A DNA stretch of 64,000 bases from Dawidia soli (GTDB lineage Bacteria; Bacteroidota; Bacteroidia; Cytophagales; Cyclobacteriaceae), in NCBI RefSeq assembly GCF_018598185.1, contig NZ_JAHESC010000026.1, positions 1 through 64,000 of the forward strand. The letters are read 5' to 3'. The position numbers were made by a program, and so were the translations under genes. Of the stretch, positions 1 through 64,000 are shown piece by piece. Below the pieces are notes generated by a model. The model was not told the DNA's origin. It did not search any database and was given only the letters and a program-made list of their open reading frames with translations. Position 1 is the first letter of the stretch. Every line of letters starts with the position of its first letter.

Positions 1-957
1 CTTAGACGCATGGTCGTGGGGTCGGTGATGTGTTTAAGAGACAGGTTCTATAGCCTCGCCCTGGTTTGTGTGGGGGCCTCTCCCACGGTGCTGGCGCTGG
101 TCTGCTGCCTGTTTTGTTTTGGATTCTTTGCCAACCTGCTGAACATCTCGATCAATACCCAAGCCGTTGTGGTCGAGCGACGCTATCAGCAAAAGCTGAT
201 GGCAACGTTTCACGGACTGTGGAGCCTGGCGGGTTTTGCCGGCGCGGCGCTTGGCGCCTGGATGATGGCGCACGCCGTGCCGCCGGCCCATCATTACATC
301 CTCATCTGCGTCGTCTTCCTGCTGGTGATCAGCACGTGTGCGTTTTACCTCGTATCGCAAGACGATGTGGCGGGCGAGAAGCTGCCGCTCTTTGCCTTGC
401 CTGACCGGGCGCTGATCAGCCTGGGCCTCATTGCCTTTTGCTCGATGATCGCCGAAGGGGCGATGTTTGACTGGAGCGGCGTATACTTTAGTAACGTGGT
501 GCGTGTCGATGCCGCGTATACGGGCCTGGGGTACACCACGTTCATGATCGCGATGGCGGGGATGCGGTTTGTCGCCGACAGGCTTTCCGGCCGGTTTGGG
601 TTGAAGCGCATTTTACAAGCGAGTGGTCTGCTTACCACGGTGGGTTTATTGGTAGCGGTACTCTTTCCTTCCATCCTACCCTCGCTGGCCGGCTTCTTTT
701 TGATCGGCATGGGCGTGTCTTCGGTCGTGCCCCTGGTCTTTAGTGCCGCGGGGAAGTCGAAGACGCTTTCGCCGGGGGTCGCGATCGCGGCGGTGTCTTC
801 GCTGGGGTTTATGGGCATGCTGATCGGGCCGCCGATCATCGGCTTTATTGCCGAGGCTACCAGCTTGCGGATGTCTTTCCTAGCCTTGCTGGTGTTGTCG
901 GTCTCTGTTGTGATCCTTTCTTCGATGATCAGGCGATCTGCGGCTGACACGGAATAA
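1..957 (+). CDS. MFS transporter, 5' end cut by the window edge
   Basis: C-terminal part of a major facilitator superfamily permease of the inner membrane; the substrate is not identifiable. The frame is open to the first base of the window, and the 315 residues from the ATG at position 10 are shorter than the roughly 390-400 of full MFS proteins, so the true start almost certainly lies upstream. The visible part holds eight or nine hydrophobic segments. The stretch NISINTQAV followed by a conserved FHGLWSLAGF motif is typical of a Bacteroidota MFS subgroup often loosely labelled sugar or fucose permease-like. A charged inter-helix loop at RLSGRFGLKR resembles the MFS loop motif between helices 8 and 9. 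The next gene follows after 26 nt on the same strand. Family call is firm; function is open. Confidence 0.88.
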   Translation, partial: LRRMVVGSVMCLRDRFYSLALVCVGASPTVLALVCCLFCFGFFANLLNISINTQAVVVERRYQQKLMATFHGLWSLAGFAGAALGAWMMAHAVPPAHHYILICVVFLLVISTCAFYLVSQDDVAGEKLPLFALPDRALISLGLIAFCSMIAEGAMFDWSGVYFSNVVRVDAAYTGLGYTTFMIAMAGMRFVADRLSGRFGLKRILQASGLLTTVGLLVAVLFPSILPSLAGFFLIGMGVSSVVPLVFSAAGKSKTLSPGVAIAAVSSLGFMGMLIGPPIIGFIAEATSLRMSFLALLVLSVSVVILSSMIRRSAADTE

Positions 958-983
958 TTGAACCGACCTGAACGAACAATTAT

Positions 984-1436
984 ATGAAAACTCTTTTTGA
1001 AGAAGCTACCCGGAACGAATTGATCCAACGGGTCCATTCGCTGCAAGAAGGCAACGAAGCCCTGTGGGGAAAGATGAATGCATACCAGATGGCTAAACAC
1101 TGTACGCTGTGGGATGAATGGGTGCACGGGAGGAATAACCCGGTCTATACCCGCTCCTTTCTCGGGCAGATCTTTGGGAAGTGGGCGTTGAAAAACTCGG
1201 TAAAGGATGGGACGCCGATGCAGCGCAACATCCCGACGTCCCGGGACCTGGTTATACGGGAAACGAGCGGAGACCTGGGGCTTCAGAAAAAGAAGTGGAT
1301 GGAGCTTATCGCGGCCTATGCGTTTTATTCAAACCCGGCCTTCGTACATGACTTCTTTGGGAAGATGACGAAGGAGGAGATTGGGATCTTTGCGTATAAG
1401 CATGCGGATCATCATTTGCGGCAGTTTAATTGCTGA
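984..1436 (+). CDS. DUF1569 (DinB-like fold) protein
   Basis: Small soluble protein of 150 residues resembling the DUF1569 family, which is related to the DinB/YfiT four-helix-bundle superfamily. The N-terminal half has a histidine in an amphipathic helix (QMAKHCTLWDEW) and the C-terminus has HADHHLRQF, the usual position of the metal-binding histidines in this fold. This suggests a divalent-metal-dependent transferase or thiol-related enzyme, but no reaction is known for the family. No signal peptide or membrane segment is visible. The start at 984 sits 26 nt after the MFS gene, so the two may be co-transcribed. Family assignment comes from motif resemblance and could be checked by a profile search. 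Confidence 0.75.
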   Translation: MKTLFEEATRNELIQRVHSLQEGNEALWGKMNAYQMAKHCTLWDEWVHGRNNPVYTRSFLGQIFGKWALKNSVKDGTPMQRNIPTSRDLVIRETSGDLGLQKKKWMELIAAYAFYSNPAFVHDFFGKMTKEEIGIFAYKHADHHLRQFNC

Positions 1437-1501
1437 TTTCCTTACACCGTGCGATACATTTTTCAGGAATATTTATTTCTTGCCGGCTAAATACTCCTGT
1501 T

Positions 1502-2158
1502 ATGAATCGCTATGCGTCTCTGCTTTTGGTTGTTTTGCTAATATTTGGTAGTTGCCTGGGGCGAAAAACACAGGATGAGTCACCTGCTATAGGCGACAGT
1601 TTGGCAGCACCTCGGGAGGTGACTTCGACTATGCCTGACGATACCGTCGTTTATTTATCGGAGGAAACGATGGAAAGCGGTGAAGACGGGTGTGTTTTCG
1701 ATACCAGTACGTATACGTTCACCACGGATAAGCTCAAGGAGTATAAACCAAACATCTCCTACCACTGGGACCGGTGGCAGGCAAAAGCGCGTACAGTACT
1801 GGCTGACGGTGATACGCTATGGCTTCACATAGGCGGGTGCGATCATTTCAGTTACATGGCTACGTTGAGCACTGCCTTGTCGATCAACGACTCTGCGGCG
1901 CTGATGGACAAGACGCGTTGGTTGGCTCGCACGTTCCTGGACAATGGATTTGATACCGGGTATGATGAGATGATCACCAAGAGACAATTTGAACTTGGTA
2001 AGCGCTCAATTCCCGGGAAGGAATATCTTTACAGCGTTATTGAGTCAGACACAGCCGTGGCAAATCATTTCAATGATGGCTTTCGTTTCTATGATGGATT
2101 TTCGTTTACCCGTCATGGGGCGGGTACGCGGATTGAGATTGCGGGGTATATTAATTAG
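1502..2158 (+). CDS. Hypothetical lipoprotein
   Basis: Protein of 218 residues that I do not recognise. The ATG at 1502 is chosen because it opens directly into a lipoprotein signal peptide with a lipobox ending GSC at Cys18; the in-frame ATG at 1430 would add an unlikely 24-residue leader and overlap the previous gene. After the lipid cysteine comes a polar, acidic linker of about 45 residues, then a folded-looking region with two further cysteines (in EDGCVF and GGCDHF) that could form a disulfide in the periplasm. No catalytic motif is evident. It is probably anchored in a cell-envelope membrane. Codon usage looks like that of its neighbours, with a somewhat more AT-rich 5' end. Confidence 0.7.
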   Translation: MNRYASLLLVVLLIFGSCLGRKTQDESPAIGDSLAAPREVTSTMPDDTVVYLSEETMESGEDGCVFDTSTYTFTTDKLKEYKPNISYHWDRWQAKARTVLADGDTLWLHIGGCDHFSYMATLSTALSINDSAALMDKTRWLARTFLDNGFDTGYDEMITKRQFELGKRSIPGKEYLYSVIESDTAVANHFNDGFRFYDGFSFTRHGAGTRIEIAGYIN

Positions 2159-2195
2159 TTGGGAATAATTTTACTATACTATATAAATCCACCAC

Positions 2196-2248
2196 GCCAG
2201 TCTGGAGACTGGCACAATGCCAGGCACGTCCCGATGGCTATCGGGACG
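2196..2248. repeat. REP-like pair of hairpins
   Basis: Two perfect inverted repeats lie 13 nt apart in the gap between convergent genes. The first (2196-2213) has an 8-bp stem GCCAGTCT/AGACTGGC around GG. The second (2227-2248) has a 9-bp stem CGTCCCGAT/ATCGGGACG around GGCT. Such short GC-rich palindromes in an intergenic gap resemble dispersed REP-type elements of Bacteroidota. I see no second copy in this window, so the dispersed nature is inference. They could also slow transcription at the end of the lipoprotein gene. Confidence 0.55.
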
Positions 2249-2323
2249 CCCTCCCTTCGGTTGGAAGACGTCGCGCCAGATGTTGATGTTTGTAAGGGCT
2301 ACGCCCGTACCCTTTGCTGACGC

Positions 2324-2349
2324 AAAAAAAGTTTCTCTCTATGTGAAAC
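2324..2349 (-). terminator. Probable rho-independent terminator of the PorP/SprF gene
   Basis: Read on the minus strand, the bases GTTTC, a 9-nt loop and GAAAC are followed directly by seven T residues. It starts 17 nt after the stop codon of the PorP/SprF-like gene. The stem is only 5 bp, so the terminator may be weak. Confidence 0.5.
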
Positions 2350-2365
2350 ATTCTCCGGCACGTTA

Positions 2366-3379
2366 TCAATCCTTGTTAAACGTTGGGCAGGGTATAAAGC
2401 GTTCTTTTTTACGGGTTTTGACGCGGGTGCCAAGGTCGACTTTGAATTTGAGGGCGATCTCGTGGGCGCCGCCGGAGATGGGGCCCAGGTCGGAGACGGT
2501 GACATCGTAGCTATAGGTGAGCTCCACTTTCTGGAGCTGAAAGCCGAGAATAACTACGACAGCATCCTGACTGATATTATCGCGGACGTTTTGCTTGATG
2601 GGGATGCCGCGGTACCAGAGGCCCAACACGAGGGGTTCGTAGAGGAAGTAGGTACCGATGTCGAGCTGGTCGAAGGTGCCTTGTGTTTTATATACAAACG
2701 ACGGTGCCAGGGCGGCGACGCGGTCTTTCTTAAACAGACCGTGATACAACGGTATGCGCACACCGCCGTGTATCGTGGTCTTGATGGGGATCTGCGCTTC
2801 GCTGTTGAGCAGCGAGCGGTTGGGACGATTGATGTGCGCGGTGGCCATGCCGATCCAGAACTTGCGGCTATAGGCCAGGATGCCGCCGCCGAAGTCGAAG
2901 TACGAGGTGTTCTTGAGGCCCAGGTCCGTGGGGGGCGGCAGGTTGATGCCATCCTGGTCGAACTCGAGCTGTTCATAAAACACCAGGCGGTTATAGTCAA
3001 CGGTACGGAAGCCCACGCCAAAGTTCAACCCCGCTGATAGCAGCCATTTGTCTGAGAGGTGGACCTTATAGGCATACTGGAGGTTGAACTGCGTGGACTT
3101 TAAATTCGCGGAGCCGGCTTTGTCGGCCAGCAGTAAAATGCCCAGCCCGCTGTTGAGGCTGGACAGGTTGTAGTCGTATGAAAAGGCATAGGTCTCGAAA
3201 GCGGTGCTAATGTTGGGCCACTGGTTGCGGTAGTTGGCCATGAAACGGTGGTCTTCGGACGTGCCCGCAAAGGCGGGGTTCAGGTATAGCGGCGCGGCGT
3301 AGTATTGCGAAAACTCGGGATCCTGCGCCTGGGCCGCGAGTGTATAGACTATAGCCAGTATTGTAAAAAATCTTTTCAT
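2366..3379 (-). CDS. PorP/SprF family type IX secretion membrane protein
   Basis: Outer-membrane beta-barrel of 337 residues of the PorP/SprF family. Members work with the type IX secretion system: PorP in gingipain export, SprF in export of the gliding adhesin SprB. The N-terminus is a signal peptide ending AQAQ, followed by the family hallmark DPEFSQYYAAPLYLNPAFAG and then AFSYDYNL and repeated amphipathic strands. Length matches the family norm (about 300-340). It lies 34 nt downstream of a large T9SS adhesin gene on the same strand, the usual genetic pairing, so it likely serves secretion or surface anchoring of that adhesin. A terminator-like hairpin follows the stop. Confidence 0.92.
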   Translation of the reverse strand: MKRFFTILAIVYTLAAQAQDPEFSQYYAAPLYLNPAFAGTSEDHRFMANYRNQWPNISTAFETYAFSYDYNLSSLNSGLGILLLADKAGSANLKSTQFNLQYAYKVHLSDKWLLSAGLNFGVGFRTVDYNRLVFYEQLEFDQDGINLPPPTDLGLKNTSYFDFGGGILAYSRKFWIGMATAHINRPNRSLLNSEAQIPIKTTIHGGVRIPLYHGLFKKDRVAALAPSFVYKTQGTFDQLDIGTYFLYEPLVLGLWYRGIPIKQNVRDNISQDAVVVILGFQLQKVELTYSYDVTVSDLGPISGGAHEIALKFKVDLGTRVKTRKKERFIPCPTFNKD

Positions 3380-3413
3380 GCGGTGCCTGTTATCATTCCT
3401 CTTCTACCCTATC

Positions 3414-6400
3414 CTACCGTAATAAATTGATATCGCCTGTGCGCGTAAACTGCTTACCATCGTCGTACTCGACGGTGATCTTATAGATGTACACATCCTG
3501 CTGGCAGAGCTGCCCCTTATAGTAGCCATCCCATCCCGACTCGGGGTTTGAGCTTTCAAACAGCAGCTGTCCCCACCGGTTGAAGACGAACATCTGGAAC
3601 TTGGTGACGTTACGCATGAGCGGCAGGAACACCTCGTTGTTCGACACATTGGTGCTGCCGGGCCCGGTGCCATTGGGCCGGAAGGCGTTGGGCACAAGCA
3701 ACTGTCCGCGTTTGATGGTTTGCACGGCGTTCGTGACGGAAACGGTGTCCGAGCATCCGCTGGGGTTGTAGGCGATGAGGGTGATGGTAAAGATGCCCTC
3801 TTCGGTATATTTATGCTGCGGTTCTATCTCGGTCGATGTCTGGCCGTCGCCAAAATCCCAGAGGAAGCTGGTCGCGCCGAAGCTGCGGTTGTTGGTATAC
3901 AGCGGCTCGGTGGGGATGTTGAGCACCTTGGGATAGGTGGCAAACTGTGCCGTGGGGCCGTCGTATGCCTCTATGATCTCTGATTTGGTGATATGAACGG
4001 TCTGCCCCAGGGCGTTTGACGCCGAAAGCGTGACCGAGTAGATGCCGGGTTCGAAATAGGTATGGACCGGATTGACGGAAGTCGACGTGCCGCCGTCACC
4101 AAAGTCCCAGACGTAGCTGCCCGGGTCGGCGTATTGCGAGGTGTTGGTGAACTGTACCGTTAAGGGTGAACAGCCTGAGGCGGGGTCATAGGTGAAGTCC
4201 AGTACGGGCGGAACAGGATGAATGGTGACCGTCTCGATATGGTCATCGACGCAATCATTGTCGCGCACGGTCAGCGTAATGGTATAGGTACCAAAGGTCG
4301 CGTACGTGTGCGGCGGCACGTCACGGCCGGTGGCGGTGGTACCGTCGCCGAAGTCCCACCGGTAATCCCACGGGCCGGGAGTACTGGTGTTGGTGACGGT
4401 GACGGTGGCATCGGGCAGTGTTTGTTCGACAGGCAATGCGGTAAAGGAGGCGCTGATGCCGGGGTTTCGTGGGATCAGCACGTTGTGTGTCGTGGGTGGA
4501 CTCGGGCAATTCGCGAAGTTGGTGGTGATAAGCCGGATGACGACGTTTTGGTCTACGGTGGTCGATCGCTGAATGGCATAATCGAGATTATCGCCTGTAG
4601 GGGTGGCCATCACCACGCCGTTGATGGTAATGCGCCAGTTGTAAGCCTGCAAGCCCTTTTGTGTGGCGTCGAGGTGCAGCACGACGGTATCGCATGTATA
4701 CGACACGGTGTCGTAGGTGAAGGCGGACGACGGCACGGGGTTTATGCGGATCGATACGGTCGAGTCGCCATAGCACGTGCTGGGCAACACCGCGCGCAGA
4801 GTGACGGTAAAGTCACGAATGGCCTGGGTCGCGTTTTGAAACTCATAGGTGAATGCGGGCGCGGTGCCGGTACTGACCCAATCCAATTGGCCCGAATCGT
4901 CGGCGACAGTCCAGATATACTCGGACGGGTTCATCGACTGCGTTTCGGTATCGACGGCAAAGTCCACTTCTACCGGCGAGCAGTTGTCGTTGAAGGGCGA
5001 ATAATTGAGGGACACAAAGCCTGCCGCGGGCCCGGGAAATACGGTGATCGTAACCGGTGCCGATACGGAGTCGCAGCCACGGTTTGTGACGGCCCGCAAC
5101 CGCACCCGATACTCGATGTTGACGAGCGTGTTGTTGACAAACTCGCGTGTATACTGACCGTCGAAGCCGGGATCGGTGGGGCGTTGTACGGCGTCTACCA
5201 GGAAGGTGCCGCTGCCGTCGTCAATCTCCCACCGGTATTCCTGAATGGTGGCGGCCTGGCTGGTGGCCGTGTTGGTGAAATTCACCGTCAGGATGCTACA
5301 GCCTGAGAGGCGATCGGCCGTAAAGGTAGAGAGCGGCTTGGGGTCTACAATGATGTTGGGCTTTACCAGCATCACTTCGCAGCCGCTGCTGGTGACGACG
5401 CGCAGGGCGACACGACGTGTACCGGCGGTGGTGTAGGTGTAATCGAATTCTGTTTCATCGTCGAGGGTCGGGTCTTTATCAAAGGTGCCGTCGTACTCCA
5501 TATCCCACTCACGCACGGTGATGCCTTCTGCCAGGATCGGATCGAGCGTGGTGGCATCTATAAAATGTGTAGCAATACCCAGGCAGACGCGGTTGAAGGT
5601 AAAGTCGGGTTTTGGTTTTTCGTATACGCGTATCGTGTCCGTGTCTTCGGTCGTACAAAGGGTTACGTTGTCACGCACGGTGAGTCGTACACGGTAAACG
5701 CCGGGGGTTGTAAAGGTGCGATCGAACGGGCCGAGCAGCGTTGTTGAAAAACCACCGCCGGTGGGCGATTCCAGGATCAGGGCTCCCGTGGCGTCAAAGA
5801 ACTCCCAGCGTCGCCCTGTCGTGGCCGTGGCCGTGCCGGTGGAGATATCGGTGAAGCGTACGTCGAAGTTGGTGAACGGTGCTGCGGCTTCCTGGCAGAA
5901 GTCCGTCGTTGCCAGCGGCCCGTTGGTCGCCGGATCGATCAGGCCTATGGCCGCTACGAGCGACGGCGTGATGTTTACGGTGTGGGTAATTTCAGCTTCA
6001 CACGTTCCCTGCGCCGAGTTATTGCGAACACGCAGGCGGACGAGCTTTGTCCCCCCGGTGGGATAAGAATAAACCGGATTCGCGTCGGTGCTGGTTTCCA
6101 GCAACGTGGTACCGGCTGCGTCGTCGTAAAACTCCCAGGTATACCCGAAGTTTCCGGAACCGGTGGTCTGGTTACGGAAAAAGATGTCTTCGTCGATGCA
6201 GAAGTTAGTCGTCGTGACGCCGGCGGCGTTGCGCGTAAAGAAGGCAGGCACGGGGGCGGCCACAATCTGCACATAGCCACGGGTAACGATAGCGTCTTCG
6301 TAGTTAGGATTGGCGTTGCTGCCATTCCAGGGATTGCATACGTTCCAATTAAACATCGTGACTTCAAAGCGATTACCTACTGCGTTGGCCGCGTCGGCGG

Positions 6401-7190
6401 GTGCGTTCATCGGTAATGATACGGAGATGGGCGCGTCGGCCGGTACAGGTACTATGTCTACGGGACCGAAGTACGCGGCTGTTACGGGGAGTACCGTGCC
6501 GCGGGTCTGTGGGCTTACCAGGTTGCCGGTGGCATTGGTGAGTGGCTGTGCACCGCCGTCGGTCAGTGTGAGATTGCGAATGGTAGCGGCAGGGTTGTGG
6601 TTGGTGCCATATACAAACTGCACGTGGCGTGCCGCACGGTTGGGCACGTCGGGCTCGACCTGGATGTTACAATTAAATTCGGAAGCGTCGCGGAAGACGG
6701 CATCGACGACGGGGTTGTTGTAACACACATTCCAGTTTTCCGGCGCCATCTCTACCTGACCATTCCCCTGATCGTCCGTGCTCCAAAAGAATGCACTCTG
6801 ACGCTGGATCGATGTCGGGCAAACGGCACCATTGATAACAATGTAGGCTGTGGGGATAATGCTACAATCGTTGTTGGTGTTGTAGGTAAAGTTCGCGTCT
6901 GCGGTAAATTCCGTATTACCGGCACCGACACTTAATCCGTTGCCTACGTTAACAAGTGTCGTAGAGTTTGCCGGGTCATTCCATTCATAGAGGATGGCGA
7001 TGGCGTTAGGATCTTGCGGCGTGGAGAAGGAATACGTTACGAGGAATTGTGTTACCGACACGGGCGCGCAGTCCTGATCCGTATCGAAATCTACGGAAAT
7101 TGTCGGGCGTAGCTGATTACACTGCGCATGCGCATGGTACACTGCCCCACAAAACAAAAAAAGAGAGAGTAAAGCTTTTTTTAAATCCAT
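3414..7190 (-). CDS. Large PKD-repeat adhesin with gliding-motility/T9SS type B C-terminal domain
   Basis: Secreted protein of 1258 residues. The start at 7190 opens directly into a signal peptide (MDLKKALLSLFLFCG...HAHAQ); the in-frame ATG at 7211 would add seven non-hydrophobic residues. The body is a tandem array of Ig-like modules, including two clear PKD modules with WDFGDG near residues 950-1060 (YRWDFGDGTT and YVWDFGDGGT) and a third (FLWDFGDGQT) near 1130. The C-terminal 75 residues carry the conserved domain NVTKFQMFVFNRWGQLLFES...GWDGYYKGQ...GDINLLR, the T9SS type B sorting signal seen in SprB-like proteins. It is expected to be exported by T9SS and displayed on the surface or released, with adhesion as the likely role. 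The PorP/SprF-like gene follows 34 nt downstream. Ligand unknown. Confidence 0.9.
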   Translation of the reverse strand: MDLKKALLSLFLFCGAVYHAHAQCNQLRPTISVDFDTDQDCAPVSVTQFLVTYSFSTPQDPNAIAILYEWNDPANSTTLVNVGNGLSVGAGNTEFTADANFTYNTNNDCSIIPTAYIVINGAVCPTSIQRQSAFFWSTDDQGNGQVEMAPENWNVCYNNPVVDAVFRDASEFNCNIQVEPDVPNRAARHVQFVYGTNHNPAATIRNLTLTDGGAQPLTNATGNLVSPQTRGTVLPVTAAYFGPVDIVPVPADAPISVSLPMNAPADAANAVGNRFEVTMFNWNVCNPWNGSNANPNYEDAIVTRGYVQIVAAPVPAFFTRNAAGVTTTNFCIDEDIFFRNQTTGSGNFGYTWEFYDDAAGTTLLETSTDANPVYSYPTGGTKLVRLRVRNNSAQGTCEAEITHTVNITPSLVAAIGLIDPATNGPLATTDFCQEAAAPFTNFDVRFTDISTGTATATTGRRWEFFDATGALILESPTGGGFSTTLLGPFDRTFTTPGVYRVRLTVRDNVTLCTTEDTDTIRVYEKPKPDFTFNRVCLGIATHFIDATTLDPILAEGITVREWDMEYDGTFDKDPTLDDETEFDYTYTTAGTRRVALRVVTSSGCEVMLVKPNIIVDPKPLSTFTADRLSGCSILTVNFTNTATSQAATIQEYRWEIDDGSGTFLVDAVQRPTDPGFDGQYTREFVNNTLVNIEYRVRLRAVTNRGCDSVSAPVTITVFPGPAAGFVSLNYSPFNDNCSPVEVDFAVDTETQSMNPSEYIWTVADDSGQLDWVSTGTAPAFTYEFQNATQAIRDFTVTLRAVLPSTCYGDSTVSIRINPVPSSAFTYDTVSYTCDTVVLHLDATQKGLQAYNWRITINGVVMATPTGDNLDYAIQRSTTVDQNVVIRLITTNFANCPSPPTTHNVLIPRNPGISASFTALPVEQTLPDATVTVTNTSTPGPWDYRWDFGDGTTATGRDVPPHTYATFGTYTITLTVRDNDCVDDHIETVTIHPVPPVLDFTYDPASGCSPLTVQFTNTSQYADPGSYVWDFGDGGTSTSVNPVHTYFEPGIYSVTLSASNALGQTVHITKSEIIEAYDGPTAQFATYPKVLNIPTEPLYTNNRSFGATSFLWDFGDGQTSTEIEPQHKYTEEGIFTITLIAYNPSGCSDTVSVTNAVQTIKRGQLLVPNAFRPNGTGPGSTNVSNNEVFLPLMRNVTKFQMFVFNRWGQLLFESSNPESGWDGYYKGQLCQQDVYIYKITVEYDDGKQFTRTGDINLLR

Positions 7191-7240
7191 CCCATTGACC
7201 CGGTTGCACACTTATCCTACCGATCAAAGGCCAGCTATAG

Positions 7241-7330
7241 AACTTGAAGACGGCCGTTAATAGCGAAGCGGGCACAAAAGAAACCTTCACAAACGGCCTG
7301 AAATATTACCTGATCGTCGAACCCGAATAA
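7241..7330 (+). pseudogene. Possible 3' remnant of a lost gene
   Basis: A 29-codon open stretch bounded by TAG at 7238-7240 and TAA at 7328-7330, with no ATG. The translation includes TKETFTNGLKYYLIVEPE, which looks like the last beta-strand and acidic end of a real protein rather than random sequence. No parent family is recognised. It may equally be chance. Confidence 0.25.
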
Positions 7331-7629
7331 TCCGGTGTTAAAGTGCGTGAATGTAAGTCGGATGGTTTAAAAAATCGGGCCGAAACCGATCCCAGGTATA
7401 ACGATGATGTTGAAAGCCTGAACAAATCTTGTCTCGAAACGCGGGCCACTTGTCCGGATTTTATTGGGAAATGTCGCCATCCGGGCATAGAAAGTTGTGA
7501 GCACGACACTAATTCACTTGGTTTTGTGGCGTAAATGGCTAATTTTAGAAACCAGAGGATGGGCCTATGGGAAGATTTTTACAGTATCACGTACGACCTC
7601 TCGTTACTTTCTATAAAAACCGCGTTTCG

Positions 7630-7697
7630 GAGGTTTTACGGGTGGCTAAACCTCTGATGCCGGCCGGTAGCCGTGTGCTACGGCTGGATAAACACCC
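7630..7697 (+). promoter_or_regulatory. Candidate structured RNA leader (two hairpins and a pseudoknot) of susC
   Basis: The leader can form hairpin 1 (GAGGTTT 7630-7636 with AAACCTC 7648-7654, 11-nt loop) and hairpin 2 (AGCCGT 7669-7674 with ACGGCT 7680-7685, 5-nt loop). The loop of hairpin 1 contains GGGTG (7640-7644), which is complementary to CACCC at 7693-7697, giving a possible pseudoknot. This lies 87 nt before the susC start. It does not match the consensus of any riboswitch I know, including cobalamin, TPP and SAM types. Pairing is seen in the sequence; function is inference. Confidence 0.35.
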
Positions 7698-7783
7698 ACG
7701 AGTCCCCGCCTTTTCTTACGGAAGATACTTCGTAATCAACACAGCGTTTTTTTACCAATTTACTCATTACCATACCTAACAGC

Positions 7784-10700
7784 ATGAAGAAATCTCTACT
7801 CCTCGGGCCCCTCCTCCTATGGACGATGCTGCAGGCACATGCCCAGGAATTTAAAGTTTCAGGAAAGGTGACGGCGGCAAAAGATGGTTCTTCCCTACCC
7901 GGGGTAAACATCCGAATTAAAAATACCAACCGCGGTACGATCACCGACGGTGACGGTGTATATGAGCTGATGGTGCGTTCTTCGCGCGACACGCTTGTCT
8001 TTTCGTTTATCGGCTTTCAGCCGCGCGAGGTTGTCGTGGGCCAACGGACCTCACTGGATATACCACTCGATGCGGAGACGACCGAGCTGGATGAAGTCAT
8101 CATCACGGGTTTCCAGGAAGTAGACCGGAAGTTGTTTACCGGTTCGACGGCCACGGTGAAGATGGCCAATATCAAGAGTACGGGGATGAACGATGCCAGC
8201 CGTATGCTGGAAGGCCAGGTAGCCGGTGTTACCGTTGACAATGTATCGGGTACGTTTGGTACGAGCCCCAAGATCCGCATTCGCGGCAACACCTCCATCA
8301 ACGGCGATACACAACCGCTGTGGGTGGTGGATGGAGTAATCCTGGAAGACCTTAACAACGTGGCGGCCGACGATATCATTACCGGCAATGCGAATACCCT
8401 GACGGCATCGTCTATCGCGGGGATCAACCCGGACGACATCGAGTCGTTCCAGGTACTGAAAGATGCTTCGGCGACGGCACTGTATGGTACGCGTGCCAAG
8501 AACGGTGTTATCGTGATCACCACCAAGAAAGGCAAGAGCGGTCAGACACGGGTGAGCTATGCGGGAAACTTCTCGATGAACCTGCGGCCCACTTATAAGC
8601 AGTATGACATTCTGAACTCGGCCGACGAGATGTCGGTATACCGCGAGATGTATGAGAAAGGTTTGATCGATATCACCACGGCGGTGAAAGCGCAGACGTT
8701 TGGAGCGCTGGGGAAGATGTTCAATGAGAAGAATGCCGGTACGCTAAACTGGAGCAACGAGGGCAGTGGTGGTCTGAATGAAGATTTCCTGCATCAATAC
8801 GAGACAGCCAACACCGACTGGTTCGATGTGTTGTTCCGCGATTTTTCCTTGCAACAGCAGCACTCGGTGAGCCTCACCACGGGTACCGAGAAGCACAACA
8901 GCTATTACTCGCTGAGCTATCTGAATGACAACGGTCAGACAATTGCGGACAACGTAAAGCGGTACTCGGGCACGGCGAAGAACAGCTTTATATTTTCGCC
9001 CAAGCTTATGGTCGATCTGAAGCTGACGGGCAACTATCGCGAGCAAAAGGTACCGGGCACACAGAACCGCGACTTCGATCCGATCTCCGGGCGTTTCCGG
9101 CGCGATTTCGATATCAATCCCCTGAGCTATGCGCTCAATACGAGCCGGTCGATCCGGCCTTACACCAGCGACGGTGTGCTGGAGTATTTCCGCCGGAACT
9201 ATGCGCCGTTTAACATTCTGGAAGAGCTTCGCCTGAACTTCATCAATATATCCGTTGCCGACGTTTCTACGCAGGCGGACATTACGTACCACATCCTGGA
9301 CAACCTCACCTTTCGCAGCACGCTGATGGGCCGCCATGCCACCACCAAACGCGAGCACGTTATACACGAGCGTTCAAACCAGGCAGAAGCATACCGTGCC
9401 GACGGCACACAATACATTGCCGATGCCAACCAGCTGTTGTACAAAGACCCGGATGATCCCAACGGCGAGCCCCTGGTCGTATTGCCGGAAGGCGGTTTTA
9501 ACAACGTGACGGAAGACGAGCTTCGGAACTTCTATGTACGGAACAGCCTGGATTGGTCGCACACCATCAACGACGTGCACCTGGTCAACGTCCTGGCGGG
9601 ACAGGAGATCAAGTATACCAACCGTACGAGCCTTCGCGCCGACGGTATCGGGGTGATGTATGACAACGGGGGCATTGTTAACCTGGACCCGAAGATGATC
9701 GAGTTCCTGAGCCGCCAGGGTATCCGCACGTACGCACTGGCCGTAGACCGTGAGCGGTTTGCCGGTCTGTTTATAAACGGCGCCTACTCCTACCGGGGCA
9801 AGTATATCTTTAACGGCACCGTGCGGTATGACGGTTCCAACCGGCTGGGTAAAGCGAAGAGCGCACGTTATCTGCCAACCTGGAACGTGAGCGGTGCCTG
9901 GAACGTGACCGAAGAAGACTTTGTCAATATCGACTGGCTGAACAGCCTGAAGCTGCGCGCCACGTACGGCCTGTCTGCCAACCTGGGGCCTAACACCAGC
10001 GCACTGCTGAACCTGCAGTCGGGCGTAACCCTTCGCCCGACCGATGTGGAGACCTACTTATACATCGATGCCCTGGAAAACCGCGACCTGACGTGGGAGA
10101 AGCTGAAAGAGTTTAACGTTGGGTTTGATTATGCGGTGCTGAACAACCGCGTGTCGGGCACGGTGGATTTCTTCAAGCGCAATTCGTACGATCTGATCGG
10201 GTTGATCCAGACGAGCGGTGTCGGGGGGAACCCGTACAAATATGGCAACTATGCGGACATGCAATCGCACGGCATTGAATTTACGATCAATTCGCAGAAT
10301 GTGCGCGTGGGTAACTTTTCCTGGGCTACGAGCTTTAACGTGGGATATACCAAAGACAAGATCACGCGTCTGAACTTCAATCCACGTTTAGGCGACGCGA
10401 TCGTACAGGGTGGCGCGGCAGTGCAGGGTGGTCCCCGCCGTGGTCTGTACTCCACACGTTTTGCGGGTCTCGATCACCGTGGCATTCCTACCTTCTATGA
10501 TGGCAGCGGCGAGATCGTTTACAACTACGACTTACAAGATCGGGAGAACATCTGGGACATTCTGCGGTATGACGGCCCGGCGGAGCCGCGGGGTGCCGGT
10601 GGCCTGACGAACATTTTTAATTATAAAGGGTTTACGCTCAGCGCGCTGTTGTCGTTCAAGTTCGACTATAAGATCCGGTTGGACGATGCGTACAGCCCAC

Positions 10701-11104
10701 GATATACTGATTTCAACTCGTTGTCGCGCAACTTTGTGAATCGCTGGGTGGTGCCGGGTGACGAGTTGATCACCGATGTGCCTGCTATTCTGGACAACAA
10801 CACGATCGTCACGGGAAATCCGGATTACCAGAGCGCATATGATCTCTACAACAAGAGCACGGTACGGGTGGCCGATGGTGGCTACGTGCGGTTAAAGACG
10901 GTGCGGGTAAGCTACAACTTACCGGGGCCATGGGTGCGGCGGATCGGTGCCAACACAGCGTCGATCTCGGTGGAAGGTCAGAATCTGGCCCTGCTCTACT
11001 CGGACAAAAAGCTCAACGGTCAGGACCCTGAGTTCTTTTCTTCGGGAGGCGTGGCGTTGCCACAGCCGCGACTGTTTACGACGGCGATCAACATCGGTTT
11101 TTAA
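7784..11104 (+). CDS. SusC/RagA-family TonB-linked outer-membrane receptor
   Basis: TonB-dependent transporter of 1106 residues that moves a substrate across the outer membrane using energy from TonB-ExbBD. In order: a signal peptide ending HAHAQ; a carboxypeptidase-regulatory-like domain at about 24-105 (FKVSGKVTAAKDG, ITDGDGVYEL); the SusC-type segment LDEVIITGF; the plug domain at about 110-240 with IRIRGNTSI, WVVDGVI and LKDASATALYGTRAKNGVI; and a 22-strand-type barrel ending in a terminal phenylalanine (TTAINIGF). Length is normal for the SusC class. A SusD partner begins 18 nt downstream. The cargo cannot be read from the sequence; no glycoside hydrolase is nearby, and the operon instead carries a metallohydrolase. 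Confidence 0.96.
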   Translation: MKKSLLLGPLLLWTMLQAHAQEFKVSGKVTAAKDGSSLPGVNIRIKNTNRGTITDGDGVYELMVRSSRDTLVFSFIGFQPREVVVGQRTSLDIPLDAETTELDEVIITGFQEVDRKLFTGSTATVKMANIKSTGMNDASRMLEGQVAGVTVDNVSGTFGTSPKIRIRGNTSINGDTQPLWVVDGVILEDLNNVAADDIITGNANTLTASSIAGINPDDIESFQVLKDASATALYGTRAKNGVIVITTKKGKSGQTRVSYAGNFSMNLRPTYKQYDILNSADEMSVYREMYEKGLIDITTAVKAQTFGALGKMFNEKNAGTLNWSNEGSGGLNEDFLHQYETANTDWFDVLFRDFSLQQQHSVSLTTGTEKHNSYYSLSYLNDNGQTIADNVKRYSGTAKNSFIFSPKLMVDLKLTGNYREQKVPGTQNRDFDPISGRFRRDFDINPLSYALNTSRSIRPYTSDGVLEYFRRNYAPFNILEELRLNFINISVADVSTQADITYHILDNLTFRSTLMGRHATTKREHVIHERSNQAEAYRADGTQYIADANQLLYKDPDDPNGEPLVVLPEGGFNNVTEDELRNFYVRNSLDWSHTINDVHLVNVLAGQEIKYTNRTSLRADGIGVMYDNGGIVNLDPKMIEFLSRQGIRTYALAVDRERFAGLFINGAYSYRGKYIFNGTVRYDGSNRLGKAKSARYLPTWNVSGAWNVTEEDFVNIDWLNSLKLRATYGLSANLGPNTSALLNLQSGVTLRPTDVETYLYIDALENRDLTWEKLKEFNVGFDYAVLNNRVSGTVDFFKRNSYDLIGLIQTSGVGGNPYKYGNYADMQSHGIEFTINSQNVRVGNFSWATSFNVGYTKDKITRLNFNPRLGDAIVQGGAAVQGGPRRGLYSTRFAGLDHRGIPTFYDGSGEIVYNYDLQDRENIWDILRYDGPAEPRGAGGLTNIFNYKGFTLSALLSFKFDYKIRLDDAYSPRYTDFNSLSRNFVNRWVVPGDELITDVPAILDNNTIVTGNPDYQSAYDLYNKSTVRVADGGYVRLKTVRVSYNLPGPWVRRIGANTASISVEGQNLALLYSDKKLNGQDPEFFSSGGVALPQPRLFTTAINIGF

Positions 11105-11122
11105 TTTAACGAGGGCATTTAT

Positions 11123-12583
11123 ATGAAACGATATATCACTCACCATCGCTCTTCGCTGCTGCTGGGTCTCCTGCTGCTGACGGCATGTGACCAATACCTG
11201 GAAGAAAACCCGGACAACCGTGTTGACCTGAACACGACCGAGAAGGCGGCGCAGTTGCTGACCAATGCGTACAGCGCAGGGGGCTACCAGTTTACGGAGT
11301 GGATGACAGACAACGTGACCTATACCAGCGGCACGACCAAGCTGCCGGAACACGTGCAGGCGTATGAATGGGAAGACATCTTTCCGGTAAACCAGGATAC
11401 TCCGACGAACTTCTGGGAAAACACCTACGATGCCATTGCGCATGCCAACGAGGTATTGGCGGTGATCGACAATCTCCCGGGCGAGGAAGCGCAGAGAGAT
11501 GCTGTCAAGGGCGAGGCGCTGCTGGCGCGTGCGTATGGACACTTTATGCTGGTGAACCTGTTTGCCAAACATTACGATGCGAGCACGGCTACTAGCGACC
11601 CGGGCATCCCCTACCCGACCGAACCGGAGCGCGACTTTCTGGTACAATACGAGCGCCTGTCGGTACAAGAAGTGTACGACCAGATCGAGGACGATATGCT
11701 GGACGGCTTGAGGCTGGTCGACGCGACCTTTTATGCCAATTCGGGCAAGTACCATTTTACCCGTGAAGCTGCGCTCGCGCTGGCCTCGCGCTTCTATCTT
11801 TTTAAGGGTGAATGGGAAAAGTGTATCAGCTATAGCACACAAATGCTGGGGGACGATCCGTCGGTCTTTGTAAAGGACATTTATGGCATGCTGGCGCAAA
11901 GCAGCAACGACGACGATTTTATCCGCAAGTATACAGCGCCGACGGAGCGCAGCAACCTGCTGATGATCCGGCAGGTGACGAACTTTCCGGTAAACGTGGG
12001 CTTCTGGCCGGACTTCAACATTTTCTCTTACTTGTTCTACATCAATCCTTTTAACAGCGATGACGACGCCCGTATCAGCACGGAAGGTTACCCCGTGTAC
12101 CAGCGCGGCGACAACGGCATCTGTGTGAACAAGTATGAGTTTTTGTTCGAGCGGAACAGCATCACGTCGAACGTGGGCCTGAACTATACGATCGCCACGG
12201 CATTTCATGGCGAAGAGGTGCTTCTGAACCGGGCCGAGGCATATGTACAGCTCAACCAGCTCAACCTGGCGCTGGCGGATCTGCAGATCCTTGCACGCAA
12301 GCGGTATACACCGACAGCCACGCTGACGACGAACCTGTTGCGCCAGTATTACAACAACTCCAACAACCAGCAGAACGCGCTGGTGTACGTTCTGGAGGAA
12401 CGGCAAAAGGAGTTCATTCACGAGGGTTTGCGCTGGTTCGACATCAAGCGCTATGGCTACATGATACGGCACCTTTTACAAGATGGCAGCATCATTATCC
12501 TGGAGGCAGACGACAAGCGCAAGGTGCTGCAAATACCCCAGGCGGCCATCGACGTCGGTGGTCTTACCCCCAATGAACGTTAA
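11123..12583 (+). CDS. RagB/SusD-family nutrient-binding lipoprotein
   Basis: Surface lipoprotein of 486 residues that pairs with the SusC-like receptor as its substrate-binding lid. The signal peptide ends with a lipobox LLTAC (Cys22), followed by the typical SusD start DQYLEENPDN. Family hallmarks follow: an N-terminal helical segment with TEKAAQLLTNAY, the TPR-like helices (KGEALLARAYGHFMLVNLFAKHY), and the C-terminal ERQKEFIHEGLRWFDIKRYG motif, which is highly conserved in SusD/RagB. Length is slightly below average, as usual for this short SusD class. It lies 18 nt after susC and 24 nt before the metallohydrolase gene, clearly one operon. Substrate unknown. Confidence 0.95.
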   Translation: MKRYITHHRSSLLLGLLLLTACDQYLEENPDNRVDLNTTEKAAQLLTNAYSAGGYQFTEWMTDNVTYTSGTTKLPEHVQAYEWEDIFPVNQDTPTNFWENTYDAIAHANEVLAVIDNLPGEEAQRDAVKGEALLARAYGHFMLVNLFAKHYDASTATSDPGIPYPTEPERDFLVQYERLSVQEVYDQIEDDMLDGLRLVDATFYANSGKYHFTREAALALASRFYLFKGEWEKCISYSTQMLGDDPSVFVKDIYGMLAQSSNDDDFIRKYTAPTERSNLLMIRQVTNFPVNVGFWPDFNIFSYLFYINPFNSDDDARISTEGYPVYQRGDNGICVNKYEFLFERNSITSNVGLNYTIATAFHGEEVLLNRAEAYVQLNQLNLALADLQILARKRYTPTATLTTNLLRQYYNNSNNQQNALVYVLEERQKEFIHEGLRWFDIKRYGYMIRHLLQDGSIIILEADDKRKVLQIPQAAIDVGGLTPNER

Positions 12584-12607
12584 TCACCTCCTATCGACAT
12601 TTCTTAT

Positions 12608-13486
12608 ATGAAACATATCATCACTAAAATCACCCCGTTGTTATTGACCGGCACGTTGCTGATGACGGTTGGATGCTACCAGCGCGACGAGATCGATATT
12701 GAACAACGCGATACCACGCCTTCGACGGACGAGCTGGACATTTACATTCAACAGAATTTTGTCAAGCCGTATGGCGTCGCCGTGCGGTATGCGTACGTGG
12801 ACCGGTATGTAGACCCCAGCAAGCGTGTGACACCACCCGACCGCGACAATGTGATCCCGATGCTGAAGTTTTTACAGAGCTATTGGGTCGACCCGTTCAC
12901 ACAAGTGCCGAATGGCACAACATTCTTTAAGAAGTATGTTCCCTCGGAAGTGGTGTTTATCGGTTCGACAATCTACAATGCCGACGGCACGGAGATCCTC
13001 GGTACGGCCGATGCGGGAGCGCGCATTACATTGTCGCGCGTGAACTACATCGACACCCTAGACCAGCAATGGATGTTCCTGCAGTTGGGCACGATCTACC
13101 ATGAATTTGCACACGTGATGCACCAGAACTTCAAGCTGCCGCCTAACTTCCAAAGTATCTCCCCGCAGGGCTATACATCTTCGGGATCGTGGTTTGTGCT
13201 GACGGATGAAGAGGCGCTGCAACGCGGTTTTGTTTCCCCCTATGCTACCAGCTCGTTCAACGAAGATTTTGCCGAGACCGTGGCGTTTATCCTGTACTAT
13301 CCGAACTTCTACGAGCGTTATTATAACGACGAGGAGAATTGCGCTACGCTGGACTGTTTAGCCCGCAACGAGGGCCGTGAATTGATCCGCCAGAAGTACA
13401 ATGCTATTCTGGCGCATTATAAGCAGTATACCGGTGTGGATCTGTTGGAGATCCGTGCCATTGTTCAAGAGAAACTGTCAGAGTAA
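12608..13486 (+). CDS. Substrate import-associated zinc metallohydrolase lipoprotein (HExxH)
   Basis: Lipoprotein of 292 residues matching the family known as substrate import-associated zinc metallohydrolase lipoprotein, which is usually encoded beside SusC/SusD pairs. The signal peptide has a lipobox MTVGC (Cys23). The zinc site is HEFAH at residues 165-169 within IYHEFAHVMHQNF; the downstream EDFAETVAFIL segment (about 220-230) is a plausible source of the third ligand, as in gluzincin-like enzymes. The likely role is hydrolysis of a peptide or similar bond in cargo captured by the SusCD pair, but no substrate has been shown. It sits 24 nt after susD and 21 nt before the DUF4302 gene. Family call is strong; activity is inferred. 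Confidence 0.9.
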   Translation: MKHIITKITPLLLTGTLLMTVGCYQRDEIDIEQRDTTPSTDELDIYIQQNFVKPYGVAVRYAYVDRYVDPSKRVTPPDRDNVIPMLKFLQSYWVDPFTQVPNGTTFFKKYVPSEVVFIGSTIYNADGTEILGTADAGARITLSRVNYIDTLDQQWMFLQLGTIYHEFAHVMHQNFKLPPNFQSISPQGYTSSGSWFVLTDEEALQRGFVSPYATSSFNEDFAETVAFILYYPNFYERYYNDEENCATLDCLARNEGRELIRQKYNAILAHYKQYTGVDLLEIRAIVQEKLSE

Positions 13487-13507
13487 CCCTTTCTACCGCG
13501 CTATACT

Positions 13508-14881
13508 ATGTATTTACCGATAAAAAAATCTCTTTCCCTGACGTGGTTCTGTCTTGTGCTTTTGCTGGCGGGGTGTAAGGATGACGATTTCAATAAATTC
13601 GACAAGTCGGCAGACGAACGTGTTGCCGAGGCCAAGGCTGATCTGAAGAACAGCCTGGTGTCGCCCACGCACGGCTGGAAGCTGCTCTATACGCCGCAGG
13701 AGGGGTATGGTTCGTTCCTGGTGCTGCTGGACTTTCAGGAGGACAACAAGGTGACCATCAAGACCGATCTGGGTGTGAGCGACGGCAAGTTTTATGAGCA
13801 AACCATCGGTTATCGCATTGACAGCTCCCTGGGACTCGAGCTGATCATGGAGAACTTCTCGTTCTTTGCTTATCTGTTTGAATTAGATCGGGCTACGTTT
13901 GGCGCCGAGTTTGAGTTTAACTACGTGCGGAAAAACGACAACGGTTCGTTGCTGTTCAGCAGCAAGTCGGACGTTTCCGATCCCACACAACTGCTTTTTG
14001 AAGAAGCGAGTGAGGACGACCTGGATGATCCCGGTGTGCGAGTGGCCGAGAAGCTGACGACGATGACGGCCGACTTACACAAGATCACCACATCACTGCG
14101 CATGACGTACGAGGACAAGGACCTGATCTTTTATCTATCGCTACAGGAATCTTACCGGCTGCTGACGATTTCGTCGGCCTCCCGGAAGAGTAATACAAAT
14201 ACCACTCAACAGCTGAATTTTACGACGGGTTATTATTTGAAGAACGACTCGATCATATTTCACTCCCCGCTGGCGGGAACGTTTGTCGGCATCGCCACCT
14301 CTTTAAAAGGCATCCAGGTGAACGGTTTGGAAAATACCGAGCTGGACCTGTGTGATGATCCCATTCCGCTGCATGGCTATAAAGGTGTAACCTCGGCAGG
14401 CGACGATGTGTTGCTGGAAACGTCTGTGGCGGATGCCAGCGGCGCGACATTTACGAAGTTCGATTTTCTCCAGGGGCCTCCTGCCAACGTGGCCTATCTA
14501 GGGGAGACGGCATATGAGCAGGTGACAACCGATATCAACACGCCGACACACATTCAACTGTATTACAACTATAGCCTGGGCGACGGCTCGACGATCAACG
14601 CCCTGGGCTTCCGCATTCAAAACCCCGACGGTTCGATCACGTTTGCCTTGTGGGAATTTGTGCCGACGCTGGAAGGCAATAACCTGAAGTTCGACTTTGC
14701 GCCCGAGATCAGTGAGCTGGGGGACGGCCCGACGTCGGAAGAGAACCTGGCGGCGGTAAAAAAATACATTGAATACCTGACGGATGGCGGTAATACCTAT
14801 GTATTCCAATACAGCGACGGCGTGTATGAGTTCAGTAACCCCTGTACCGGATGGAGCGCTCTTCTAATTGCACCACAATAG
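13508..14881 (+). CDS. DUF4302 surface lipoprotein
   Basis: Lipoprotein of 457 residues resembling DUF4302, a family that recurs beside the HExxH lipoprotein and SusCD genes in Bacteroidota. The lipobox is LAGC (Cys23), followed by KDDDF, which fits the acidic lipoprotein export signal (lysine then aspartates) that directs lipoproteins to the cell surface in Bacteroidota. Early conserved features are SPTHGWKLLYTPQEGYGSF and later repeated beta-strand patterns suggesting two related beta-rich domains. No catalytic motif is visible, so a binding role is more likely than an enzymatic one. It follows the metallohydrolase by 21 nt and precedes the Calx-beta lipoprotein by 25 nt. Confidence 0.85.
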   Translation: MYLPIKKSLSLTWFCLVLLLAGCKDDDFNKFDKSADERVAEAKADLKNSLVSPTHGWKLLYTPQEGYGSFLVLLDFQEDNKVTIKTDLGVSDGKFYEQTIGYRIDSSLGLELIMENFSFFAYLFELDRATFGAEFEFNYVRKNDNGSLLFSSKSDVSDPTQLLFEEASEDDLDDPGVRVAEKLTTMTADLHKITTSLRMTYEDKDLIFYLSLQESYRLLTISSASRKSNTNTTQQLNFTTGYYLKNDSIIFHSPLAGTFVGIATSLKGIQVNGLENTELDLCDDPIPLHGYKGVTSAGDDVLLETSVADASGATFTKFDFLQGPPANVAYLGETAYEQVTTDINTPTHIQLYYNYSLGDGSTINALGFRIQNPDGSITFALWEFVPTLEGNNLKFDFAPEISELGDGPTSEENLAAVKKYIEYLTDGGNTYVFQYSDGVYEFSNPCTGWSALLIAPQ

Positions 14882-14906
14882 AAACAAAACCTAAATCTTA
14901 ATAATC

Positions 14907-16301
14907 ATGCGAAACCCTTACCCATTTTCCAAATCGTTGCTCGCACTGGCCGTTGTTGGTGTGAGCTTGTCCGCCTGTAAAGACGACGACGGCGACTCGA
15001 AGCCTGTCGTAGGCTTTGCATCTTCTACCCTGTCAGCGAGCGAAAGCAACGGCACGATCGAGGTAGAAGTCGAGCTGGACAAGGCGGCTTCCCAGGATAT
15101 CACGGTGACCTATAACCTGGGTGGTACGGCGCGTGACCGCGAAAGCGGTGGTGCCATTAATTACGACTACACGATCGCCGGCACGGCCGGTGAGATCACC
15201 ATTGAAGAGGGTGAAACAAGCGCCACCATCGAGATCGCGCTGAACGACGATGGCATTGCGGACAACAACGAAACCATCGTGCTGTCGCTGGACGATGTCG
15301 AGGGCGACCGCGCTGTGGTTGGTGACGATGACGAGATCACCATTACCGTTGCGGACGGCGTGCTGCTTCCCCAGGTATCATTCTCAGAATCCACGTTGTC
15401 ACTCTATGAGTCGGATGACGAGACTGAGATCGAGGTTATCCTGGATCGGGCGGCCACCACAGACATTACCGTCACGTATGAAGTGGCCGGCACGGCTACC
15501 GACGCTGTGACGGCCGAGGCCGAAGACCTCTGGGCGGACTACGAAATTGAAGACCAGGGAACGGTGGTAATCAAGGCGGGACAAACCAGCGCGACTATTT
15601 TGCTTTCGCCGATCACCGACATCTGGATGGAGGACGATCCGTTCACCGAAGAAACAGAGGCTGAAACCATCGAGCTCTCCATCACCAACGTAAGCACCGG
15701 CGCCATTATCTCGGCAAACAATACCCTGGAGATCGACCTTCTACAGGAGGCCGGGCTTTTTGCTTTCCTGGGCTGGGGCACGGAAGGAAACGAGTATCCT
15801 GACGTAGACATGGACCTGATCTTCTGGCTGAAACAATCCGGTTCACTGCAACCATTTGCCGCTTCGTCGTATGAAGGTCCTGAATATTTCGAGGCGATCT
15901 TCATTCCGGATGTATTGCCGAACGGGCAATATGGCCTGTCGTATTCGTACACCTCGGGAACGGAGAACGAGATGCAGTTCTTCATCAGCTTTACACATTA
16001 CGCTGAAGGTGGTTTTGACAACGACAATTCGACTGAATTTACGGAAACATATAGCCTGGCAGACATTACGGACTGGCGCGAGAATGGTGTTTCTTCGATC
16101 TTCCTTTCTCAGACGTTTGACCAGACAGACGATGGCTTCGATAATTTCTCAGCCATTATGAAGCCTTCTAATGCTGGCCGTCTGGGTGCTCCGGCGGCAG
16201 CAGCGGGAAGCTTCCCGGCGAAGCTACAGCGAAAAACTGCTCCGCGGTCCTTCCTGCATCACAAGGCTGGCTTGCGCGAGCGCGTTCGGGCAGGGCTATA
16301 A
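14907..16301 (+). CDS. Calx-beta repeat surface lipoprotein
   Basis: Lipoprotein of 464 residues ending the susCD operon. The lipobox is LSAC (Cys24) followed by KDDDGD, again a surface-export-like acidic signal. Residues about 33-147 and 150-285 form two Calx-beta-like modules (VGFASSTLSASESNG..., VSFSESTLSLYESDD...) with TVTY, GEITIEEGETSATI and DNNETIVLSL signatures that often bind calcium. Residues about 290-415 form a beta-rich domain I do not recognise. The last 45 residues switch to a basic, alanine- and arginine-rich tail unlike the acidic body. The role could be surface binding of cargo for the SusCD complex. A strong terminator follows 21 nt after the stop. Confidence 0.8.
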   Translation: MRNPYPFSKSLLALAVVGVSLSACKDDDGDSKPVVGFASSTLSASESNGTIEVEVELDKAASQDITVTYNLGGTARDRESGGAINYDYTIAGTAGEITIEEGETSATIEIALNDDGIADNNETIVLSLDDVEGDRAVVGDDDEITITVADGVLLPQVSFSESTLSLYESDDETEIEVILDRAATTDITVTYEVAGTATDAVTAEAEDLWADYEIEDQGTVVIKAGQTSATILLSPITDIWMEDDPFTEETEAETIELSITNVSTGAIISANNTLEIDLLQEAGLFAFLGWGTEGNEYPDVDMDLIFWLKQSGSLQPFAASSYEGPEYFEAIFIPDVLPNGQYGLSYSYTSGTENEMQFFISFTHYAEGGFDNDNSTEFTETYSLADITDWRENGVSSIFLSQTFDQTDDGFDNFSAIMKPSNAGRLGAPAAAAGSFPAKLQRKTAPRSFLHHKAGLRERVRAGL

Positions 16302-16322
16302 TTCACACTAAAAGCTAAGAAG

Positions 16323-16354
16323 AAGGCTGTCCTTTATCAGGACAGCCTTTTTTT
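16323..16354 (+). terminator. Rho-independent terminator of the susCD operon
   Basis: Perfect 10-bp stem AAGGCTGTCC / GGACAGCCTT around a 7-nt loop, followed by a T run to 16354. It ends the plus-strand operon and overlaps the last codon of the convergent permease gene. Read on the minus strand the stem is not followed by a T run, so it acts in one direction. Confidence 0.93.
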
Positions 16355-18983
16355 ATTCATAACGCAGGGCACGCGTGGGATTTGCCAGTGCCGTGCGCAT
16401 GGACCGTGCGGCTACCAGCAACAAGGTAAGGCCGAGTACCGCCACGACGGGTACAACAAACCACCACCACGCCAGCGGCACGCGGAAGGCAAAGGCCTGC
16501 AGCCACTGTGCGCTGAAATAATAGGCCAACGGTGTGGCCACCGCACAGGCCAGGCCGATGAGGATCAGGTACGGCTTCGACATCAGTACGATGATGCTGT
16601 CGACGGATGCTCCGAGCACTTTGCGAATGCCCATTTCTTTCGTACGCTTGGAAACGGCGAGTGACACCATGCCGAAGACGCCGGTGAAGACGATGACGAG
16701 CATCAGCCCCGTGGCCACGCCGGAGGCTTTTTTCAGTCGCATTTCATTTTTATACAGCCTTGCCAGCTCCTGGTCCATGAAAGTGTATACGAAGGGGTCG
16801 TCGGGGAATACCTGGCGCCACTTCGCTTCGACGGCAGCCACAGCACCAGCCATGTTGCCGGCTTCCAATTTGACGGAGAAGTGCCGGAAGGCTTTGGTGC
16901 CGCGGGTGTGCAGAAAGGCCATGGGCTTTACATTTTCGCGCAGGGAAAAGAAGTGAAAATCCTGGATGATACCGGCGACGGTAAACACGACGGTATCGTT
17001 CTTTATCCGCACTTTGTCGCCGACGTTCACGCTCAATGCCTTGCCTGCAGATTCGTTTATCACCATATCTCCCAGGTGCCAGGCATGCTGTTCGTCGGCC
17101 AGGAATACCCCTTCTTTCATTGGAATGCCGTAGGTGTCGGCAAAATGTTCGTCGGTCATAAGCAGAGGCATATCGACGGCTTTGTCTTCGTCAACACCTT
17201 GCCGGTAACATTGCACCTGGTTGCCGTAGTTGCCGGCGGGGATCTCCCATGACAGGCTTATGTCTTTTACCATGGGTAACGATAAAAACTCCTGTCGCGC
17301 GGCTTCGATAGACCGCACTCCTTCTTCGGACCAACGACGGGGTACGGATGAGATGGTGAGCACGTAATCTTTATCGTAGCCCAGATCTTTTTGCAGGAAG
17401 AATGCTACCTGGCGTGTAATGACAATGGAGAATGCAAAGACGCCCATGGCCAGTATAAATTGTACGACCACCAGGGATCGCGAGAGGCCGCCGGCCTTCC
17501 CCGACGATGCCTTATTTCGAAGGGATTCAACGGCGTTGTACGACGATAATAGAAAGGCGGGATAGGCACCCGCGAGCACTCCCACCGTGAGCGTAATCAA
17601 CAGCATCACGCCGATAAAAACGATGCCCAGGTCACTCACCGCGGGCAGCAGGATGCCCAGTATGTCGCCGGCATAGGGACGCGCCAGTGCGTACACACCC
17701 AATGCCAACAGGAACGCCCCGACACTCAGGGCCGACGACTCGGCCAGGAACTGTGCGATGAGCTGCCCGCGACGGCCGCCGACGGCCTTGCGCACGCCGA
17801 TCTCGCGCAGGCGCCCCAGCGCGCTGCCGATGGTGATGTTGATAAAGTTAATAACGGCCAGCACGAGGATAAAGACCGCGATGGCCGATACCGTGTAGAG
17901 CAGCTTCTTTACGCGGCCGTCGTCGGCTTCCAGGTAATAGGTACGCAACGGGTTGAGCGTGACGGTCAGCTTGCGCAGGTCTTCTGGAGCCTGCGTCTGC
18001 ATAACGTTGGCGATGGCCTTTTCTGCATCGGTGCGCATGGCGCCGGAGCGCAGCCTGAGGTAGCTGACCATGACGCCGCTCTCCCATTTCTCCGGGTCGT
18101 TCAACTTATATACATCGTTCTTTTGTACGCTGAGAAAGATCTGTGCGTCCATGTCTACCAGGTCAGTAACGGAGTTGCGCGGCAGATCGTCGAGGACGGC
18201 GGTTATGGTATAGTCGTAGCGTTTGTTGTCGCCCGACTCTCCTGAAAGCGTGAGGGTCTCTCCCACTACATCGGTGCGATTAAAGAAACGCAACGCCGTT
18301 GCTTTGGCGATGACGATGGACCGCGTGTCGCGAAAGGCATTCACGGCATCGCCGTGTAATACCGGCAGGCCCAGGAGCGACACCAGTGTCGAGTCGCCGA
18401 TCTGGCCCTGGAGGCGGAAGTGCTGATCTTCCCTGGATACGGTGATCATCTTATCCCAAAAGCGATAATATCCTTCGAACAGCAGCGGGTATTGTTCGGT
18501 GACTGCCGATGGCAGCGGCGCGGGTGACAGAAAGGGACGCCAGAATGTTCCGTCGGCCATCGATGTCTCCGCCATGTACAGCCGATCGACGTCGTGCAGT
18601 GACGCGTTCACACGAAGTTCCTGGTGGACGAAGATGCCGATCATCAGGGCAAAGGCCAACCCGATGGTGAGGCCGAGGATGTGAATGGCCGAATGGGTCT
18701 TCTGCTTCCACATGGCGCGGAGCATAACCTTACCATAGTTTTTTATCATCGATGCAGGGGTTAGGGTGTACGAGAGCTTGTTTCGCAGGAGTATGCCGGG
18801 GCGGAAGAACCGCAGTACCTGCCAGGTAAACCGGCGACGGGCGATGCGATGCCCCACGTTAGCGCAGTCTTCTTCGAACTGCTCGAGCAGGTCTCCTTCT
18901 ATGCCTTCGCTCAGCGCCGGCGGACAGAACCAACGCAGGAAGCGAAGGGCTATAGCGGGTGGTTGCACGGAATGTCGTTGCAT
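16353..18983 (-). CDS. FtsX/MacB-type ABC transporter permease with permease prefix domain
   Basis: Inner-membrane permease of 876 residues. The start at 18983 (MQRHSVQPPAIAL) is preferred over the ATG at 19025 because it leaves 2 nt after the padR stop instead of a 42-nt overlap. In order: a cytoplasmic prefix domain (residues about 8-70, FLRWFCPPALSEGIEGDLLEQF) found on Bacteroidota permeases paired with PadR regulators; a first transmembrane helix and MacB-like periplasmic core; a three-helix FtsX domain near 360-480 (REIGVRKAVGGRRGQLI); a second periplasmic core; and a final FtsX domain (KEMGIRKVLGASVDSI). The matching ATPase is not encoded here. It probably moves lipids, lipoproteins or drugs across or out of the envelope. 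Expression is likely controlled by the upstream PadR gene. Confidence 0.9.
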   Translation of the reverse strand: MQRHSVQPPAIALRFLRWFCPPALSEGIEGDLLEQFEEDCANVGHRIARRRFTWQVLRFFRPGILLRNKLSYTLTPASMIKNYGKVMLRAMWKQKTHSAIHILGLTIGLAFALMIGIFVHQELRVNASLHDVDRLYMAETSMADGTFWRPFLSPAPLPSAVTEQYPLLFEGYYRFWDKMITVSREDQHFRLQGQIGDSTLVSLLGLPVLHGDAVNAFRDTRSIVIAKATALRFFNRTDVVGETLTLSGESGDNKRYDYTITAVLDDLPRNSVTDLVDMDAQIFLSVQKNDVYKLNDPEKWESGVMVSYLRLRSGAMRTDAEKAIANVMQTQAPEDLRKLTVTLNPLRTYYLEADDGRVKKLLYTVSAIAVFILVLAVINFINITIGSALGRLREIGVRKAVGGRRGQLIAQFLAESSALSVGAFLLALGVYALARPYAGDILGILLPAVSDLGIVFIGVMLLITLTVGVLAGAYPAFLLSSYNAVESLRNKASSGKAGGLSRSLVVVQFILAMGVFAFSIVITRQVAFFLQKDLGYDKDYVLTISSVPRRWSEEGVRSIEAARQEFLSLPMVKDISLSWEIPAGNYGNQVQCYRQGVDEDKAVDMPLLMTDEHFADTYGIPMKEGVFLADEQHAWHLGDMVINESAGKALSVNVGDKVRIKNDTVVFTVAGIIQDFHFFSLRENVKPMAFLHTRGTKAFRHFSVKLEAGNMAGAVAAVEAKWRQVFPDDPFVYTFMDQELARLYKNEMRLKKASGVATGLMLVIVFTGVFGMVSLAVSKRTKEMGIRKVLGASVDSIIVLMSKPYLILIGLACAVATPLAYYFSAQWLQAFAFRVPLAWWWFVVPVVAVLGLTLLLVAARSMRTALANPTRALRYE

Positions 18984-18985
18984 GG

Positions 18986-19318
18986 TTATGCCGTGGTTAT
19001 GTCCAGCTGCGGTATAAGTTTCCAAAGGTCCATGCGCGCTTCTTTCATCGTACGCAACATGGACAAGCCGGCATTCGTAATGGTAAAGATCCGCTTGCGG
19101 CGGCCGCCGCGGGCGTTCGTTACACCGCCCATGGTCGACCTGACCAGACCTTTGTCTTCGAGCCGGTACAACGTAACGTGTACTGCGCTGAGGTTCGAGT
19201 CACGGCCGAGACGGTCTTTGATGGCCGTGACAACGGCATTTCCGTAGGCTTCTTCGCCGAGTACTCCTACCATGGTCAGGACCAGTTCTTCGAACTCGCC
19301 CAGGTATTCTTTGCTCAT
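18986..19318 (-). CDS. PadR-family transcriptional regulator
   Basis: DNA-binding repressor of 110 residues with the PadR winged helix. The start at 19318 (MSKEYLGEFEELVLTMVG) is the usual family start; the upstream in-frame ATG at 19411 would add 31 residues across a repeated operator-like sequence. Core motifs are YGNAVVTAIKDRLGRD, LSAVHVTLYRLEDKGLV (recognition helix) and GGRRKRIFTITNAG (wing). The permease gene begins 2 nt after its stop, so the two are translationally linked and the regulator probably controls its own operon. Two 26-bp repeats overlap and precede its start codon and are the likely binding sites. The inducing signal is unknown. Confidence 0.93.
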   Translation of the reverse strand: MSKEYLGEFEELVLTMVGVLGEEAYGNAVVTAIKDRLGRDSNLSAVHVTLYRLEDKGLVRSTMGGVTNARGGRRKRIFTITNAGLSMLRTMKEARMDLWKLIPQLDITTA

Positions 19319-19375
19319 TTGTATATTTTTTGTAAAACAAATTAACGGGATTTGTATATATTTTGTTAGACAAAT
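19317..19375 (-). promoter_or_regulatory. Twin 26-bp PadR operator candidates
   Basis: Two near-identical 26-bp sequences at 19317-19342 and 19350-19375, with starts 33 bp apart (about three helical turns). Each has the inverted repeat ATTTGT-N14-ACAAAT around an AT-rich centre. The proximal copy covers two bases of the padR start codon, so binding would block transcription or translation start. Autoregulation by adjacent operators is established for PadR proteins; the assignment here is inference from position and symmetry. Confidence 0.7.
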
Positions 19376-19667
19376 CATGAATTCTTTAACATCACACTGA
19401 TTTTCAGACACTTAAATAACAGACAACGAAACGCAATATAGTGATGGGCAATATTGCCGGGGCCACGGATCGGCCCGGCCAGCAGGTGATGTACTTCCAG
19501 GATCAGGCATGGTGATCGAAGTCTTAAACTACATTCGGCCCATGGCTGAAGCATCGTTAAAGCAGCCTCCTCATTACTGCTTCAACTGTGCCGCAGCTGT
19601 GCTGCAACACTGCGGGAACTATGCTGCAACCCCGGATGTGCCCAGGAGTAACCCTATCTCTACGTTA
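19376..19667. other. Gene-free interval between padR and the helicase fragment
   Basis: Nothing gene-like is seen. It contains a 12-bp perfect palindrome GGCAATATTGCC (19447-19458) with a GC-rich imperfect hairpin just after it, and two copies of GCTGCAAC near 19601 and 19623. The 3' end of the helicase fragment lies at 19668. Confidence 0.4.
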
Positions 19668-20132
19668 CTAGAAAACGACATCGGCGGCGCGTTGAATGTC
19701 GGTATAGGTCTGTTCGATGGCTTCGCGCAGGGCCTGCAGGTCGCCCAGGTATTTTTTTACGCGGGGGCGGTCTTTCATGATCTCGTAGTGGTCTTCGAGC
19801 AGGCTTTGGTAGTCGTCGCGCAGGCGGGTGGAAAAGTACGCGCGGGCGGTTTGGAGGCGATCGTATACGGGTTGGAAATCGTTTTGCGCGATGGCTTCCT
19901 GTACCATGCGCCGGAGCTGTTCCTGGAAGCGTTGGGCCACGTTCTGCAGTACATTCATTTTCACGACCATGTCGTCGGTCATGGTTTCGGCGTCGGCTTT
20001 GTCGCGGAACATGCGCTGGGATAGCTCGTCGCGGAAGCGGTTGAGCTCGTCTTGCACACCGGCCAGATCGAACAGGGCCGCCACGGCTTCGAGTAGTTCC
20101 TGGCGTCGCTCCTGCTGCAGCAACGGACTGAG
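19668..20132 (-). CDS. C-terminal extension of the PIF1-like helicase, cut off by an in-frame TAG
   Basis: These 154 codons continue the reading frame of the upstream helicase directly after its TAG at 20133-20135. No ATG opens the segment; the first plausible alternative start is a TTG at 20123. The translation is rich in charged amphipathic helices (LLQQERRQELLEAVAAL, RFQEQLRRMVQEAIAQND, KDRPRVKKYLGDLQALREAI). This agrees with the helical C-terminal extensions seen on longer Bacteroidota PIF1-like proteins, although the terminal helix-turn-helix of the longest forms is absent. Possible explanations are a recent nonsense mutation, stop-codon read-through, a separate protein from the TTG, or a sequencing error. 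Confidence 0.6.
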   Translation of the reverse strand, partial: LSPLLQQERRQELLEAVAALFDLAGVQDELNRFRDELSQRMFRDKADAETMTDDMVVKMNVLQNVAQRFQEQLRRMVQEAIAQNDFQPVYDRLQTARAYFSTRLRDDYQSLLEDHYEIMKDRPRVKKYLGDLQALREAIEQTYTDIQRAADVVF

Positions 20133-21494
20133 CTAGTCTAGGTGGTCTTCTTCCCGGGCAAACCGGATAATGCGCTCGTCGGTCATGATGCTGCTGGCCT
20201 GGATGCGCGAATGCAGCACGATGCCTTGCAGCGAGGTGCACCGGCTTAACGCCACGTATACCTGCCCTGCCGCGAACGAACTGCCGGCATCGACAATGGC
20301 TCGTTCAAAGGTCAGCCCCTGGCTTTTGTGAATGGTGACCGCCCAGGCCAGCCGGATGGCATATTGGGTAAACTCTCCGAGGATCTCCTCCTCTACCTGG
20401 CGCGTGCGGGTATTGAATGTATAGCGGATATTCTTCCAGGTATCTTTTTGCACCTCCATTTCGGGACCTTCGCCGGGAAAAATAACAACGATGCGTTCGG
20501 ACGTGATGTGGGTGATGCGTCCGATCTTGCCGTTGTAGTACCGGCGCACGCGCTCCATGTCGTTCTTGATGAACATAACCTGTGCGCCGACGCGCAGGTG
20601 CAATACCCGGTCGGTGGGAAAGTTCCGTTCCGGAAAGTCGCCGCGCACCTCGCCTTCGAACCGCCAGGTGGGGCCGGGCAACTTTTCGAGCTCGGCCACA
20701 TTGATGGCGTCGGCTTTGTGGTTGTGCGTGGTGAGCGTAATATACTGTTCGCGCGGGGGTGGCCGAAAGCCCGGCTGGTATCGTTCGTGCAGCCGGTGGT
20801 AATCTTCCTCCTCCATGGTATTGTTGCGCACGTTGTTGAGGATGCGGATAAAGTCGGGGTCGCGCTGTCGGTAGATCTTTTTCAGCTCCAGGTATAGGGG
20901 CTTTACCTGTTGCAGGACGCGTGCGTGAAAAAAGAATGGTCCTTCGTAGTACTCGCGCAGGATGCGCCACTGGTCGTCGGGGATCACGGGCGGCAGCTGA
21001 AACAAGTCGCCGATGAACAATACCTGTACACCGCCAAAGGGGCGGTAGGGCTTCCGCCGGATGTAGCGCAGCACGGTGTCGATGGCATCGAGGGTGTCGC
21101 TGCGCACCATGGATACTTCGTCGATAATGAGCAGTTCCAGCGCGCGAATGACGGCCCTTTTCTCCGAGTCGAGCTTGAGGTCTTGCAACAACGAATATTT
21201 GTCGCTCATGTCGTCGGCTTGCTCGGAGCCGGGCCTGACGTCGGGCACGAAGGGTGTGAACGGCAGTTGGAAAAACGAATGCATGGTGGTGCCGCCACAG
21301 TGGATCGCGGCTACGCCGGTGGGCGCCACAATGACCGTATTTTTCTTTGTCGTATTCCTGATATGGCGCAGGAAGGTGGTCTTTCCGGTTCCCGCTTTGC
21401 CCGTGAGAAACACGGGACGGGAAGTCTGGTGTATGAACTCCTCCGCCATGTCAAAGAGTATATTCCTTTCGATATCAACGGGAGCGGAGAGCAT
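20133..21494 (-). CDS. PIF1-like helicase (ATPase core)
   Basis: DNA helicase of superfamily 1 (PIF1/RecD-like), 453 residues to the TAG. Walker A is GKAGTGKT (residues 32-39) and Walker B is LLIIDEVSMV (near 140). Later motifs include FIGDLFQLPPV, the QR-containing KKIYRQRDPDFI, and the C-terminal WAVTIHKSQGLTFERAIVDAG and VYVALSRCTSLQGIVL blocks, all standard for this group. Such enzymes unwind DNA or G-quadruplexes during replication and repair. The ATPase core appears complete, so activity may survive the stop codon. It starts 33 nt after the PBP1A gene on the same strand and may be co-transcribed. Longer homologues continue into a helical extension that is still encoded downstream here. 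Confidence 0.88.
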   Translation of the reverse strand: MLSAPVDIERNILFDMAEEFIHQTSRPVFLTGKAGTGKTTFLRHIRNTTKKNTVIVAPTGVAAIHCGGTTMHSFFQLPFTPFVPDVRPGSEQADDMSDKYSLLQDLKLDSEKRAVIRALELLIIDEVSMVRSDTLDAIDTVLRYIRRKPYRPFGGVQVLFIGDLFQLPPVIPDDQWRILREYYEGPFFFHARVLQQVKPLYLELKKIYRQRDPDFIRILNNVRNNTMEEEDYHRLHERYQPGFRPPPREQYITLTTHNHKADAINVAELEKLPGPTWRFEGEVRGDFPERNFPTDRVLHLRVGAQVMFIKNDMERVRRYYNGKIGRITHITSERIVVIFPGEGPEMEVQKDTWKNIRYTFNTRTRQVEEEILGEFTQYAIRLAWAVTIHKSQGLTFERAIVDAGSSFAAGQVYVALSRCTSLQGIVLHSRIQASSIMTDERIIRFAREEDHLD

Positions 21495-21527
21495 TGCCGC
21501 AAGATAGCGAAAAAGATGCGACGGCCG

Positions 21528-23900
21528 TCAACGTCCGAACAGGCGCTTCAGAAAGCCGCCTTTCTTCTTTTTCTCGTTCTCGGGTTCGCCAAAGGCCCGT
21601 TTCTCTTCCTTGTTCTTTTTGCCAAAGATGCGCTGGAACATGTTTGAGTCGGAGCGGTACAAGTCGCAGGAAAGCTTTTTGGCCAGCGACGGATAAAGTG
21701 CCGGGAAGCGGGCCTGGCTGATGCTGGCAAACCGGCTGTCGTTATTGACCTGGTGCAGGAAGTCACCTACGATCGGCATCGCCGTGCGGGCGCCCTGGCC
21801 AAGCGAGGTTTTGCGGAAGCGGATGCGCGGATCGTCGGCGCCGACCCAGGAGCCGATGACCAGGCGCGGCGTCATGGCGATGAACCAACCGTCGGCATTG
21901 GACTGCGTCGTACCGGTCTTGCCGGCAATGTCGTTCTGTATGCCGTAGCGCGACCGGAGGCTGGCGGCAGTGCCCTCGTTGACAGTGTGCTTCAGCATCT
22001 CGACCATCATTTGCGCCGTTTCGGGCGACATGGCCTGTTCTGACTTGTCCGGCGTAGGAAAAACTTCCAGGGACTGGCCGGTATGGTCGTGGATGGCGGT
22101 GATGTAATACGGGGTTGTCGTCTTGCCATTGTTGACAAAGCAGGTATAGGCACGTACCATCTCGATCATGGAAATGTTGGCCGCGCCCAGGGCGATGGCG
22201 GGTACCGCGGGCAGGTCGCTTTCGATGCCCATGCGATGGGCGAGCGCGATGGTGTTGCCGATGCCGGCTTTTTCGAGTACGCGTACCGACACCGTGTTGA
22301 CCGAATAAGCCAGGCCGCCGGTGAGTGAATACTTCCGATCGTAGTTCTCTTCTGTATTCTCGGGCTTCCAGCCTTCGACGTTGGTATACTCGGTTTTTGC
22401 CGCGGAGACAAAATCACACGGGTCTACGCCTTGTTCGAGGGCGGCAGCATAGACGATCGGCTTAAAGGTGGAACCGATCTGACGGCGGGTGTTCTCCCGC
22501 ACGTGGTCGTATTGAAAGAAGTGATGGTTGATCCCTCCTACCCACACACGAATGGCGCCCTGGCGGGGGTCCATCGCCAGCATGCCCGCCTGCAGAAACC
22601 GCAGGTAGTGCCGCACGGAGTCGTAGGGACTCATAACGCGTTCCTTCTCCCCTTCCTCTGTAAGCACGTTCATGAGGACGGGCTCCTGCATGGCCCGGAC
22701 AATCTCCTCCTGGCTGAGACCCTGCCGGGCCAGCGACCGGTAGCGCTCGGATCTGCGCAAGGCGTTTTCGAGCACTGCGGGTTTATTATACCAGGGATCT
22801 TTGCTGCCCCAATGTTCCTTAAACCGCTTCTGAAGACCGGCCATCTGATGGTCCACCGCATTTTCGGCATATTGCTGCAGGCGTGAGTCGATGGTGGTAT
22901 AGATCTTCAAACCATCGGTATACAGATTATAGGATTTACCATTCGGCTTTGTATGTTGTTTGCACCATTCCTCCAGCTCTTCGCGGATATATTCACGAAA
23001 GTAGGGTGCCAGTCCGGAGTGATGGCTGATCTGATTATAAAACAGCTTGACCGGCAGCGCCTGCGCGGCGGCGGCTTCAGCGTGCGGCAGCTTATTGTAT
23101 TTTTCCATTTGTGCCAACACGACGTTGCGTCGCTGTACGGCCCGCTCGGGGTGCAGGCGGGGATTATAATACGATGTGGCTTTGAGCATGCCGACCAGCA
23201 CGGCGGCCTGGTCGACAGTGAGCGCGGCAGCGTGCACGGAATAGAATCGCTGCGCGGCGGCTTCGATGCCATAGGTATTATCGCCGAAGGGAACTGTATT
23301 GAGGTATAATGCCAGCAGCGCTTCCTTATCATATACCGCTTCCAGTCGCGCGGCCAGGATCATTTCGCGGATCTTATTGATGGGCATCGAAAACAGCCAG
23401 TACCTGCGCCGGGGATATAGATTTTTGGCGAGTTGCTGTGTAAGTGTACTGCCGCCGCCGGACGACTCCTGCTGCAGCAGGATACTTTTTATCATCACGC
23501 GCAAAAGGCTCTTGCGGTCTATGCCGCTGTGCTCAAAGAAGCGGATATCTTCCGTGGCGATGACCGCGTCGACGACGTGACGGGGGAGCGCAGCATAGTT
23601 TACATTAGAGCGTTCCTGAATGAAGTAACGGCCCAGGAGAACACTATCGGCACTGTATACTTCCGTCGCCAGCGGGTTCTCAACTGCTTTTAACTCTTCT
23701 TTATCGGGCAGGTGTCCAAGGGCTCCTGTCCAGGTGAGTATGAACAGGATCAATACACCTGACACGGACACACCGATGAATGCCACGGCGATGTAGCCAA
23801 TTTTTCGCAACGTGGTGCGGTTCTGAAAGGAATGCCATGCTTGCCGCCAGGTTTCGCGGAAGCGCGTTGTAAAGTCAAACTTCATTCTACGGTCTTTCAT
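21528..23900 (-). CDS. mrcA: Penicillin-binding protein 1A (bifunctional peptidoglycan synthase)
   Basis: Class A PBP of 790 residues that polymerises glycan strands and cross-links peptides in the periplasm. A cytoplasmic N-terminus is followed by one membrane helix (about 34-58). The GT51 transglycosylase domain has EDIRFFEHSG (catalytic Glu117) and GGSTLTQQLAKNLY (149-162). The transpeptidase domain shows all three motifs: S477-TF-K480, SVN (533-535) and KTGT (661-664). The C-terminus is lysine-rich and low in complexity. Start is either 23900 (MKDRR) or 23885 (MKFDF). Unusually, a rho-independent terminator ends exactly at base 23901, so either a promoter overlaps it or expression depends on read-through from dps. 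The helicase gene follows by 33 nt. Confidence 0.95.
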   Translation of the reverse strand: MKDRRMKFDFTTRFRETWRQAWHSFQNRTTLRKIGYIAVAFIGVSVSGVLILFILTWTGALGHLPDKEELKAVENPLATEVYSADSVLLGRYFIQERSNVNYAALPRHVVDAVIATEDIRFFEHSGIDRKSLLRVMIKSILLQQESSGGGSTLTQQLAKNLYPRRRYWLFSMPINKIREMILAARLEAVYDKEALLALYLNTVPFGDNTYGIEAAAQRFYSVHAAALTVDQAAVLVGMLKATSYYNPRLHPERAVQRRNVVLAQMEKYNKLPHAEAAAAQALPVKLFYNQISHHSGLAPYFREYIREELEEWCKQHTKPNGKSYNLYTDGLKIYTTIDSRLQQYAENAVDHQMAGLQKRFKEHWGSKDPWYNKPAVLENALRRSERYRSLARQGLSQEEIVRAMQEPVLMNVLTEEGEKERVMSPYDSVRHYLRFLQAGMLAMDPRQGAIRVWVGGINHHFFQYDHVRENTRRQIGSTFKPIVYAAALEQGVDPCDFVSAAKTEYTNVEGWKPENTEENYDRKYSLTGGLAYSVNTVSVRVLEKAGIGNTIALAHRMGIESDLPAVPAIALGAANISMIEMVRAYTCFVNNGKTTTPYYITAIHDHTGQSLEVFPTPDKSEQAMSPETAQMMVEMLKHTVNEGTAASLRSRYGIQNDIAGKTGTTQSNADGWFIAMTPRLVIGSWVGADDPRIRFRKTSLGQGARTAMPIVGDFLHQVNNDSRFASISQARFPALYPSLAKKLSCDLYRSDSNMFQRIFGKKNKEEKRAFGEPENEKKKKGGFLKRLFGR

Positions 23901-23940
23901 AAAAAAACGCAGGATTGAACAATATTGTATTCAATCCTGC
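23901..23940 (-). terminator. Rho-independent terminator of dps
   Basis: On the minus strand, an 11-bp perfect stem GCAGGATTGAA / TTCAATCCTGC around a 10-nt loop is followed by G and seven T residues. It starts 23 nt after the dps stop and runs right up to the possible PBP1A start codon at 23900. Confidence 0.9.
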
Positions 23941-23963
23941 CTGTTTGTCAGCCTAACCGACTT

Positions 23964-24500
23964 TTACTTCGCCAAAAAAGCAGTCAACATCCAGTGATGC
24001 TTTTCAAGCTTATTGATAAACTTCTTGATCATTTCCTCTGTCCCTGAGTCGCCTTGTTCGGAAGCCGCATGCACCGCGTCCGCCATGAAGTGCAACAGGA
24101 TGGTAAAGTCGCTTAACACTTCGCGGACCATGGTGCTCGACTCGAGGTCCGTTCCTGTTTCTTTTATGGTCGACACTTTCAGGTAATCCTTCAACGTACT
24201 CAGGGGCGTTTGGCCGAATACCCGGATGCGCTCCGCAATCTCGTCGATGTTCATGAGCGTCTCGGTATAAAGCTCTTCGAATTGTTCGTGCAGATCGAAA
24301 AAATCGGAACCTTTCACGTTCCAATGGTAGTTCCGGAGCTTTTGATAGTGGACACTATAGTTGGCCAGGACTTCGTTCAACGCCGTTGATATACGCTCTA
24401 CCTCTTCCGGCGACCAACCCAGTTTCATGGGTTTCGCCTTTGCCAGACGGTTGTCCATTTGCGTCTTGGCTACATTCTCAACATCTGCTTTTGATTCCAT
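23964..24500 (-). CDS. dps: Dps-family DNA-protecting ferritin-like protein
   Basis: Mini-ferritin of 178 residues that oxidises and stores iron and protects DNA during starvation and peroxide stress. Ferroxidase ligands line up with those known from Listeria Dps: His59 (NYHWNVKG), His71 and Glu75 (FFDLHEQFEELY), Asp86 and Glu90 (NIDEIAERI). The N-terminal 25 residues are lysine-containing and flexible, as in Dps proteins that bind DNA directly. Length is at the long end of the family. It appears monocistronic with its own terminator. No canonical promoter box was found in the 99 nt upstream. Confidence 0.95.
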   Translation of the reverse strand: MESKADVENVAKTQMDNRLAKAKPMKLGWSPEEVERISTALNEVLANYSVHYQKLRNYHWNVKGSDFFDLHEQFEELYTETLMNIDEIAERIRVFGQTPLSTLKDYLKVSTIKETGTDLESSTMVREVLSDFTILLHFMADAVHAASEQGDSGTEEMIKKFINKLEKHHWMLTAFLAK

Positions 24501-24599
24501 ACATGCTCATTGTTGGTTCATGAGCAGTTGCGCAATTTTCATTCCCGCCGCGAGGAGAAAGCATCCGCTGAGCCTGTGAGGATATTTTTCCCCAGTCGT

Positions 24600-25256
24600 C
24601 TATTTCATATACGGCTTTAGTACGCGCGTCCATATTTCATAGCCGTTGGCTTTCATGTGCAGGCCATCTTCGATGAACAGATCATCTTTTACCTTACCGG
24701 TTGCGGGGTCGATCATGGGCGTCCAGATATCCGCGTAGATCACATGCTTATGTTTTTCGGCCCACGCTTTCAGCATGCCGTTAAACGTGCGATAGGTCTC
24801 GTGCTGGTTCCAGCGCGCCAGGCTGGGCTTGGCTGCCAGAAACACTACGTTTACCCGGCGCGATACCTTTTTACGAATGAGGTATAGTAAACTGTCTGCC
24901 TGGCGTATAATCTCTTCAGGCGTTTTACCCGATGCCAGGTCATTATCGCCTTCGTAGATAAAGATCTGTTTGGCATGGTATGGCAGGATCAGCTTATCGA
25001 AATAGTATATCAGATCGCTCATCTGTGAGCCGCCGAAGCCCCGATTGAGCACGTTCTTGTCGGGAAATGACGACGCCAGGTCGGGGCGCCATAAGCGAAA
25101 GCTGGAGCTACCGGTGAACAGAATGAGGTTTTTCTTTTTTACGGCGGTGTCACCTGCGACGAGGTTTGTTACTTCTGCTTCAAAGCGACGGGGATCTTGT
25201 GCTACTACGGTAAATTCCAGCAACAACAGACAAGCAATGAGGAGTAGGTTTCGCAT
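24600..25256 (-). CDS. Secreted SGNH/GDSL-type hydrolase
   Basis: Esterase-like enzyme of 218 residues with a signal peptide ending TVVAQ. The SGNH blocks are present: block I FTGSSSF (nucleophile Ser51), block II NRGFGGSQ, block III YEGDND, and block V DGLHMKANGY with the Asp197-His200 pair. The fold resembles the GDSL lipase/acylhydrolase family; likely substrates are acyl or acetyl esters of lipids or glycans in the periplasm or outside, but nothing here defines which. It starts 41 nt after cysM on the same strand, so it may form the third gene of the cysteine operon, without an obvious functional link. Confidence 0.9.
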   Translation of the reverse strand: MRNLLLIACLLLLEFTVVAQDPRRFEAEVTNLVAGDTAVKKKNLILFTGSSSFRLWRPDLASSFPDKNVLNRGFGGSQMSDLIYYFDKLILPYHAKQIFIYEGDNDLASGKTPEEIIRQADSLLYLIRKKVSRRVNVVFLAAKPSLARWNQHETYRTFNGMLKAWAEKHKHVIYADIWTPMIDPATGKVKDDLFIEDGLHMKANGYEIWTRVLKPYMK

Positions 25257-25297
25257 GAAAGGAAAATAGGTTATGTTGAAAGACTATGGAAGGCTTG

Positions 25298-26176
25298 TTA
25301 TTCAAAGAGATCGGAGCTGAGGTAGCGGTCACCGCGATCGCAGACGATGAATACGATCACGCCTTCGGTGATCTCGGAGGCGATCTGCATGGCGGCACTC
25401 AAGGCTCCGCCGCTGCTCATGCCAGCCAGCACACCTTCTTCCCGCGCGAGGCGTTTGGTGTATGTGCGTGCATCCTGCTCGCGCACGTCCATGACGCGGT
25501 CTACGCGGTGGGGTTCGAATATTTTTGGCAGGAACTCGGGTGACCACCGGCGAATGCCGGGAATGCAGGAGCCGTCGGTGGGTTGTGTTCCTACGATCTG
25601 TATGGCAGGATTTTGTTCCTTTAAGTAGCGTGATACGCCCATGATGGTGCCGGTAGTGCCCATGGCAGAGACAAAGTGTGTGATTTTGCCGGCGGTGTCG
25701 CGCCAGATCTCCGGGCCGGTGGTACGATAGTGCATACCGTAGTTGTCGGCGTTGGCAAATTGGTTCAGGATATGATACCCTTCTTCGGCGGCCATCTTCT
25801 CTGCCAGCTCGCGTGAATATTCGATGGTCCTGGCCGACGGCGTGAGGATCACCCTGGCGCCATACGCCTCCATGGCCAACACACGCTCGCGCGTGGAGTT
25901 GTCGGGCATGATGAGCGTCATTTCCAGCCCCATGATGCGCGCGATCATGGCCAGGGCGATGCCGGTGTTGCCGCTGGTGGCTTCTACCAGTTTATCGCCG
26001 GGTTTGATCTGCCCGCGCTGCAGCGCGCCCGTGATCATGCCATAGGCGGCCCGGTCTTTTACGCTTCCGCCGGGGTTGTTTCCTTCGAGTTTTCCGTAAA
26101 TGGTTACACCTTTTTTAACCGGGATGGTCTGGAGGGTGACGAGCGGTGTATTACCGATGAGGTCTGCGAGCTTCAT
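25298..26176 (-). CDS. cysM: Cysteine synthase B (O-acetylserine sulfhydrylase)
   Basis: PLP enzyme of 292 residues that makes L-cysteine from O-acetylserine and sulfide (or thiosulfate for CysM forms). The PLP lysine is Lys40 in NNPGGSVKDRAA, the substrate loop is EATSGNTGIALAM, and the phosphate-binding glycines are in SAMGTTGTIMG. The C-terminal GMSSGGAL motif is also present. Length and the early GNTPLV motif match CysM. It starts 17 nt after the serine acetyltransferase gene, and the two enzymes catalyse successive steps. The choice of CysM over CysK rests on sequence style (SVKDRAAYGMI) and is good but not absolute. Confidence 0.93.
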   Translation of the reverse strand: MKLADLIGNTPLVTLQTIPVKKGVTIYGKLEGNNPGGSVKDRAAYGMITGALQRGQIKPGDKLVEATSGNTGIALAMIARIMGLEMTLIMPDNSTRERVLAMEAYGARVILTPSARTIEYSRELAEKMAAEEGYHILNQFANADNYGMHYRTTGPEIWRDTAGKITHFVSAMGTTGTIMGVSRYLKEQNPAIQIVGTQPTDGSCIPGIRRWSPEFLPKIFEPHRVDRVMDVREQDARTYTKRLAREEGVLAGMSSGGALSAAMQIASEITEGVIVFIVCDRGDRYLSSDLFE

Positions 26177-26193
26177 ATAAAATCAGAGCTTCC

Positions 26194-27021
26194 TTATTTG
26201 AATATGACCATGTCGGTCTGATTGGTATCGTCGTTGAACATCTTGGCCTGGTAGTAGATCTTCGAATGCGGGGGCACACTTCTGGTAAGCCAGACGTTGC
26301 CGCCGATCACGCTGTCGTGACCGATGGTGGTTTCGCCGCCCAGGATCGTTGCGCCGGCATAGACGACGACATTGTCCTGCAGCGTTGGATGGCGCTTGCG
26401 CCGGGCGTCTTCTTTGTTGACGCTGAGGGCGCCGAGGGTAACACCCTGGTATATTTTGACATGATCGCCGATGATCGTTGTCTCGCCTATTACCACACCG
26501 GTGCCGTGGTCGATGCAGAAAAAGTTGCCGATGGTCGCCGCCGGGTGGATGTCTATCCCTGTGCGGCTATGCGCATGCTCGGTGATGATACGGGGAATGT
26601 CTCCAATGCCCTGGCGGTATAATTGATGCGCGATGCGATAAGCGGCAATGGCGTAAAAACCGGGATAGGTACGCACTACTTCCCCAGCGCTCCTGGCCGC
26701 GGGGTCGCCGGCATACATGGCGGCCACATCCTGTTGTATCTTTTCGAAGATCGTGGGTAAGGCATCAAAGAAGTCGGCGGAAAGTTGCACGGCGCTGCTC
26801 GTGCTGGTGGCGGCGTTGTTCTGCAGCAACCGCGCGAGGTCGCGCTGCAGTCGCTCCATGAGCTCGGTAAATTGTTCTTCCGAGAGGTGCGCCAGCTGGG
26901 TAAAGTCGGCAAACAGGGCTCCGAGCAGTTCCACGAAGAAATGCTGTACCTCTGCCGGCGAGGGGCACGTAGGACACACCAGGTGTGATTGATAGAGCTT
27001 GCGTACGAACGATTTATCCAT
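26194..27021 (-). CDS. cysE: Serine O-acetyltransferase
   Basis: Enzyme of 275 residues that acetylates L-serine with acetyl-CoA, the first step of cysteine synthesis. The start at 27021 (MDKSFVRKLYQSH) is preferred; the ATG at 27081 would add a hydrophobic 20-residue leader. A helical N-terminal domain (to about 130) is followed by the left-handed beta-helix built from hexapeptide repeats (GIDIHPAATIGNFFCIDHGTG, VVIGETTIIGDHVKIYQG), with the catalytic histidine in the HGTG block. It resembles the EpsC-like long form of Bacteroidota. cysM follows 17 nt downstream. Confidence 0.93.
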   Translation of the reverse strand: MDKSFVRKLYQSHLVCPTCPSPAEVQHFFVELLGALFADFTQLAHLSEEQFTELMERLQRDLARLLQNNAATSTSSAVQLSADFFDALPTIFEKIQQDVAAMYAGDPAARSAGEVVRTYPGFYAIAAYRIAHQLYRQGIGDIPRIITEHAHSRTGIDIHPAATIGNFFCIDHGTGVVIGETTIIGDHVKIYQGVTLGALSVNKEDARRKRHPTLQDNVVVYAGATILGGETTIGHDSVIGGNVWLTRSVPPHSKIYYQAKMFNDDTNQTDMVIFK

Positions 27022-27201
27022 GCACGTGTAAAGTCTGCTATGCTTGTTGAAACAAAAAACGAAAATTCTTACGAATAACACACGTTTTTTAACAATCAGT
27101 TCCGGCGATCGGTACCTTAATTCTGCGATTCCGGAAATTTTTATCCCTCATTCATAACACAGAAGACGGGATTTTGTCTATACGTGCACCAATCAAGCCT
27201 G

Positions 27202-27654
27202 TTATTCGACGAGCTCGATGCGGTATGTTCGCTGATTAAATTGAAATTCGTCTCCTGCTTTCTGGCCCATGAGCCGGGTGCCGATGGGTGATGCCGGCGA
27301 GACGGCAAAGTAAGCCTCCTTATCCTGGCCAAGCACACCGGCGCTTACCGCTATATAAAAATTCCCCTGCGTGGTTCGTACGGCGCTGCCGAGCTGGATG
27401 ACGGGGGTACTTCTCCGAGGGTCGATCTGCTCGAGGATCTGTTGCAGCTTTTTGTTCTCCTGCAGTTGCGCATTGAGCTTCTCCATTTCATTCTGGGCCA
27501 TGGCCCGGGCGGTCTCATATTTATCGCCGGCGGTACTCTTTGTCTCTTCGTGGGCCGATTGCTGTACTTCTTCCAGGGCCTGGCTGATGTCCCGGATGCG
27601 ACGCTGTACATGGTCCTGGCAGAGCGCATAAAGTTTTTGCTTGTGTGTGCTCAT
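27202..27654 (-). CDS. GreA/GreB-family C-terminal-domain protein
   Basis: Protein of 150 residues. The start at 27654 (MSTHKQKLYALCQ) is chosen because upstream codons are not protein-like. An N-terminal coiled coil (about 1-80, EEVQQSAHEETKSTAGDKYETARAM) precedes a small C-terminal beta domain (GSAVRTTQGNFYIAVSAG, ISPASPIG-type FAVSPASPIGTRLMGQKAGDEF), the FKBP-like fold of transcript cleavage factors. It is shorter than GreA and lacks an obvious acidic tip pair, so it may modulate RNA polymerase differently. Homologues have often been mislabelled 3-oxoacyl-ACP synthase. It is divergent from the GH20-like gene with 70 nt between starts. Confidence 0.8.
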   Translation of the reverse strand: MSTHKQKLYALCQDHVQRRIRDISQALEEVQQSAHEETKSTAGDKYETARAMAQNEMEKLNAQLQENKKLQQILEQIDPRRSTPVIQLGSAVRTTQGNFYIAVSAGVLGQDKEAYFAVSPASPIGTRLMGQKAGDEFQFNQRTYRIELVE

Positions 27655-27724
27655 GTGTATTTCAAAATGCTTCGTGAAATTCCACAATATTGATATTTTG
27701 GACACCACATTTCCTAGCGTTACT

Positions 27725-28819
27725 ATGATGAATCTCCCGAAATCATTCTTCCGGCTTCTGGCCGTGATGCTGCTCCTGCTGCCGGGTGTCCTGCCGGCAC
27801 AACAGAAAGAAATAGTCACCTTTCCGCTCCGTGGTTTTTGCATTGCAGCGCCGCGTCCGGCAGACGTCGACCAGTTCGTAAAGTTTATTACCGAAGAGCT
27901 GGTTCCGCGGAAGGTAAATACCCTGATCCTGCGGATTGACTGGAACTATCAGTTCGTGCACCATCCCGAGCTGCGCGACAGCGTGGCCCTGAGCAAGGAG
28001 GATGTCAAGAAGATGGTATGGGCGTGCCAACGCGGAGGCATTCGTGCGATCCCGCAGATCAACCTGTTGGGCCACCAGTCCTGGGCAGGAACCGTTCACA
28101 ACCTGCTGCGCGTCTATCCTCAGCTGGACGAAACCCCGCATGTAAAGATGCCGGCGAAATATGCCTGGCCCAACGCCGATGGTTTATACTGCAAGAGCTA
28201 CTGCCCGTTGCACCCCGAAGTACACCCGATCGTGTTTTCGTTGGTAGACGAAATCTGTGATGTATTCGAGTCGGACGCGTTTCACGCCGGCATGGACGAG
28301 GTCTTCTATATTGGCGACGACAAATGCCCACGGTGCGGCGGTCGCGACAAGGCTGAGCTCTTTGCCGGGGAAGTGCGGGTGCTGCGCGACTACCTGGCAC
28401 AACGCAACCGGAAACTGTGGATCTGGGGCGACCGCCTGATCGACGGTAAGACAACGGGACTGGGCATGTGGGAGGCCAGCCTGAACAATACACACCGGGC
28501 GATCGACCTGATCCCCAAAGATGTCATGATCTGCGACTGGCACTACGAGCGCCCCGACAAGACGCCGGTATACTTTGCCATGAAGGGTTTTAAGGTGGCG
28601 ACATGCCCCTGGCGCAATCCGTCGGTAGCATTAAGCCAGGTGGAAGACATGCGCACCTTCCGGCGGGATGCCACCCCGGAAATGAAGGAGAACTTCCAGG
28701 GCATCATTCAAACGGTGTGGTCGGACACGCGCAGTTTTCTGGACGGGTATTATGGCAAGAAGAAAGATCCGGCGGACAAGGGCAACACGCCCTGGAATTG
28801 TTTTCGGACAATCTATTAA
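27725..28819 (+). CDS. Secreted GH20-like glycoside hydrolase
   Basis: Protein of 364 residues with a signal peptide (MMNLPKSFFRLLAVMLLLLPGVLPAQ); the ATGs at 27725 and 27728 are equally possible starts, and the one at 27641 is unlikely. It looks like the TIM-barrel catalytic part of family 20 (beta-N-acetylhexosaminidase-like) without the usual N-terminal chitobiase domain. Barrel features are LILRIDWNYQF, IPQINLLGHQSW and the acid pair HAGMDEVF (Asp-Glu), the place of the GH20 catalytic dyad. An unusual DKCPRCGG motif just after could bind a metal or form a disulfide. The likely role is trimming of amino-sugar polymers or glycans in the periplasm; activity is inferred. Confidence 0.75.
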   Translation: MMNLPKSFFRLLAVMLLLLPGVLPAQQKEIVTFPLRGFCIAAPRPADVDQFVKFITEELVPRKVNTLILRIDWNYQFVHHPELRDSVALSKEDVKKMVWACQRGGIRAIPQINLLGHQSWAGTVHNLLRVYPQLDETPHVKMPAKYAWPNADGLYCKSYCPLHPEVHPIVFSLVDEICDVFESDAFHAGMDEVFYIGDDKCPRCGGRDKAELFAGEVRVLRDYLAQRNRKLWIWGDRLIDGKTTGLGMWEASLNNTHRAIDLIPKDVMICDWHYERPDKTPVYFAMKGFKVATCPWRNPSVALSQVEDMRTFRRDATPEMKENFQGIIQTVWSDTRSFLDGYYGKKKDPADKGNTPWNCFRTIY

Positions 28820-28870
28820 GTTATTCAAGCGGTGCTATTATCCTATGTGAAATTGTATCTTTAACTCCGC

Positions 28871-29281
28871 ATGAACACCTATTCCATCCTGCTGGTTGAA
28901 GACGACCCGGACGACGTTGAGTTAATGATACAGGCATTGCAGGACAACAATGTGCCCTACCGCATGGAGACGATCAGCCAGGGGGATAAGGTGGTGCCCC
29001 ACCTGGAACATTGTGAGAAGCTGCCCGATGTGGTTGTACTGGATTTGAACCTGCCCAAACTTCATGGGCGGGAGATCTTAAGCCGCCTCAAAGCATTGCC
29101 GCGGCTGCAACGCCTGCCGGTCGTCATTCTCACGACGGCCTCGTCGCAGCAGGAACGCGATCAATGCCTGCAACTGGGTGCCGATCTGTTTATCACCAAG
29201 CCCTCTACCGTGAAAGGATTTAATGAGATGATCGCGGCCATTGTCGAGCGCGTACGCAGTCAGCCCGACCTGAGCCGTTAG
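28871..29281 (+). CDS. Single-domain response regulator (Rcp1-like)
   Basis: CheY-fold receiver of 136 residues without an output domain. Acidic pocket LLVEDDPDD (Glu10, Asp11, Asp12), phosphoacceptor Asp58 in VVVLDLNLP, Thr in ILTTASS, and Lys in FITKPS are all present. The spacing LEHCEKLPDVVVLDLNLPKLHGREIL is typical of the Rcp1 group that accepts phosphate from phytochrome-like or hybrid histidine kinases. No kinase gene is adjacent. It converges with the HAD phosphatase gene with only 2 nt between the stop codons. Confidence 0.93.
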   Translation: MNTYSILLVEDDPDDVELMIQALQDNNVPYRMETISQGDKVVPHLEHCEKLPDVVVLDLNLPKLHGREILSRLKALPRLQRLPVVILTTASSQQERDQCLQLGADLFITKPSTVKGFNEMIAAIVERVRSQPDLSR

Positions 29282-29283
29282 CG

Positions 29284-30120
29284 TTACAGCAGGTGCCGCT
29301 CGATGGCTTGCGCCACGCCGTCGTCGATATTCGCTTCCGTGATCTCTTTTGCCAACGCCTTTACTTCATCCCGACCATTTGCCATGGCTACCCCCCACCC
29401 GGCGGCTGTTAGCATATCCATGTCGTTATAGTTATCGCCGAATGCCATGGCGCTGGCGGCCCCGAGACCATAACATGTTTTGAGCACCAGTTCCATGGCG
29501 GAAGCCTTGGAGATGGCGCGTGGTGCTATTTCGAGGTAGGTGGACTTGGATCGATAGGCGTGTACATCGGTTGAAAAGCCGTTTTCCAGAGCGTTTTGAA
29601 GCGCGGATATCGCACCTTCGTCGCCCATACACATGATCTTATGGGCACCTGTACCCTGGTGCTCCCAGCGGGCCAGGACGTTTGCCGCCGGATCGATCTG
29701 CGGTGACACCTTGGTGATGCGGGCTTCACGTTCAGTCCACTGATCGTAGCCGGGAGCGTACCAGTTGTCCTGCTCGTACAGGCTTATGTGCAGCGAGCTG
29801 CCTGCGGTCAACGCCAGGATCTGACGGCAAACCGCCACGGGAATCACCACGGAGTCGAGCACGTGTGGCCGGGGACCGTCCAGTTGTAGTACGTACCCCC
29901 CGTTGTAGCAGATCAAGGGATGGGTAGTGATGCCCAGCTCCTGCTGCAGGTGCCGCATGGCGGCGGGCATGCGCGACGAGGCCAGGATGATAGGCAGGGT
30001 GTCTTTTATCCGGCCGATGGTTGCCAGGGTACGGGGTGACAGCTCGCGGCGGCTGTCCAGCAGGGTTCCGTCTATGTCGGTGCAAACGGCTCGTATCCGT
30101 TCTCGCAGGGGCGTGATCAT
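29284..30120 (-). CDS. Cof-type HAD-IIB family phosphatase
   Basis: Soluble hydrolase of 278 residues of the HAD superfamily, Cof/IIB class, usually acting on sugar phosphates or flavin-type phosphates. Motif I is DIDGTLLD (catalytic Asp15 and Asp17), motif II is ILASSR, and motif IV is FGDNYNDMDML near the C-terminus. The cap domain lies between, about 85-190. No signal peptide. It stands alone on the minus strand. The substrate cannot be predicted from sequence. Confidence 0.92.
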   Translation of the reverse strand: MITPLRERIRAVCTDIDGTLLDSRRELSPRTLATIGRIKDTLPIILASSRMPAAMRHLQQELGITTHPLICYNGGYVLQLDGPRPHVLDSVVIPVAVCRQILALTAGSSLHISLYEQDNWYAPGYDQWTEREARITKVSPQIDPAANVLARWEHQGTGAHKIMCMGDEGAISALQNALENGFSTDVHAYRSKSTYLEIAPRAISKASAMELVLKTCYGLGAASAMAFGDNYNDMDMLTAAGWGVAMANGRDEVKALAKEITEANIDDGVAQAIERHLL

Positions 30121-30273
30121 GTTTGCGCAATATCTCCAAGCGTGCTGACTGTACGAAGCCTCCTTCTACTATTTTTTTAACATTCTGTGGAATTGCCACC
30201 CTGCTATGGGATTTCCCGGGCGGCGAACCGCTGGCAAGGAATTTACACGGTCTTCAGAAAAAACAGACACTTT

Positions 30274-31812
30274 ATGATAGCACGTGACGGTTCATTTGTT
30301 AGCCTATGGCAGGAGGTGCCGGTATACGGCTCCCTGCACCGGGCGCAGCAGGATACCCCCTACGATGTAGCCATTGTCGGTGGAGGGATCACAGGCATAA
30401 CGACCAGTCTTCTGCTTCAGCAGGCTGGCCGGAAATGTATTTTACTGGAGGCCGAGAACATCGGCTTTGGCACGACGGGAGGCACGACGGCGCATTTGAA
30501 TACGCTGCTCGATACCCCCTATACCACGATCATTAAAAACTTCGGAGAAGACGGTGCCCGGTTGGTAGCACGTGCGGTGCGCGAAGCGATCGATATTATC
30601 GAACGGCATGTCAGCGCCTATGGAATTGACTGTGGTTTTGAAGAGGCCCCGGCGTACCTGTTTTCACAGGATGAAAAGCAGTCGAAGGAACTTCAGGATA
30701 TCTTTGATGCCTGCCGCACGGTGGGTCTGGAGATCGACTATGCAGACGGCATTCCTGTGCCGATACCGATGCAAAAGGCTGTTCGTGTCGAACGACAAGC
30801 CAAGTTTCACCCCATGCGGTATGTACACGCCCTCGCCCACGCGTTTGAAAACCTGGGAGGAGCCATTCTGCAATATGCTCCGGTAACGAAAGTGACCGAA
30901 GGAGACATTATCACCCTGGAAGCCGGCGGTAAATCCATCCGCGCCCATAACCTGGTGTACGCCACCCATACGCCGCCCGGTATAAACCTGGTGCACCTAC
31001 GCATGGCGCCCTGGAGAAGCTATGCCATGGCGGTCACGCTGGCCGACGGCAACTATCCCGAAGGGCTCTGTTATGACATGTACGACCCTTATCATTATTA
31101 TCGCACGCAGGTCGTAGACGGCCAGCGGTACCTGATCGCCGGCGGAGAAGATCATAAGACGGGGCATGAAGAGAATACCGAAAAACGCTTCCGTGCCCTG
31201 GAGGCCTACGTCCGGAAATATTTTAACGTTGAATCGATCGCCTATCAATGGTCATCGCAGTACTTTGAGCCGGTGGATGGCCTACCGTATATCGGAAACT
31301 TACCCATGCACCGCGATAACATCTATGTGGCTACCGGTTATGGTGGCAACGGCATGGTCTACAGTACGGTGGCTGGCCTTCTTTTGCGTGACCTTATCAC
31401 GAAGCAGGAAAGTCCGTACCAGGAACTGTTCAGCCCTTCGCGTATCAAGCCTGTAGCAGGATTTACAAGCTTTATGCAGAATAACCTGGACGTGGCAAAG
31501 AGCCTGATCGGCGGCTGGTTCTCGACTGAAACGTTGCAAGACCTTGTTAACCTCGCCCCGGGAGAGGGGAAGGTCGTTGATTACGAAGGAAAATCGATCG
31601 CTTTGTCGCGCGACAGTGAGGGCGCGTTGCACGCCGTGTCGCCGACGTGTACCCACATGGGTTGTCACGTAGCCTGGAACCTGGCCGAGCAAAGCTGGGA
31701 TTGCCCCTGCCACGGCGCCCGCTATTCACCGGACGGCAAGGTGCTGACGAGCCCCGCCAGCGCAGATCTGCAGCCGATCGAATTACGCACTGCCGTCGAG
31801 ACGAATCAATAG
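30274..31812 (+). CDS. FAD-dependent oxidoreductase with C-terminal Rieske domain
   Basis: Redox enzyme of 512 residues. The start at 30274 (MIARDGSFVSLW) is the usual family start; the ATG at 30187 adds an unlikely leader. A DAO-type FAD domain begins with the dinucleotide motif IVGGGITGITTS (about 30-42) and ends with the ATGYGGNGMVY motif near 370. The last 90 residues form a Rieske [2Fe-2S] domain with C459-x-H461 and C477-x-x-H480; Cys464 and Cys479 match the disulfide pair of high-potential Rieske proteins (CTHMGCH, CPCHG). The substrate is unknown; similar fusions are widespread and may oxidise amines and pass electrons to the chain. The Fpg/Nei-like gene follows 6 nt downstream. Confidence 0.92.
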   Translation: MIARDGSFVSLWQEVPVYGSLHRAQQDTPYDVAIVGGGITGITTSLLLQQAGRKCILLEAENIGFGTTGGTTAHLNTLLDTPYTTIIKNFGEDGARLVARAVREAIDIIERHVSAYGIDCGFEEAPAYLFSQDEKQSKELQDIFDACRTVGLEIDYADGIPVPIPMQKAVRVERQAKFHPMRYVHALAHAFENLGGAILQYAPVTKVTEGDIITLEAGGKSIRAHNLVYATHTPPGINLVHLRMAPWRSYAMAVTLADGNYPEGLCYDMYDPYHYYRTQVVDGQRYLIAGGEDHKTGHEENTEKRFRALEAYVRKYFNVESIAYQWSSQYFEPVDGLPYIGNLPMHRDNIYVATGYGGNGMVYSTVAGLLLRDLITKQESPYQELFSPSRIKPVAGFTSFMQNNLDVAKSLIGGWFSTETLQDLVNLAPGEGKVVDYEGKSIALSRDSEGALHAVSPTCTHMGCHVAWNLAEQSWDCPCHGARYSPDGKVLTSPASADLQPIELRTAVETNQ

Positions 31813-31818
31813 TTCGAC

Positions 31819-32553
31819 ATGCCCGAAGGACCCTCGATCGTATTGTTGAAGGAGGCCGTGGAGATGTTCGCACGAAAAAAAGTGCTTCATGCTTCCGGTA
31901 ACACCCGGCAGTTCGACCCGACCATGCTGGAAGGCAAAGCGATTCGCAACTTCAAAAGCTGGGGAAAGCACTTTCTTATTTGCTTCCCCACTTTTACGCT
32001 GCGAATCCATTTTTTGTTGTTCGGATCGTATCTCATCAATGAACGCAAGGCCACACCTCCGCGCCTCAGCCTTCAATTCAAGAATGGTGAAATTAACTTC
32101 TATGCTTGCGGGCTTCGCATGCTGGAGGAGTCGCCTGACGATGTTTACGATTGGTCGGCAGATGTGATGAGTGAACAGTGGAGCTCTTCCCGGGCTTTAC
32201 AGAAGCTAAAGGCTATACCCGATACGCTGGTCTGTGACGCGATCCTGGATCAAACGATCTTTTCGGGCGCGGGAAACATTATCAAGAATGAGGTGCTTTT
32301 CCGGATACACGTTCATCCCCTGAGTACAATAGGAAAATTATCACCGGCCAAGCGACGGCAACTGGTAGAAGAGGTTGTGCGCTATAGCTATGACTTCCTC
32401 GCCTGGAAGCGGGAGTTTACGTTGCGAAAGCATTGGCTGGCGCATACAAAAAAAACCTGCCCGCGGGATGGCGCGCCGCTTCAAAAAGCTTATTTGGGAA
32501 AAACCAACCGGCGCACCTTCTATTGCGAAGTATGCCAGAAGTTGTATGTTTAG
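31819..32553 (+). CDS. Fpg/Nei-family DNA glycosylase-like protein
   Basis: Protein of 244 residues resembling formamidopyrimidine-DNA glycosylase/endonuclease VIII, base-excision repair enzymes that remove oxidised bases and nick the strand. The N-terminus MPEGPS carries Pro2 and Glu3, the catalytic pair after Met removal. The helix-two-turn-helix region is visible (DAILDQTIFSGAGNIIKNEVLF). The C-terminal zinc finger is altered: the first half reads TCPRDGAP with one cysteine where two are expected, while the second half CEVCQ is intact. The protein is also shorter than classical Fpg (about 270). It follows the FAD/Rieske gene by 6 nt. Confidence 0.85.
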   Translation: MPEGPSIVLLKEAVEMFARKKVLHASGNTRQFDPTMLEGKAIRNFKSWGKHFLICFPTFTLRIHFLLFGSYLINERKATPPRLSLQFKNGEINFYACGLRMLEESPDDVYDWSADVMSEQWSSSRALQKLKAIPDTLVCDAILDQTIFSGAGNIIKNEVLFRIHVHPLSTIGKLSPAKRRQLVEEVVRYSYDFLAWKREFTLRKHWLAHTKKTCPRDGAPLQKAYLGKTNRRTFYCEVCQKLYV

Positions 32554-32604
32554 CCATCGGTAAGTGGCATGCTTTTTTGATTCCCATCAGAAACATTATC
32601 TATC

Positions 32605-33189
32605 ATGAATACGCGCATGTACTTATTTCTTATGGCCTTTTCGGTCCTGCTGTCCTTTACTTCCTGCGGTAACAAATCGCAAGACAGCACCGAGGTTGCC
32701 GAAGCGGAAAACGACGAAAAGCTCGACACCCTGGATCTGAAGGCCGATGGTGAATTTGCCGTTGCAGCAGCCGACGGTGGGATGCTGGAGGTAACCCTCG
32801 GCAAGCTGGCGCAGACAAAAAGCACTACACCGGCGATCCAGGAACTGGGCAAGACGATGGAGCTTGACCATAGCAAAGCCGGCGAAGAACTTAAAGCCAT
32901 TGCCGGGCAGAAAAACATTTCTCTCCCCGATTCACTCAGCGAAAAGAATCAACGACTGGTCGATGACCTGGACCAAAAGGCCGGGAAAGATTTTGACAAG
33001 GCTTACGCCGATCTGATGGTGGATGACCACCAGGAGGATATAGACGCGTTCCGGAAAGAATCTGAAAAAGGCAACGATGCAGCGTTGAAGGCATGGGCTA
33101 CTGCCAAGCTGCCGATCCTGGCGCACCACCTCGAGATGGCGAAGCTGGCACGCGAGACGTTGAAAGACGAGAAGAAAAAAGAGAAGTAG
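32605..33189 (+). CDS. DUF4142 lipoprotein
   Basis: Protein of 194 residues with a lipoprotein signal and lipobox SFTSC (Cys21). An acidic linker (about 25-50) leads to a helical DUF4142 domain (about 51-185) with AAADGGMLEVTLGKLAQTK and MVDDHQEDIDAFRKE, including histidines typical of this ferritin-like fold. The C-terminus is lysine/glutamate-rich. DUF4142 proteins are linked with envelope stress and are of unknown biochemical role. It stands 51 nt after the Fpg/Nei-like gene and converges with the TreY-MalQ gene across 15 nt. Confidence 0.88.
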   Translation: MNTRMYLFLMAFSVLLSFTSCGNKSQDSTEVAEAENDEKLDTLDLKADGEFAVAAADGGMLEVTLGKLAQTKSTTPAIQELGKTMELDHSKAGEELKAIAGQKNISLPDSLSEKNQRLVDDLDQKAGKDFDKAYADLMVDDHQEDIDAFRKESEKGNDAALKAWATAKLPILAHHLEMAKLARETLKDEKKKEK

Positions 33190-33204
33190 GGTCTATTGCG
33201 GGGC

Positions 33205-36200
33205 TTATCCCCGGTTGTAATACTTCGTCAGTGTTCTCAGCGACTCTTCCGTTGTTGCTGTTATAGCATCGGGCACCATGCGCCAACGCCAGTTCTCGCC
33301 TACAGAACCGGGTGTATTCATGCGGGCGTCACTCGCCAGGCCGAGGATGTCCTGCATGGGAATGACAGCTGTGCGCGCAACTGACCCATAGGCCAATCGT
33401 ATCAGCGCCGACGGCACCGCCTGTGTCTCGGTGGCAGTGCCGGCATATCCAAGGACTGCTTTTTGAACGGCGGGATCAAGCTCGGCATACCACCCGTGTG
33501 TTGTATTGTTGTCGTGCGTGCCGGTGTATACAATGTAATTTGTGCTTTCGAAATTGTGGGGTATGTACGGTGATGTTGCCAACGCGTCGCCAAAGGCAAA
33601 CTGAAGTACCTTCATGCCCGGAAATTCAAACGTATCACGCAGCGCGTATACTTCGTCCGTTATTTCGCCCAGGTCTTCGGCTATGAACGGCAACGTTCCG
33701 AGTGCTTGCCTGACGGCGTGGAAGAATTCCTCTCCGGGGCCTTTTTGCCACTTCCCTCCTACGGCGGTCCTGGCATCGGCCGGTACTTCCCAATAGGCTT
33801 CGAATGCACGGAAATGATCGAGCCGAACGAGGTCGAAAAGCTCTATATTTTTACGCAGGCGATCGATCCACCAGGCATATCCCGAATCTTTCAGCGTATC
33901 CCAGCAGTATACCGGCATGCCCCACAACTGTCCCTGGTCATTAAAATAGTCGGGTGGTACGCCGGCGACATACTGCGAGCGAAGCTGGTCGTCTAATTCA
34001 AAGAGTGCCGGATTGGCCCAAACATCGGCGGAATCAAAGGCCATGTAAAACGGCATGTCACCGAGGAAACGAATGTCTAAACTATGGCAATAGGCCTTCA
34101 GCTTTTTCCATTGGCGATCAAATATAAACTGCAGCCAACGGACTTTGTCCAACCGCTCGGCGTGTGTATCGCTGAATTGTTTTAGCGCCTGCGGGTTGCG
34201 CCTTCTAAACTCCTCCGGCCACAACGACCAGCTCTTTTCGTGGTAGTGCTCGCGAAGCGCTTCGTATACCGCAAAATCATGCAACCATGCCGCTTCTCGT
34301 TGTACAAAGCTCTTGAATGCTTGCTGCAGCGCGTGATGTTCACCCGTTTTGAAGCGCTTCCAGGCATGGTCGTACAAGGGCTGCTTTGCCTCGCGCATAG
34401 TCGTAAAGTCCAGGGCCGCTGTAGCGGGTTTGCGTTCGGCTGCCAGCTCTTCGGCGGTGAGCAGACCATCTTCGGCCAGCAACTCGGGGCTGATCAACCA
34501 GGGATTTCCCGCCATGGCCGAATACGCGCTGTAGGGCGACTCATCGCTACCCTTTGACGTCGGGGTGAGCGGCAGGATCTGCCAGCATGTCTGGTGCGTG
34601 CGGTATAGAAAGTCGGCAAAGGCATAGGCCTGCGGCCCCAGGTCGCCAATGCCAAACGCCGCCGGCAGCGATGTGATGTGCAAAATGATACCGGCGGTAC
34701 GGTTACGCTCAGGTTCCGTTGCACGGAGTAAGCCCACCGGACATACGGCCAGCACATCCTTCACCAGTATGCGTTTCGTTTCTTTACGGGACTCACGGGT
34801 CAGTACATTCACCCAGCGTTCGGGTGCGTCTGACGGAAGTAGTACACAGGTATCCTGCCAATCCACCGCCGCGGCCGTAGCGTACAGGGGCGCGATGACA
34901 ATATATTGTTTTCTCTTATGCCTTCGTGCAAAGGCGATCACCTTCCGACTGTGGATACCTTCCACCGCCAGGGGTATATAATCACCGTCCGCGAATATTT
35001 CTTGTGATGCGGTCCGCTCACGGTACAGAAGCGCTGTAAGCCATAGCTTAATCCCTGCGTCGTGGCGATCGTGCCATAGCTGGCTCCAGATACCGGCGGC
35101 GTCCTTTGCTGCGGCTTCGTCCAGCTGTTCCAAATGTTCGAGTCGATGGTGGTAGTCTATGGGGCGACGATTGTCGGGGTCTACCAGGCTCAGGTCCCAC
35201 AACTCGCAACCCTGGTACACATCGGGAATGCCGGGGCACGTGAATTTCAGCAGTACCTGAGACAATGAGTTCCGGATTCCGGCTTCCGTCGCGCGGGCGG
35301 AGAATTCCTGAAATGATCTCATCCAGGGGCGTTGCGTTTGCAAAAGACCTGTAGTAAATCGCTTCACTACTTCCTCATAGCCTGTGTCGGGCGCAGCCCA
35401 GTCGGTATGCCGTTTGGCCTCGCGGAGGGCCTTTGTTAAATAAGCTTCCAGCCGCTCGGGAAACTCCTTGTCGCCGGCATCGGTATAGGCGCCCACGAGG
35501 GTTTGGTATATAAAGTATTCATCGTTTGCATCGGGGCGGTCGTTTTCCCGCAACGACGCATTTTCCTTTCGCCAGGCTTCCACTGTTTTCACCCACTCTG
35601 CAGCATAGGCTGCTACGCCGTTGAGGCGTGCCCGGACATCTTCGCCGCGTTTTGTGTCGTGCGTGGCACTGGCATTGAGTGAAAGCGGCCACGCCCCCTG
35701 GCGGTGTTTCATGATTTCATGAAACTTTTCTACGGAGAGGCCAAAGTATTCCGGCGAGTCGCCCACCTCATTGTGCCCGATGAAGCGGTTATAGGTATAC
35801 ATGAGGGTGTCTTCCACGCCTTTGGCCATAAGCGGTCCCGAGAACTGCATGCACCGCATGAGGAAGCGGATGGCCCTGGCATTGTATTCTTCGTCCCCTC
35901 GGGTGGTCCTCTCCAGCAAGGCTTCTTCCAGCAATTCCACGGCTTGCGTGAGCTGTGGTATTTCCGCTTGTATCCCCCGGAACAGCGCACGAAGCTGCTG
36001 CTCATCCCCGGGGGGCAATGGGACTCTGTTGCCGTATGCCCGGTAGGTGGGGAACCGTATGAGGAGCTCTGCCAGGCAGGACTTGAAGTCTTCTGCGGAA
36101 ACCTGCGCCCTCCGTTCTTTCGGGATAAGATTGAGATCTACCAGAAAGCGGGCCAGGTTGTTCAACTCGCCGCCCATGTGGCGGAACAGGATGTTCGCCT

Positions 36201-37395
36201 TTTTAGCGCGGATCTGTCCCTGTATGGAAGCGTCGTCGGGAACAAGCGTTGCATAGTATTTTGATAACGGCTGCTCCGCATCGGGCGGGGTTAACAAGTT
36301 GTTGACCCAGGCCAGAAACTCATAGCCTGTGGTGCCCTGGATCGGCCATGTTGCCGGGAGATCCTCCTCCAGCTGCAGGATCTTTTCGGCGACGATGTAT
36401 ACCTCTTCTCCTACCAGCGCGCGAAGGCGCTCCAGGTATTGCGTCGGATCGTACAGGCCATCGATGTGATCGATGCGCAGGCCCTGGAATATCCCCTCGT
36501 CCACATACGACTTGATCAGCTTATGATAGTGCTCGAACACTTTTCCGAACTGCATATTCAGACCGATCAGCTCGTTTACCGTAAAGAAGCGCCGAAATGT
36601 GATACGTTTATCGGCCTGTTGCCAGGCGTTAAATACATAGTTCTGCTCTTCGGCGACAGTCCGCAGCAACTTCTTATCATCGTTTGTTGCGAGGATCCGC
36701 TGCTCGATGTATTCCAGTGTGTCTTCGCGTTTGGTAAGTGCGTCCAGTTGCAGGATCAGCTCATGCCAACGCAGGGTATAGGCTACCGGCTCTTCGATCG
36801 TATGCAGCTCTTCAATCTGGTTGATAAATACCTGAATGGCATCGGGCATATCGCTACCGTGCAAGATCGTTGTATAGGAACGCGGATGCAGTGGATAGGC
36901 GTTGTCATAATACTGAAATACCAGCCGTTGCTCGGCACGGCTGATCTGAAGCTCCTGATTAAACAGGACGTCCTCCAACGACGAGCCCAGAATGGGGACG
37001 ATGAGACGTCCCTGAAACAGCTCGCTCGCCCACGCCTGATCGAAGAAGGACTCGTATACCGAGTTGCGGCCTTTTTCGAGCACATCCATTAACCAAAGGT
37101 TTTCAGGGTGATAGGCCATGTGGTTGGGCACGATATCCTGCACCCAGAAGATGCCGGCTTCCCGCAGCTGTCGGCTGATGCTGCGCAGTTGGCTGTCGGT
37201 ACCGATCTCGGGGTTGATCCGGTGCGGATTGATCACGTCGTACCCGTGCATACTTCCGGGTACTGCCTCAAAGATCGGCGACGCATATACGGTCTTTACG
37301 CCCAGCTTTTGCAGGTACGGTATTATTTTTTCAAAATCGGTGAAATTGAATTGCTTGTGAAACTGTATGCGGTATGTGGCAACCGGATTGAACAT
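33205..37395 (-). CDS. treY/malQ: Malto-oligosyltrehalose synthase fused to 4-alpha-glucanotransferase
   Basis: Two-domain enzyme of 1396 residues. Residues 1 to about 895 are TreY (GH13), which turns the reducing end of maltodextrin into an alpha,alpha-1,1 bond: TYRIQFHKQFNF, VYASPIF, DIVPNHMAY, nucleophile Asp in GLRIDHIDGL, acid Glu in YIVAEKIL, and NASATHDTKRGED. Residues about 896-1396 are MalQ (GH77): GIILHITSLP, FLGDMPFYMAFDSADVW, VRLDHFRAFEAYW, FIAEDLGEIT and YTGTHDNNTTHGW with the three catalytic acids. No stop or frameshift separates the halves. The fusion would couple chain-end conversion with recycling of short glucans. It starts 5 nt after treZ, within a four-gene operon. Confidence 0.95.
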   Translation of the reverse strand: MFNPVATYRIQFHKQFNFTDFEKIIPYLQKLGVKTVYASPIFEAVPGSMHGYDVINPHRINPEIGTDSQLRSISRQLREAGIFWVQDIVPNHMAYHPENLWLMDVLEKGRNSVYESFFDQAWASELFQGRLIVPILGSSLEDVLFNQELQISRAEQRLVFQYYDNAYPLHPRSYTTILHGSDMPDAIQVFINQIEELHTIEEPVAYTLRWHELILQLDALTKREDTLEYIEQRILATNDDKKLLRTVAEEQNYVFNAWQQADKRITFRRFFTVNELIGLNMQFGKVFEHYHKLIKSYVDEGIFQGLRIDHIDGLYDPTQYLERLRALVGEEVYIVAEKILQLEEDLPATWPIQGTTGYEFLAWVNNLLTPPDAEQPLSKYYATLVPDDASIQGQIRAKKANILFRHMGGELNNLARFLVDLNLIPKERRAQVSAEDFKSCLAELLIRFPTYRAYGNRVPLPPGDEQQLRALFRGIQAEIPQLTQAVELLEEALLERTTRGDEEYNARAIRFLMRCMQFSGPLMAKGVEDTLMYTYNRFIGHNEVGDSPEYFGLSVEKFHEIMKHRQGAWPLSLNASATHDTKRGEDVRARLNGVAAYAAEWVKTVEAWRKENASLRENDRPDANDEYFIYQTLVGAYTDAGDKEFPERLEAYLTKALREAKRHTDWAAPDTGYEEVVKRFTTGLLQTQRPWMRSFQEFSARATEAGIRNSLSQVLLKFTCPGIPDVYQGCELWDLSLVDPDNRRPIDYHHRLEHLEQLDEAAAKDAAGIWSQLWHDRHDAGIKLWLTALLYRERTASQEIFADGDYIPLAVEGIHSRKVIAFARRHKRKQYIVIAPLYATAAAVDWQDTCVLLPSDAPERWVNVLTRESRKETKRILVKDVLAVCPVGLLRATEPERNRTAGIILHITSLPAAFGIGDLGPQAYAFADFLYRTHQTCWQILPLTPTSKGSDESPYSAYSAMAGNPWLISPELLAEDGLLTAEELAAERKPATAALDFTTMREAKQPLYDHAWKRFKTGEHHALQQAFKSFVQREAAWLHDFAVYEALREHYHEKSWSLWPEEFRRRNPQALKQFSDTHAERLDKVRWLQFIFDRQWKKLKAYCHSLDIRFLGDMPFYMAFDSADVWANPALFELDDQLRSQYVAGVPPDYFNDQGQLWGMPVYCWDTLKDSGYAWWIDRLRKNIELFDLVRLDHFRAFEAYWEVPADARTAVGGKWQKGPGEEFFHAVRQALGTLPFIAEDLGEITDEVYALRDTFEFPGMKVLQFAFGDALATSPYIPHNFESTNYIVYTGTHDNNTTHGWYAELDPAVQKAVLGYAGTATETQAVPSALIRLAYGSVARTAVIPMQDILGLASDARMNTPGSVGENWRWRMVPDAITATTEESLRTLTKYYNRG

Positions 37396-37400
37396 AAGCT

Positions 37401-39224
37401 TTAACGCGTATAGAGTATAAACGATTCGGGCTGCAAGGTGACCTGGTCTCCCGTCTGGGCCAAACTACCCGGTCCTCCCCATTCTGTGTCGGCCGAGTCG
37501 AGGACGCGACGCCAACGCACGTCAGACTCCAGGGACATTGTCTGTGGGACACTCGAGAAATTCATCAGGCACAGGGCGTGTTCCTGATCACACCACCGGT
37601 CAAGCCGCAACGTTTGTGTTTCTTCCTGCGCGGTGACAGTAAGCTGGTTCCTGTTGGTGCAACGTAAAGCCGCCGAGCGTTTCCGGATGGCGATCAGTGT
37701 TTGATAGAACGTAAACATGGTTTGATGCCGGGGCTCCTGCAGACGGGACCATTCCAGTTTGGATTGCTGGAATGTTCCGGATGCCTGCGGATCGGGGGCC
37801 TCGCCTTCATCGTGAAAGGCTGCGAACTCTGCTTTGCGTCCCTTCCGCACAGCTTCGATCAGCGCTTTGTCTTCATGGCTCACGAAGTATAGAAAGGGAT
37901 TTGTTTCGGCATATTCTTCTCCCATAAACAACAGCGGCAGGAACGGGCTCACCAGCGTATTGGCGGCGAGCAGCTTGAGCATTTCAAAACTTACCAGGCT
38001 ACTGGTACGCTCACCGAGCATACGATTGCCGACCTGGTCGTGATTTTGCGAAAAAACCACAAAGCGGTCGCCGGAATGGCCATTTGTCTTCACGCCAAAA
38101 GATCGCTGCCGGTGCTCGGAATACATGCCATCGTACACATAGGCATCACGATAGGATTTTGCCAGGTGGGTGATGCCTTTGAAATCGCTATAATAACCGG
38201 TCGCGGGCTGGCCGGCCGCGACCCGAAGGGCGTGGTGAAACTCATCGACCCATTGAGCGTCCATGCCATATCCCTGGCGGTCGAGCGGGTCGATGAAGCG
38301 TGTGTCGTTCAAGTCGAGTTCTACGATGAGGTAATACTGACGCCCGGTCTCGATCATCAACTGCTCCACGTGTTCGCGTATAGCGCGCAGAATATGTTTG
38401 GGACTGAAATCGCGTATGGCATGTACTGCATCGAGGCGCAGGGCATCGATGTGGAAATCGCGAAACCACATCAGGGCATTCTCGACAAAATAATTCCGTA
38501 CGGCGTCGCAGCCGGCATCGTCGAAGTTTATGGCATTGCCCCAGGGAGTTTTATATTTTTCCGTAAAATATTGCCCGAGGGCAGGCAGGCAATTCCCCTC
38601 CGGACCGAAGTGGTTATATACTACATCCAGCACGACGGCAATGCCGTGAGCGTGGCAGGCGTCGACCAGCTTTTGTAAGCCTTCTGCTCCACCATACGAT
38701 GCCTGTACGGCAAAGGGGAAAACCCCGTCATAGCCCCAATTCCGGTCGCCTGGAAATTGCGCCACGGGCATGATCTCAATGGCTGTAATGCCCAGCGCCC
38801 GCAGGTACGGCAATTTTTCCTGGATACCTTGAAACGTGCCGGCGGGTGAAAACGTGCCTGTATGGATCTCATAAAAAATATAGTCCTGCAGCTTTGGATT
38901 AACCCACGCGGAGTCGGTCCAGTTGAAACCCTCTACCGTTCGCGCGCGCGACGGGCCATGCACGCCCCCGGATTGGTCGAGGGAGGCGGGATCGGGCACC
39001 GTTGTTTTTCCGTCAATTTGAAACCGATACACGTCACCCTCGCGCAACGTATCGGTGGTCAGCTGCCAATATCCATACGGTTGTTGGTGCAGCAGTTCGG
39101 GGGTATCGTCCTGACCCCGCAGAAGTGCTACTGCTTTTGCCCGCGGAGCCCAAAGTCGTATCGATGCCGTACCCGATGAATCGAAGGTGACGCCCAGGGT
39201 GCGTCTACTTGTTTTTACCGGCAT
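37401..39224 (-). CDS. treZ: Malto-oligosyltrehalose trehalohydrolase
   Basis: GH13 enzyme of 607 residues that cleaves the chain end made by TreY and releases free trehalose. The start at 39224 (MPVKTSRRTLGV) is preferred; an in-frame ATG at 39236 is also possible. The N-terminal beta-sandwich (about 8-100, IRLWAPRAKAVALL) precedes the barrel: YEIHTGTFSPAGTF, nucleophile Asp in DALRLDAVHAI, acid Glu in LIVELDLND and transition-state Asp in FSQNHDQVGNR. The gene overlaps the end of glgX by 20 nt and is followed 5 nt later by the TreY-MalQ fusion, indicating tight co-translation. Confidence 0.95.
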   Translation of the reverse strand: MPVKTSRRTLGVTFDSSGTASIRLWAPRAKAVALLRGQDDTPELLHQQPYGYWQLTTDTLREGDVYRFQIDGKTTVPDPASLDQSGGVHGPSRARTVEGFNWTDSAWVNPKLQDYIFYEIHTGTFSPAGTFQGIQEKLPYLRALGITAIEIMPVAQFPGDRNWGYDGVFPFAVQASYGGAEGLQKLVDACHAHGIAVVLDVVYNHFGPEGNCLPALGQYFTEKYKTPWGNAINFDDAGCDAVRNYFVENALMWFRDFHIDALRLDAVHAIRDFSPKHILRAIREHVEQLMIETGRQYYLIVELDLNDTRFIDPLDRQGYGMDAQWVDEFHHALRVAAGQPATGYYSDFKGITHLAKSYRDAYVYDGMYSEHRQRSFGVKTNGHSGDRFVVFSQNHDQVGNRMLGERTSSLVSFEMLKLLAANTLVSPFLPLLFMGEEYAETNPFLYFVSHEDKALIEAVRKGRKAEFAAFHDEGEAPDPQASGTFQQSKLEWSRLQEPRHQTMFTFYQTLIAIRKRSAALRCTNRNQLTVTAQEETQTLRLDRWCDQEHALCLMNFSSVPQTMSLESDVRWRRVLDSADTEWGGPGSLAQTGDQVTLQPESFILYTR

Positions 39225-41385
39225 TATCATACGCAATCTTATGCTGAAGCAACATAATCGAACGGCTTTCTACTTTGATCGTTTCTTCCGGCGCATGTTT
39301 GCTGTCGCGACCGATTTTTCCGTCGGCCGTATTGAGGACCTGAATCCACTCCTTTCCATATTTTGCAGACGGAAGCTTGTATTCCACCGGCTCGTGATGG
39401 GCGTTAAAAATGACATAGAAGCTATCATCGACGATCTGCTCACCTTTAGGCCCCGGCGTATGTATACCCCGGCCGTTTAAGAAGACCGCCAGTGTCTTTG
39501 CAAAGTCGTTGTTCCAATGCTCATCGCTCATTTCACTACCGTCGGGCAGAAACCAGGCAATGTCCTCCAGTCCGATACCCTTGATGGGCTGTCCCTGGAA
39601 CCAGCGGCGACGACAAAACACCGGGTGATCCTTGCGCATCTGTATCAGGCCCTGGGTAAATTGCAGAAGATCTTTATCGGCGTGCTCCCAGTTGGTCCAG
39701 GAAATTTCATTGTCCTGGCAGTATGCGTTGTTGTTACCCTGTTGTGTGCGACTGATCTCGTCACCAGACAGCAGCATGGGCACACCCTGGGACAGGAATA
39801 ATGTGGTCAGAAAGTTCCGCTTCTGACGCTGGCGCAAGGCGTTCACCGCCTCGTCTTCCGTATCGCCCTCGGCGCCGCAGTTCCAGGAGCGATTGTGGCT
39901 TTCACCATCGTTGTTGTCCTCGCCGTTGGCGTCATTGTGCTTATCGTTATACGACACCAGGTCGTTGAGTGTGAAGCCGTCGTGGGCGGTAATAAAATTA
40001 ATGCTGGCCGTGGGGCTTCTGTAGTCCCCTTCGTACAGGTCGGAGCTGCCCGTGAAGCGCTGGGCGAATTCACCCAGCATACTGTCGGCACCACGCCAGT
40101 AATCGCGGATACAATCGCGGTATTTGCCATTCCATTCGGCCCAACCGGGTGGAAATTTACCCACCTGGTATCCACCTTCGCCCACATCCCACGGTTCGGC
40201 GATCAGCTTTACCTGTGATATGACGGGGTCCTGGTGGATAATATCAAAGAAGGCGCTCAGCTTGTTCACTTCGTGCAGCTCACGCGCTAGTGTGGACGCC
40301 AGATCGAACCGGAAGCCGTCTACATGCATTTCCAACACCCAGTAACGCAAGCTGTCCATCATCAGGCGCAGTACATTGGGCAGATTCGCATTCAACGTAT
40401 TGCCCGTGCCGGTATAGTCGAAGTAGAAGCGTTTGTCTTCTGCCAGTCTATAGTAGCTCGCGTTGTCCACGCCGCGGAACGACAGTGTCGGCCCCATCTG
40501 GTTGCCTTCTGCCGTATGGTTATAGACCACGTCGAGGATCACCTCGATGCCGGCTTTGTGCAGGTCCTTCACCATTTGTTTAAATTCGTTGACCTGCTCA
40601 CCGAGCACGCCGCTGCCGGAGTAGCGGACCTCCGGGGCAAAAAAGCCGATGGTGTTGTACCCCCAATAGTTTGTCAGCCCCTTTTCCACCAGGTGGCGGT
40701 CCGCAATGAAGTGATGCACCGGCATCAGCTCAATGGCGGTTACGCCCAGTTCTTGTAAGTAGCCGATGGTAACGGGATGGCCGATGGCCGCATAGGTGCC
40801 GCGGATCTCCTCGGGTATCTCCGAATTCATCTTGGTAAATCCGCGCACGTGTGCTTCATAAATGATCGTACTGTGATACGGTATTTTTGGTGCGCGATCC
40901 CCCTCCCAGTCGAACTCAGGATTGATAACCACACACTTCGGCAGAAACGGTGCGCTGTCGGTCTCGGACATGCTCAGGTCTTCTGCCTCGTTGCCTGTTT
41001 CATATCCAAACAGGGCATCGCTCCATTCAATCTTGCCTGCAATCGCCTTTGCATACGGATCGATCAGCAACTTGGCCGGGTTAAAGCGGTGGCCATTGCT
41101 GGGATCATACGGGCCATGCACGCGATAGCCATACAGTTGCCCGGGTTTCGCATCGGGAATATATACGTGCCATACTTGCGCCGAGCGCTCGGTGACGGGT
41201 ACCCTTATCGCTTCCGCTTCGTCGTTCTGATGGTTGAATAAACAGAGCTCTACACCGGTAGCATTTTCGGCATAGAGTGCGAAGTTCACGCCCTTACCAT
41301 CCCAGGTAGCTCCCAGAGGATATGGACTTCCCGGATATACTTTTGCCCTAACTTTTTTTGCTACTTCCGCTTCTTTAATGTTCAT
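39205..41385 (-). CDS. glgX: Glycogen debranching enzyme (isoamylase type)
   Basis: GH13 isoamylase-type enzyme of 726 residues (called TreX when beside treYZ) that removes alpha-1,6 branches from glycogen and frees linear chains for TreY. A CBM48-like N-terminal domain (about 15-130, YPLGATWDGKGVNFALYAENA) precedes the barrel with DVVYNHTAEG, nucleophile Asp in VDGFRFDLAS, acid Glu in LIAEPWDVG, and Asp in FITAHDGFTLND. The NRSWNCGAEG stretch is typical of debranching enzymes. It overlaps the GH57 gene by 11 nt and treZ by about 20 nt, so all four genes form one operon. Confidence 0.95.
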   Translation of the reverse strand: MNIKEAEVAKKVRAKVYPGSPYPLGATWDGKGVNFALYAENATGVELCLFNHQNDEAEAIRVPVTERSAQVWHVYIPDAKPGQLYGYRVHGPYDPSNGHRFNPAKLLIDPYAKAIAGKIEWSDALFGYETGNEAEDLSMSETDSAPFLPKCVVINPEFDWEGDRAPKIPYHSTIIYEAHVRGFTKMNSEIPEEIRGTYAAIGHPVTIGYLQELGVTAIELMPVHHFIADRHLVEKGLTNYWGYNTIGFFAPEVRYSGSGVLGEQVNEFKQMVKDLHKAGIEVILDVVYNHTAEGNQMGPTLSFRGVDNASYYRLAEDKRFYFDYTGTGNTLNANLPNVLRLMMDSLRYWVLEMHVDGFRFDLASTLARELHEVNKLSAFFDIIHQDPVISQVKLIAEPWDVGEGGYQVGKFPPGWAEWNGKYRDCIRDYWRGADSMLGEFAQRFTGSSDLYEGDYRSPTASINFITAHDGFTLNDLVSYNDKHNDANGEDNNDGESHNRSWNCGAEGDTEDEAVNALRQRQKRNFLTTLFLSQGVPMLLSGDEISRTQQGNNNAYCQDNEISWTNWEHADKDLLQFTQGLIQMRKDHPVFCRRRWFQGQPIKGIGLEDIAWFLPDGSEMSDEHWNNDFAKTLAVFLNGRGIHTPGPKGEQIVDDSFYVIFNAHHEPVEYKLPSAKYGKEWIQVLNTADGKIGRDSKHAPEETIKVESRSIMLLQHKIAYDNAGKNK

Positions 41386-42682
41386 AGGTATTTTGCAGGG
41401 TCATTGCCCAGGTGGGCATGTGTATCTCTCTTCTATCGGCTTCCGAGCGAAGGGCACCTTCTTGTTTTTCCGTAACGGGGATGCGTTCGTATTTACTTAA
41501 CTGATACGAGAAATCATTCAGAATATTCATATAGTTCATGAAGGCTTCGTACGGCGATGCATACGGGCTGAAGTATGCATGTACCACGCCGTCATTGCTC
41601 TTTTTGGTCGACATATAATAAAAATGATCGCTTGCCTGCAACCACCGCCACCGCTCCAGCAGGTGAGGATCGTCTATGCTTTTAACATCCTGCTCCATGC
41701 GCAGCATGGTTTCGAAGGCATCGCGTTGCATGTCATTGCCCAGCCAGGCAGAGAGATCGCGCTCTTCGTCCGCCCACGATATGTACGAGGGTACCGGAAG
41801 GTTATCCACCGCGGGTGTGTGTGCAATGACCTGCGAGGGCGTGGCCAGGGTAAAGTGTTTTTGTTTAACCACGGTCAGCAAAAACTTCTCCAGGAACTTC
41901 AGAATGCTTTCGTGACGCTGGTGCTCGCCGAAGGTCTCGTAGTCCATACCCAGCACAACGAGTTGCTCGTGGGCCGGTATGCCGTTCAGCCAGGTCATGT
42001 ATTTTTCGACCGACAGCGGCTGGTTGTTTTGAAAGAACCGGAACGCGATGTCGTCACTTAGCCGGTAGTTGCGCAGCAAGATCTTCAGCCCCGTCTGATC
42101 GGGATGCTGATACACGTAATGGGGCTTACGGCCATGCAGTATTTTCTCTACGCCGTCGGTAAATATACCGGTAAATCCCAGGGCTTCTACGCGCCGGCCG
42201 ATGTCATCGCTATAGATAAGCTCGGTGTTTCGGAACACGGTGGGCCTGATACCGAAGTACTCGTGCAGCTTGGCTACCTGGTCGAGCACCTGTACCTCAA
42301 ATTCGTCGCCGGGCATCATACACGCCAGCGAATGTTGGTCGGTCTCTGCCAGGAACTCAACAGAACCGGTATCGGCTAAAGCCTTAAAGCTATCCAATAC
42401 TTCGGGCGCGTACTCTTTAAATTGATCCAGGGCCATACCGGAGATCGAGAACGTCACTTTGATCTCGGGGTGCTTGCGGATAAGCTTCAACAGCAAAGCG
42501 TTTGTAGGTAAGTAGCTTTGGCGCGCGACGCGTTCGACGATAGACCGGTTAAGATCATCGTTAAAGTACTCGCGTTGTGAACCGATATCAAAGAAACGGA
42601 ATGGCCGAAGCCGGCGAGGCTGGTGTACCTGGAAGTACAGGACCAGCTCTTGCGTGGGGCGTGCGTTAGGTGAAGCGTTCAT
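41375..42682 (-). CDS. GH57-family alpha-amylase/glucanotransferase-like enzyme
   Basis: Glycoside hydrolase family 57 protein of 435 residues. Motif 1 is HQP (residues 20-22), motif 2 is FSISGMAL, motif 3 is around VEFLAETDQHSL (nucleophile Glu candidate at 113), and motif 4 is GMDYETFGEHQ with the acid Asp. Members are alpha-amylases, 4-alpha-glucanotransferases or branching enzymes; the short length fits the bacterial amylase type found beside glycogen genes. No signal peptide, so it acts in the cytoplasm on storage glucan. It is the first gene of the trehalose operon and overlaps glgX by 11 nt. Confidence 0.92.
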   Translation of the reverse strand: MNASPNARPTQELVLYFQVHQPRRLRPFRFFDIGSQREYFNDDLNRSIVERVARQSYLPTNALLLKLIRKHPEIKVTFSISGMALDQFKEYAPEVLDSFKALADTGSVEFLAETDQHSLACMMPGDEFEVQVLDQVAKLHEYFGIRPTVFRNTELIYSDDIGRRVEALGFTGIFTDGVEKILHGRKPHYVYQHPDQTGLKILLRNYRLSDDIAFRFFQNNQPLSVEKYMTWLNGIPAHEQLVVLGMDYETFGEHQRHESILKFLEKFLLTVVKQKHFTLATPSQVIAHTPAVDNLPVPSYISWADEERDLSAWLGNDMQRDAFETMLRMEQDVKSIDDPHLLERWRWLQASDHFYYMSTKKSNDGVVHAYFSPYASPYEAFMNYMNILNDFSYQLSKYERIPVTEKQEGALRSEADRREIHMPTWAMTLQNTYEH

Positions 42683-42697
42683 ATTGTTATGGCTTTT

Positions 42698-42883
42698 TTA
42701 TTTGTCCGTTATGGTTGCTGAGGAAAAAACTCCCCAGCGTTCGATATAGTGATCACCGATATATCGACCGGATTTTACCGGTGAAAGGGGGCGGTCAGCC
42801 GTCTCGGTATCAGCCGGCTGCTTGCGTTTAGTCAACGTTATATTGCGAGCCGGCAAATCTCGGCCAGGATTCGTTGTTTTCAT
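42698..42883 (-). CDS. Possible small protein upstream of the GH57 operon
   Basis: Open frame of 61 codons ending 15 nt before the GH57 start on the same strand. The product is basic at the N-terminus, polar, without a membrane helix, and ends in a more protein-like segment (SGRYIGDHYIERWGVFSS). I do not recognise it. Position at the head of the operon supports a gene or leader peptide; length and lack of a known family argue for caution. Confidence 0.35.
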   Translation of the reverse strand: MKTTNPGRDLPARNITLTKRKQPADTETADRPLSPVKSGRYIGDHYIERWGVFSSATITDK

Positions 42884-43062
42884 AAAAAGTGTTATTAAAT
42901 GAGCTTGTGGTTGATGCCAACAATAAATAAAAACCTATGCCTGGGGAATGCATGGGACAAGCTCTGCGCACCCGTCGTGCGTAGTGCGTGGGTAGGGATG
43001 AAAAAAAGTGTAAAAAACCTCCGGAATTCCCCGGAACGATATCACATTAACCCGGGTAATTA
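42884..43062. other. Intergenic region upstream of the glucan/trehalose operon
   Basis: On the minus strand, TAGGTTTT (plus 42930-42937) with CTTG 20 nt upstream (plus 42958-42961) is a one-mismatch fit to the Bacteroidota TTTG/TAnnTTTG promoter, a possible start for the operon. A weak terminator for the SnoaL-like gene lies at 43012-43035. Confidence 0.3.
43012..43035 (-). terminator. Weak rho-independent terminator of the SnoaL-like gene
   Basis: On the minus strand, stem TCCGG/CCGGA with a 6-nt loop is followed by GG and a run of six T residues. It begins 27 nt after the stop codon at 43063. The stem is only 5 bp. Confidence 0.5.
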
Positions 43063-43431
43063 CTATGCCTTCATGGGCAGGATTCGCATAGTACGGATGT
43101 ATCCCTCCTCGAACCAGAAGAGGTGTTGGACATCTTTAATGGATATTATATTTCCCAAAAGATCACGGATAATCTGATGTACTTCCACAACGACCTCGCC
43201 GGAGCCTATGGCGTCACATTGAACGGGCTTGAAGTGCGGATCGATATATTCCCACTGACGTTGCCAATATTGGCGGATCTCTTCATGGCCCGATACGAAC
43301 CCGCCTTCCATACCGTTTGCCCAGCTTACGTCGTGGTGCATGGAATCCAGGACTGCCTCGATATCGCGGGCGTTGATAGATTCGTACATTCTGTACAAAA
43401 GAGCCTTCCGGTCGGTTTGCAGGGTAGTCAT
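43063..43431 (-). CDS. SnoaL-like/NTF2-fold protein
   Basis: Small soluble protein of 122 residues with the NTF2/SnoaL-like fold. The start at 43431 (MTTLQTDRKALLYRMYES) matches the family; an in-frame ATG at 43491 adds an unlikely leader. Typical features are the opening helix LLYRMYESINARDIEAVLDSMHHDVSW, the ISIKDVQHLFWFEEGYI strand pair and the hydrophobic pocket. Members include polyketide cyclases, epoxide hydrolases and many uncharacterised proteins; no reaction can be assigned. It stands alone, with a weak terminator after it. Confidence 0.85.
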   Translation of the reverse strand: MTTLQTDRKALLYRMYESINARDIEAVLDSMHHDVSWANGMEGGFVSGHEEIRQYWQRQWEYIDPHFKPVQCDAIGSGEVVVEVHQIIRDLLGNIISIKDVQHLFWFEEGYIRTMRILPMKA

Positions 43432-43545
43432 GGGAAGCAGCATTTTACGGAAGATGCCACTTCCTGTTCCTCCCGCCAACCGAATTACCATGAACGAACC
43501 GTTCGGGCGATAATTGTTGCGTTTACACGGTCTGCCGCGGCGGGA

Positions 43546-45948
43546 TTATTCGTACCGCAAGGATTTGGCGGGATTTACACGTGCCGCTTTGAGCGTATGT
43601 ATGCCGACCGTCAGCAAGGCCACGATCACAACCGCCGCGCTGGGCAATGCAAAGAGCCACCAGGTTAACGGAATGCGATACGCGAAGTCCTGTAACCAGG
43701 TATTCATAACGCCCCAGGACAATGGCACGGCCAGCATAATAGCGATGACCATGAGGACAAGGTAATCCTTACTCATCAGACGCAGGATGCCGGGCACGGT
43801 GGCTCCGAGCACCTTCCGCACACCGATCTCTTTGGTTCGTTGAATGGCCGTGAGCGAGGAAAGCCCGAACAAGCCAAGACAGGCGATAAAGATGGCCAAC
43901 CCCGAGAATATACTAAACACACTCCGGAACTGTTTGTCGGCCCGGTATTGCTGCTCGTAATGCTCATCCAGGAAGAAGTGAATGAAGGGGTTGCCCGGAA
44001 ATACATTTTTCCATTCCGTTTCAAACCGCACCAGTGATTCCTTCACGTTTGCCGTATTGAATTTGATGGAATACATCCCGCCGGGCGCGCTGTTATACCG
44101 GAATATCAACGGGTCGTAGGCCTTCTTCAGCGACTCCTGGTGGTAGTCTTTCACGACACCGGCTATGCGAAAAGTATCTCCCCAGAAAAAGATCTGGTCG
44201 TTGATCGCATCTTCTATCTTCTTAAAGCCCATGAGCCGTGTAGCCGATTCGTTCAGCAGCACGTTCTTATATTCTTGTTTGTTGGCATCCGAGAATCCGC
44301 GGCCTGCGGCCACCTCCAGGCCATAGGCTTTTATAAAACCACCGTCCATCATGATGACGCGATATTGTTGGGCGTCTTCATCGGTCTGGCTAAGCGTACG
44401 GATCCCCCCCGCGTTCCATCCCGGTTGGCGACCCGGCACTTCTGTCGAGGCACAGACACTGACCACCTCGGGGTATTGGCTTATGCGCTCCTTAAATACC
44501 TGGAACTTGTTCTCGTAGGTCGAGTCGACAATGTTCGGCGAGTGGATGACCACCGTTTGTTGAATGTCGACACCCAACTGCTGGTCTTGCATAAAACTGA
44601 TCTGCTGGTACACGGTGAATGTTCCCACGATCAGGGTGATCGAGGTTATGAATTGTACCACGACCATTCCTTTCCTAAAGAACACGCCCTTGTTCGTGTT
44701 CTTAAAGCGACCTTTTAACACTTCCACGGGCCTGTAGGCCGACAATACAAAGGCCGGGTATAGGCCCGAAACAACAGCGCCCGCAACGATCAATGCAGCC
44801 GTCCAGCCCCAGAAAGAGGACTGCTGAAAGAGTGTATAGCCGATTTCACGACCGGTCAATGTACTGAACGATGGCATCAGCATCACCGCCAGTAAAATGG
44901 CGATGAATACGGCGACCACGTTGAGCAGCAGCGACTCAAATAAAAACTGTTGTACCAGCTGGGCCCGGAATCCTCCCATTACTTTCCGCACACCTACCTC
45001 GCGGGCACGTTCTACCGATTTGGCAGTCGAAAGGTTTATATAGTTGATCCAGGCGATGATCAGGATCAGCCCGGCTACGATGGAAAGAAAATAGGTAGCC
45101 TGCCGGTCTCCATTGGCTTTAAATTCACCAATGAAATTGGAGTCGAGGTGAATAGTGTTAACGGGTTGCAGGTGAAACTTCATGTCGGCGTTGTAGCGCT
45201 TCAGCTCCTCGCCTGCCTTCTTTTGCACGTACGCCGGCAATTTGGCCTCCAGCGCCTTTACGTCGGCACGCTCGTTCAGCAGTATATATGTCAGGAAGCC
45301 GTCCCACATCCACGAGAGCATGGGATCGTTGTTCAATTTCTCCAGGCTTGTGAACGAGAGCAATGCATGGATCTGCATGTGTGAGTTGATCGGAAGATCT
45401 TCAAATACGCCGGTGACCTCATATTCCGTCTTGCCGTTGTTCTTCATGACCTTGCCCACCGGGTTTTCGTCACCAAAGTATTTCTTCGCCAGGCTTTTCG
45501 AGATCACCATCTGGAAGGGCTTCTTTAATACGGCCGAGTCCACGCCGTCCAGCAGCCTGACTGAGAATATGCGGAAGAAATCTTCGGATGCGAAGAATAC
45601 ATTCTCTTCTTTAAAATATACATCGCCGTGAGACAACAGGGCGTTGGTGCCAGAAAGCCGTACATACCGCGCTACCTCCGGGAAGTCGGTTTTTAGGTCG
45701 GGGCCAATGCCCGCGCAACCCGATGCCCAGCGTGTGGACAGCTCGCCTTTGTCATACCGGTCCAGCTGTACGCGGAAAATGCGGTCTTTCTCGTCGTGAA
45801 AGTCATCGTAGCTGAACTCGTGAAGCACATATTGTGTGATGAGCATGCATGCCATCATGCCGATGGCCAGGCCGAGGATGTTGATGGCGGTGAATCCTTT
45901 GTTGCGCGATATGTAGCGCAGGACAGCCGTGAAGTAATTTTTGATCAT
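43546..45948 (-). CDS. FtsX/MacB-type ABC transporter permease
   Basis: Inner-membrane permease of 800 residues with the duplicated MacB/FtsX architecture. The start at 45948 (MIKNYFTAVLRYISRNKG) is the common family start; the ATG at 46050 adds 34 poor residues. In order: first membrane helix (NILGLAIGMMACMLI), MacB-like periplasmic core, an FtsX domain near 290-410 (REVGVRKVMGGFRAQLV), a second core, and a C-terminal FtsX domain (KEIGVRKVLGATVPGIL). Unlike the permease at 16353 it has no prefix domain and no adjacent PadR gene. No ATPase gene is nearby. Likely an exporter or envelope-stress transporter. Confidence 0.92.
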   Translation of the reverse strand: MIKNYFTAVLRYISRNKGFTAINILGLAIGMMACMLITQYVLHEFSYDDFHDEKDRIFRVQLDRYDKGELSTRWASGCAGIGPDLKTDFPEVARYVRLSGTNALLSHGDVYFKEENVFFASEDFFRIFSVRLLDGVDSAVLKKPFQMVISKSLAKKYFGDENPVGKVMKNNGKTEYEVTGVFEDLPINSHMQIHALLSFTSLEKLNNDPMLSWMWDGFLTYILLNERADVKALEAKLPAYVQKKAGEELKRYNADMKFHLQPVNTIHLDSNFIGEFKANGDRQATYFLSIVAGLILIIAWINYINLSTAKSVERAREVGVRKVMGGFRAQLVQQFLFESLLLNVVAVFIAILLAVMLMPSFSTLTGREIGYTLFQQSSFWGWTAALIVAGAVVSGLYPAFVLSAYRPVEVLKGRFKNTNKGVFFRKGMVVVQFITSITLIVGTFTVYQQISFMQDQQLGVDIQQTVVIHSPNIVDSTYENKFQVFKERISQYPEVVSVCASTEVPGRQPGWNAGGIRTLSQTDEDAQQYRVIMMDGGFIKAYGLEVAAGRGFSDANKQEYKNVLLNESATRLMGFKKIEDAINDQIFFWGDTFRIAGVVKDYHQESLKKAYDPLIFRYNSAPGGMYSIKFNTANVKESLVRFETEWKNVFPGNPFIHFFLDEHYEQQYRADKQFRSVFSIFSGLAIFIACLGLFGLSSLTAIQRTKEIGVRKVLGATVPGILRLMSKDYLVLMVIAIMLAVPLSWGVMNTWLQDFAYRIPLTWWLFALPSAAVVIVALLTVGIHTLKAARVNPAKSLRYE

Positions 45949-46115
45949 AGGCAAGCGGACGTTAACAGGTATACCGGCCTTACGCCGAAAGGTTACAGCC
46001 CTGGGGGCAAGTACGGTGCCATTTCTCAGGTGCCTTAAACCGATGTGCAAGGCGCTTTTTCCGAGTCCGATAGATGGTATAAATGAACAGTGCTTGTCCG
46101 CAAACGGACGCCAGG

Positions 46116-47561
46116 CTACAGCCGTTTGGTGCTTTCCAGCTTGCGGTTGATGATGCGAATGACCTCGTCCAGCTCATTGGCGGCTTCCTGCAGGCGGACG
46201 ATGATCTCCTCATGCTCGTGGCGCAGCTCCTGAAGCTTGGCCAGTTCCACGAGGCCTAATATTCTGGCCAGCGGGCCTCGCACCTCGTGCGCGGTAAAGA
46301 ATGCGTACTCCAGCAGCCGTTGATTTTTGGCGGCGATCTCCTCGGTCCGCTCGCGCACCATGGACTCGAGGTTTTCGTTCATCTGGTTGACCTCGTGGTT
46401 GAGCTTCAGAAGTGCGTCCTTGGCTTCGGCGTTGCTTTTATTCAGGCCATAGAATTTATAGCCGAGCATGATGGCCAGGATCAGGATCACGGTTACGCCG
46501 GCGATCGCGATGTACTGACGCCGCACAATACGCTTTTGGAATCCCAGCTCCTGCTCCTTCTTTTCAAATTCGTAGATCACTTGTATGGTGGCGATCTGCT
46601 CTTTGCTTTGCCGGCCATAGATCTCCTGCTCCAGGGTTGCCAGGGCGCGTGTATAGTACAGCGCCGAATCAAGATCTCCGGTCTTTTCAAAACATGTGGC
46701 CAGGAACCGCATGGCTTCGACCTCCTCGCGGCGGATGTGATGCCGGTGTGCTACCGCAATGGTGGCCCGCAGGTAATCATAAGCGGAGTCATATTGCTCC
46801 TGGGCGAGGAACATCTCGCCAAGCTTTTTATAGGATGCGGTGATCTGCAGGTTATCTTCTATTCGTTGTGCCTGCTGCAGGCCCTGCTTGTAGAACGATG
46901 TGGCTGCGGGGAAGTCCCGCTGCCGGGCATATACCTCTCCTATCTGTAACAACGCGTGGCTGATCCCTACATCATCGTGCAATCCCTTGTATCGCTCCAG
47001 GGCGGTTTGTCCTGTCCGGAGCGCCTGTTCGTACTTGCCCGTGCCGGTGTAGTAATCCGCTATCGACAGGAGCGAATTTGCAACGCCAAGGCTATCACCC
47101 ATTTTTCGTTTTAACCCGATGGAGCGTCGCGCGAACGTATAGGCCTGTTCGTATTCTTTATTGAGATTGAAGATGAGGGCCAGGTTATGTAAAATTTTCG
47201 CCTCGCCGCCGAAGTCTTTCAGCTCTTCGTATAGCTTGAGCGACTGGTAGTAATATTCGGTGGCAGCGGTGTATTCGCTCCGAACGTAATAGATCACGCC
47301 GGCAATCTTAAGCGCGTCGGCCAAACCCTTTTTATAGTGCGCCTCACGCGCACGGCCGATGGACTCGCGCACGATCTTCTCGGCTTCTTCTACAGACGTA
47401 CGCGTGTAAAATGTCGCAATGCTATTGAGCTGGTCAACGCGCTGAAGCGGGTCGACTACGGCAGGTAGTGATTTCAGAAGTGAATCGATCTTACTCTGCT
47501 GGGCGATGCCGGTAACCGACAGCCCTAAAACACTTAACACAAGTACAGCAAAAATCTTCAT
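46116..47561 (-). CDS. TPR sensor ending in a histidine-kinase phosphoacceptor domain, no ATPase domain
   Basis: Membrane protein of 481 residues. The start at 47561 (MKIFAVLVLSVLG) opens a signal peptide or anchor ending GIAQ. Residues about 30-340 are tetratricopeptide repeats facing the periplasm; one membrane helix lies at about 350-370; a coiled coil (375-415) leads to a dimerisation/phosphoacceptor segment with FFTAHEVRGPLARILGLVEL, where His425 is the phosphorylatable residue. The protein ends 56 residues later, so the HATPase catalytic domain is absent, and no such domain is encoded in any frame just downstream. It may receive phosphate from another kinase or act as an adaptor. The gene begins 41 nt after metF. 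Confidence 0.85.
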   Translation of the reverse strand: MKIFAVLVLSVLGLSVTGIAQQSKIDSLLKSLPAVVDPLQRVDQLNSIATFYTRTSVEEAEKIVRESIGRAREAHYKKGLADALKIAGVIYYVRSEYTAATEYYYQSLKLYEELKDFGGEAKILHNLALIFNLNKEYEQAYTFARRSIGLKRKMGDSLGVANSLLSIADYYTGTGKYEQALRTGQTALERYKGLHDDVGISHALLQIGEVYARQRDFPAATSFYKQGLQQAQRIEDNLQITASYKKLGEMFLAQEQYDSAYDYLRATIAVAHRHHIRREEVEAMRFLATCFEKTGDLDSALYYTRALATLEQEIYGRQSKEQIATIQVIYEFEKKEQELGFQKRIVRRQYIAIAGVTVILILAIMLGYKFYGLNKSNAEAKDALLKLNHEVNQMNENLESMVRERTEEIAAKNQRLLEYAFFTAHEVRGPLARILGLVELAKLQELRHEHEEIIVRLQEAANELDEVIRIINRKLESTKRL

Positions 47562-47602
47562 CAGAACACAATACCAGCAGGCAAACAAGCCGCTAATATA
47601 GG

Positions 47603-48559
47603 TTAAAATAATTCTTTTGCTATGCGATAGATCGGATCGGATTTACCCATGGAATAAAAATGGAGTGTTGGAACACCCTTTTTGATCAATTCTTTCGATT
47701 GCTCGATGCACCAGGCAATGCCCAACTCTTTGACAGCAGCATTATCCCTGCACTTTTCAGCTTCGTCGACAAGCGCCTCGGGTATATCAATGTTGAATGT
47801 TTTAGGAAGAACGGTCAATTGCGCCTTGCCTGTGAGCGGTTTAATACCTGGAATAATCGGCACATGGATGTCTGCTTCCCGGCAACGGTCTACAAAATCA
47901 AAGTATTTCTGGTTGTCAAAGAACATCTGCGTGACCACATACTGTGCTCCCATGTCTACCTTAAGTTTCAGGTATTTGAGATCGGTCTTCAGGTTAGGAG
48001 CATTAAAATGCTTCTCGGGATAGCCCGCCACGCCGATGCAGAAACCTGTAGGGGCGGCGGTTTCGAGCTCTTCGTCGAGGTAAACACCGCGGTTCATTTT
48101 TACGACCTGTTCGAGCAGCTCGGACGCGTAGCGATGGCCATCGGGCTCGGGTACAAACCGGGCTTCGCTTTTGATCGCATCGCCCTGCAGCAAAAGGACG
48201 TTATCGACCCCGAGGAAGTGCAAGTCGATCAGGGCGTTCTCGGTCTCTTCGCGGCTAAAGCCACCGCAAATGATGTGCGGTACCGTGTCTACCTTGTAGT
48301 GGTTTTGAATGGCCGCACAAATGCCCACCGTGCCGGGACGCTTGCGGGTGGTGCTCTTTTCGAGCAGGCCGCCCTCCTTCTTTTTGTATACGTATTCTTC
48401 GCGGTGATAGGTAACGTCTATGAACGGTGGCTTGAACTCCATGAGCGGGTCGATGTTGCCGAACAGGTTCTTGATGTTCTCGCCTTTCAGCGGCGGCAGA
48501 ATCTCCAGTGTGAACAGCGTCTTTCCGTTGGCGTTTCGCAGGTGGTCAATGACCTTCAT
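47603..48559 (-). CDS. metF: 5,10-methylenetetrahydrofolate reductase
   Basis: FAD enzyme of 318 residues that reduces methylene-THF to methyl-THF, the methyl donor for MetH. The TIM barrel shows LFTLEILPP near the start (Glu22 area), VDVTYH-like FIDVTYHRE, ILLLQGD-type NVLLLQGDA, and IPGIKPLT near residue 230. Length is normal for the bacterial enzyme. It starts 48 nt after the cobalamin module of methionine synthase and is the third gene of the riboswitch-controlled operon. Confidence 0.95.
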   Translation of the reverse strand: MKVIDHLRNANGKTLFTLEILPPLKGENIKNLFGNIDPLMEFKPPFIDVTYHREEYVYKKKEGGLLEKSTTRKRPGTVGICAAIQNHYKVDTVPHIICGGFSREETENALIDLHFLGVDNVLLLQGDAIKSEARFVPEPDGHRYASELLEQVVKMNRGVYLDEELETAAPTGFCIGVAGYPEKHFNAPNLKTDLKYLKLKVDMGAQYVVTQMFFDNQKYFDFVDRCREADIHVPIIPGIKPLTGKAQLTVLPKTFNIDIPEALVDEAEKCRDNAAVKELGIAWCIEQSKELIKKGVPTLHFYSMGKSDPIYRIAKELF

Positions 48560-48607
48560 AGCTCAGATAATTTTCTTTTTTACAGTTATAGATGTGGCGC
48601 GGCGATC

Positions 48608-51283
48608 TTACAGGTCGTAGCTCAGGTTGGGTGACAGCCACCTTTCGATTTCTTCCACCGGCATGTTCTTGCGCCGGGCGTATTCGGTAACCTGGTCTTT
48701 TTCGATCTTCCCGAGGCCGAAGTATTTCGAGTCGGGATGCGCGAAATAAAAGCCACTGACAGCCGCGGCCGGATACATGGCATAGGACTCCGTAAGTTGA
48801 ATGCCCACCGGCTCGGCTTGCAGGATGTCGAACAGCAACCTCTTTTCAGTATGGTCGGGGCATGCCGGGTAGCCCGGGGCGGGCCGTATGCCTTTATACT
48901 TCTCCTCGATCAGGTCTTCGTTGGTGAGCTTCTCATCTTGTGCATAGCCCCAATACTCTTTGCGGACCTTCTCGTGCAGCAGCTCGGCAAAGGCTTCAGC
49001 CAACCGGTCGGCCAGGGCCTTTGCCATGATCTCGGAGTAGTCGTCCTGCTCGGCCTTATAGCGGTCGACCAGCTTCTCCAGCCCGAGGCCGGTGGTGACG
49101 GCAAACATACCGAAGTAGTCTTTGCCCCGTTCGGGCGAGACAAAGTCTGACAGGCAGAAGTTGGGCAAGCCTTGCGCCTTCTTGTTTTGCTGCCGCAGGA
49201 AGTGGAAGGTGGCAAAGGGAGCTGTGTCTCCCTGCGCCTGGAACAGGTCGATGTCGTCGCCCGTGTTGACCGCCGGGAAAAATGCAAGCACACCGTTGGC
49301 TTGTAAGCTTTTATCACGGATGATCTCGTCGAGCATCTTGTTGGCGTCGTCGTACAACTTTTTAGCCTCTGTGCCTACAACGGTGTCCTGGAAGATGCCG
49401 GGATAGCGGCCGGCGAGCATCCACGTCTGAAAGAACGGAGTCCAGTCGATATACGGCCGGATCTCGTCCAGCGGGTAGGCTATGAGTTCTTTTCTGCCGG
49501 TGAACTTCGGTGTGGCATATTGCGTGGCGCTCCAATCGATCTTTACCGGATTTTTCCGGGCCTCTTCCAACGTGATATAGCTCTTGGTCTGTTTGCGGCT
49601 TTCGTGATCCACGCGCAGTTTGGCATATTCATCCTTCATTTTCTGTTGGAAGGATGCCCGCGTCGAGGTGCTGATCAACTCACTGGCCACGGGCACGGAG
49701 CGCGAGGCGTCGAGCACGTGTACCACGGGGCCGTCGTATACGGGGTCGATCTTTACCGCCGTGTGGATGCGCGAGGTAGTGGCGCCGCCGATCAGCAGCG
49801 GCAGGTCCATTTTCTCCCGCTGCATTTCGCGGGCTACGTGTACCATTTCATCCAGGGAGGGCGTGATCAGACCGCTGAGGCCAATGACATCTACCTTCTC
49901 CCGGCGGGCAGCCTCGAGGATCTTCTCAGAGGGGACCATGACACCGAGGTCTACCACTTCGTAGTTGTTACACGCCAGCACCACACCCACGATATTCTTA
50001 CCGATGTCGTGTACGTCACCTTTTACGGTGGCCATGAGCACCCTGGCGGCCGACTGCTGGGTGGTACCGTTGAGGCGTTTTTCTTCTTCCAGGTAGGGCG
50101 TGAGGTAGGCCACGGATTTTTTCATCACGCGGGCGCTCTTTACGACCTGCGGCAGGAACATCTTGCCGGCCCCGAAGAGGTCACCCACGACGTTCATGCC
50201 GGCCATGAGCGGTCCTTCGATGACGAACAGCGGGCGGCCGTATTTCTGGCGGGCCTCTTCGGTGTCGTGATCGATAAAATCGATGATGCCCTTGACGAGC
50301 GCATGCGTGAGCCGTTCTTCCACGGTGCCTTTACGCCACTCGTCGTCCTGCTCTTTCTTTTTGGCGGCGCCTTTTACGGTCTCTGCAAATTCCAGCAGGC
50401 GTTCCGTTGCGTCGTCGCGGCGGTTTAGCAATACATCTTCTACCCGCTCGAGCAGCTCTTTGTCGATCTGGTCGTATACTTCGAGCATGGTGGGATTGAC
50501 GATACCCATGTCCATGCCGTGGCGGATGGCATGATAGAGGAAGACGGAGTGCATGGCTTCGCGGACCTTCTGGTTGCCGCGGAAGCTGAACGACACGTTG
50601 CTCACCCCACCGCTTACGTGCGCCCCGGGCAGGTTCTCACGGATCCACCGGGTGGCGTTGAAGAAGTCGATGGCATAATTACGGTGTTCTTCAATGCCGG
50701 TGGCTACCGGGAAGATATTGGGATCGAAGATGATATCCTGTGGCGGAAACTTCACCACGTTGACCATGATGTCGTACGCGCGCTGGCAGATGGAAATACG
50801 ACGCTCGTAGGTATCGGCCTGGCCCTGCTCGTCAAAGGCCATGACCACGACAGCCGCGCCATAGCGTTTCACCAGTTTGGCCTGACGTATAAATTCTTCT
50901 TCACCTGATTTGAGGCTGATCGAGTTTACGATGCCTTTGCCTTGCAGGCATTTTAAGCCGGCTTCGATCACGTCCCACTTGGACGAGTCGACCATCACGG
51001 GTATGCGGGCGATCTCGGGCTCGGAGGCCATGAGGTTGAGGTACCGCACCATGGCCGCCTGGGCATCGAGCATGCCTTCGTCCATGTTGACGTCGATGAC
51101 CTGGGCTCCGCCCCGCACCTGATCGAGCGCTACTTCGAGCGCTTCTTCGAATTTATCTTCCTTGATCAGTTTCAGGAATTTGGCGGACCCTGTTACGTTG
51201 GTCCGCTCGCCGATGTTGACAAAGTTGGAGTTGGGCGTAATTTCAACGGCTTCCAGACCGCTGAGTTTCAGTCGATAATTCAT
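48608..51283 (-). CDS. metH: Cobalamin-dependent methionine synthase, folate/B12/activation modules
   Basis: Protein of 891 residues that contains all of MetH except the homocysteine-binding module. Residues about 10-280 are the pterin (methyl-THF) domain ([22 protein letters not shown]). Residues about 300-400 are the helical cap, and the Rossmann B12 domain carries DVHDIG (Asp423-x-His425-x-x-Gly428), with His425 the cobalt ligand. The S-adenosylmethionine activation domain covers about 560-891 ([15 protein letters not shown]). It transfers the methyl group of methyl-THF to cobalamin. The homocysteine module is the separate gene upstream, 66 nt away, whose product must act with this one. 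The gap contains the 14-bp palindrome TTCCCCCGGGGGAA. Confidence 0.96.
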
Positions 51284-51349
51284 ATTTGATATCCAAGGCC
51301 CGCTTCCCCCGGGGGAATCTGGGAGGGTCTGTTGTGATCTGTTTACTAA

Positions 51350-52366
51350 TTATACCAGCTCGGTTTCCGCTACCTGCCGGGGCGTATACTTTTTGGCGAT
51401 CTCCGCGATGCGGTGGATGTGGTCGGGCGTTGTGCCGCAGCAGCCGCCGAGGATGTTGACAAGCCCTTCTTTCAGAAATTCTTCCACTTGTGCACCCATC
51501 TCGTCCGCGGACTGATCATACTGACCGAATTCGTTGGGAAGGCCGGCGTTCGGGTATGCGCTTACGAAGAACGGCGCCTGCTCTTTGAGCACTTGCAGGT
51601 ACGGGCGCAACGCACTTGCGCCGAGGGCGCAGTTCAAGCCGATGCTGAGCAACGGCACGTGCGATACCGAGACGAGAAATGCTTCGGTCGTCTGCCCGGA
51701 CAAGGTGCGTCCGCTGGCATCGGTAATGGTGCCCGACACCATGATGGGCAGCTCGCGGCCGATCTCGTCGAATAACTCCTGAATGCCAAACAAGGCAGCC
51801 TTGACGTTGAGGGTATCGATGATCGTTTCGAGGAGCAGCAGGTCTACCCCGCCGTCTATCAGCCCTTTGGCCTGTTCTTTAAAGGCTACAACCAGTTCGT
51901 CGAACGTAATGGCTCGAAAGCCCGGGTTGTTTACATCGGGCGACAGGGAGGCCGTCTTGTTTGTCGGACCCATCGCCCCCGCGACGAACCGTGGCTTGTG
52001 CGGCTCGCGGGCTGTGAACTCGTCGGCTACCGCGCGTGCAATGCGTGCGGACTCGTAGTTGATGTCGTAGACGGCATCTTCCAGGTGGTAGTCTGCCTGG
52101 GCAATGGTCGTGCCACTGAAAGTGTTGGTTTCGATGATATCGGCGCCCGCCTCAAAATACAGGCGATGGATGTCGCGGATGATGTCGGGACGGGTGATGG
52201 ACAGGATATCGTTGTTGCCTTTCAGCGGATGCGCGTGGTTCTTGAAACGTTCACCGCGAAAATCTTCTTCTGTCAGCGTGTGCCGCTGGATCATCGTGCC
52301 CATAGCGCCATCGATGATCATGATGCGTTCTTTTAGGATGTCCTGGATCTTCATAAAGCCCTCCAT
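51350..52366 (-). CDS. Homocysteine S-methyltransferase module of split methionine synthase
   Basis: Protein of 338 residues equal to the N-terminal module of MetH, which transfers the methyl group from methylcobalamin to homocysteine. Start at 52366 ([11 protein letters not shown]) or 52354 (MKIQDIL). Visible motifs are [11 protein letters not shown], the [14 protein letters not shown] segment, [10 protein letters not shown] and the zinc ligands in GLNCALGA and the C-terminal GGCCGTT, which together hold the catalytic zinc. Separation from the rest of MetH is common in Bacteroidota. It is the first gene after the SAM riboswitch, so its expression should fall when S-adenosylmethionine is plentiful. 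Confidence 0.95.
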
Positions 52367-52411
52367 AGTTTTCAGATTCGTGCTATCCAGAGAGCCGTGG
52401 TTGAGACGGGG

Positions 52412-52541
52412 TGCCTATCTTTTCCTGGCATGGGTGATCGACGCCCGGAGTGGGATTTAGCACAACACCCTCATGCAAACGTTAGAGGATAGGATGCTAA
52501 GACTTCACAGGGCCCAATCCCTCCGTCTTTCTGAATAAGCC
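52412..52541 (-). ncRNA. SAM-I (S-box) riboswitch
   Basis: The minus strand carries the S-box core in order: a P1 strand GGCTTATTCAG, then AGGGATTGGGCCCTGTGAAG (plus 52503-52522), CTTAGCA, GTGCTAAATCCC (plus 52452-52463) and the closing AAAGATAGGC of P1. These match the conserved blocks of SAM-I riboswitches. It lies 46 nt before the homocysteine methyltransferase gene, the established place for control of methionine genes by S-adenosylmethionine. No T-rich terminator follows, so translational control is more likely. A near-consensus promoter box, TTTCTTTG (plus 52545-52552), sits just upstream. Confidence 0.93.
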
Positions 52542-52586
52542 TTGCAAAGAAAAACAATAAGCGCTTAAAATAAAAAGGCAATAGCT

Positions 52587-52594
52587 TAATTTTG
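52587..52594 (+). promoter_or_regulatory. Bacteroidota -7 promoter box of the ppx-like gene
   Basis: TAATTTTG matches TAnnTTTG exactly and ends 6 nt before the ATG at 52601. Transcription would start at or very near the start codon, so the mRNA may be leaderless. No TTTG is found at the -33 position. Confidence 0.5.
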
Positions 52595-52600
52595 ACTCGC

Positions 52601-53491
52601 ATGAAGCTCGCCGCGATAGACATTGGTTCCAACGCCATCCGTTTTCAAGTCTCCACCGCGTTGGATAATGCCGCGCAGGTTGTTTTTAAGAAGCTCGAGT
52701 ATGTACGCTTCCCGTTACGCCTGGGGCATGATGTCTTTACGACGGGGCGGATCAGCGCCAGGAGCATGGAGAAGTTCCGTAAGCTGATGACCACCTACAA
52801 ACTATTACTGGAGCTTTACGAGGTGGATGATTACATGTTCTGTGCCACCTCGGCCATGCGCGAAGCGGAGAACGGCGCCGACCTGGCGCAGCAGGTATTG
52901 GACGAGCTCGGCGTGATCATTCACGTGATCGACGGCAACCGCGAGGCGGAGCTGATCAATCGCGCGATACATTCTTACCTGACCGACAAGACGTACCTGC
53001 ACATCGATGTGGGCGGTGGTAGTACCGAGCTCAACCTGTACGCAGGCGGGCAGAAGATCCAGACCCGGTCTTTCAAGATCGGCTCGGTGCGGGTGCTGGA
53101 AAACAACGACTCGCCGCTGGTCTGGGAGGACATGGAGCGTTGGATCAGGGAGCACATCAAAAAGAGCTACGGCAAGGTGACCGCCGTCGGTACCGGCGGT
53201 AACATCAGCAAGCTTTTCGACCTGGCACAATCCAAACCCGGCAAGACCGTCTCCCTGCGAAAGATCCGGGAGACGCGTGATATGGTGAATGCGTATTCGA
53301 TCGAAGACCGCATTTACAAACTGCAGATGAACCCCGATCGGGCGGATGTGATCATCCCCGCCAGCAACATCTATATCAAAGTGATGGAATGGGCGCGCGC
53401 CAGCAGCATTCTCGTGCCCGAGGTCGGTCTCAAGGACGGTATTATGCTGTACCTCTACGAAAAGAACAAACTGCAGCCAAAGCTGTTCTGA
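52601..53491 (+). CDS. ppx: Ppx/GppA-family phosphatase
   Basis: Protein of 296 residues of the exopolyphosphatase/guanosine pentaphosphatase family, which cleaves terminal phosphates from polyphosphate or pppGpp. The ATG at 52601 (MKLAAIDIGSNAIRF) is preferred to a TTG at 52592. The actin-like ATP-fold motifs are present: AIDIGSNAIRF (phosphate 1) and HIDVGGGSTELNLY (phosphate 2, near residue 140), with EAELINRA between them. It lacks the C-terminal HD-like domain of longer Ppx forms, so it is the short type. It converges with the next gene so tightly that the two stop codons together form TGATCA. Confidence 0.9.
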   Translation: MKLAAIDIGSNAIRFQVSTALDNAAQVVFKKLEYVRFPLRLGHDVFTTGRISARSMEKFRKLMTTYKLLLELYEVDDYMFCATSAMREAENGADLAQQVLDELGVIIHVIDGNREAELINRAIHSYLTDKTYLHIDVGGGSTELNLYAGGQKIQTRSFKIGSVRVLENNDSPLVWEDMERWIREHIKKSYGKVTAVGTGGNISKLFDLAQSKPGKTVSLRKIRETRDMVNAYSIEDRIYKLQMNPDRADVIIPASNIYIKVMEWARASSILVPEVGLKDGIMLYLYEKNKLQPKLF

Positions 53492-54349
53492 TCAATACCT
53501 CCGTTTTCTCGGATCGTTGGTGCTCTTTCCTTTCTTGCGATTCTCAACCTTCAGGTCGATCAGGTAAGCCAGGGATACGCGGAAACCCTGGTTGCGTACC
53601 TTGAGCGGCTCCTGCCAGGTGGGGATCAGCGAAGGATCAAACGCCCCGTCGCTTTCCTTGCTGAGGTAACTGTGGCCGAGCTCGTAGCGCACGGTCAGAA
53701 CGATCTCGCGGTCGGGCACGGGCTCGAACAGAAAGCCTGCCGTAAAGTTCAGCCCCAATTGCAAGCGCGTAGGTTTTTCTATGACTACTTCGTGTTGCGT
53801 GGCCGATTCCGGCGATTTGTTGAAGACCACTTTAACGGGCACAACGACATCGCCGTTGCTAAACTCGTGTGTGTCGTTACTTTCAATCGTGCCTTTGCCG
53901 CCAAGCCAGTAGGATATATTGGGGCCTACGCCGAGCGAATATTTAAATTCCTTTTGACCGACGTGACCTTTAAAATAAGCGGTGTACACCAGCGGAAGCT
54001 CCATGTAACGGTATGTCATCTCATATTTCAGCGGCGACACCTTCCCTTCCATGGTACGTCCCTTTGTCGAATAGATGAGTGATGAATGTAAGAAAAAACG
54101 CTTCCGTACACGAAATGCACAGTGTGCACCGAAATGGTAGCCATACTTTCCCTTGATCTTATATTCGTCTTTCAAATCCTTGTCGCCGAACGAAACCCAG
54201 GAATAATTGGCTCCGGCCACTGGTCCTACAAGAATTTGTGCGTCAGCCACTTCCACAACAGTCAAAAGCAGCAGAAAGAATACGGGTAAACCTATTTTCA
54301 CTATACGTGTAATTTGAAATACGTTTAATTCGACACAAAAATACTTCAT
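53492..54349 (-). CDS. Outer-membrane beta-barrel protein (PorT-like)
   Basis: Predicted outer-membrane barrel of 285 residues. The start at 54349 (MKYFCVELNVFQITRIVKIG) precedes a hydrophobic segment (LPVFFLLLLTVVEVADAQ) acting as signal peptide; an ATG at 54445 is possible but less likely. The mature part has alternating strands typical of the OmpW/PorT-like barrels of Bacteroidota: VGPVAGANYSWVSFGD, FFLHSSLIYSTKGRTM, YRYMELPLVYTAYF and FKYSLGVGPNISYWL. The lysine/arginine-rich end (ENRKKGKSTNDPRKRRY) is unusual for a barrel, which normally ends in an aromatic beta-strand; here that strand is probably FRVSLAYLIDL just before it. Function unknown. Confidence 0.82.
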   Translation of the reverse strand: MKYFCVELNVFQITRIVKIGLPVFFLLLLTVVEVADAQILVGPVAGANYSWVSFGDKDLKDEYKIKGKYGYHFGAHCAFRVRKRFFLHSSLIYSTKGRTMEGKVSPLKYEMTYRYMELPLVYTAYFKGHVGQKEFKYSLGVGPNISYWLGGKGTIESNDTHEFSNGDVVVPVKVVFNKSPESATQHEVVIEKPTRLQLGLNFTAGFLFEPVPDREIVLTVRYELGHSYLSKESDGAFDPSLIPTWQEPLKVRNQGFRVSLAYLIDLKVENRKKGKSTNDPRKRRY

Positions 54350-54539
54350 TTCACCCAAGTTAACGCGGAGTATCTGCCAATAAACCAGAAAAACGCCGTA
54401 TATTCGTGAGTTTACTACAAACGTACATAACTCCGGATGCAACACTCGAAGGCGGATGGCATCTAAGTTGACTAACCAGGAGGCAGAGCCTGATTTTTTT
54501 TGGTGACCTTCGAACTATTGCCCATATGAATGGACGTAG

Positions 54540-55850
54540 ATGACTTATTTTTTTAACTTTTGTGTTGCCCTCTCCCTGCTTCTTTGCATGACGTCCGTTC
54601 ATGCCCAGAATTTCCCTGTTTATAATAATTTCTTTATCAATCCGTACCTCTACAACCCGGCCGAGGCTGTGACAGACTACACGTATGTGTACGCCCTGCA
54701 CCGCCAGCAATGGACCGGGATCGAAGGCGCCCCGACGGTTTCGGCGCTGACGTTCAACACCATGGTGAACGAAAGCCGCGCGGGGTTTGGCGGTAAGATC
54801 TCGTCCTACAAACGCGGGCTGCTGACGACGAACGACATCACATTATCCTACGCGTATGCCATGCCCGTGGGGCAAAAGAACTGGCTGATGTTCGGCCTGT
54901 CCGGCGGGGCCATTTCGAACTCGATAGACATGGCCAAAATAAGCGACCCCAACGACCCCGCACTGGCGGACTATACCGCCAACATGCAGCCGGTATCGAG
55001 CTTTGGCATGCTCTACCGGTCTGGATCGGGTATAAACCTGGGCTTTGCGTTGCCGCAACTGTTCCCGCCGAAGTTTAACAATCCGGGCAGCTTTACGAAT
55101 ACGACGGTGTCGCCAGCCGACAATGTTTTTGTTACGGTTTACTACAAACGGAAGGTTGAAAGTAAGATCGTCAGCAAACGCCAGGGCAATGTCAAGCGAA
55201 AGGTTAAGACCAAGGAGACGATCGCTCCGCTGGAGTTTTACTTCAACTATAAATATTCGAAGTTCGGCACCAGTCAATTCGAGCTGCTCGGGAAGATCAA
55301 CCTGTCCGAACATTTCTGGCTGGGGGGCTCCTACCGGTTGCCCTACGGGCTAACGGGCAATACAGGACTGAAGATAAACCGGTTCATCATGGCCTACTCG
55401 TACGAGCCGGTGAATCAACCGGAAGAGGGCTTTTCGCAAGGTACCCATGAGTTTATGCTGGGGCTGCAACTGGGTAAGAAGAAAAAATTCAAGCGGGTTG
55501 CCCCGGTACTCCGCTCTACGCTGACGAAAAACCCGGCAGAAAAACATACCGCACGCTTCCAGGAAGGAACGACAGATCCAAACGAGATCAACCAGACGGA
55601 GTCTGCCACGAAGCGTTACTTTGTTGTGGTCAAGGTCTTTGTCGACTTTAATCAGGCGGACGCCTATAAACGCCGTCTGCAGAACGAGCAGTTCAACGGC
55701 GATATTTTCTACAACCCGCAGGACCGCAAGTACTATGTGCACGTATTGGAAACGACGAAGGCGTCGGAAGCGCACGAGGAGATCAAGAACCTGAAAACCT
55801 ATACCAAAATCAAACAGGCTCGTCTGCTGGTGGTTACCGGAGAGAAATAG
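54540..55850 (+). CDS. PorP/SprF-family protein fused to a SPOR-like domain
   Basis: Outer-membrane protein of 436 residues. A signal peptide ends VHAQ and is followed by the family hallmark NFPVYNNFFINPYLYNPAEA. Residues to about 325 form a PorP/SprF barrel. The remaining part is a linker (about 325-360) and a SPOR-like domain (about 360-436: RYFVVVKVFVDFNQADAYKR, then KYYVHVLETTKASEAHEEI). SPOR domains bind peptidoglycan lacking stem peptides, so the protein may tie the T9SS adhesin machinery to the cell wall. Typical SprF proteins stop near 330 residues. The adhesin gene begins 20 nt downstream, so both are one operon. Confidence 0.88.
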   Translation: MTYFFNFCVALSLLLCMTSVHAQNFPVYNNFFINPYLYNPAEAVTDYTYVYALHRQQWTGIEGAPTVSALTFNTMVNESRAGFGGKISSYKRGLLTTNDITLSYAYAMPVGQKNWLMFGLSGGAISNSIDMAKISDPNDPALADYTANMQPVSSFGMLYRSGSGINLGFALPQLFPPKFNNPGSFTNTTVSPADNVFVTVYYKRKVESKIVSKRQGNVKRKVKTKETIAPLEFYFNYKYSKFGTSQFELLGKINLSEHFWLGGSYRLPYGLTGNTGLKINRFIMAYSYEPVNQPEEGFSQGTHEFMLGLQLGKKKKFKRVAPVLRSTLTKNPAEKHTARFQEGTTDPNEINQTESATKRYFVVVKVFVDFNQADAYKRRLQNEQFNGDIFYNPQDRKYYVHVLETTKASEAHEEIKNLKTYTKIKQARLLVVTGEK

Positions 55851-55870
55851 AATGCATTTATAGTCCGAAT

Positions 55871-58800
55871 ATGAAACAGGCATTGGCACCGACAGTAAAG
55901 ACCACTCTCCTGGCCGGATTTTTCCTGCTGCTTGTTACCGTTTCGTGGGGCCAGCGCCCCGTGATCCAGGGCATTGAACAGGTCTCCGGCAGCACCGGTC
56001 AGCTTATCCTGATCAAGGGTAACTCCTTTGGCGGTGATAAGACAAAGTTATTGGTCCATTTCGGCGCCGTGCAGGGCACGGTTGAATCGGCGACCGATCA
56101 AACACTGAAAGTCCGGGTACCCGCCGGCACGACCTACAGTCACCTGACGGTGACAAATCTGACATCACACCTGACGGCATATTCTCCGAATCCATTTTTA
56201 CTAAGCTTTAGCGGCGAGCACCCCACGACAGTTGCTTCGTTCGACGCACGGCAGGATTATTCCGCCGACAAAGGTGTCGACGACCTTTGCCTTTGTGATC
56301 TCAACAACGATGGTTTATCGGAAGTCATTACAACCCACAGCGGCGTAAGTACGCTCTCTGTATACCAGAACAACAGCACCGCGGGTGCCGGCACCGTGGC
56401 TCTGAACAGAATTGTCTTGCCCGGGCCGGGCTTCAGCACGCTTTCACTTCATGTAAAGTGCGACGATTTGAATGGCGACGGCTGGAAAGACGTCGTGGTG
56501 ACTGGCACGGGGAATGCGAGCGCTGCGGAAAAGGTTTATGTTCTCCAGAATGCGAACGGCTCCACGTTTACGGTGATTCCCATCACGGTGCCGGGCTGGG
56601 CCATGGCCGACGTGGAGATCAATGATATCGACCTGGACGGACGTCCTGATCTTGTCATTTCGAACCGGACGGAAAACAACACGTTAGGTATTTTGCGCAA
56701 TACAAGCACGGGCACCGCGCTCTCGTTCAACGAAGCACCGGTCGTGCTCGTTGCCGCGCCGGATGTTGTTGGCGGCGTCTCGACATTTAAAGGTACGAAT
56801 GCTCTTGCCGTTCAGGACGTGAACGGCGATGGTCGCCCCGAGATCATGGTAAGCCAACTACAGGAACCCAACCACAACAACCTGTGGATCTTCCCCAATC
56901 AAAGTACGTCGGGAACGATCTCATTCGGTTCTGTTACGAAATACTCTATCGACGGTCGAACCGTGCAAAGCATGCGGGTAGGTGATCTTGATGGCGACGG
57001 CAAAGCCGATATCGCCTTTAACAGTCTGTCGGGGGGAACGTATCTCGCCCGAAACACGAGCAGTAGTTCCACCTTCAGCTTTGCTTCGCCTGTTGGTATC
57101 AATTCCGAGGTCGGCCGGGAAGGTATGGACTTCGGCGATGTGGATGGCGACGGAAAAATCGATATTGTCATGGGTTGCAATCAGTTCAATCGCGCGCTGA
57201 CCATCCTGAATAATAATAGTACACCGGGTTCTCTTTCGTTTACGGGTATCCCCGTCACCACTCCCCTGGTAAGCAAATACGTGCGCGTGGGCGATATGGA
57301 TGGCGATGGCAAGCCGGATATCGTTTTCCCTGGCGCTGATGTTACTGCCCCGCAGCTTTCCATTCTGCGGAACAAGTCATGTGTAATGCCTAAAATTGAC
57401 CCTAAAGAGGACTTCTCTTTGTGTACAGGTGTTGGTGCCGACACCCTTACTGCCACATGGTCGCCGGGGGCATTTTACGAGTGGAAGAAAGGTGGTGTGA
57501 CAGTAGCCTGCGGCAAAGATCAATACCGCTACAGGATCAACGCCACCGTGGCCAACTCAGGAGCCTATACGGTGACCATTCGCACCGAAGGTGGTGCCTC
57601 CTGCACCGCGGGGAGCTGTGCTTTGTCTTCTGAAAGTGTAAACGTTACTATTTCAACAGAAAGCGCTGTAACACTAAACCCATCCAACAACGGGCCGGTC
57701 TGTAAAAACACTGAAATTACGCTTTCCGCCGGCGGCTCCACCAGCGGCGTGTCTTATTCCTGGACAGGTCCTAACGGTTATGCTCAAACGACCACCAGCA
57801 ACTCACCTCCGCCCTTTCTGGCTACCGGTGTGGCACAGGCAGGCGAGTATACGGTAGAAGCAACCAAAGGCGGTTGCGTAGCCGGCAAAGGGCGAACCCT
57901 TGTAGAAGTGATCGAAATACCCTCTACGAGCTTCAAGATCAGCGGGCCTGCTGCTGTCGTGGCTTGTATCGACGACCCGAACTTTACGCTGCAACTGGAC
58001 GAAGCGCCCATGGCTTTTACATACAAGTGGTTTAAAGAGGGGAATGTCGTCAGTATCGGATCAGGCGCGGTATCGCCCCCGATCGTCACCGAGACCAGCA
58101 CGAATGGCAACTACTACGTCGAGGCCAGCAGCACTGGGTGCGGCTCCTTTAAGACGCCTTCCGTTAAGGTAACTATCACGACAAAGCCCGTCGTAGAAAT
58201 TATTATTCCCGCGAAGGCGTGTACCGACCAAGTTGTTGCATTTAAGGATAATTCCACCCTCGATCCCAATGCCACGCCGGTTTATGAGTGGTCATTTGAT
58301 GTCGGAAACCCCTCGGCGGGCTCTACCAAAAAAGATCCGGAAACCAGCTATTCTTCGCCGGGCGTCAGGACGGTGCAGTTATCGATCCACTACGGTAACA
58401 ATGCCTGTAAAGCGACATCCGCTCCGAAGACAATCGATGTCACGCTTTCTCCGGTTGCGTCGATTGTCACCCCCGACAATGTCTTCGAATTTTGCGAAGG
58501 CACAACGCTTCCGCTGGAAGTGTCCAGCACCGCTTCTATCAGCAGTTATACATGGTCCACCGGCGAGACAACGCCTTTGATCGAGGCTGCCGACGGGGGT
58601 ACGTACACGGTAGACATTGCCTTTGCAGACGTACCCGGATGTGTGGCTACCAAGAGTCAGGCGGTTGCGCAACTCGAGGCGCCGGAAGTAATTGTCACCG
58701 GCACACCGGAGCGGATCAACGAGGGCGAAACCTCGCAGTTGACTGCATCCGGGCTCGACACATATCAGTGGACCCCGTTCGAGTCGCTTTCCGACGCAAC

Positions 58801-59191
58801 GGTCCCCAACCCTGTTGCACAGCCCGTTACCACGACGGAGTATACCGTGACGGGTACCGGCGCCAACGGGTGCCCCGGCTCGGGCACCTTTATTTTACAG
58901 GTAGTAGGAGAAGCTATCGTCACCAAGCTGAATCCGCATAACTTCTTCTCCCCGAACAACGATGGCCCTAATGAACAGTGGCAGGTAGACGAAATCCTGA
59001 ATTATGCACAGTGCGGGGTGGTTATTTACGACGACAAGGGCGTAAAGGTCTTCGAGGCCAAACCTTACCACAACGACTGGAACGGCACGTTTAACGGCAA
59101 GCAACTGCCCGACGGTGTGTACTTCTATATTATCCGCTGCGACGGCGAAGAAAGCACCCCGCGTGCCGGCAGCATTACATTGTTGCGTTAG
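55871..59191 (+). CDS. FG-GAP/PKD adhesin with T9SS type B C-terminal domain
   Basis: Secreted protein of 1106 residues. A signal peptide (ending TVSWGQ) is followed by an IPT/TIG-like module (about 30-115, PVIQGIEQVSGSTGQLILIKG). Seven FG-GAP/VCBS repeats lie at about 140-490 (DLNNDGLSE, DLNGDGWKD, DLDGRPD, DVNGDGRPE, DLDGDGKAD, DVDGDGKID, DMDGDGKPD), each with calcium-binding aspartates in a beta-propeller. Ig- and PKD-like modules follow, and the last 80 residues are the gliding-motility/T9SS type B domain (FFSPNNDGPNEQW..., VVIYDDKGVKVFEAKPYHNDWNGTFNGKQLPDGVYFY). It should be exported by T9SS and shown on the surface. The SprF-SPOR gene precedes it by 20 nt. Ligand unknown. Confidence 0.92.
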   Translation: MKQALAPTVKTTLLAGFFLLLVTVSWGQRPVIQGIEQVSGSTGQLILIKGNSFGGDKTKLLVHFGAVQGTVESATDQTLKVRVPAGTTYSHLTVTNLTSHLTAYSPNPFLLSFSGEHPTTVASFDARQDYSADKGVDDLCLCDLNNDGLSEVITTHSGVSTLSVYQNNSTAGAGTVALNRIVLPGPGFSTLSLHVKCDDLNGDGWKDVVVTGTGNASAAEKVYVLQNANGSTFTVIPITVPGWAMADVEINDIDLDGRPDLVISNRTENNTLGILRNTSTGTALSFNEAPVVLVAAPDVVGGVSTFKGTNALAVQDVNGDGRPEIMVSQLQEPNHNNLWIFPNQSTSGTISFGSVTKYSIDGRTVQSMRVGDLDGDGKADIAFNSLSGGTYLARNTSSSSTFSFASPVGINSEVGREGMDFGDVDGDGKIDIVMGCNQFNRALTILNNNSTPGSLSFTGIPVTTPLVSKYVRVGDMDGDGKPDIVFPGADVTAPQLSILRNKSCVMPKIDPKEDFSLCTGVGADTLTATWSPGAFYEWKKGGVTVACGKDQYRYRINATVANSGAYTVTIRTEGGASCTAGSCALSSESVNVTISTESAVTLNPSNNGPVCKNTEITLSAGGSTSGVSYSWTGPNGYAQTTTSNSPPPFLATGVAQAGEYTVEATKGGCVAGKGRTLVEVIEIPSTSFKISGPAAVVACIDDPNFTLQLDEAPMAFTYKWFKEGNVVSIGSGAVSPPIVTETSTNGNYYVEASSTGCGSFKTPSVKVTITTKPVVEIIIPAKACTDQVVAFKDNSTLDPNATPVYEWSFDVGNPSAGSTKKDPETSYSSPGVRTVQLSIHYGNNACKATSAPKTIDVTLSPVASIVTPDNVFEFCEGTTLPLEVSSTASISSYTWSTGETTPLIEAADGGTYTVDIAFADVPGCVATKSQAVAQLEAPEVIVTGTPERINEGETSQLTASGLDTYQWTPFESLSDATVPNPVAQPVTTTEYTVTGTGANGCPGSGTFILQVVGEAIVTKLNPHNFFSPNNDGPNEQWQVDEILNYAQCGVVIYDDKGVKVFEAKPYHNDWNGTFNGKQLPDGVYFYIIRCDGEESTPRAGSITLLR

Positions 59192-59465
59192 GATATACCT
59201 GCCGTCTGCCGGTAGTTTTTTGCAGGCCGTCGATTACCGCCCTGGCAGAATGGTCAAATCGGGTCCAAATCTTACATCGCGTGGTTACAATCCCCTATAG
59301 GTTGCGATAAAAGTGTCGAGGTAATACTTGTGATGATTACATTATACCTACATAAAGTGTCATTCGGGTATTTTTCCTTACATGACCAGTTACCGAAATA
59401 TGGATTTCAGAGCAGCCATAGTTAGGGGCATGTGTTTTAGATTTGTACATAATTTCTTTTCGCCT
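59192..59465. other. Intergenic region before the giant adhesin
   Basis: Contains TAGATTTG at 59438-59445, an exact match to the Bacteroidota TAnnTTTG promoter box, 20 nt before the ATG at 59466. A short leader of about 14 nt is expected. No terminator with a convincing stem follows the upstream gene, although a T run is present at 59215-59221. Nothing else gene-like is seen. Confidence 0.5.
59438..59445 (+). promoter_or_regulatory. Bacteroidota -7 promoter box of the giant adhesin gene
   Basis: TAGATTTG fits TAnnTTTG exactly. The -33 TTTG element is not present, so it may be a weak or activator-dependent promoter. Confidence 0.45.
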
Positions 59466-62400
59466 ATGAAGAAGCTTTTCTTCCTGATCACCCTGTTCTG
59501 CCTTAGTGCTGGATATTCCCACGCACAGGAGATTTGCAACGACAACCAGGACAACAACGGCAACGGTCTTATTGACTGTCTTGACAAGACTGAATGTCCT
59601 ACCAAGACCTGCGAAATCTGCGACAACGGCATCGATGATGACGGTGACCGTTTCATCGACTGTTATGACAAGGAGTGTTCCTTGAGCACGGTTTGTAAGG
59701 ACTTTTTCATTGGCAAGCCTGTTACCTGTGAAGTTAAGCCGGAGACCTTCCCTCCGTTTGAGATGAAGCTTAAATACAAGTCTCAGCCCGGCACGGCAAA
59801 CCACGTGAACCGGTTGATTGTCGGGGATGTCGATAGCGACGGAGTGCCGGAGCTAGTTACCACGTTCCGTAACGGCGACGGCAGTCCGACCGTGGGTGTA
59901 GTCAACGTGTTGCAAGCACCGGCCGCAGGTACTACGCTTACCATCGACAAACAGATCGACTTGTTAGCCGACGGATTCAAGCCTGCATTCGAGGACATCG
60001 CCATGGGCGACATCAACAAAGATGGTTGCACCGAGTTCTTTATTCTACACGCTAATTCCGATGGAAAAGGCTACAAGCTGATTGCCTACGACTGTACCGG
60101 TAAAAAGGTCTGGAATAACCCTATCGACTTCGGTGGCGATTACCCGGGCACGCTCGGCCTGACCGACTTTGACGGCGACGGCGCGGTGGAATTGTACGTC
60201 CGTACAAGAATTTATGATGCGCATACGGGGACGCTCATGGGGGCAGCTCCCGATATCATCTTCGCGGAAGCCAGCAATGGACCGATTGCCGCGAATATCC
60301 TGACAGCCTCCCCCAATCAGGAGCTCATAGCGGGCTGTCGCATTTACTCAGTCAATATCAATCGCCCGGCAGCACCCGGTGCGACCCTCCCCACCGGCGT
60401 TATCCCCCCGTCCACCAGCTCGGTAACACTGACGAAGAGCGTATCCGATTATTATGTACGCCTGGGACGCACCAAGGGCAGCGGCACAAGCATTGCCGAC
60501 TTTAACCTGGATGGCTTCCTGGATGTAGTGACTACCGGGTCCACCGGCGGTAACGACAAAAATACCACCATCTTCTTTTGGGATGTCGAGCACGACGTGG
60601 TGAAGACCTATATCGATAAGACATATTATACAAACGGTTGGGGCAATGGAACCGGCCGTATCAATATCGCAGACATTGACGGCGACGGTAAAATGAACGC
60701 CGTATACGTATCGGGAGGGCAGCTATACGCGCTCAAAGAAGGCCCTACCAGTCTGGAGCAGCTTTGGGTTGAAAATGTTACAGAACAGACCTCCGGCTTT
60801 ACGGGCTGTACGATGTTCGACTTTAACGCCGACGGCAAATCGGAAATTGTCTATCGCGACGAAGACTACCTCTACATTTATACGACCGACGCCTCCGGCA
60901 ATGTAACGCGGAGTACGCCGATACGATGCGCATCGCGTACCTCCAATGAATACCCGATCGTAGCCGACATGAACGGCGACGGATCCACGGAAATTTGTGT
61001 TGTATGCTCTACCGACGAATCTCAATTCGGACGGAACCTGACCCTTTATAACGATGCCGAAGTGCGCGTCTACGAATCGGCCAACGTACCCTGGGTGCCC
61101 GCCCGTAAAGTATGGAACCAGCACGGCTATTTTGTGGTAAACGTCAATGACGACCTGACCATTCCCAAGCAGATCCAGCAACACCACCTGGTATATTCTA
61201 CGAATGCGGTCTGTTCGGTCGATAAGCTGAGCCGTCCCTTGAACAACTTCCTCAACCAGGCTCCGTTCCTGAACTCCTATGGATGTCCGTCATACGCGGC
61301 GCCCAACCTTTCGGTCGTTCCGTTTGACCCGAGCGACCCGACCGGCGGGCAACTCAAAATCGAGGCGCCTACCTGTCCGGACAACAAAGTCGGTGTGACG
61401 TTTAAGTTCCGGAACAAGGGTGACATTGCCATCTCCGGGGGGCTGAAGGTGACCTTCTATAATGGCGATCCGCGCACGACGTCCGCGGTAAAAATTTCTA
61501 CGACAACGATCACATTGGCCGATATGGCACCGGGCGATACGATCACACACAAGGTTACGATCGCCGGGCCGGGATCATCGTTCAATCTATACGTTTCGGT
61601 GAACGACAACGGCACCACGATCCCCCTGGATATTACCAAACAGCCGGGCAGGATTATGGAGTGTGATTATGGCGATAACTTGCTGAATGCTCCGGTCAAT
61701 CCCGAATTGGCCTCGATCACTACGGCCGTTATACACAATTTAAAATGCCCTGCCCCTCCCGGTGGAGTGGTTATTCCGGATAAGGGTATAGCGAAGGCCT
61801 ATGGCCCGGGTAAAGACTCCGTGAATTATGACTTCTACTGGTTTAACGGCCACGACGCAGGTTTGCCTTCCGCTGCCAACTATAAAGGGTTTGCTTATTC
61901 CAAGCTTCCGGCAGGAGAATATACCGTCTACGCTGTACATAAGACGGCCAAATGCGGTTCTGATACACTTCATGTTATTGTCGAAGACCGCGTCGCCCCT
62001 AAAGCAAATGTGACCATCGACCTCATCAGCGATTACACGAACTGTAATAACACGAACGGGCATCTGCGGGCTAAATTAGACGATCCTACCAAGTATGACA
62101 TTATGTGGTTTCCGGTTTCCCTAAACGATACGCTGGGCTATGACCTGGATCTGACGGGGCTGGCCGAAGGCAGCTATACGGTAATGGCTCAGGATAAAAA
62201 AACGGGGTGCCCCAGCTTCTCAACCGGCGAGATCAAGAAAGATCAAAAACTGCCGGTGATCAGCACGGTCATTCAAACTATCAGCTGTTCCAGCGCCAAC
62301 ACCGGCAGGATCGACGCACAAGCCGACGGCCAGACCACCGGTTACACCTTCAACTGGTACGACGGTTCAACCGTGCGCCCGACGCCGAATAAAGCCAACT

Positions 62401-64000
62401 CACCGTTCTACGATAATCTGCGCCCCCAGAAATACACCGTGGTGGCCATCAACAACACTACCGAGTGTGAGGCAAAAACTACGGTGACGGTGACCCGAAC
62501 CCTTCCTCCGACGATCACCGCCATGGCCAGCGACAACCAGCTGTCGTGTGACAAAGACGCGCCTACCGGCATGGTTAGTGTCACCGCTACCGGTACGACA
62601 GCCACTCCGCTGACCTATCAGTGGTATGAGGGCGGAAGCGCCATTCCCAGCGAGGCTATTTCCGGCGCTACAAGCGCCACACTGGAAGACATCAAAGCCG
62701 GGCTCTATACGGTACTAGTGACCGAGCCTTCCACGACCTGCTCGAAAACAGATACCGTGCGGGTGCTTGACCGTCGTATAAAGGTCGAGATAACGCCTAC
62801 GGCTACCGCCAAGAGCAGCTGCGCGCCGGTCAACGGCAAGATCGAGATCACCTCGGTGAACGCCGGCACCAGCCTGAGCGACTATACGTTCGAATGGAAG
62901 AATCTCGACACGAACACGACCTTGCCGGATACTGACGGCACCCTGGAAGGGCTCGAGCCCGGCAACTATCAGGTTGTGGCGGTCCATACGGAGTATACCT
63001 GCCGGTCCCTGCCCGTGGCGGTGAAGGTTGCCGATATGGTCGACAATCTTGTTATAGCATGGCCGACACCCAAGGCTGCCTCCAACTGTCAGAACAGCGG
63101 TGACGGTATTTTGTATATCGAAGTAACATCACCCACCCCTGCCGGCGGATTTAATTTTGACTGGCAGACAAACGGTGTTGCCTCGAAACAAACGCTTGGT
63201 GGATTTACCGACTTCATCGTCGGCGATGCTTTACCGTACACGATAAAGATCACCAATCCGACCAACGGTTGCGACACTACCGTATACGGCACTATACCGT
63301 ATCAGAACGGCCATACGCTCGACGTCGTAGCCGATAAGATCCAGAAATGCGACCTGCCCGGGGGCGCGCTTCATGTTACGCTTAACCGCTCCGTCGGCTA
63401 CGTCGACCCGGACTACGATGTATTGGTATACAGAGGCTCGAAAGATCCGGATGCGGCGAATCCTTATACTACACATACGGCCCCGTTCTTTGTTAACTTC
63501 GTTGATAATACGGCAGACACGAAATTCGACACCGATTATCCGTTGGATCCGACGACCTATACCGTGGTAGCGGTTAACAAGAAGAATGATATACTGCTTA
63601 ACTGTCGCTATGCGAAAACCATCACCCTGAGCCGCGACATCAAGCCGGTGACACTAGACGGCGATGTGAGCGCTGTAACGGCCGACATGAACTGTGACCG
63701 CACGCTGGGTGGAAGCGGAAGCATCTTTGTAGGCGTGAAGAAAGGAAACCCCGGGCTGCCCGGAATCGCTGACAATCCTGCCAACTATTCATTTACATGG
63801 ATCGATAAAGACACCGGCAATCCCCTGCCGTTGTCGAAACTGACCGGCACCAATAATAAAGACGCCATTAACCTGGAGGAGAACGAGTTAGGCTACGAGG
63901 TAACCTTCGTCACGACGACAGCCATCAACGAAGGCTGCCGCGGCAGCGCTACGTTCCTCGTACCGACCATCGAGCAAGACCTTCGCCTGGTCAACGGCGA
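59466..64000 (+). CDS. Giant FG-GAP/repeat surface protein, 3' end beyond the window
   Basis: The frame from the ATG at 59466 is open to the last base, giving 1511 codons without a stop. A signal peptide (MKKLFFLITLFCLSAGYSHAQ) is followed by two calcium-binding-like loops (NDNQDNNGNGLIDC, DNGIDDDGDRFIDC). FG-GAP repeats follow to about residue 520 (DVDSDGVPE, DINKDGCTE, DFDGDGAVE, DFNLDGFLD, DIDGDGKMN, DFNADGKSE, DMNGDGSTE). A conserved RKVWNQHGYFVVNVNDDL block near 545 is common in T9SS adhesins of this group. From about residue 770 on, repeated beta modules of roughly 80-100 residues (NWYDGST..., QWYEGGS..., EWKNLD..., DWQTNG...) resemble SprB-type repeats. A T9SS C-terminal domain is expected beyond the window. 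Confidence 0.93.
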   Translation, partial: MKKLFFLITLFCLSAGYSHAQEICNDNQDNNGNGLIDCLDKTECPTKTCEICDNGIDDDGDRFIDCYDKECSLSTVCKDFFIGKPVTCEVKPETFPPFEMKLKYKSQPGTANHVNRLIVGDVDSDGVPELVTTFRNGDGSPTVGVVNVLQAPAAGTTLTIDKQIDLLADGFKPAFEDIAMGDINKDGCTEFFILHANSDGKGYKLIAYDCTGKKVWNNPIDFGGDYPGTLGLTDFDGDGAVELYVRTRIYDAHTGTLMGAAPDIIFAEASNGPIAANILTASPNQELIAGCRIYSVNINRPAAPGATLPTGVIPPSTSSVTLTKSVSDYYVRLGRTKGSGTSIADFNLDGFLDVVTTGSTGGNDKNTTIFFWDVEHDVVKTYIDKTYYTNGWGNGTGRINIADIDGDGKMNAVYVSGGQLYALKEGPTSLEQLWVENVTEQTSGFTGCTMFDFNADGKSEIVYRDEDYLYIYTTDASGNVTRSTPIRCASRTSNEYPIVADMNGDGSTEICVVCSTDESQFGRNLTLYNDAEVRVYESANVPWVPARKVWNQHGYFVVNVNDDLTIPKQIQQHHLVYSTNAVCSVDKLSRPLNNFLNQAPFLNSYGCPSYAAPNLSVVPFDPSDPTGGQLKIEAPTCPDNKVGVTFKFRNKGDIAISGGLKVTFYNGDPRTTSAVKISTTTITLADMAPGDTITHKVTIAGPGSSFNLYVSVNDNGTTIPLDITKQPGRIMECDYGDNLLNAPVNPELASITTAVIHNLKCPAPPGGVVIPDKGIAKAYGPGKDSVNYDFYWFNGHDAGLPSAANYKGFAYSKLPAGEYTVYAVHKTAKCGSDTLHVIVEDRVAPKANVTIDLISDYTNCNNTNGHLRAKLDDPTKYDIMWFPVSLNDTLGYDLDLTGLAEGSYTVMAQDKKTGCPSFSTGEIKKDQKLPVISTVIQTISCSSANTGRIDAQADGQTTGYTFNWYDGSTVRPTPNKANSPFYDNLRPQKYTVVAINNTTECEAKTTVTVTRTLPPTITAMASDNQLSCDKDAPTGMVSVTATGTTATPLTYQWYEGGSAIPSEAISGATSATLEDIKAGLYTVLVTEPSTTCSKTDTVRVLDRRIKVEITPTATAKSSCAPVNGKIEITSVNAGTSLSDYTFEWKNLDTNTTLPDTDGTLEGLEPGNYQVVAVHTEYTCRSLPVAVKVADMVDNLVIAWPTPKAASNCQNSGDGILYIEVTSPTPAGGFNFDWQTNGVASKQTLGGFTDFIVGDALPYTIKITNPTNGCDTTVYGTIPYQNGHTLDVVADKIQKCDLPGGALHVTLNRSVGYVDPDYDVLVYRGSKDPDAANPYTTHTAPFFVNFVDNTADTKFDTDYPLDPTTYTVVAVNKKNDILLNCRYAKTITLSRDIKPVTLDGDVSAVTADMNCDRTLGGSGSIFVGVKKGNPGLPGIADNPANYSFTWIDKDTGNPLPLSKLTGTNNKDAINLEENELGYEVTFVTTTAINEGCRGSATFLVPTIEQDLRLVNG

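Follow-up and report, generated by a model that had tools for sequence, protein, structure and literature searches.

A SusCD-type operon of Dawidia soli with a putative zinc peptidase lipoprotein resembles the iron capture systems of animal-associated bacteria

The core of a reported serum-iron thief of animal-associated bacteria is present in five copies in the genome of Dawidia soli, a probably free-living bacterium, which raises the question of what such a system carries, and what its putative peptidase does, away from animal hosts. One of the five HExxH/DUF4302 loci lies in the stretch of 64 000 nucleotides analyzed here (the window), as a row of five genes at positions 7784-16301. The features of the locus are as follows.

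7784-11104, forward strand, SusC (ORF call)
11123-12583, forward strand, SusD-like protein (ORF call)
12608-13486, forward strand, HExxH lipoprotein (ORF call)
13100-13114, forward strand, codons of the zinc motif HEFAH, residues 165-169 (H165, E166, and H169 invariant in 34 of 34 aligned sequences)
13262-13276, forward strand, codons of EDFAE, residues 219-223 (E219, D220, F221, and E223 invariant in 34 of 34)
13508-14881, forward strand, DUF4302 lipoprotein (ORF call)
14907-16301, forward strand, Calx-beta lipoprotein (ORF call)
16318-16354, forward strand, intrinsic terminator (16-bp stem, 5-nt loop, T-rich 3' side, RNA fold of -23.5 kcal/mol)

The genes are separated by gaps of 18, 24, 21, and 25 nt in order, and these short gaps, the common strand, and the terminator hairpin bear out the initial annotation, which took the five genes for a single unit; the row is a real operon. 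The hairpin was absent from the output of a consensus terminator scanner, probably because its stem extends into the T tract. The Bacteroidetes-type promoter motif is TAnnTTTG, and no exact match to it was found in positions 7001-7784, while a near match (TTG-19-TAATTTT) is located at 7518. A lipobox cysteine, judged by eye, is present in four of the five products, and in the last two, the DUF4302 and Calx-beta proteins, the sequence K-D-D-D follows directly after the lipid cysteine, as had been noted initially; it closely resembles K-(D/E)2, a signal for export to the surface (PMC5080379). Family scans of six neighboring proteins in the window gave an MFS protein, DUF1569, one protein with no match, PorP/SprF, PKD/CHU_C, and a MacB/FtsX permease. 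None of these six was encoded by a sigma, anti-sigma, sensor, glycoside hydrolase, or iron gene, and a Pfam scan detected no glycoside hydrolase among the five operon proteins, in keeping with the earlier view of an operon that lacks a glycoside hydrolase, an ECF sigma factor, and a sensor.

The proposed receptor and lid were both recovered. The first product is a SusC/RagA-type TonB-dependent outer-membrane importer of 1106 aa (TIGR04056, 653.7 bits) with a Plug domain at residues 119-242, and the second is a SusD-like lid lipoprotein of 486 aa (PF14322, SusD-like_3, 126.1 bits; PF07980, 46.7 bits) with the lipobox ..LLTAC. The plug starts at residues 118-120 in the scanned SusCs of the window clade described below (window, L089, L094) and in that of Capnocytophaga bilenii, and at residues 205-239 in the SusCs of the FecR-linked loci L046, L039, L057, and L200; judged by these positions, the window SusC is without the N-terminal extension of its FecR-linked relatives. 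A search of the Dawidia soli genome (7.48 Mb, 122 contigs) with the window SusC returned 201 matches; the best four after the query itself, at 869-1057 bits, belong to the other HExxH/DUF4302 loci, and the next reached 192 bits. These scores indicate that the module SusCs are one lineage, and given the step between them the receptor, lid, enzyme, and DUF4302 protein seem to have moved as one set. The closest solved SusC, 8ypt/8ypu, matched the window protein with 360 bits; it was rejected as a solved member of the module, since two further SusCs of the module scored ~ 350 bits with it, so that it probably lies outside the lineage.

The third product, of 292 aa, matched TIGR04549 (218.4 bits, cut-off 75) and Peptidase_Mx1 (PF15890, 198.8 bits, cut-off 25.6). 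The suggestion that a metallopeptidase stands here in place of a glycoside hydrolase is upheld at the level of sequence, and the naming of H165 and E166 as HExxH residues fits their full conservation. The lipobox cysteine, C23, is likewise present in all 34 sequences of the alignment. The EDFAE segment is probably the region of the third zinc ligand, a role for which we take gluzincin-type enzymes as the model. Two solved proteins, 9urd (136 bits, residues 19-288) and 4l7a (Bacteroides caccae BACCAC_01431; 100 bits, residues 38-290), belong to the same HExxH lipoprotein family as the window protein; 4l7a is annotated as a putative zinc metallopeptidase, and the entry titles and molecule names of both give no tested function. 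A structure model of the window protein (pLDDT 85.7) matched 4l7a best (Z 24.2, rmsd 3.1, 237 residues), followed at ranks 2-12 by lethal-factor-type zinc endopeptidases (Z 8.7-10.9), with further matches to the Pro-Pro-endopeptidase type (Z 6.6-8.2); note that Z values below 8, or below ~ 13 for mainly helical models, may reflect a common arrangement only. The predicted fold is thus that of a peptidase, and zinc endopeptidase activity is likely. In viral contigs, 10 pattern matches were obtained and none was related to the HExxH protein, in a search with a single query able to detect close relatives only.

The fourth product, of 457 aa, matched DUF4302 (PF14135, 83 bits, cut-off 27), and its structure model was of moderate quality (pLDDT 73.3, pTM 0.67). 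Residues 41-170 were matched to the periplasmic domain of ToxS (Z 10.2), to potempin E of Tannerella (8ehd, Z 7.3), and to several lipocalins (Z 5-7.5, siderocalin at ~ 5), all of them values in a range where a shared arrangement alone could explain the match. The N-terminal domain of the protein is perhaps lipocalin-like. Potempins inhibit proteases, and it is conceivable, if improbable, that the HExxH and DUF4302 proteins are an obligate enzyme-partner pair of potempin-like type sitting on a SusCD barrel, in which the DUF4302 partner might serve as inhibitor, chaperone, or cargo-holder and with which the window clade would strip an environmental protein carrying iron or another metal. If true, this would make the module a protease-armed importer class for host-less bacteria, with several parallel specificities per genome.

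The HExxH and DUF4302 families had been called a recurrent pair, and indeed, of 296 Bacteroidota genomes sampled, the 16 with one family over cut-off were also the 16 with the other; eight more genomes had TIGR04549 matches under cut-off and no DUF4302. The loci fetched (n = 130, window excluded) contained 129 HExxH genes, L187 being without a closed one. A complete SusC-SusD-HExxH-DUF4302 row was present at 128 of the 129 (127 outright, and L042 once a SusD masked by the overlap filter was counted), a count in which the loci were gathered via the HExxH gene and some are present twice, so that the 129 are not independent cases. The sole incomplete row, L093, ends at a contig end. The recurrence of this order places the gene row beyond chance, and the four genes make up a fixed module. 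Named genomes, when scanned, gave at least 573 relatives, and the best 80 of these included Capnocytophaga bilenii, C. catalasegens, C. sp. oral taxon 863, Elizabethkingia, Ohtaekwangia koreensis, and Parachryseolinea silvisoli, with the module core also found, within the same best 80, in Flavobacterium, Pedobacter, Chitinophaga, and other genera of largely environmental habitats; F. saccharophilum DSM 1811 (L179) is one Flavobacterium with the module. Porin_10 (L168, L128) and RNase HII (L168), encoded near Flavobacteriaceae loci, look like housekeeping neighbors and were set aside.

A FecR gene lies upstream of the module in 84 of the 129 loci, including three of the four paralogues in the Dawidia soli genome, and is missing from the other 45, which include loci L089-L094 of the window clade, the Capnocytophaga loci, and the own-genome paralogue L040. 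On these counts, the idea that only the window clade is marked by the loss of sigma/FecR was rejected, and the missing ECF sigma factor, put forward initially as a distinguishing trait, loses that status with them. In a tree of 54 HExxH rows, for which the bootstrap had not fully settled, the window protein falls in a seven-row clade (100/97) within an 11-row clade (100/99, stem 0.84), separate from the Capnocytophaga clade; the paralogue L039 sits very close to L200 of Parachryseolinea silvisoli, by which the host probably belongs to the Fulvivirgaceae. Clade members share 52-56% HExxH identity with the window protein, and the other matches of the same search 29-37%. Given its place remote from the Capnocytophaga clade, the function of the window copy may have shifted relative to the system of that genus.

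The last gene encodes a Calx-beta lipoprotein of 464 aa with a basic C-terminal tail (PF03160, 52 bits, cut-off 27; BT_3987-like_N, 25.4 bits, slightly below its 25.9 cut-off). The search for a paralogue in the own genome found none, and phmmer gave no match in the clade loci L089-L094. Among 291 genomes of the same order, 72 contained a match, including the own genome; the best match elsewhere scored 57 bits, and no SusC or SusD was found around L236 and L237, the two strongest matches outside the own genome. The position behind DUF4302 (same strand, within 45 nt) is filled by a Calx-beta lipoprotein, immediately 3' of DUF4302, in L057, by BACON in L043, by a protein with a sub-threshold DUF5018 match in L127, by small lipoproteins in L041, L098, and L200, and, at a distance of 11 nt, by Asparaginase_2 in L225; the downstream protein of L226 resembles this asparaginase (312 of 346 positions equal). 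In the clade members L090 and L094 a small lipoprotein gene lies upstream of SusC instead, and the product of that in L090, 24 nt before SusC, reached 20.2 bits for Lipocalin_4, below the cut-off of 22.4. As the products behind DUF4302 vary in this way, the Calx-beta protein is one option among accessory lipoproteins and does not define the module; it was rejected as a conserved part, and where it had been counted as a system component it is better regarded as a variable add-on.

Regulation by iron was explored by taking the best match to the E. coli Fur consensus in the 300 nt upstream of SusC and comparing it with 60 single-base shuffles, for 17 upstream regions (seven clade members and 10 others). 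The best window site agreed at 11 of 19 positions and was equalled by 75% of shuffles, and in the 16 other regions 32-100% of shuffles were equally good. With this E. coli consensus no site was better than shuffled sequence, and Fur-type regulation was set aside. No 8-mer was common to at least four of the seven clade upstream regions.

The SusC-SusD-HExxH order of the window, and of the Capnocytophaga loci L134, L135, and L138, is the icsC-icsD-icsE order of the iron capture system (ICS) of C. canimorsus, a bacterium of the dog mouth (PMC5429918). This SusCD-type system (icsA, icsC-H) is reported to make serotransferrin an iron source, every polypeptide being needed (PMC5429918); a C. canimorsus Cc5 locus is entered as 'Iron uptake transferrin' in PMC12565237, and an ICS locus is mentioned for C. 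cynodegmi in PMC4447898. In Riemerella anatipestifer, B739_0103 to 0098 are given as homologues of icsC to icsH and as upregulated under iron limitation, with values of 3.06 to 3.81 for B739_0103/0102/0101/0100 (icsC/D/E/F homologues) in the upregulated-gene table, where B739_0101, the icsE homologue, bears the TIGR04549 name 'Substrate import-associated zinc metallohydrolase' (PMC5429918). However, since two other R. anatipestifer polysaccharide-type loci went up and three went down in the same report, induction by iron limitation is not specific. The four module genes occur in the same order in C. bilenii, C. catalasegens, and C. sp. oral taxon 863 (L134, L135, L138), whose SusCs score 885-927 bits against the window SusC, and DUF4302 comes next after HExxH in these loci, in L122, and in the window; the genes downstream of the module differ among the Capnocytophaga loci. 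Identity between the window and C. bilenii proteins (BLASTP) is 41% for SusC, 34% for SusD, and 31% for HExxH, while the DUF4302 proteins were matched by phmmer (44 bits) and gave no BLASTP hit at 1e-3. The initial labels of an undescribed system with no known substrate are not supported for this type, as the module matches icsC-icsE of a reported serotransferrin user.

As to cargo, cleavage, and complex formation, we infer the following course. On the cell surface, the DUF4302 and Calx-beta lipoproteins would bind a carrier that is a protein or resembles a peptide. The HExxH lipoprotein, which fold and motif predict to be a zinc endopeptidase, would cut or loosen this carrier, SusD would close over the released piece, and SusC would draw the cargo across the outer membrane with TonB energy, the last two steps being modeled on SusCD families. 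By analogy with C. canimorsus, the most likely cargo would be iron on a protein or chelator, and a surface capture, clipping, and import machine of ICS type with iron as the most likely prize is the reading we tentatively favor, at slightly less than an even chance. The natural carrier in Dawidia soli would hardly be transferrin. In B. thetaiotaomicron, the TonB receptor and SusD genes BT3958-59 and the DUF4302 gene BT3961 are listed as falling 2.6-3.6-fold in iron depletion, a list in which BT3960 does not appear (PMC10434189), and this behavior counts against iron. Because of that decrease and the lack of a Fur-like site, we place more confidence in the broader reading, in which SusCD imports a cargo of protein or metal in concert with a peptidase on the surface, than in iron itself.

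The same B. thetaiotaomicron data would suit a possible but rather doubtful alternative, nutrition on protein, peptides, or glycopeptides, with HExxH cutting proteins at the surface, SusCD importing peptides as a carbon and nitrogen source, and iron incidental. The endopeptidase-like fold of the HExxH model and the lack of an iron gene among the six scanned neighbors are in line with it, the five paralogous loci of this genome suggest several cargoes, and the asparaginase of L225 and its relative in L226 point to peptides or glycopeptides at those loci. The iron phenotype reported for C. canimorsus and the induction in R. anatipestifer (PMC5429918) speak against it, however, and, the asparaginase aside, no amino-acid gene was notable among the close downstream genes, which were scanned in part. 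SusCD is also the classic glycan importer, and a GH92 gene lies 3.3 kb beyond the module in Carboxylicivirga (L185), with an opposite-strand gene between; but among 60 chosen neighbor proteins (Pfam) this GH92 and a GH19 chitinase (L136) were the only glycoside hydrolases, and no co-located glycoside hydrolase was found among the operon proteins and the six window neighbors, which makes a glycan or glycoprotein utilization locus with hydrolases encoded elsewhere unlikely. Slightly less probable again is a system that takes up a different metal complex or a small molecule (siderophore, haem, or cobalamin-like) by means of a lipocalin-type DUF4302 carrier, with HExxH as a zinc protein of structural and not catalytic role. 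The suggested lipocalin-like domain of DUF4302 and the Lipocalin_4-like lipoprotein of L090 would fit such a carrier, but the lipocalin matches are weak and come from a model of pLDDT 73, and the invariance of E166 argues for catalysis. As first proposed, the best guess remains a cargo other than a glycan, be it a protein, a peptide, or a metal complex.

Set beside the known systems, the window operon has the full four-gene core in common with the NCBIfam TIGR04549 loci ('substrate import-associated zinc metallohydrolase lipoprotein'), from which it differs in its divergent clade and in having no FecR, which 84 of the 129 loci possess. The likeness to the ICS of C. canimorsus and R. anatipestifer lies in family names and gene order for icsC-icsE and in position for icsF; the DUF4302 protein sits at the icsF position and may by that position be its equivalent, and counterparts of icsA, icsG, and icsH were not identified. 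The Capnocytophaga loci (L122, L134, L135, L138) are like the window operon in that no FecR or sigma gene was found beside the module, while the window operon differs in its added Calx-beta lipoprotein, its HExxH clade, and its probably free-living host. The ICS-type module is already known, and by its gene content and order the window operon is a further member of these described systems, to which it adds a separate clade and a Calx-beta accessory.

Two of the fetched loci, L225 and L226, carry a further enzyme gene, and in both cases two tandem DUF4302 genes are followed, after 11 nt, by the asparaginase or asparaginase-like gene. The former was assigned by the family scan, and the product of the latter resembles the L225 Asparaginase_2 protein.

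L225, 5513-6553: Asparaginase_2 gene
L226, 13053-14093: asparaginase-like gene

This arrangement hints at a peptide or glycopeptide cargo in these loci.

The genome of Dawidia soli itself (G000) was found to contain four SusC-SusD-HExxH-DUF4302 loci besides that of the window, and in the C50 locus the DUF4302 genes are doubled (two copies).

Contig C36: paralogous locus L040
Contig C50: paralogous locus L039
Contig C52: paralogous locus L042
Contig C89: paralogous locus L041

HExxH proteins of 437-465 aa, extending ~150 residues beyond the length of the window protein, are encoded in 10 loci (L040, L041, L054, L055, L056, L097, L098, L192, L202 and L208). In Capnocytophaga bilenii (L134, 12429-15964), the module is followed by a 905-aa CarboxypepD_reg-domain protein and a DUF5689 lipoprotein.

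In the window, the Calx-beta protein closes with a basic, Ala/Arg-rich tail (16236-16301), while its remainder is acidic; this tail may have originated by drift or by frameshift. The stretch 16353-19411 holds a MacB/FtsX permease gene, preceded in the same orientation by a small gene whose product appears PadR-like on visual inspection. At 2366-7211, a PorP/SprF gene adjoins one for a protein of 1265 aa that contains PKD repeats and bears a type IX secretion signal of the CHU_C family. The FG-GAP/TIG/PKD protein encoded at 55871-59191 also bears a CHU_C type IX signal; at 1106 aa it equals the window SusC in length, but the two belong to different families.
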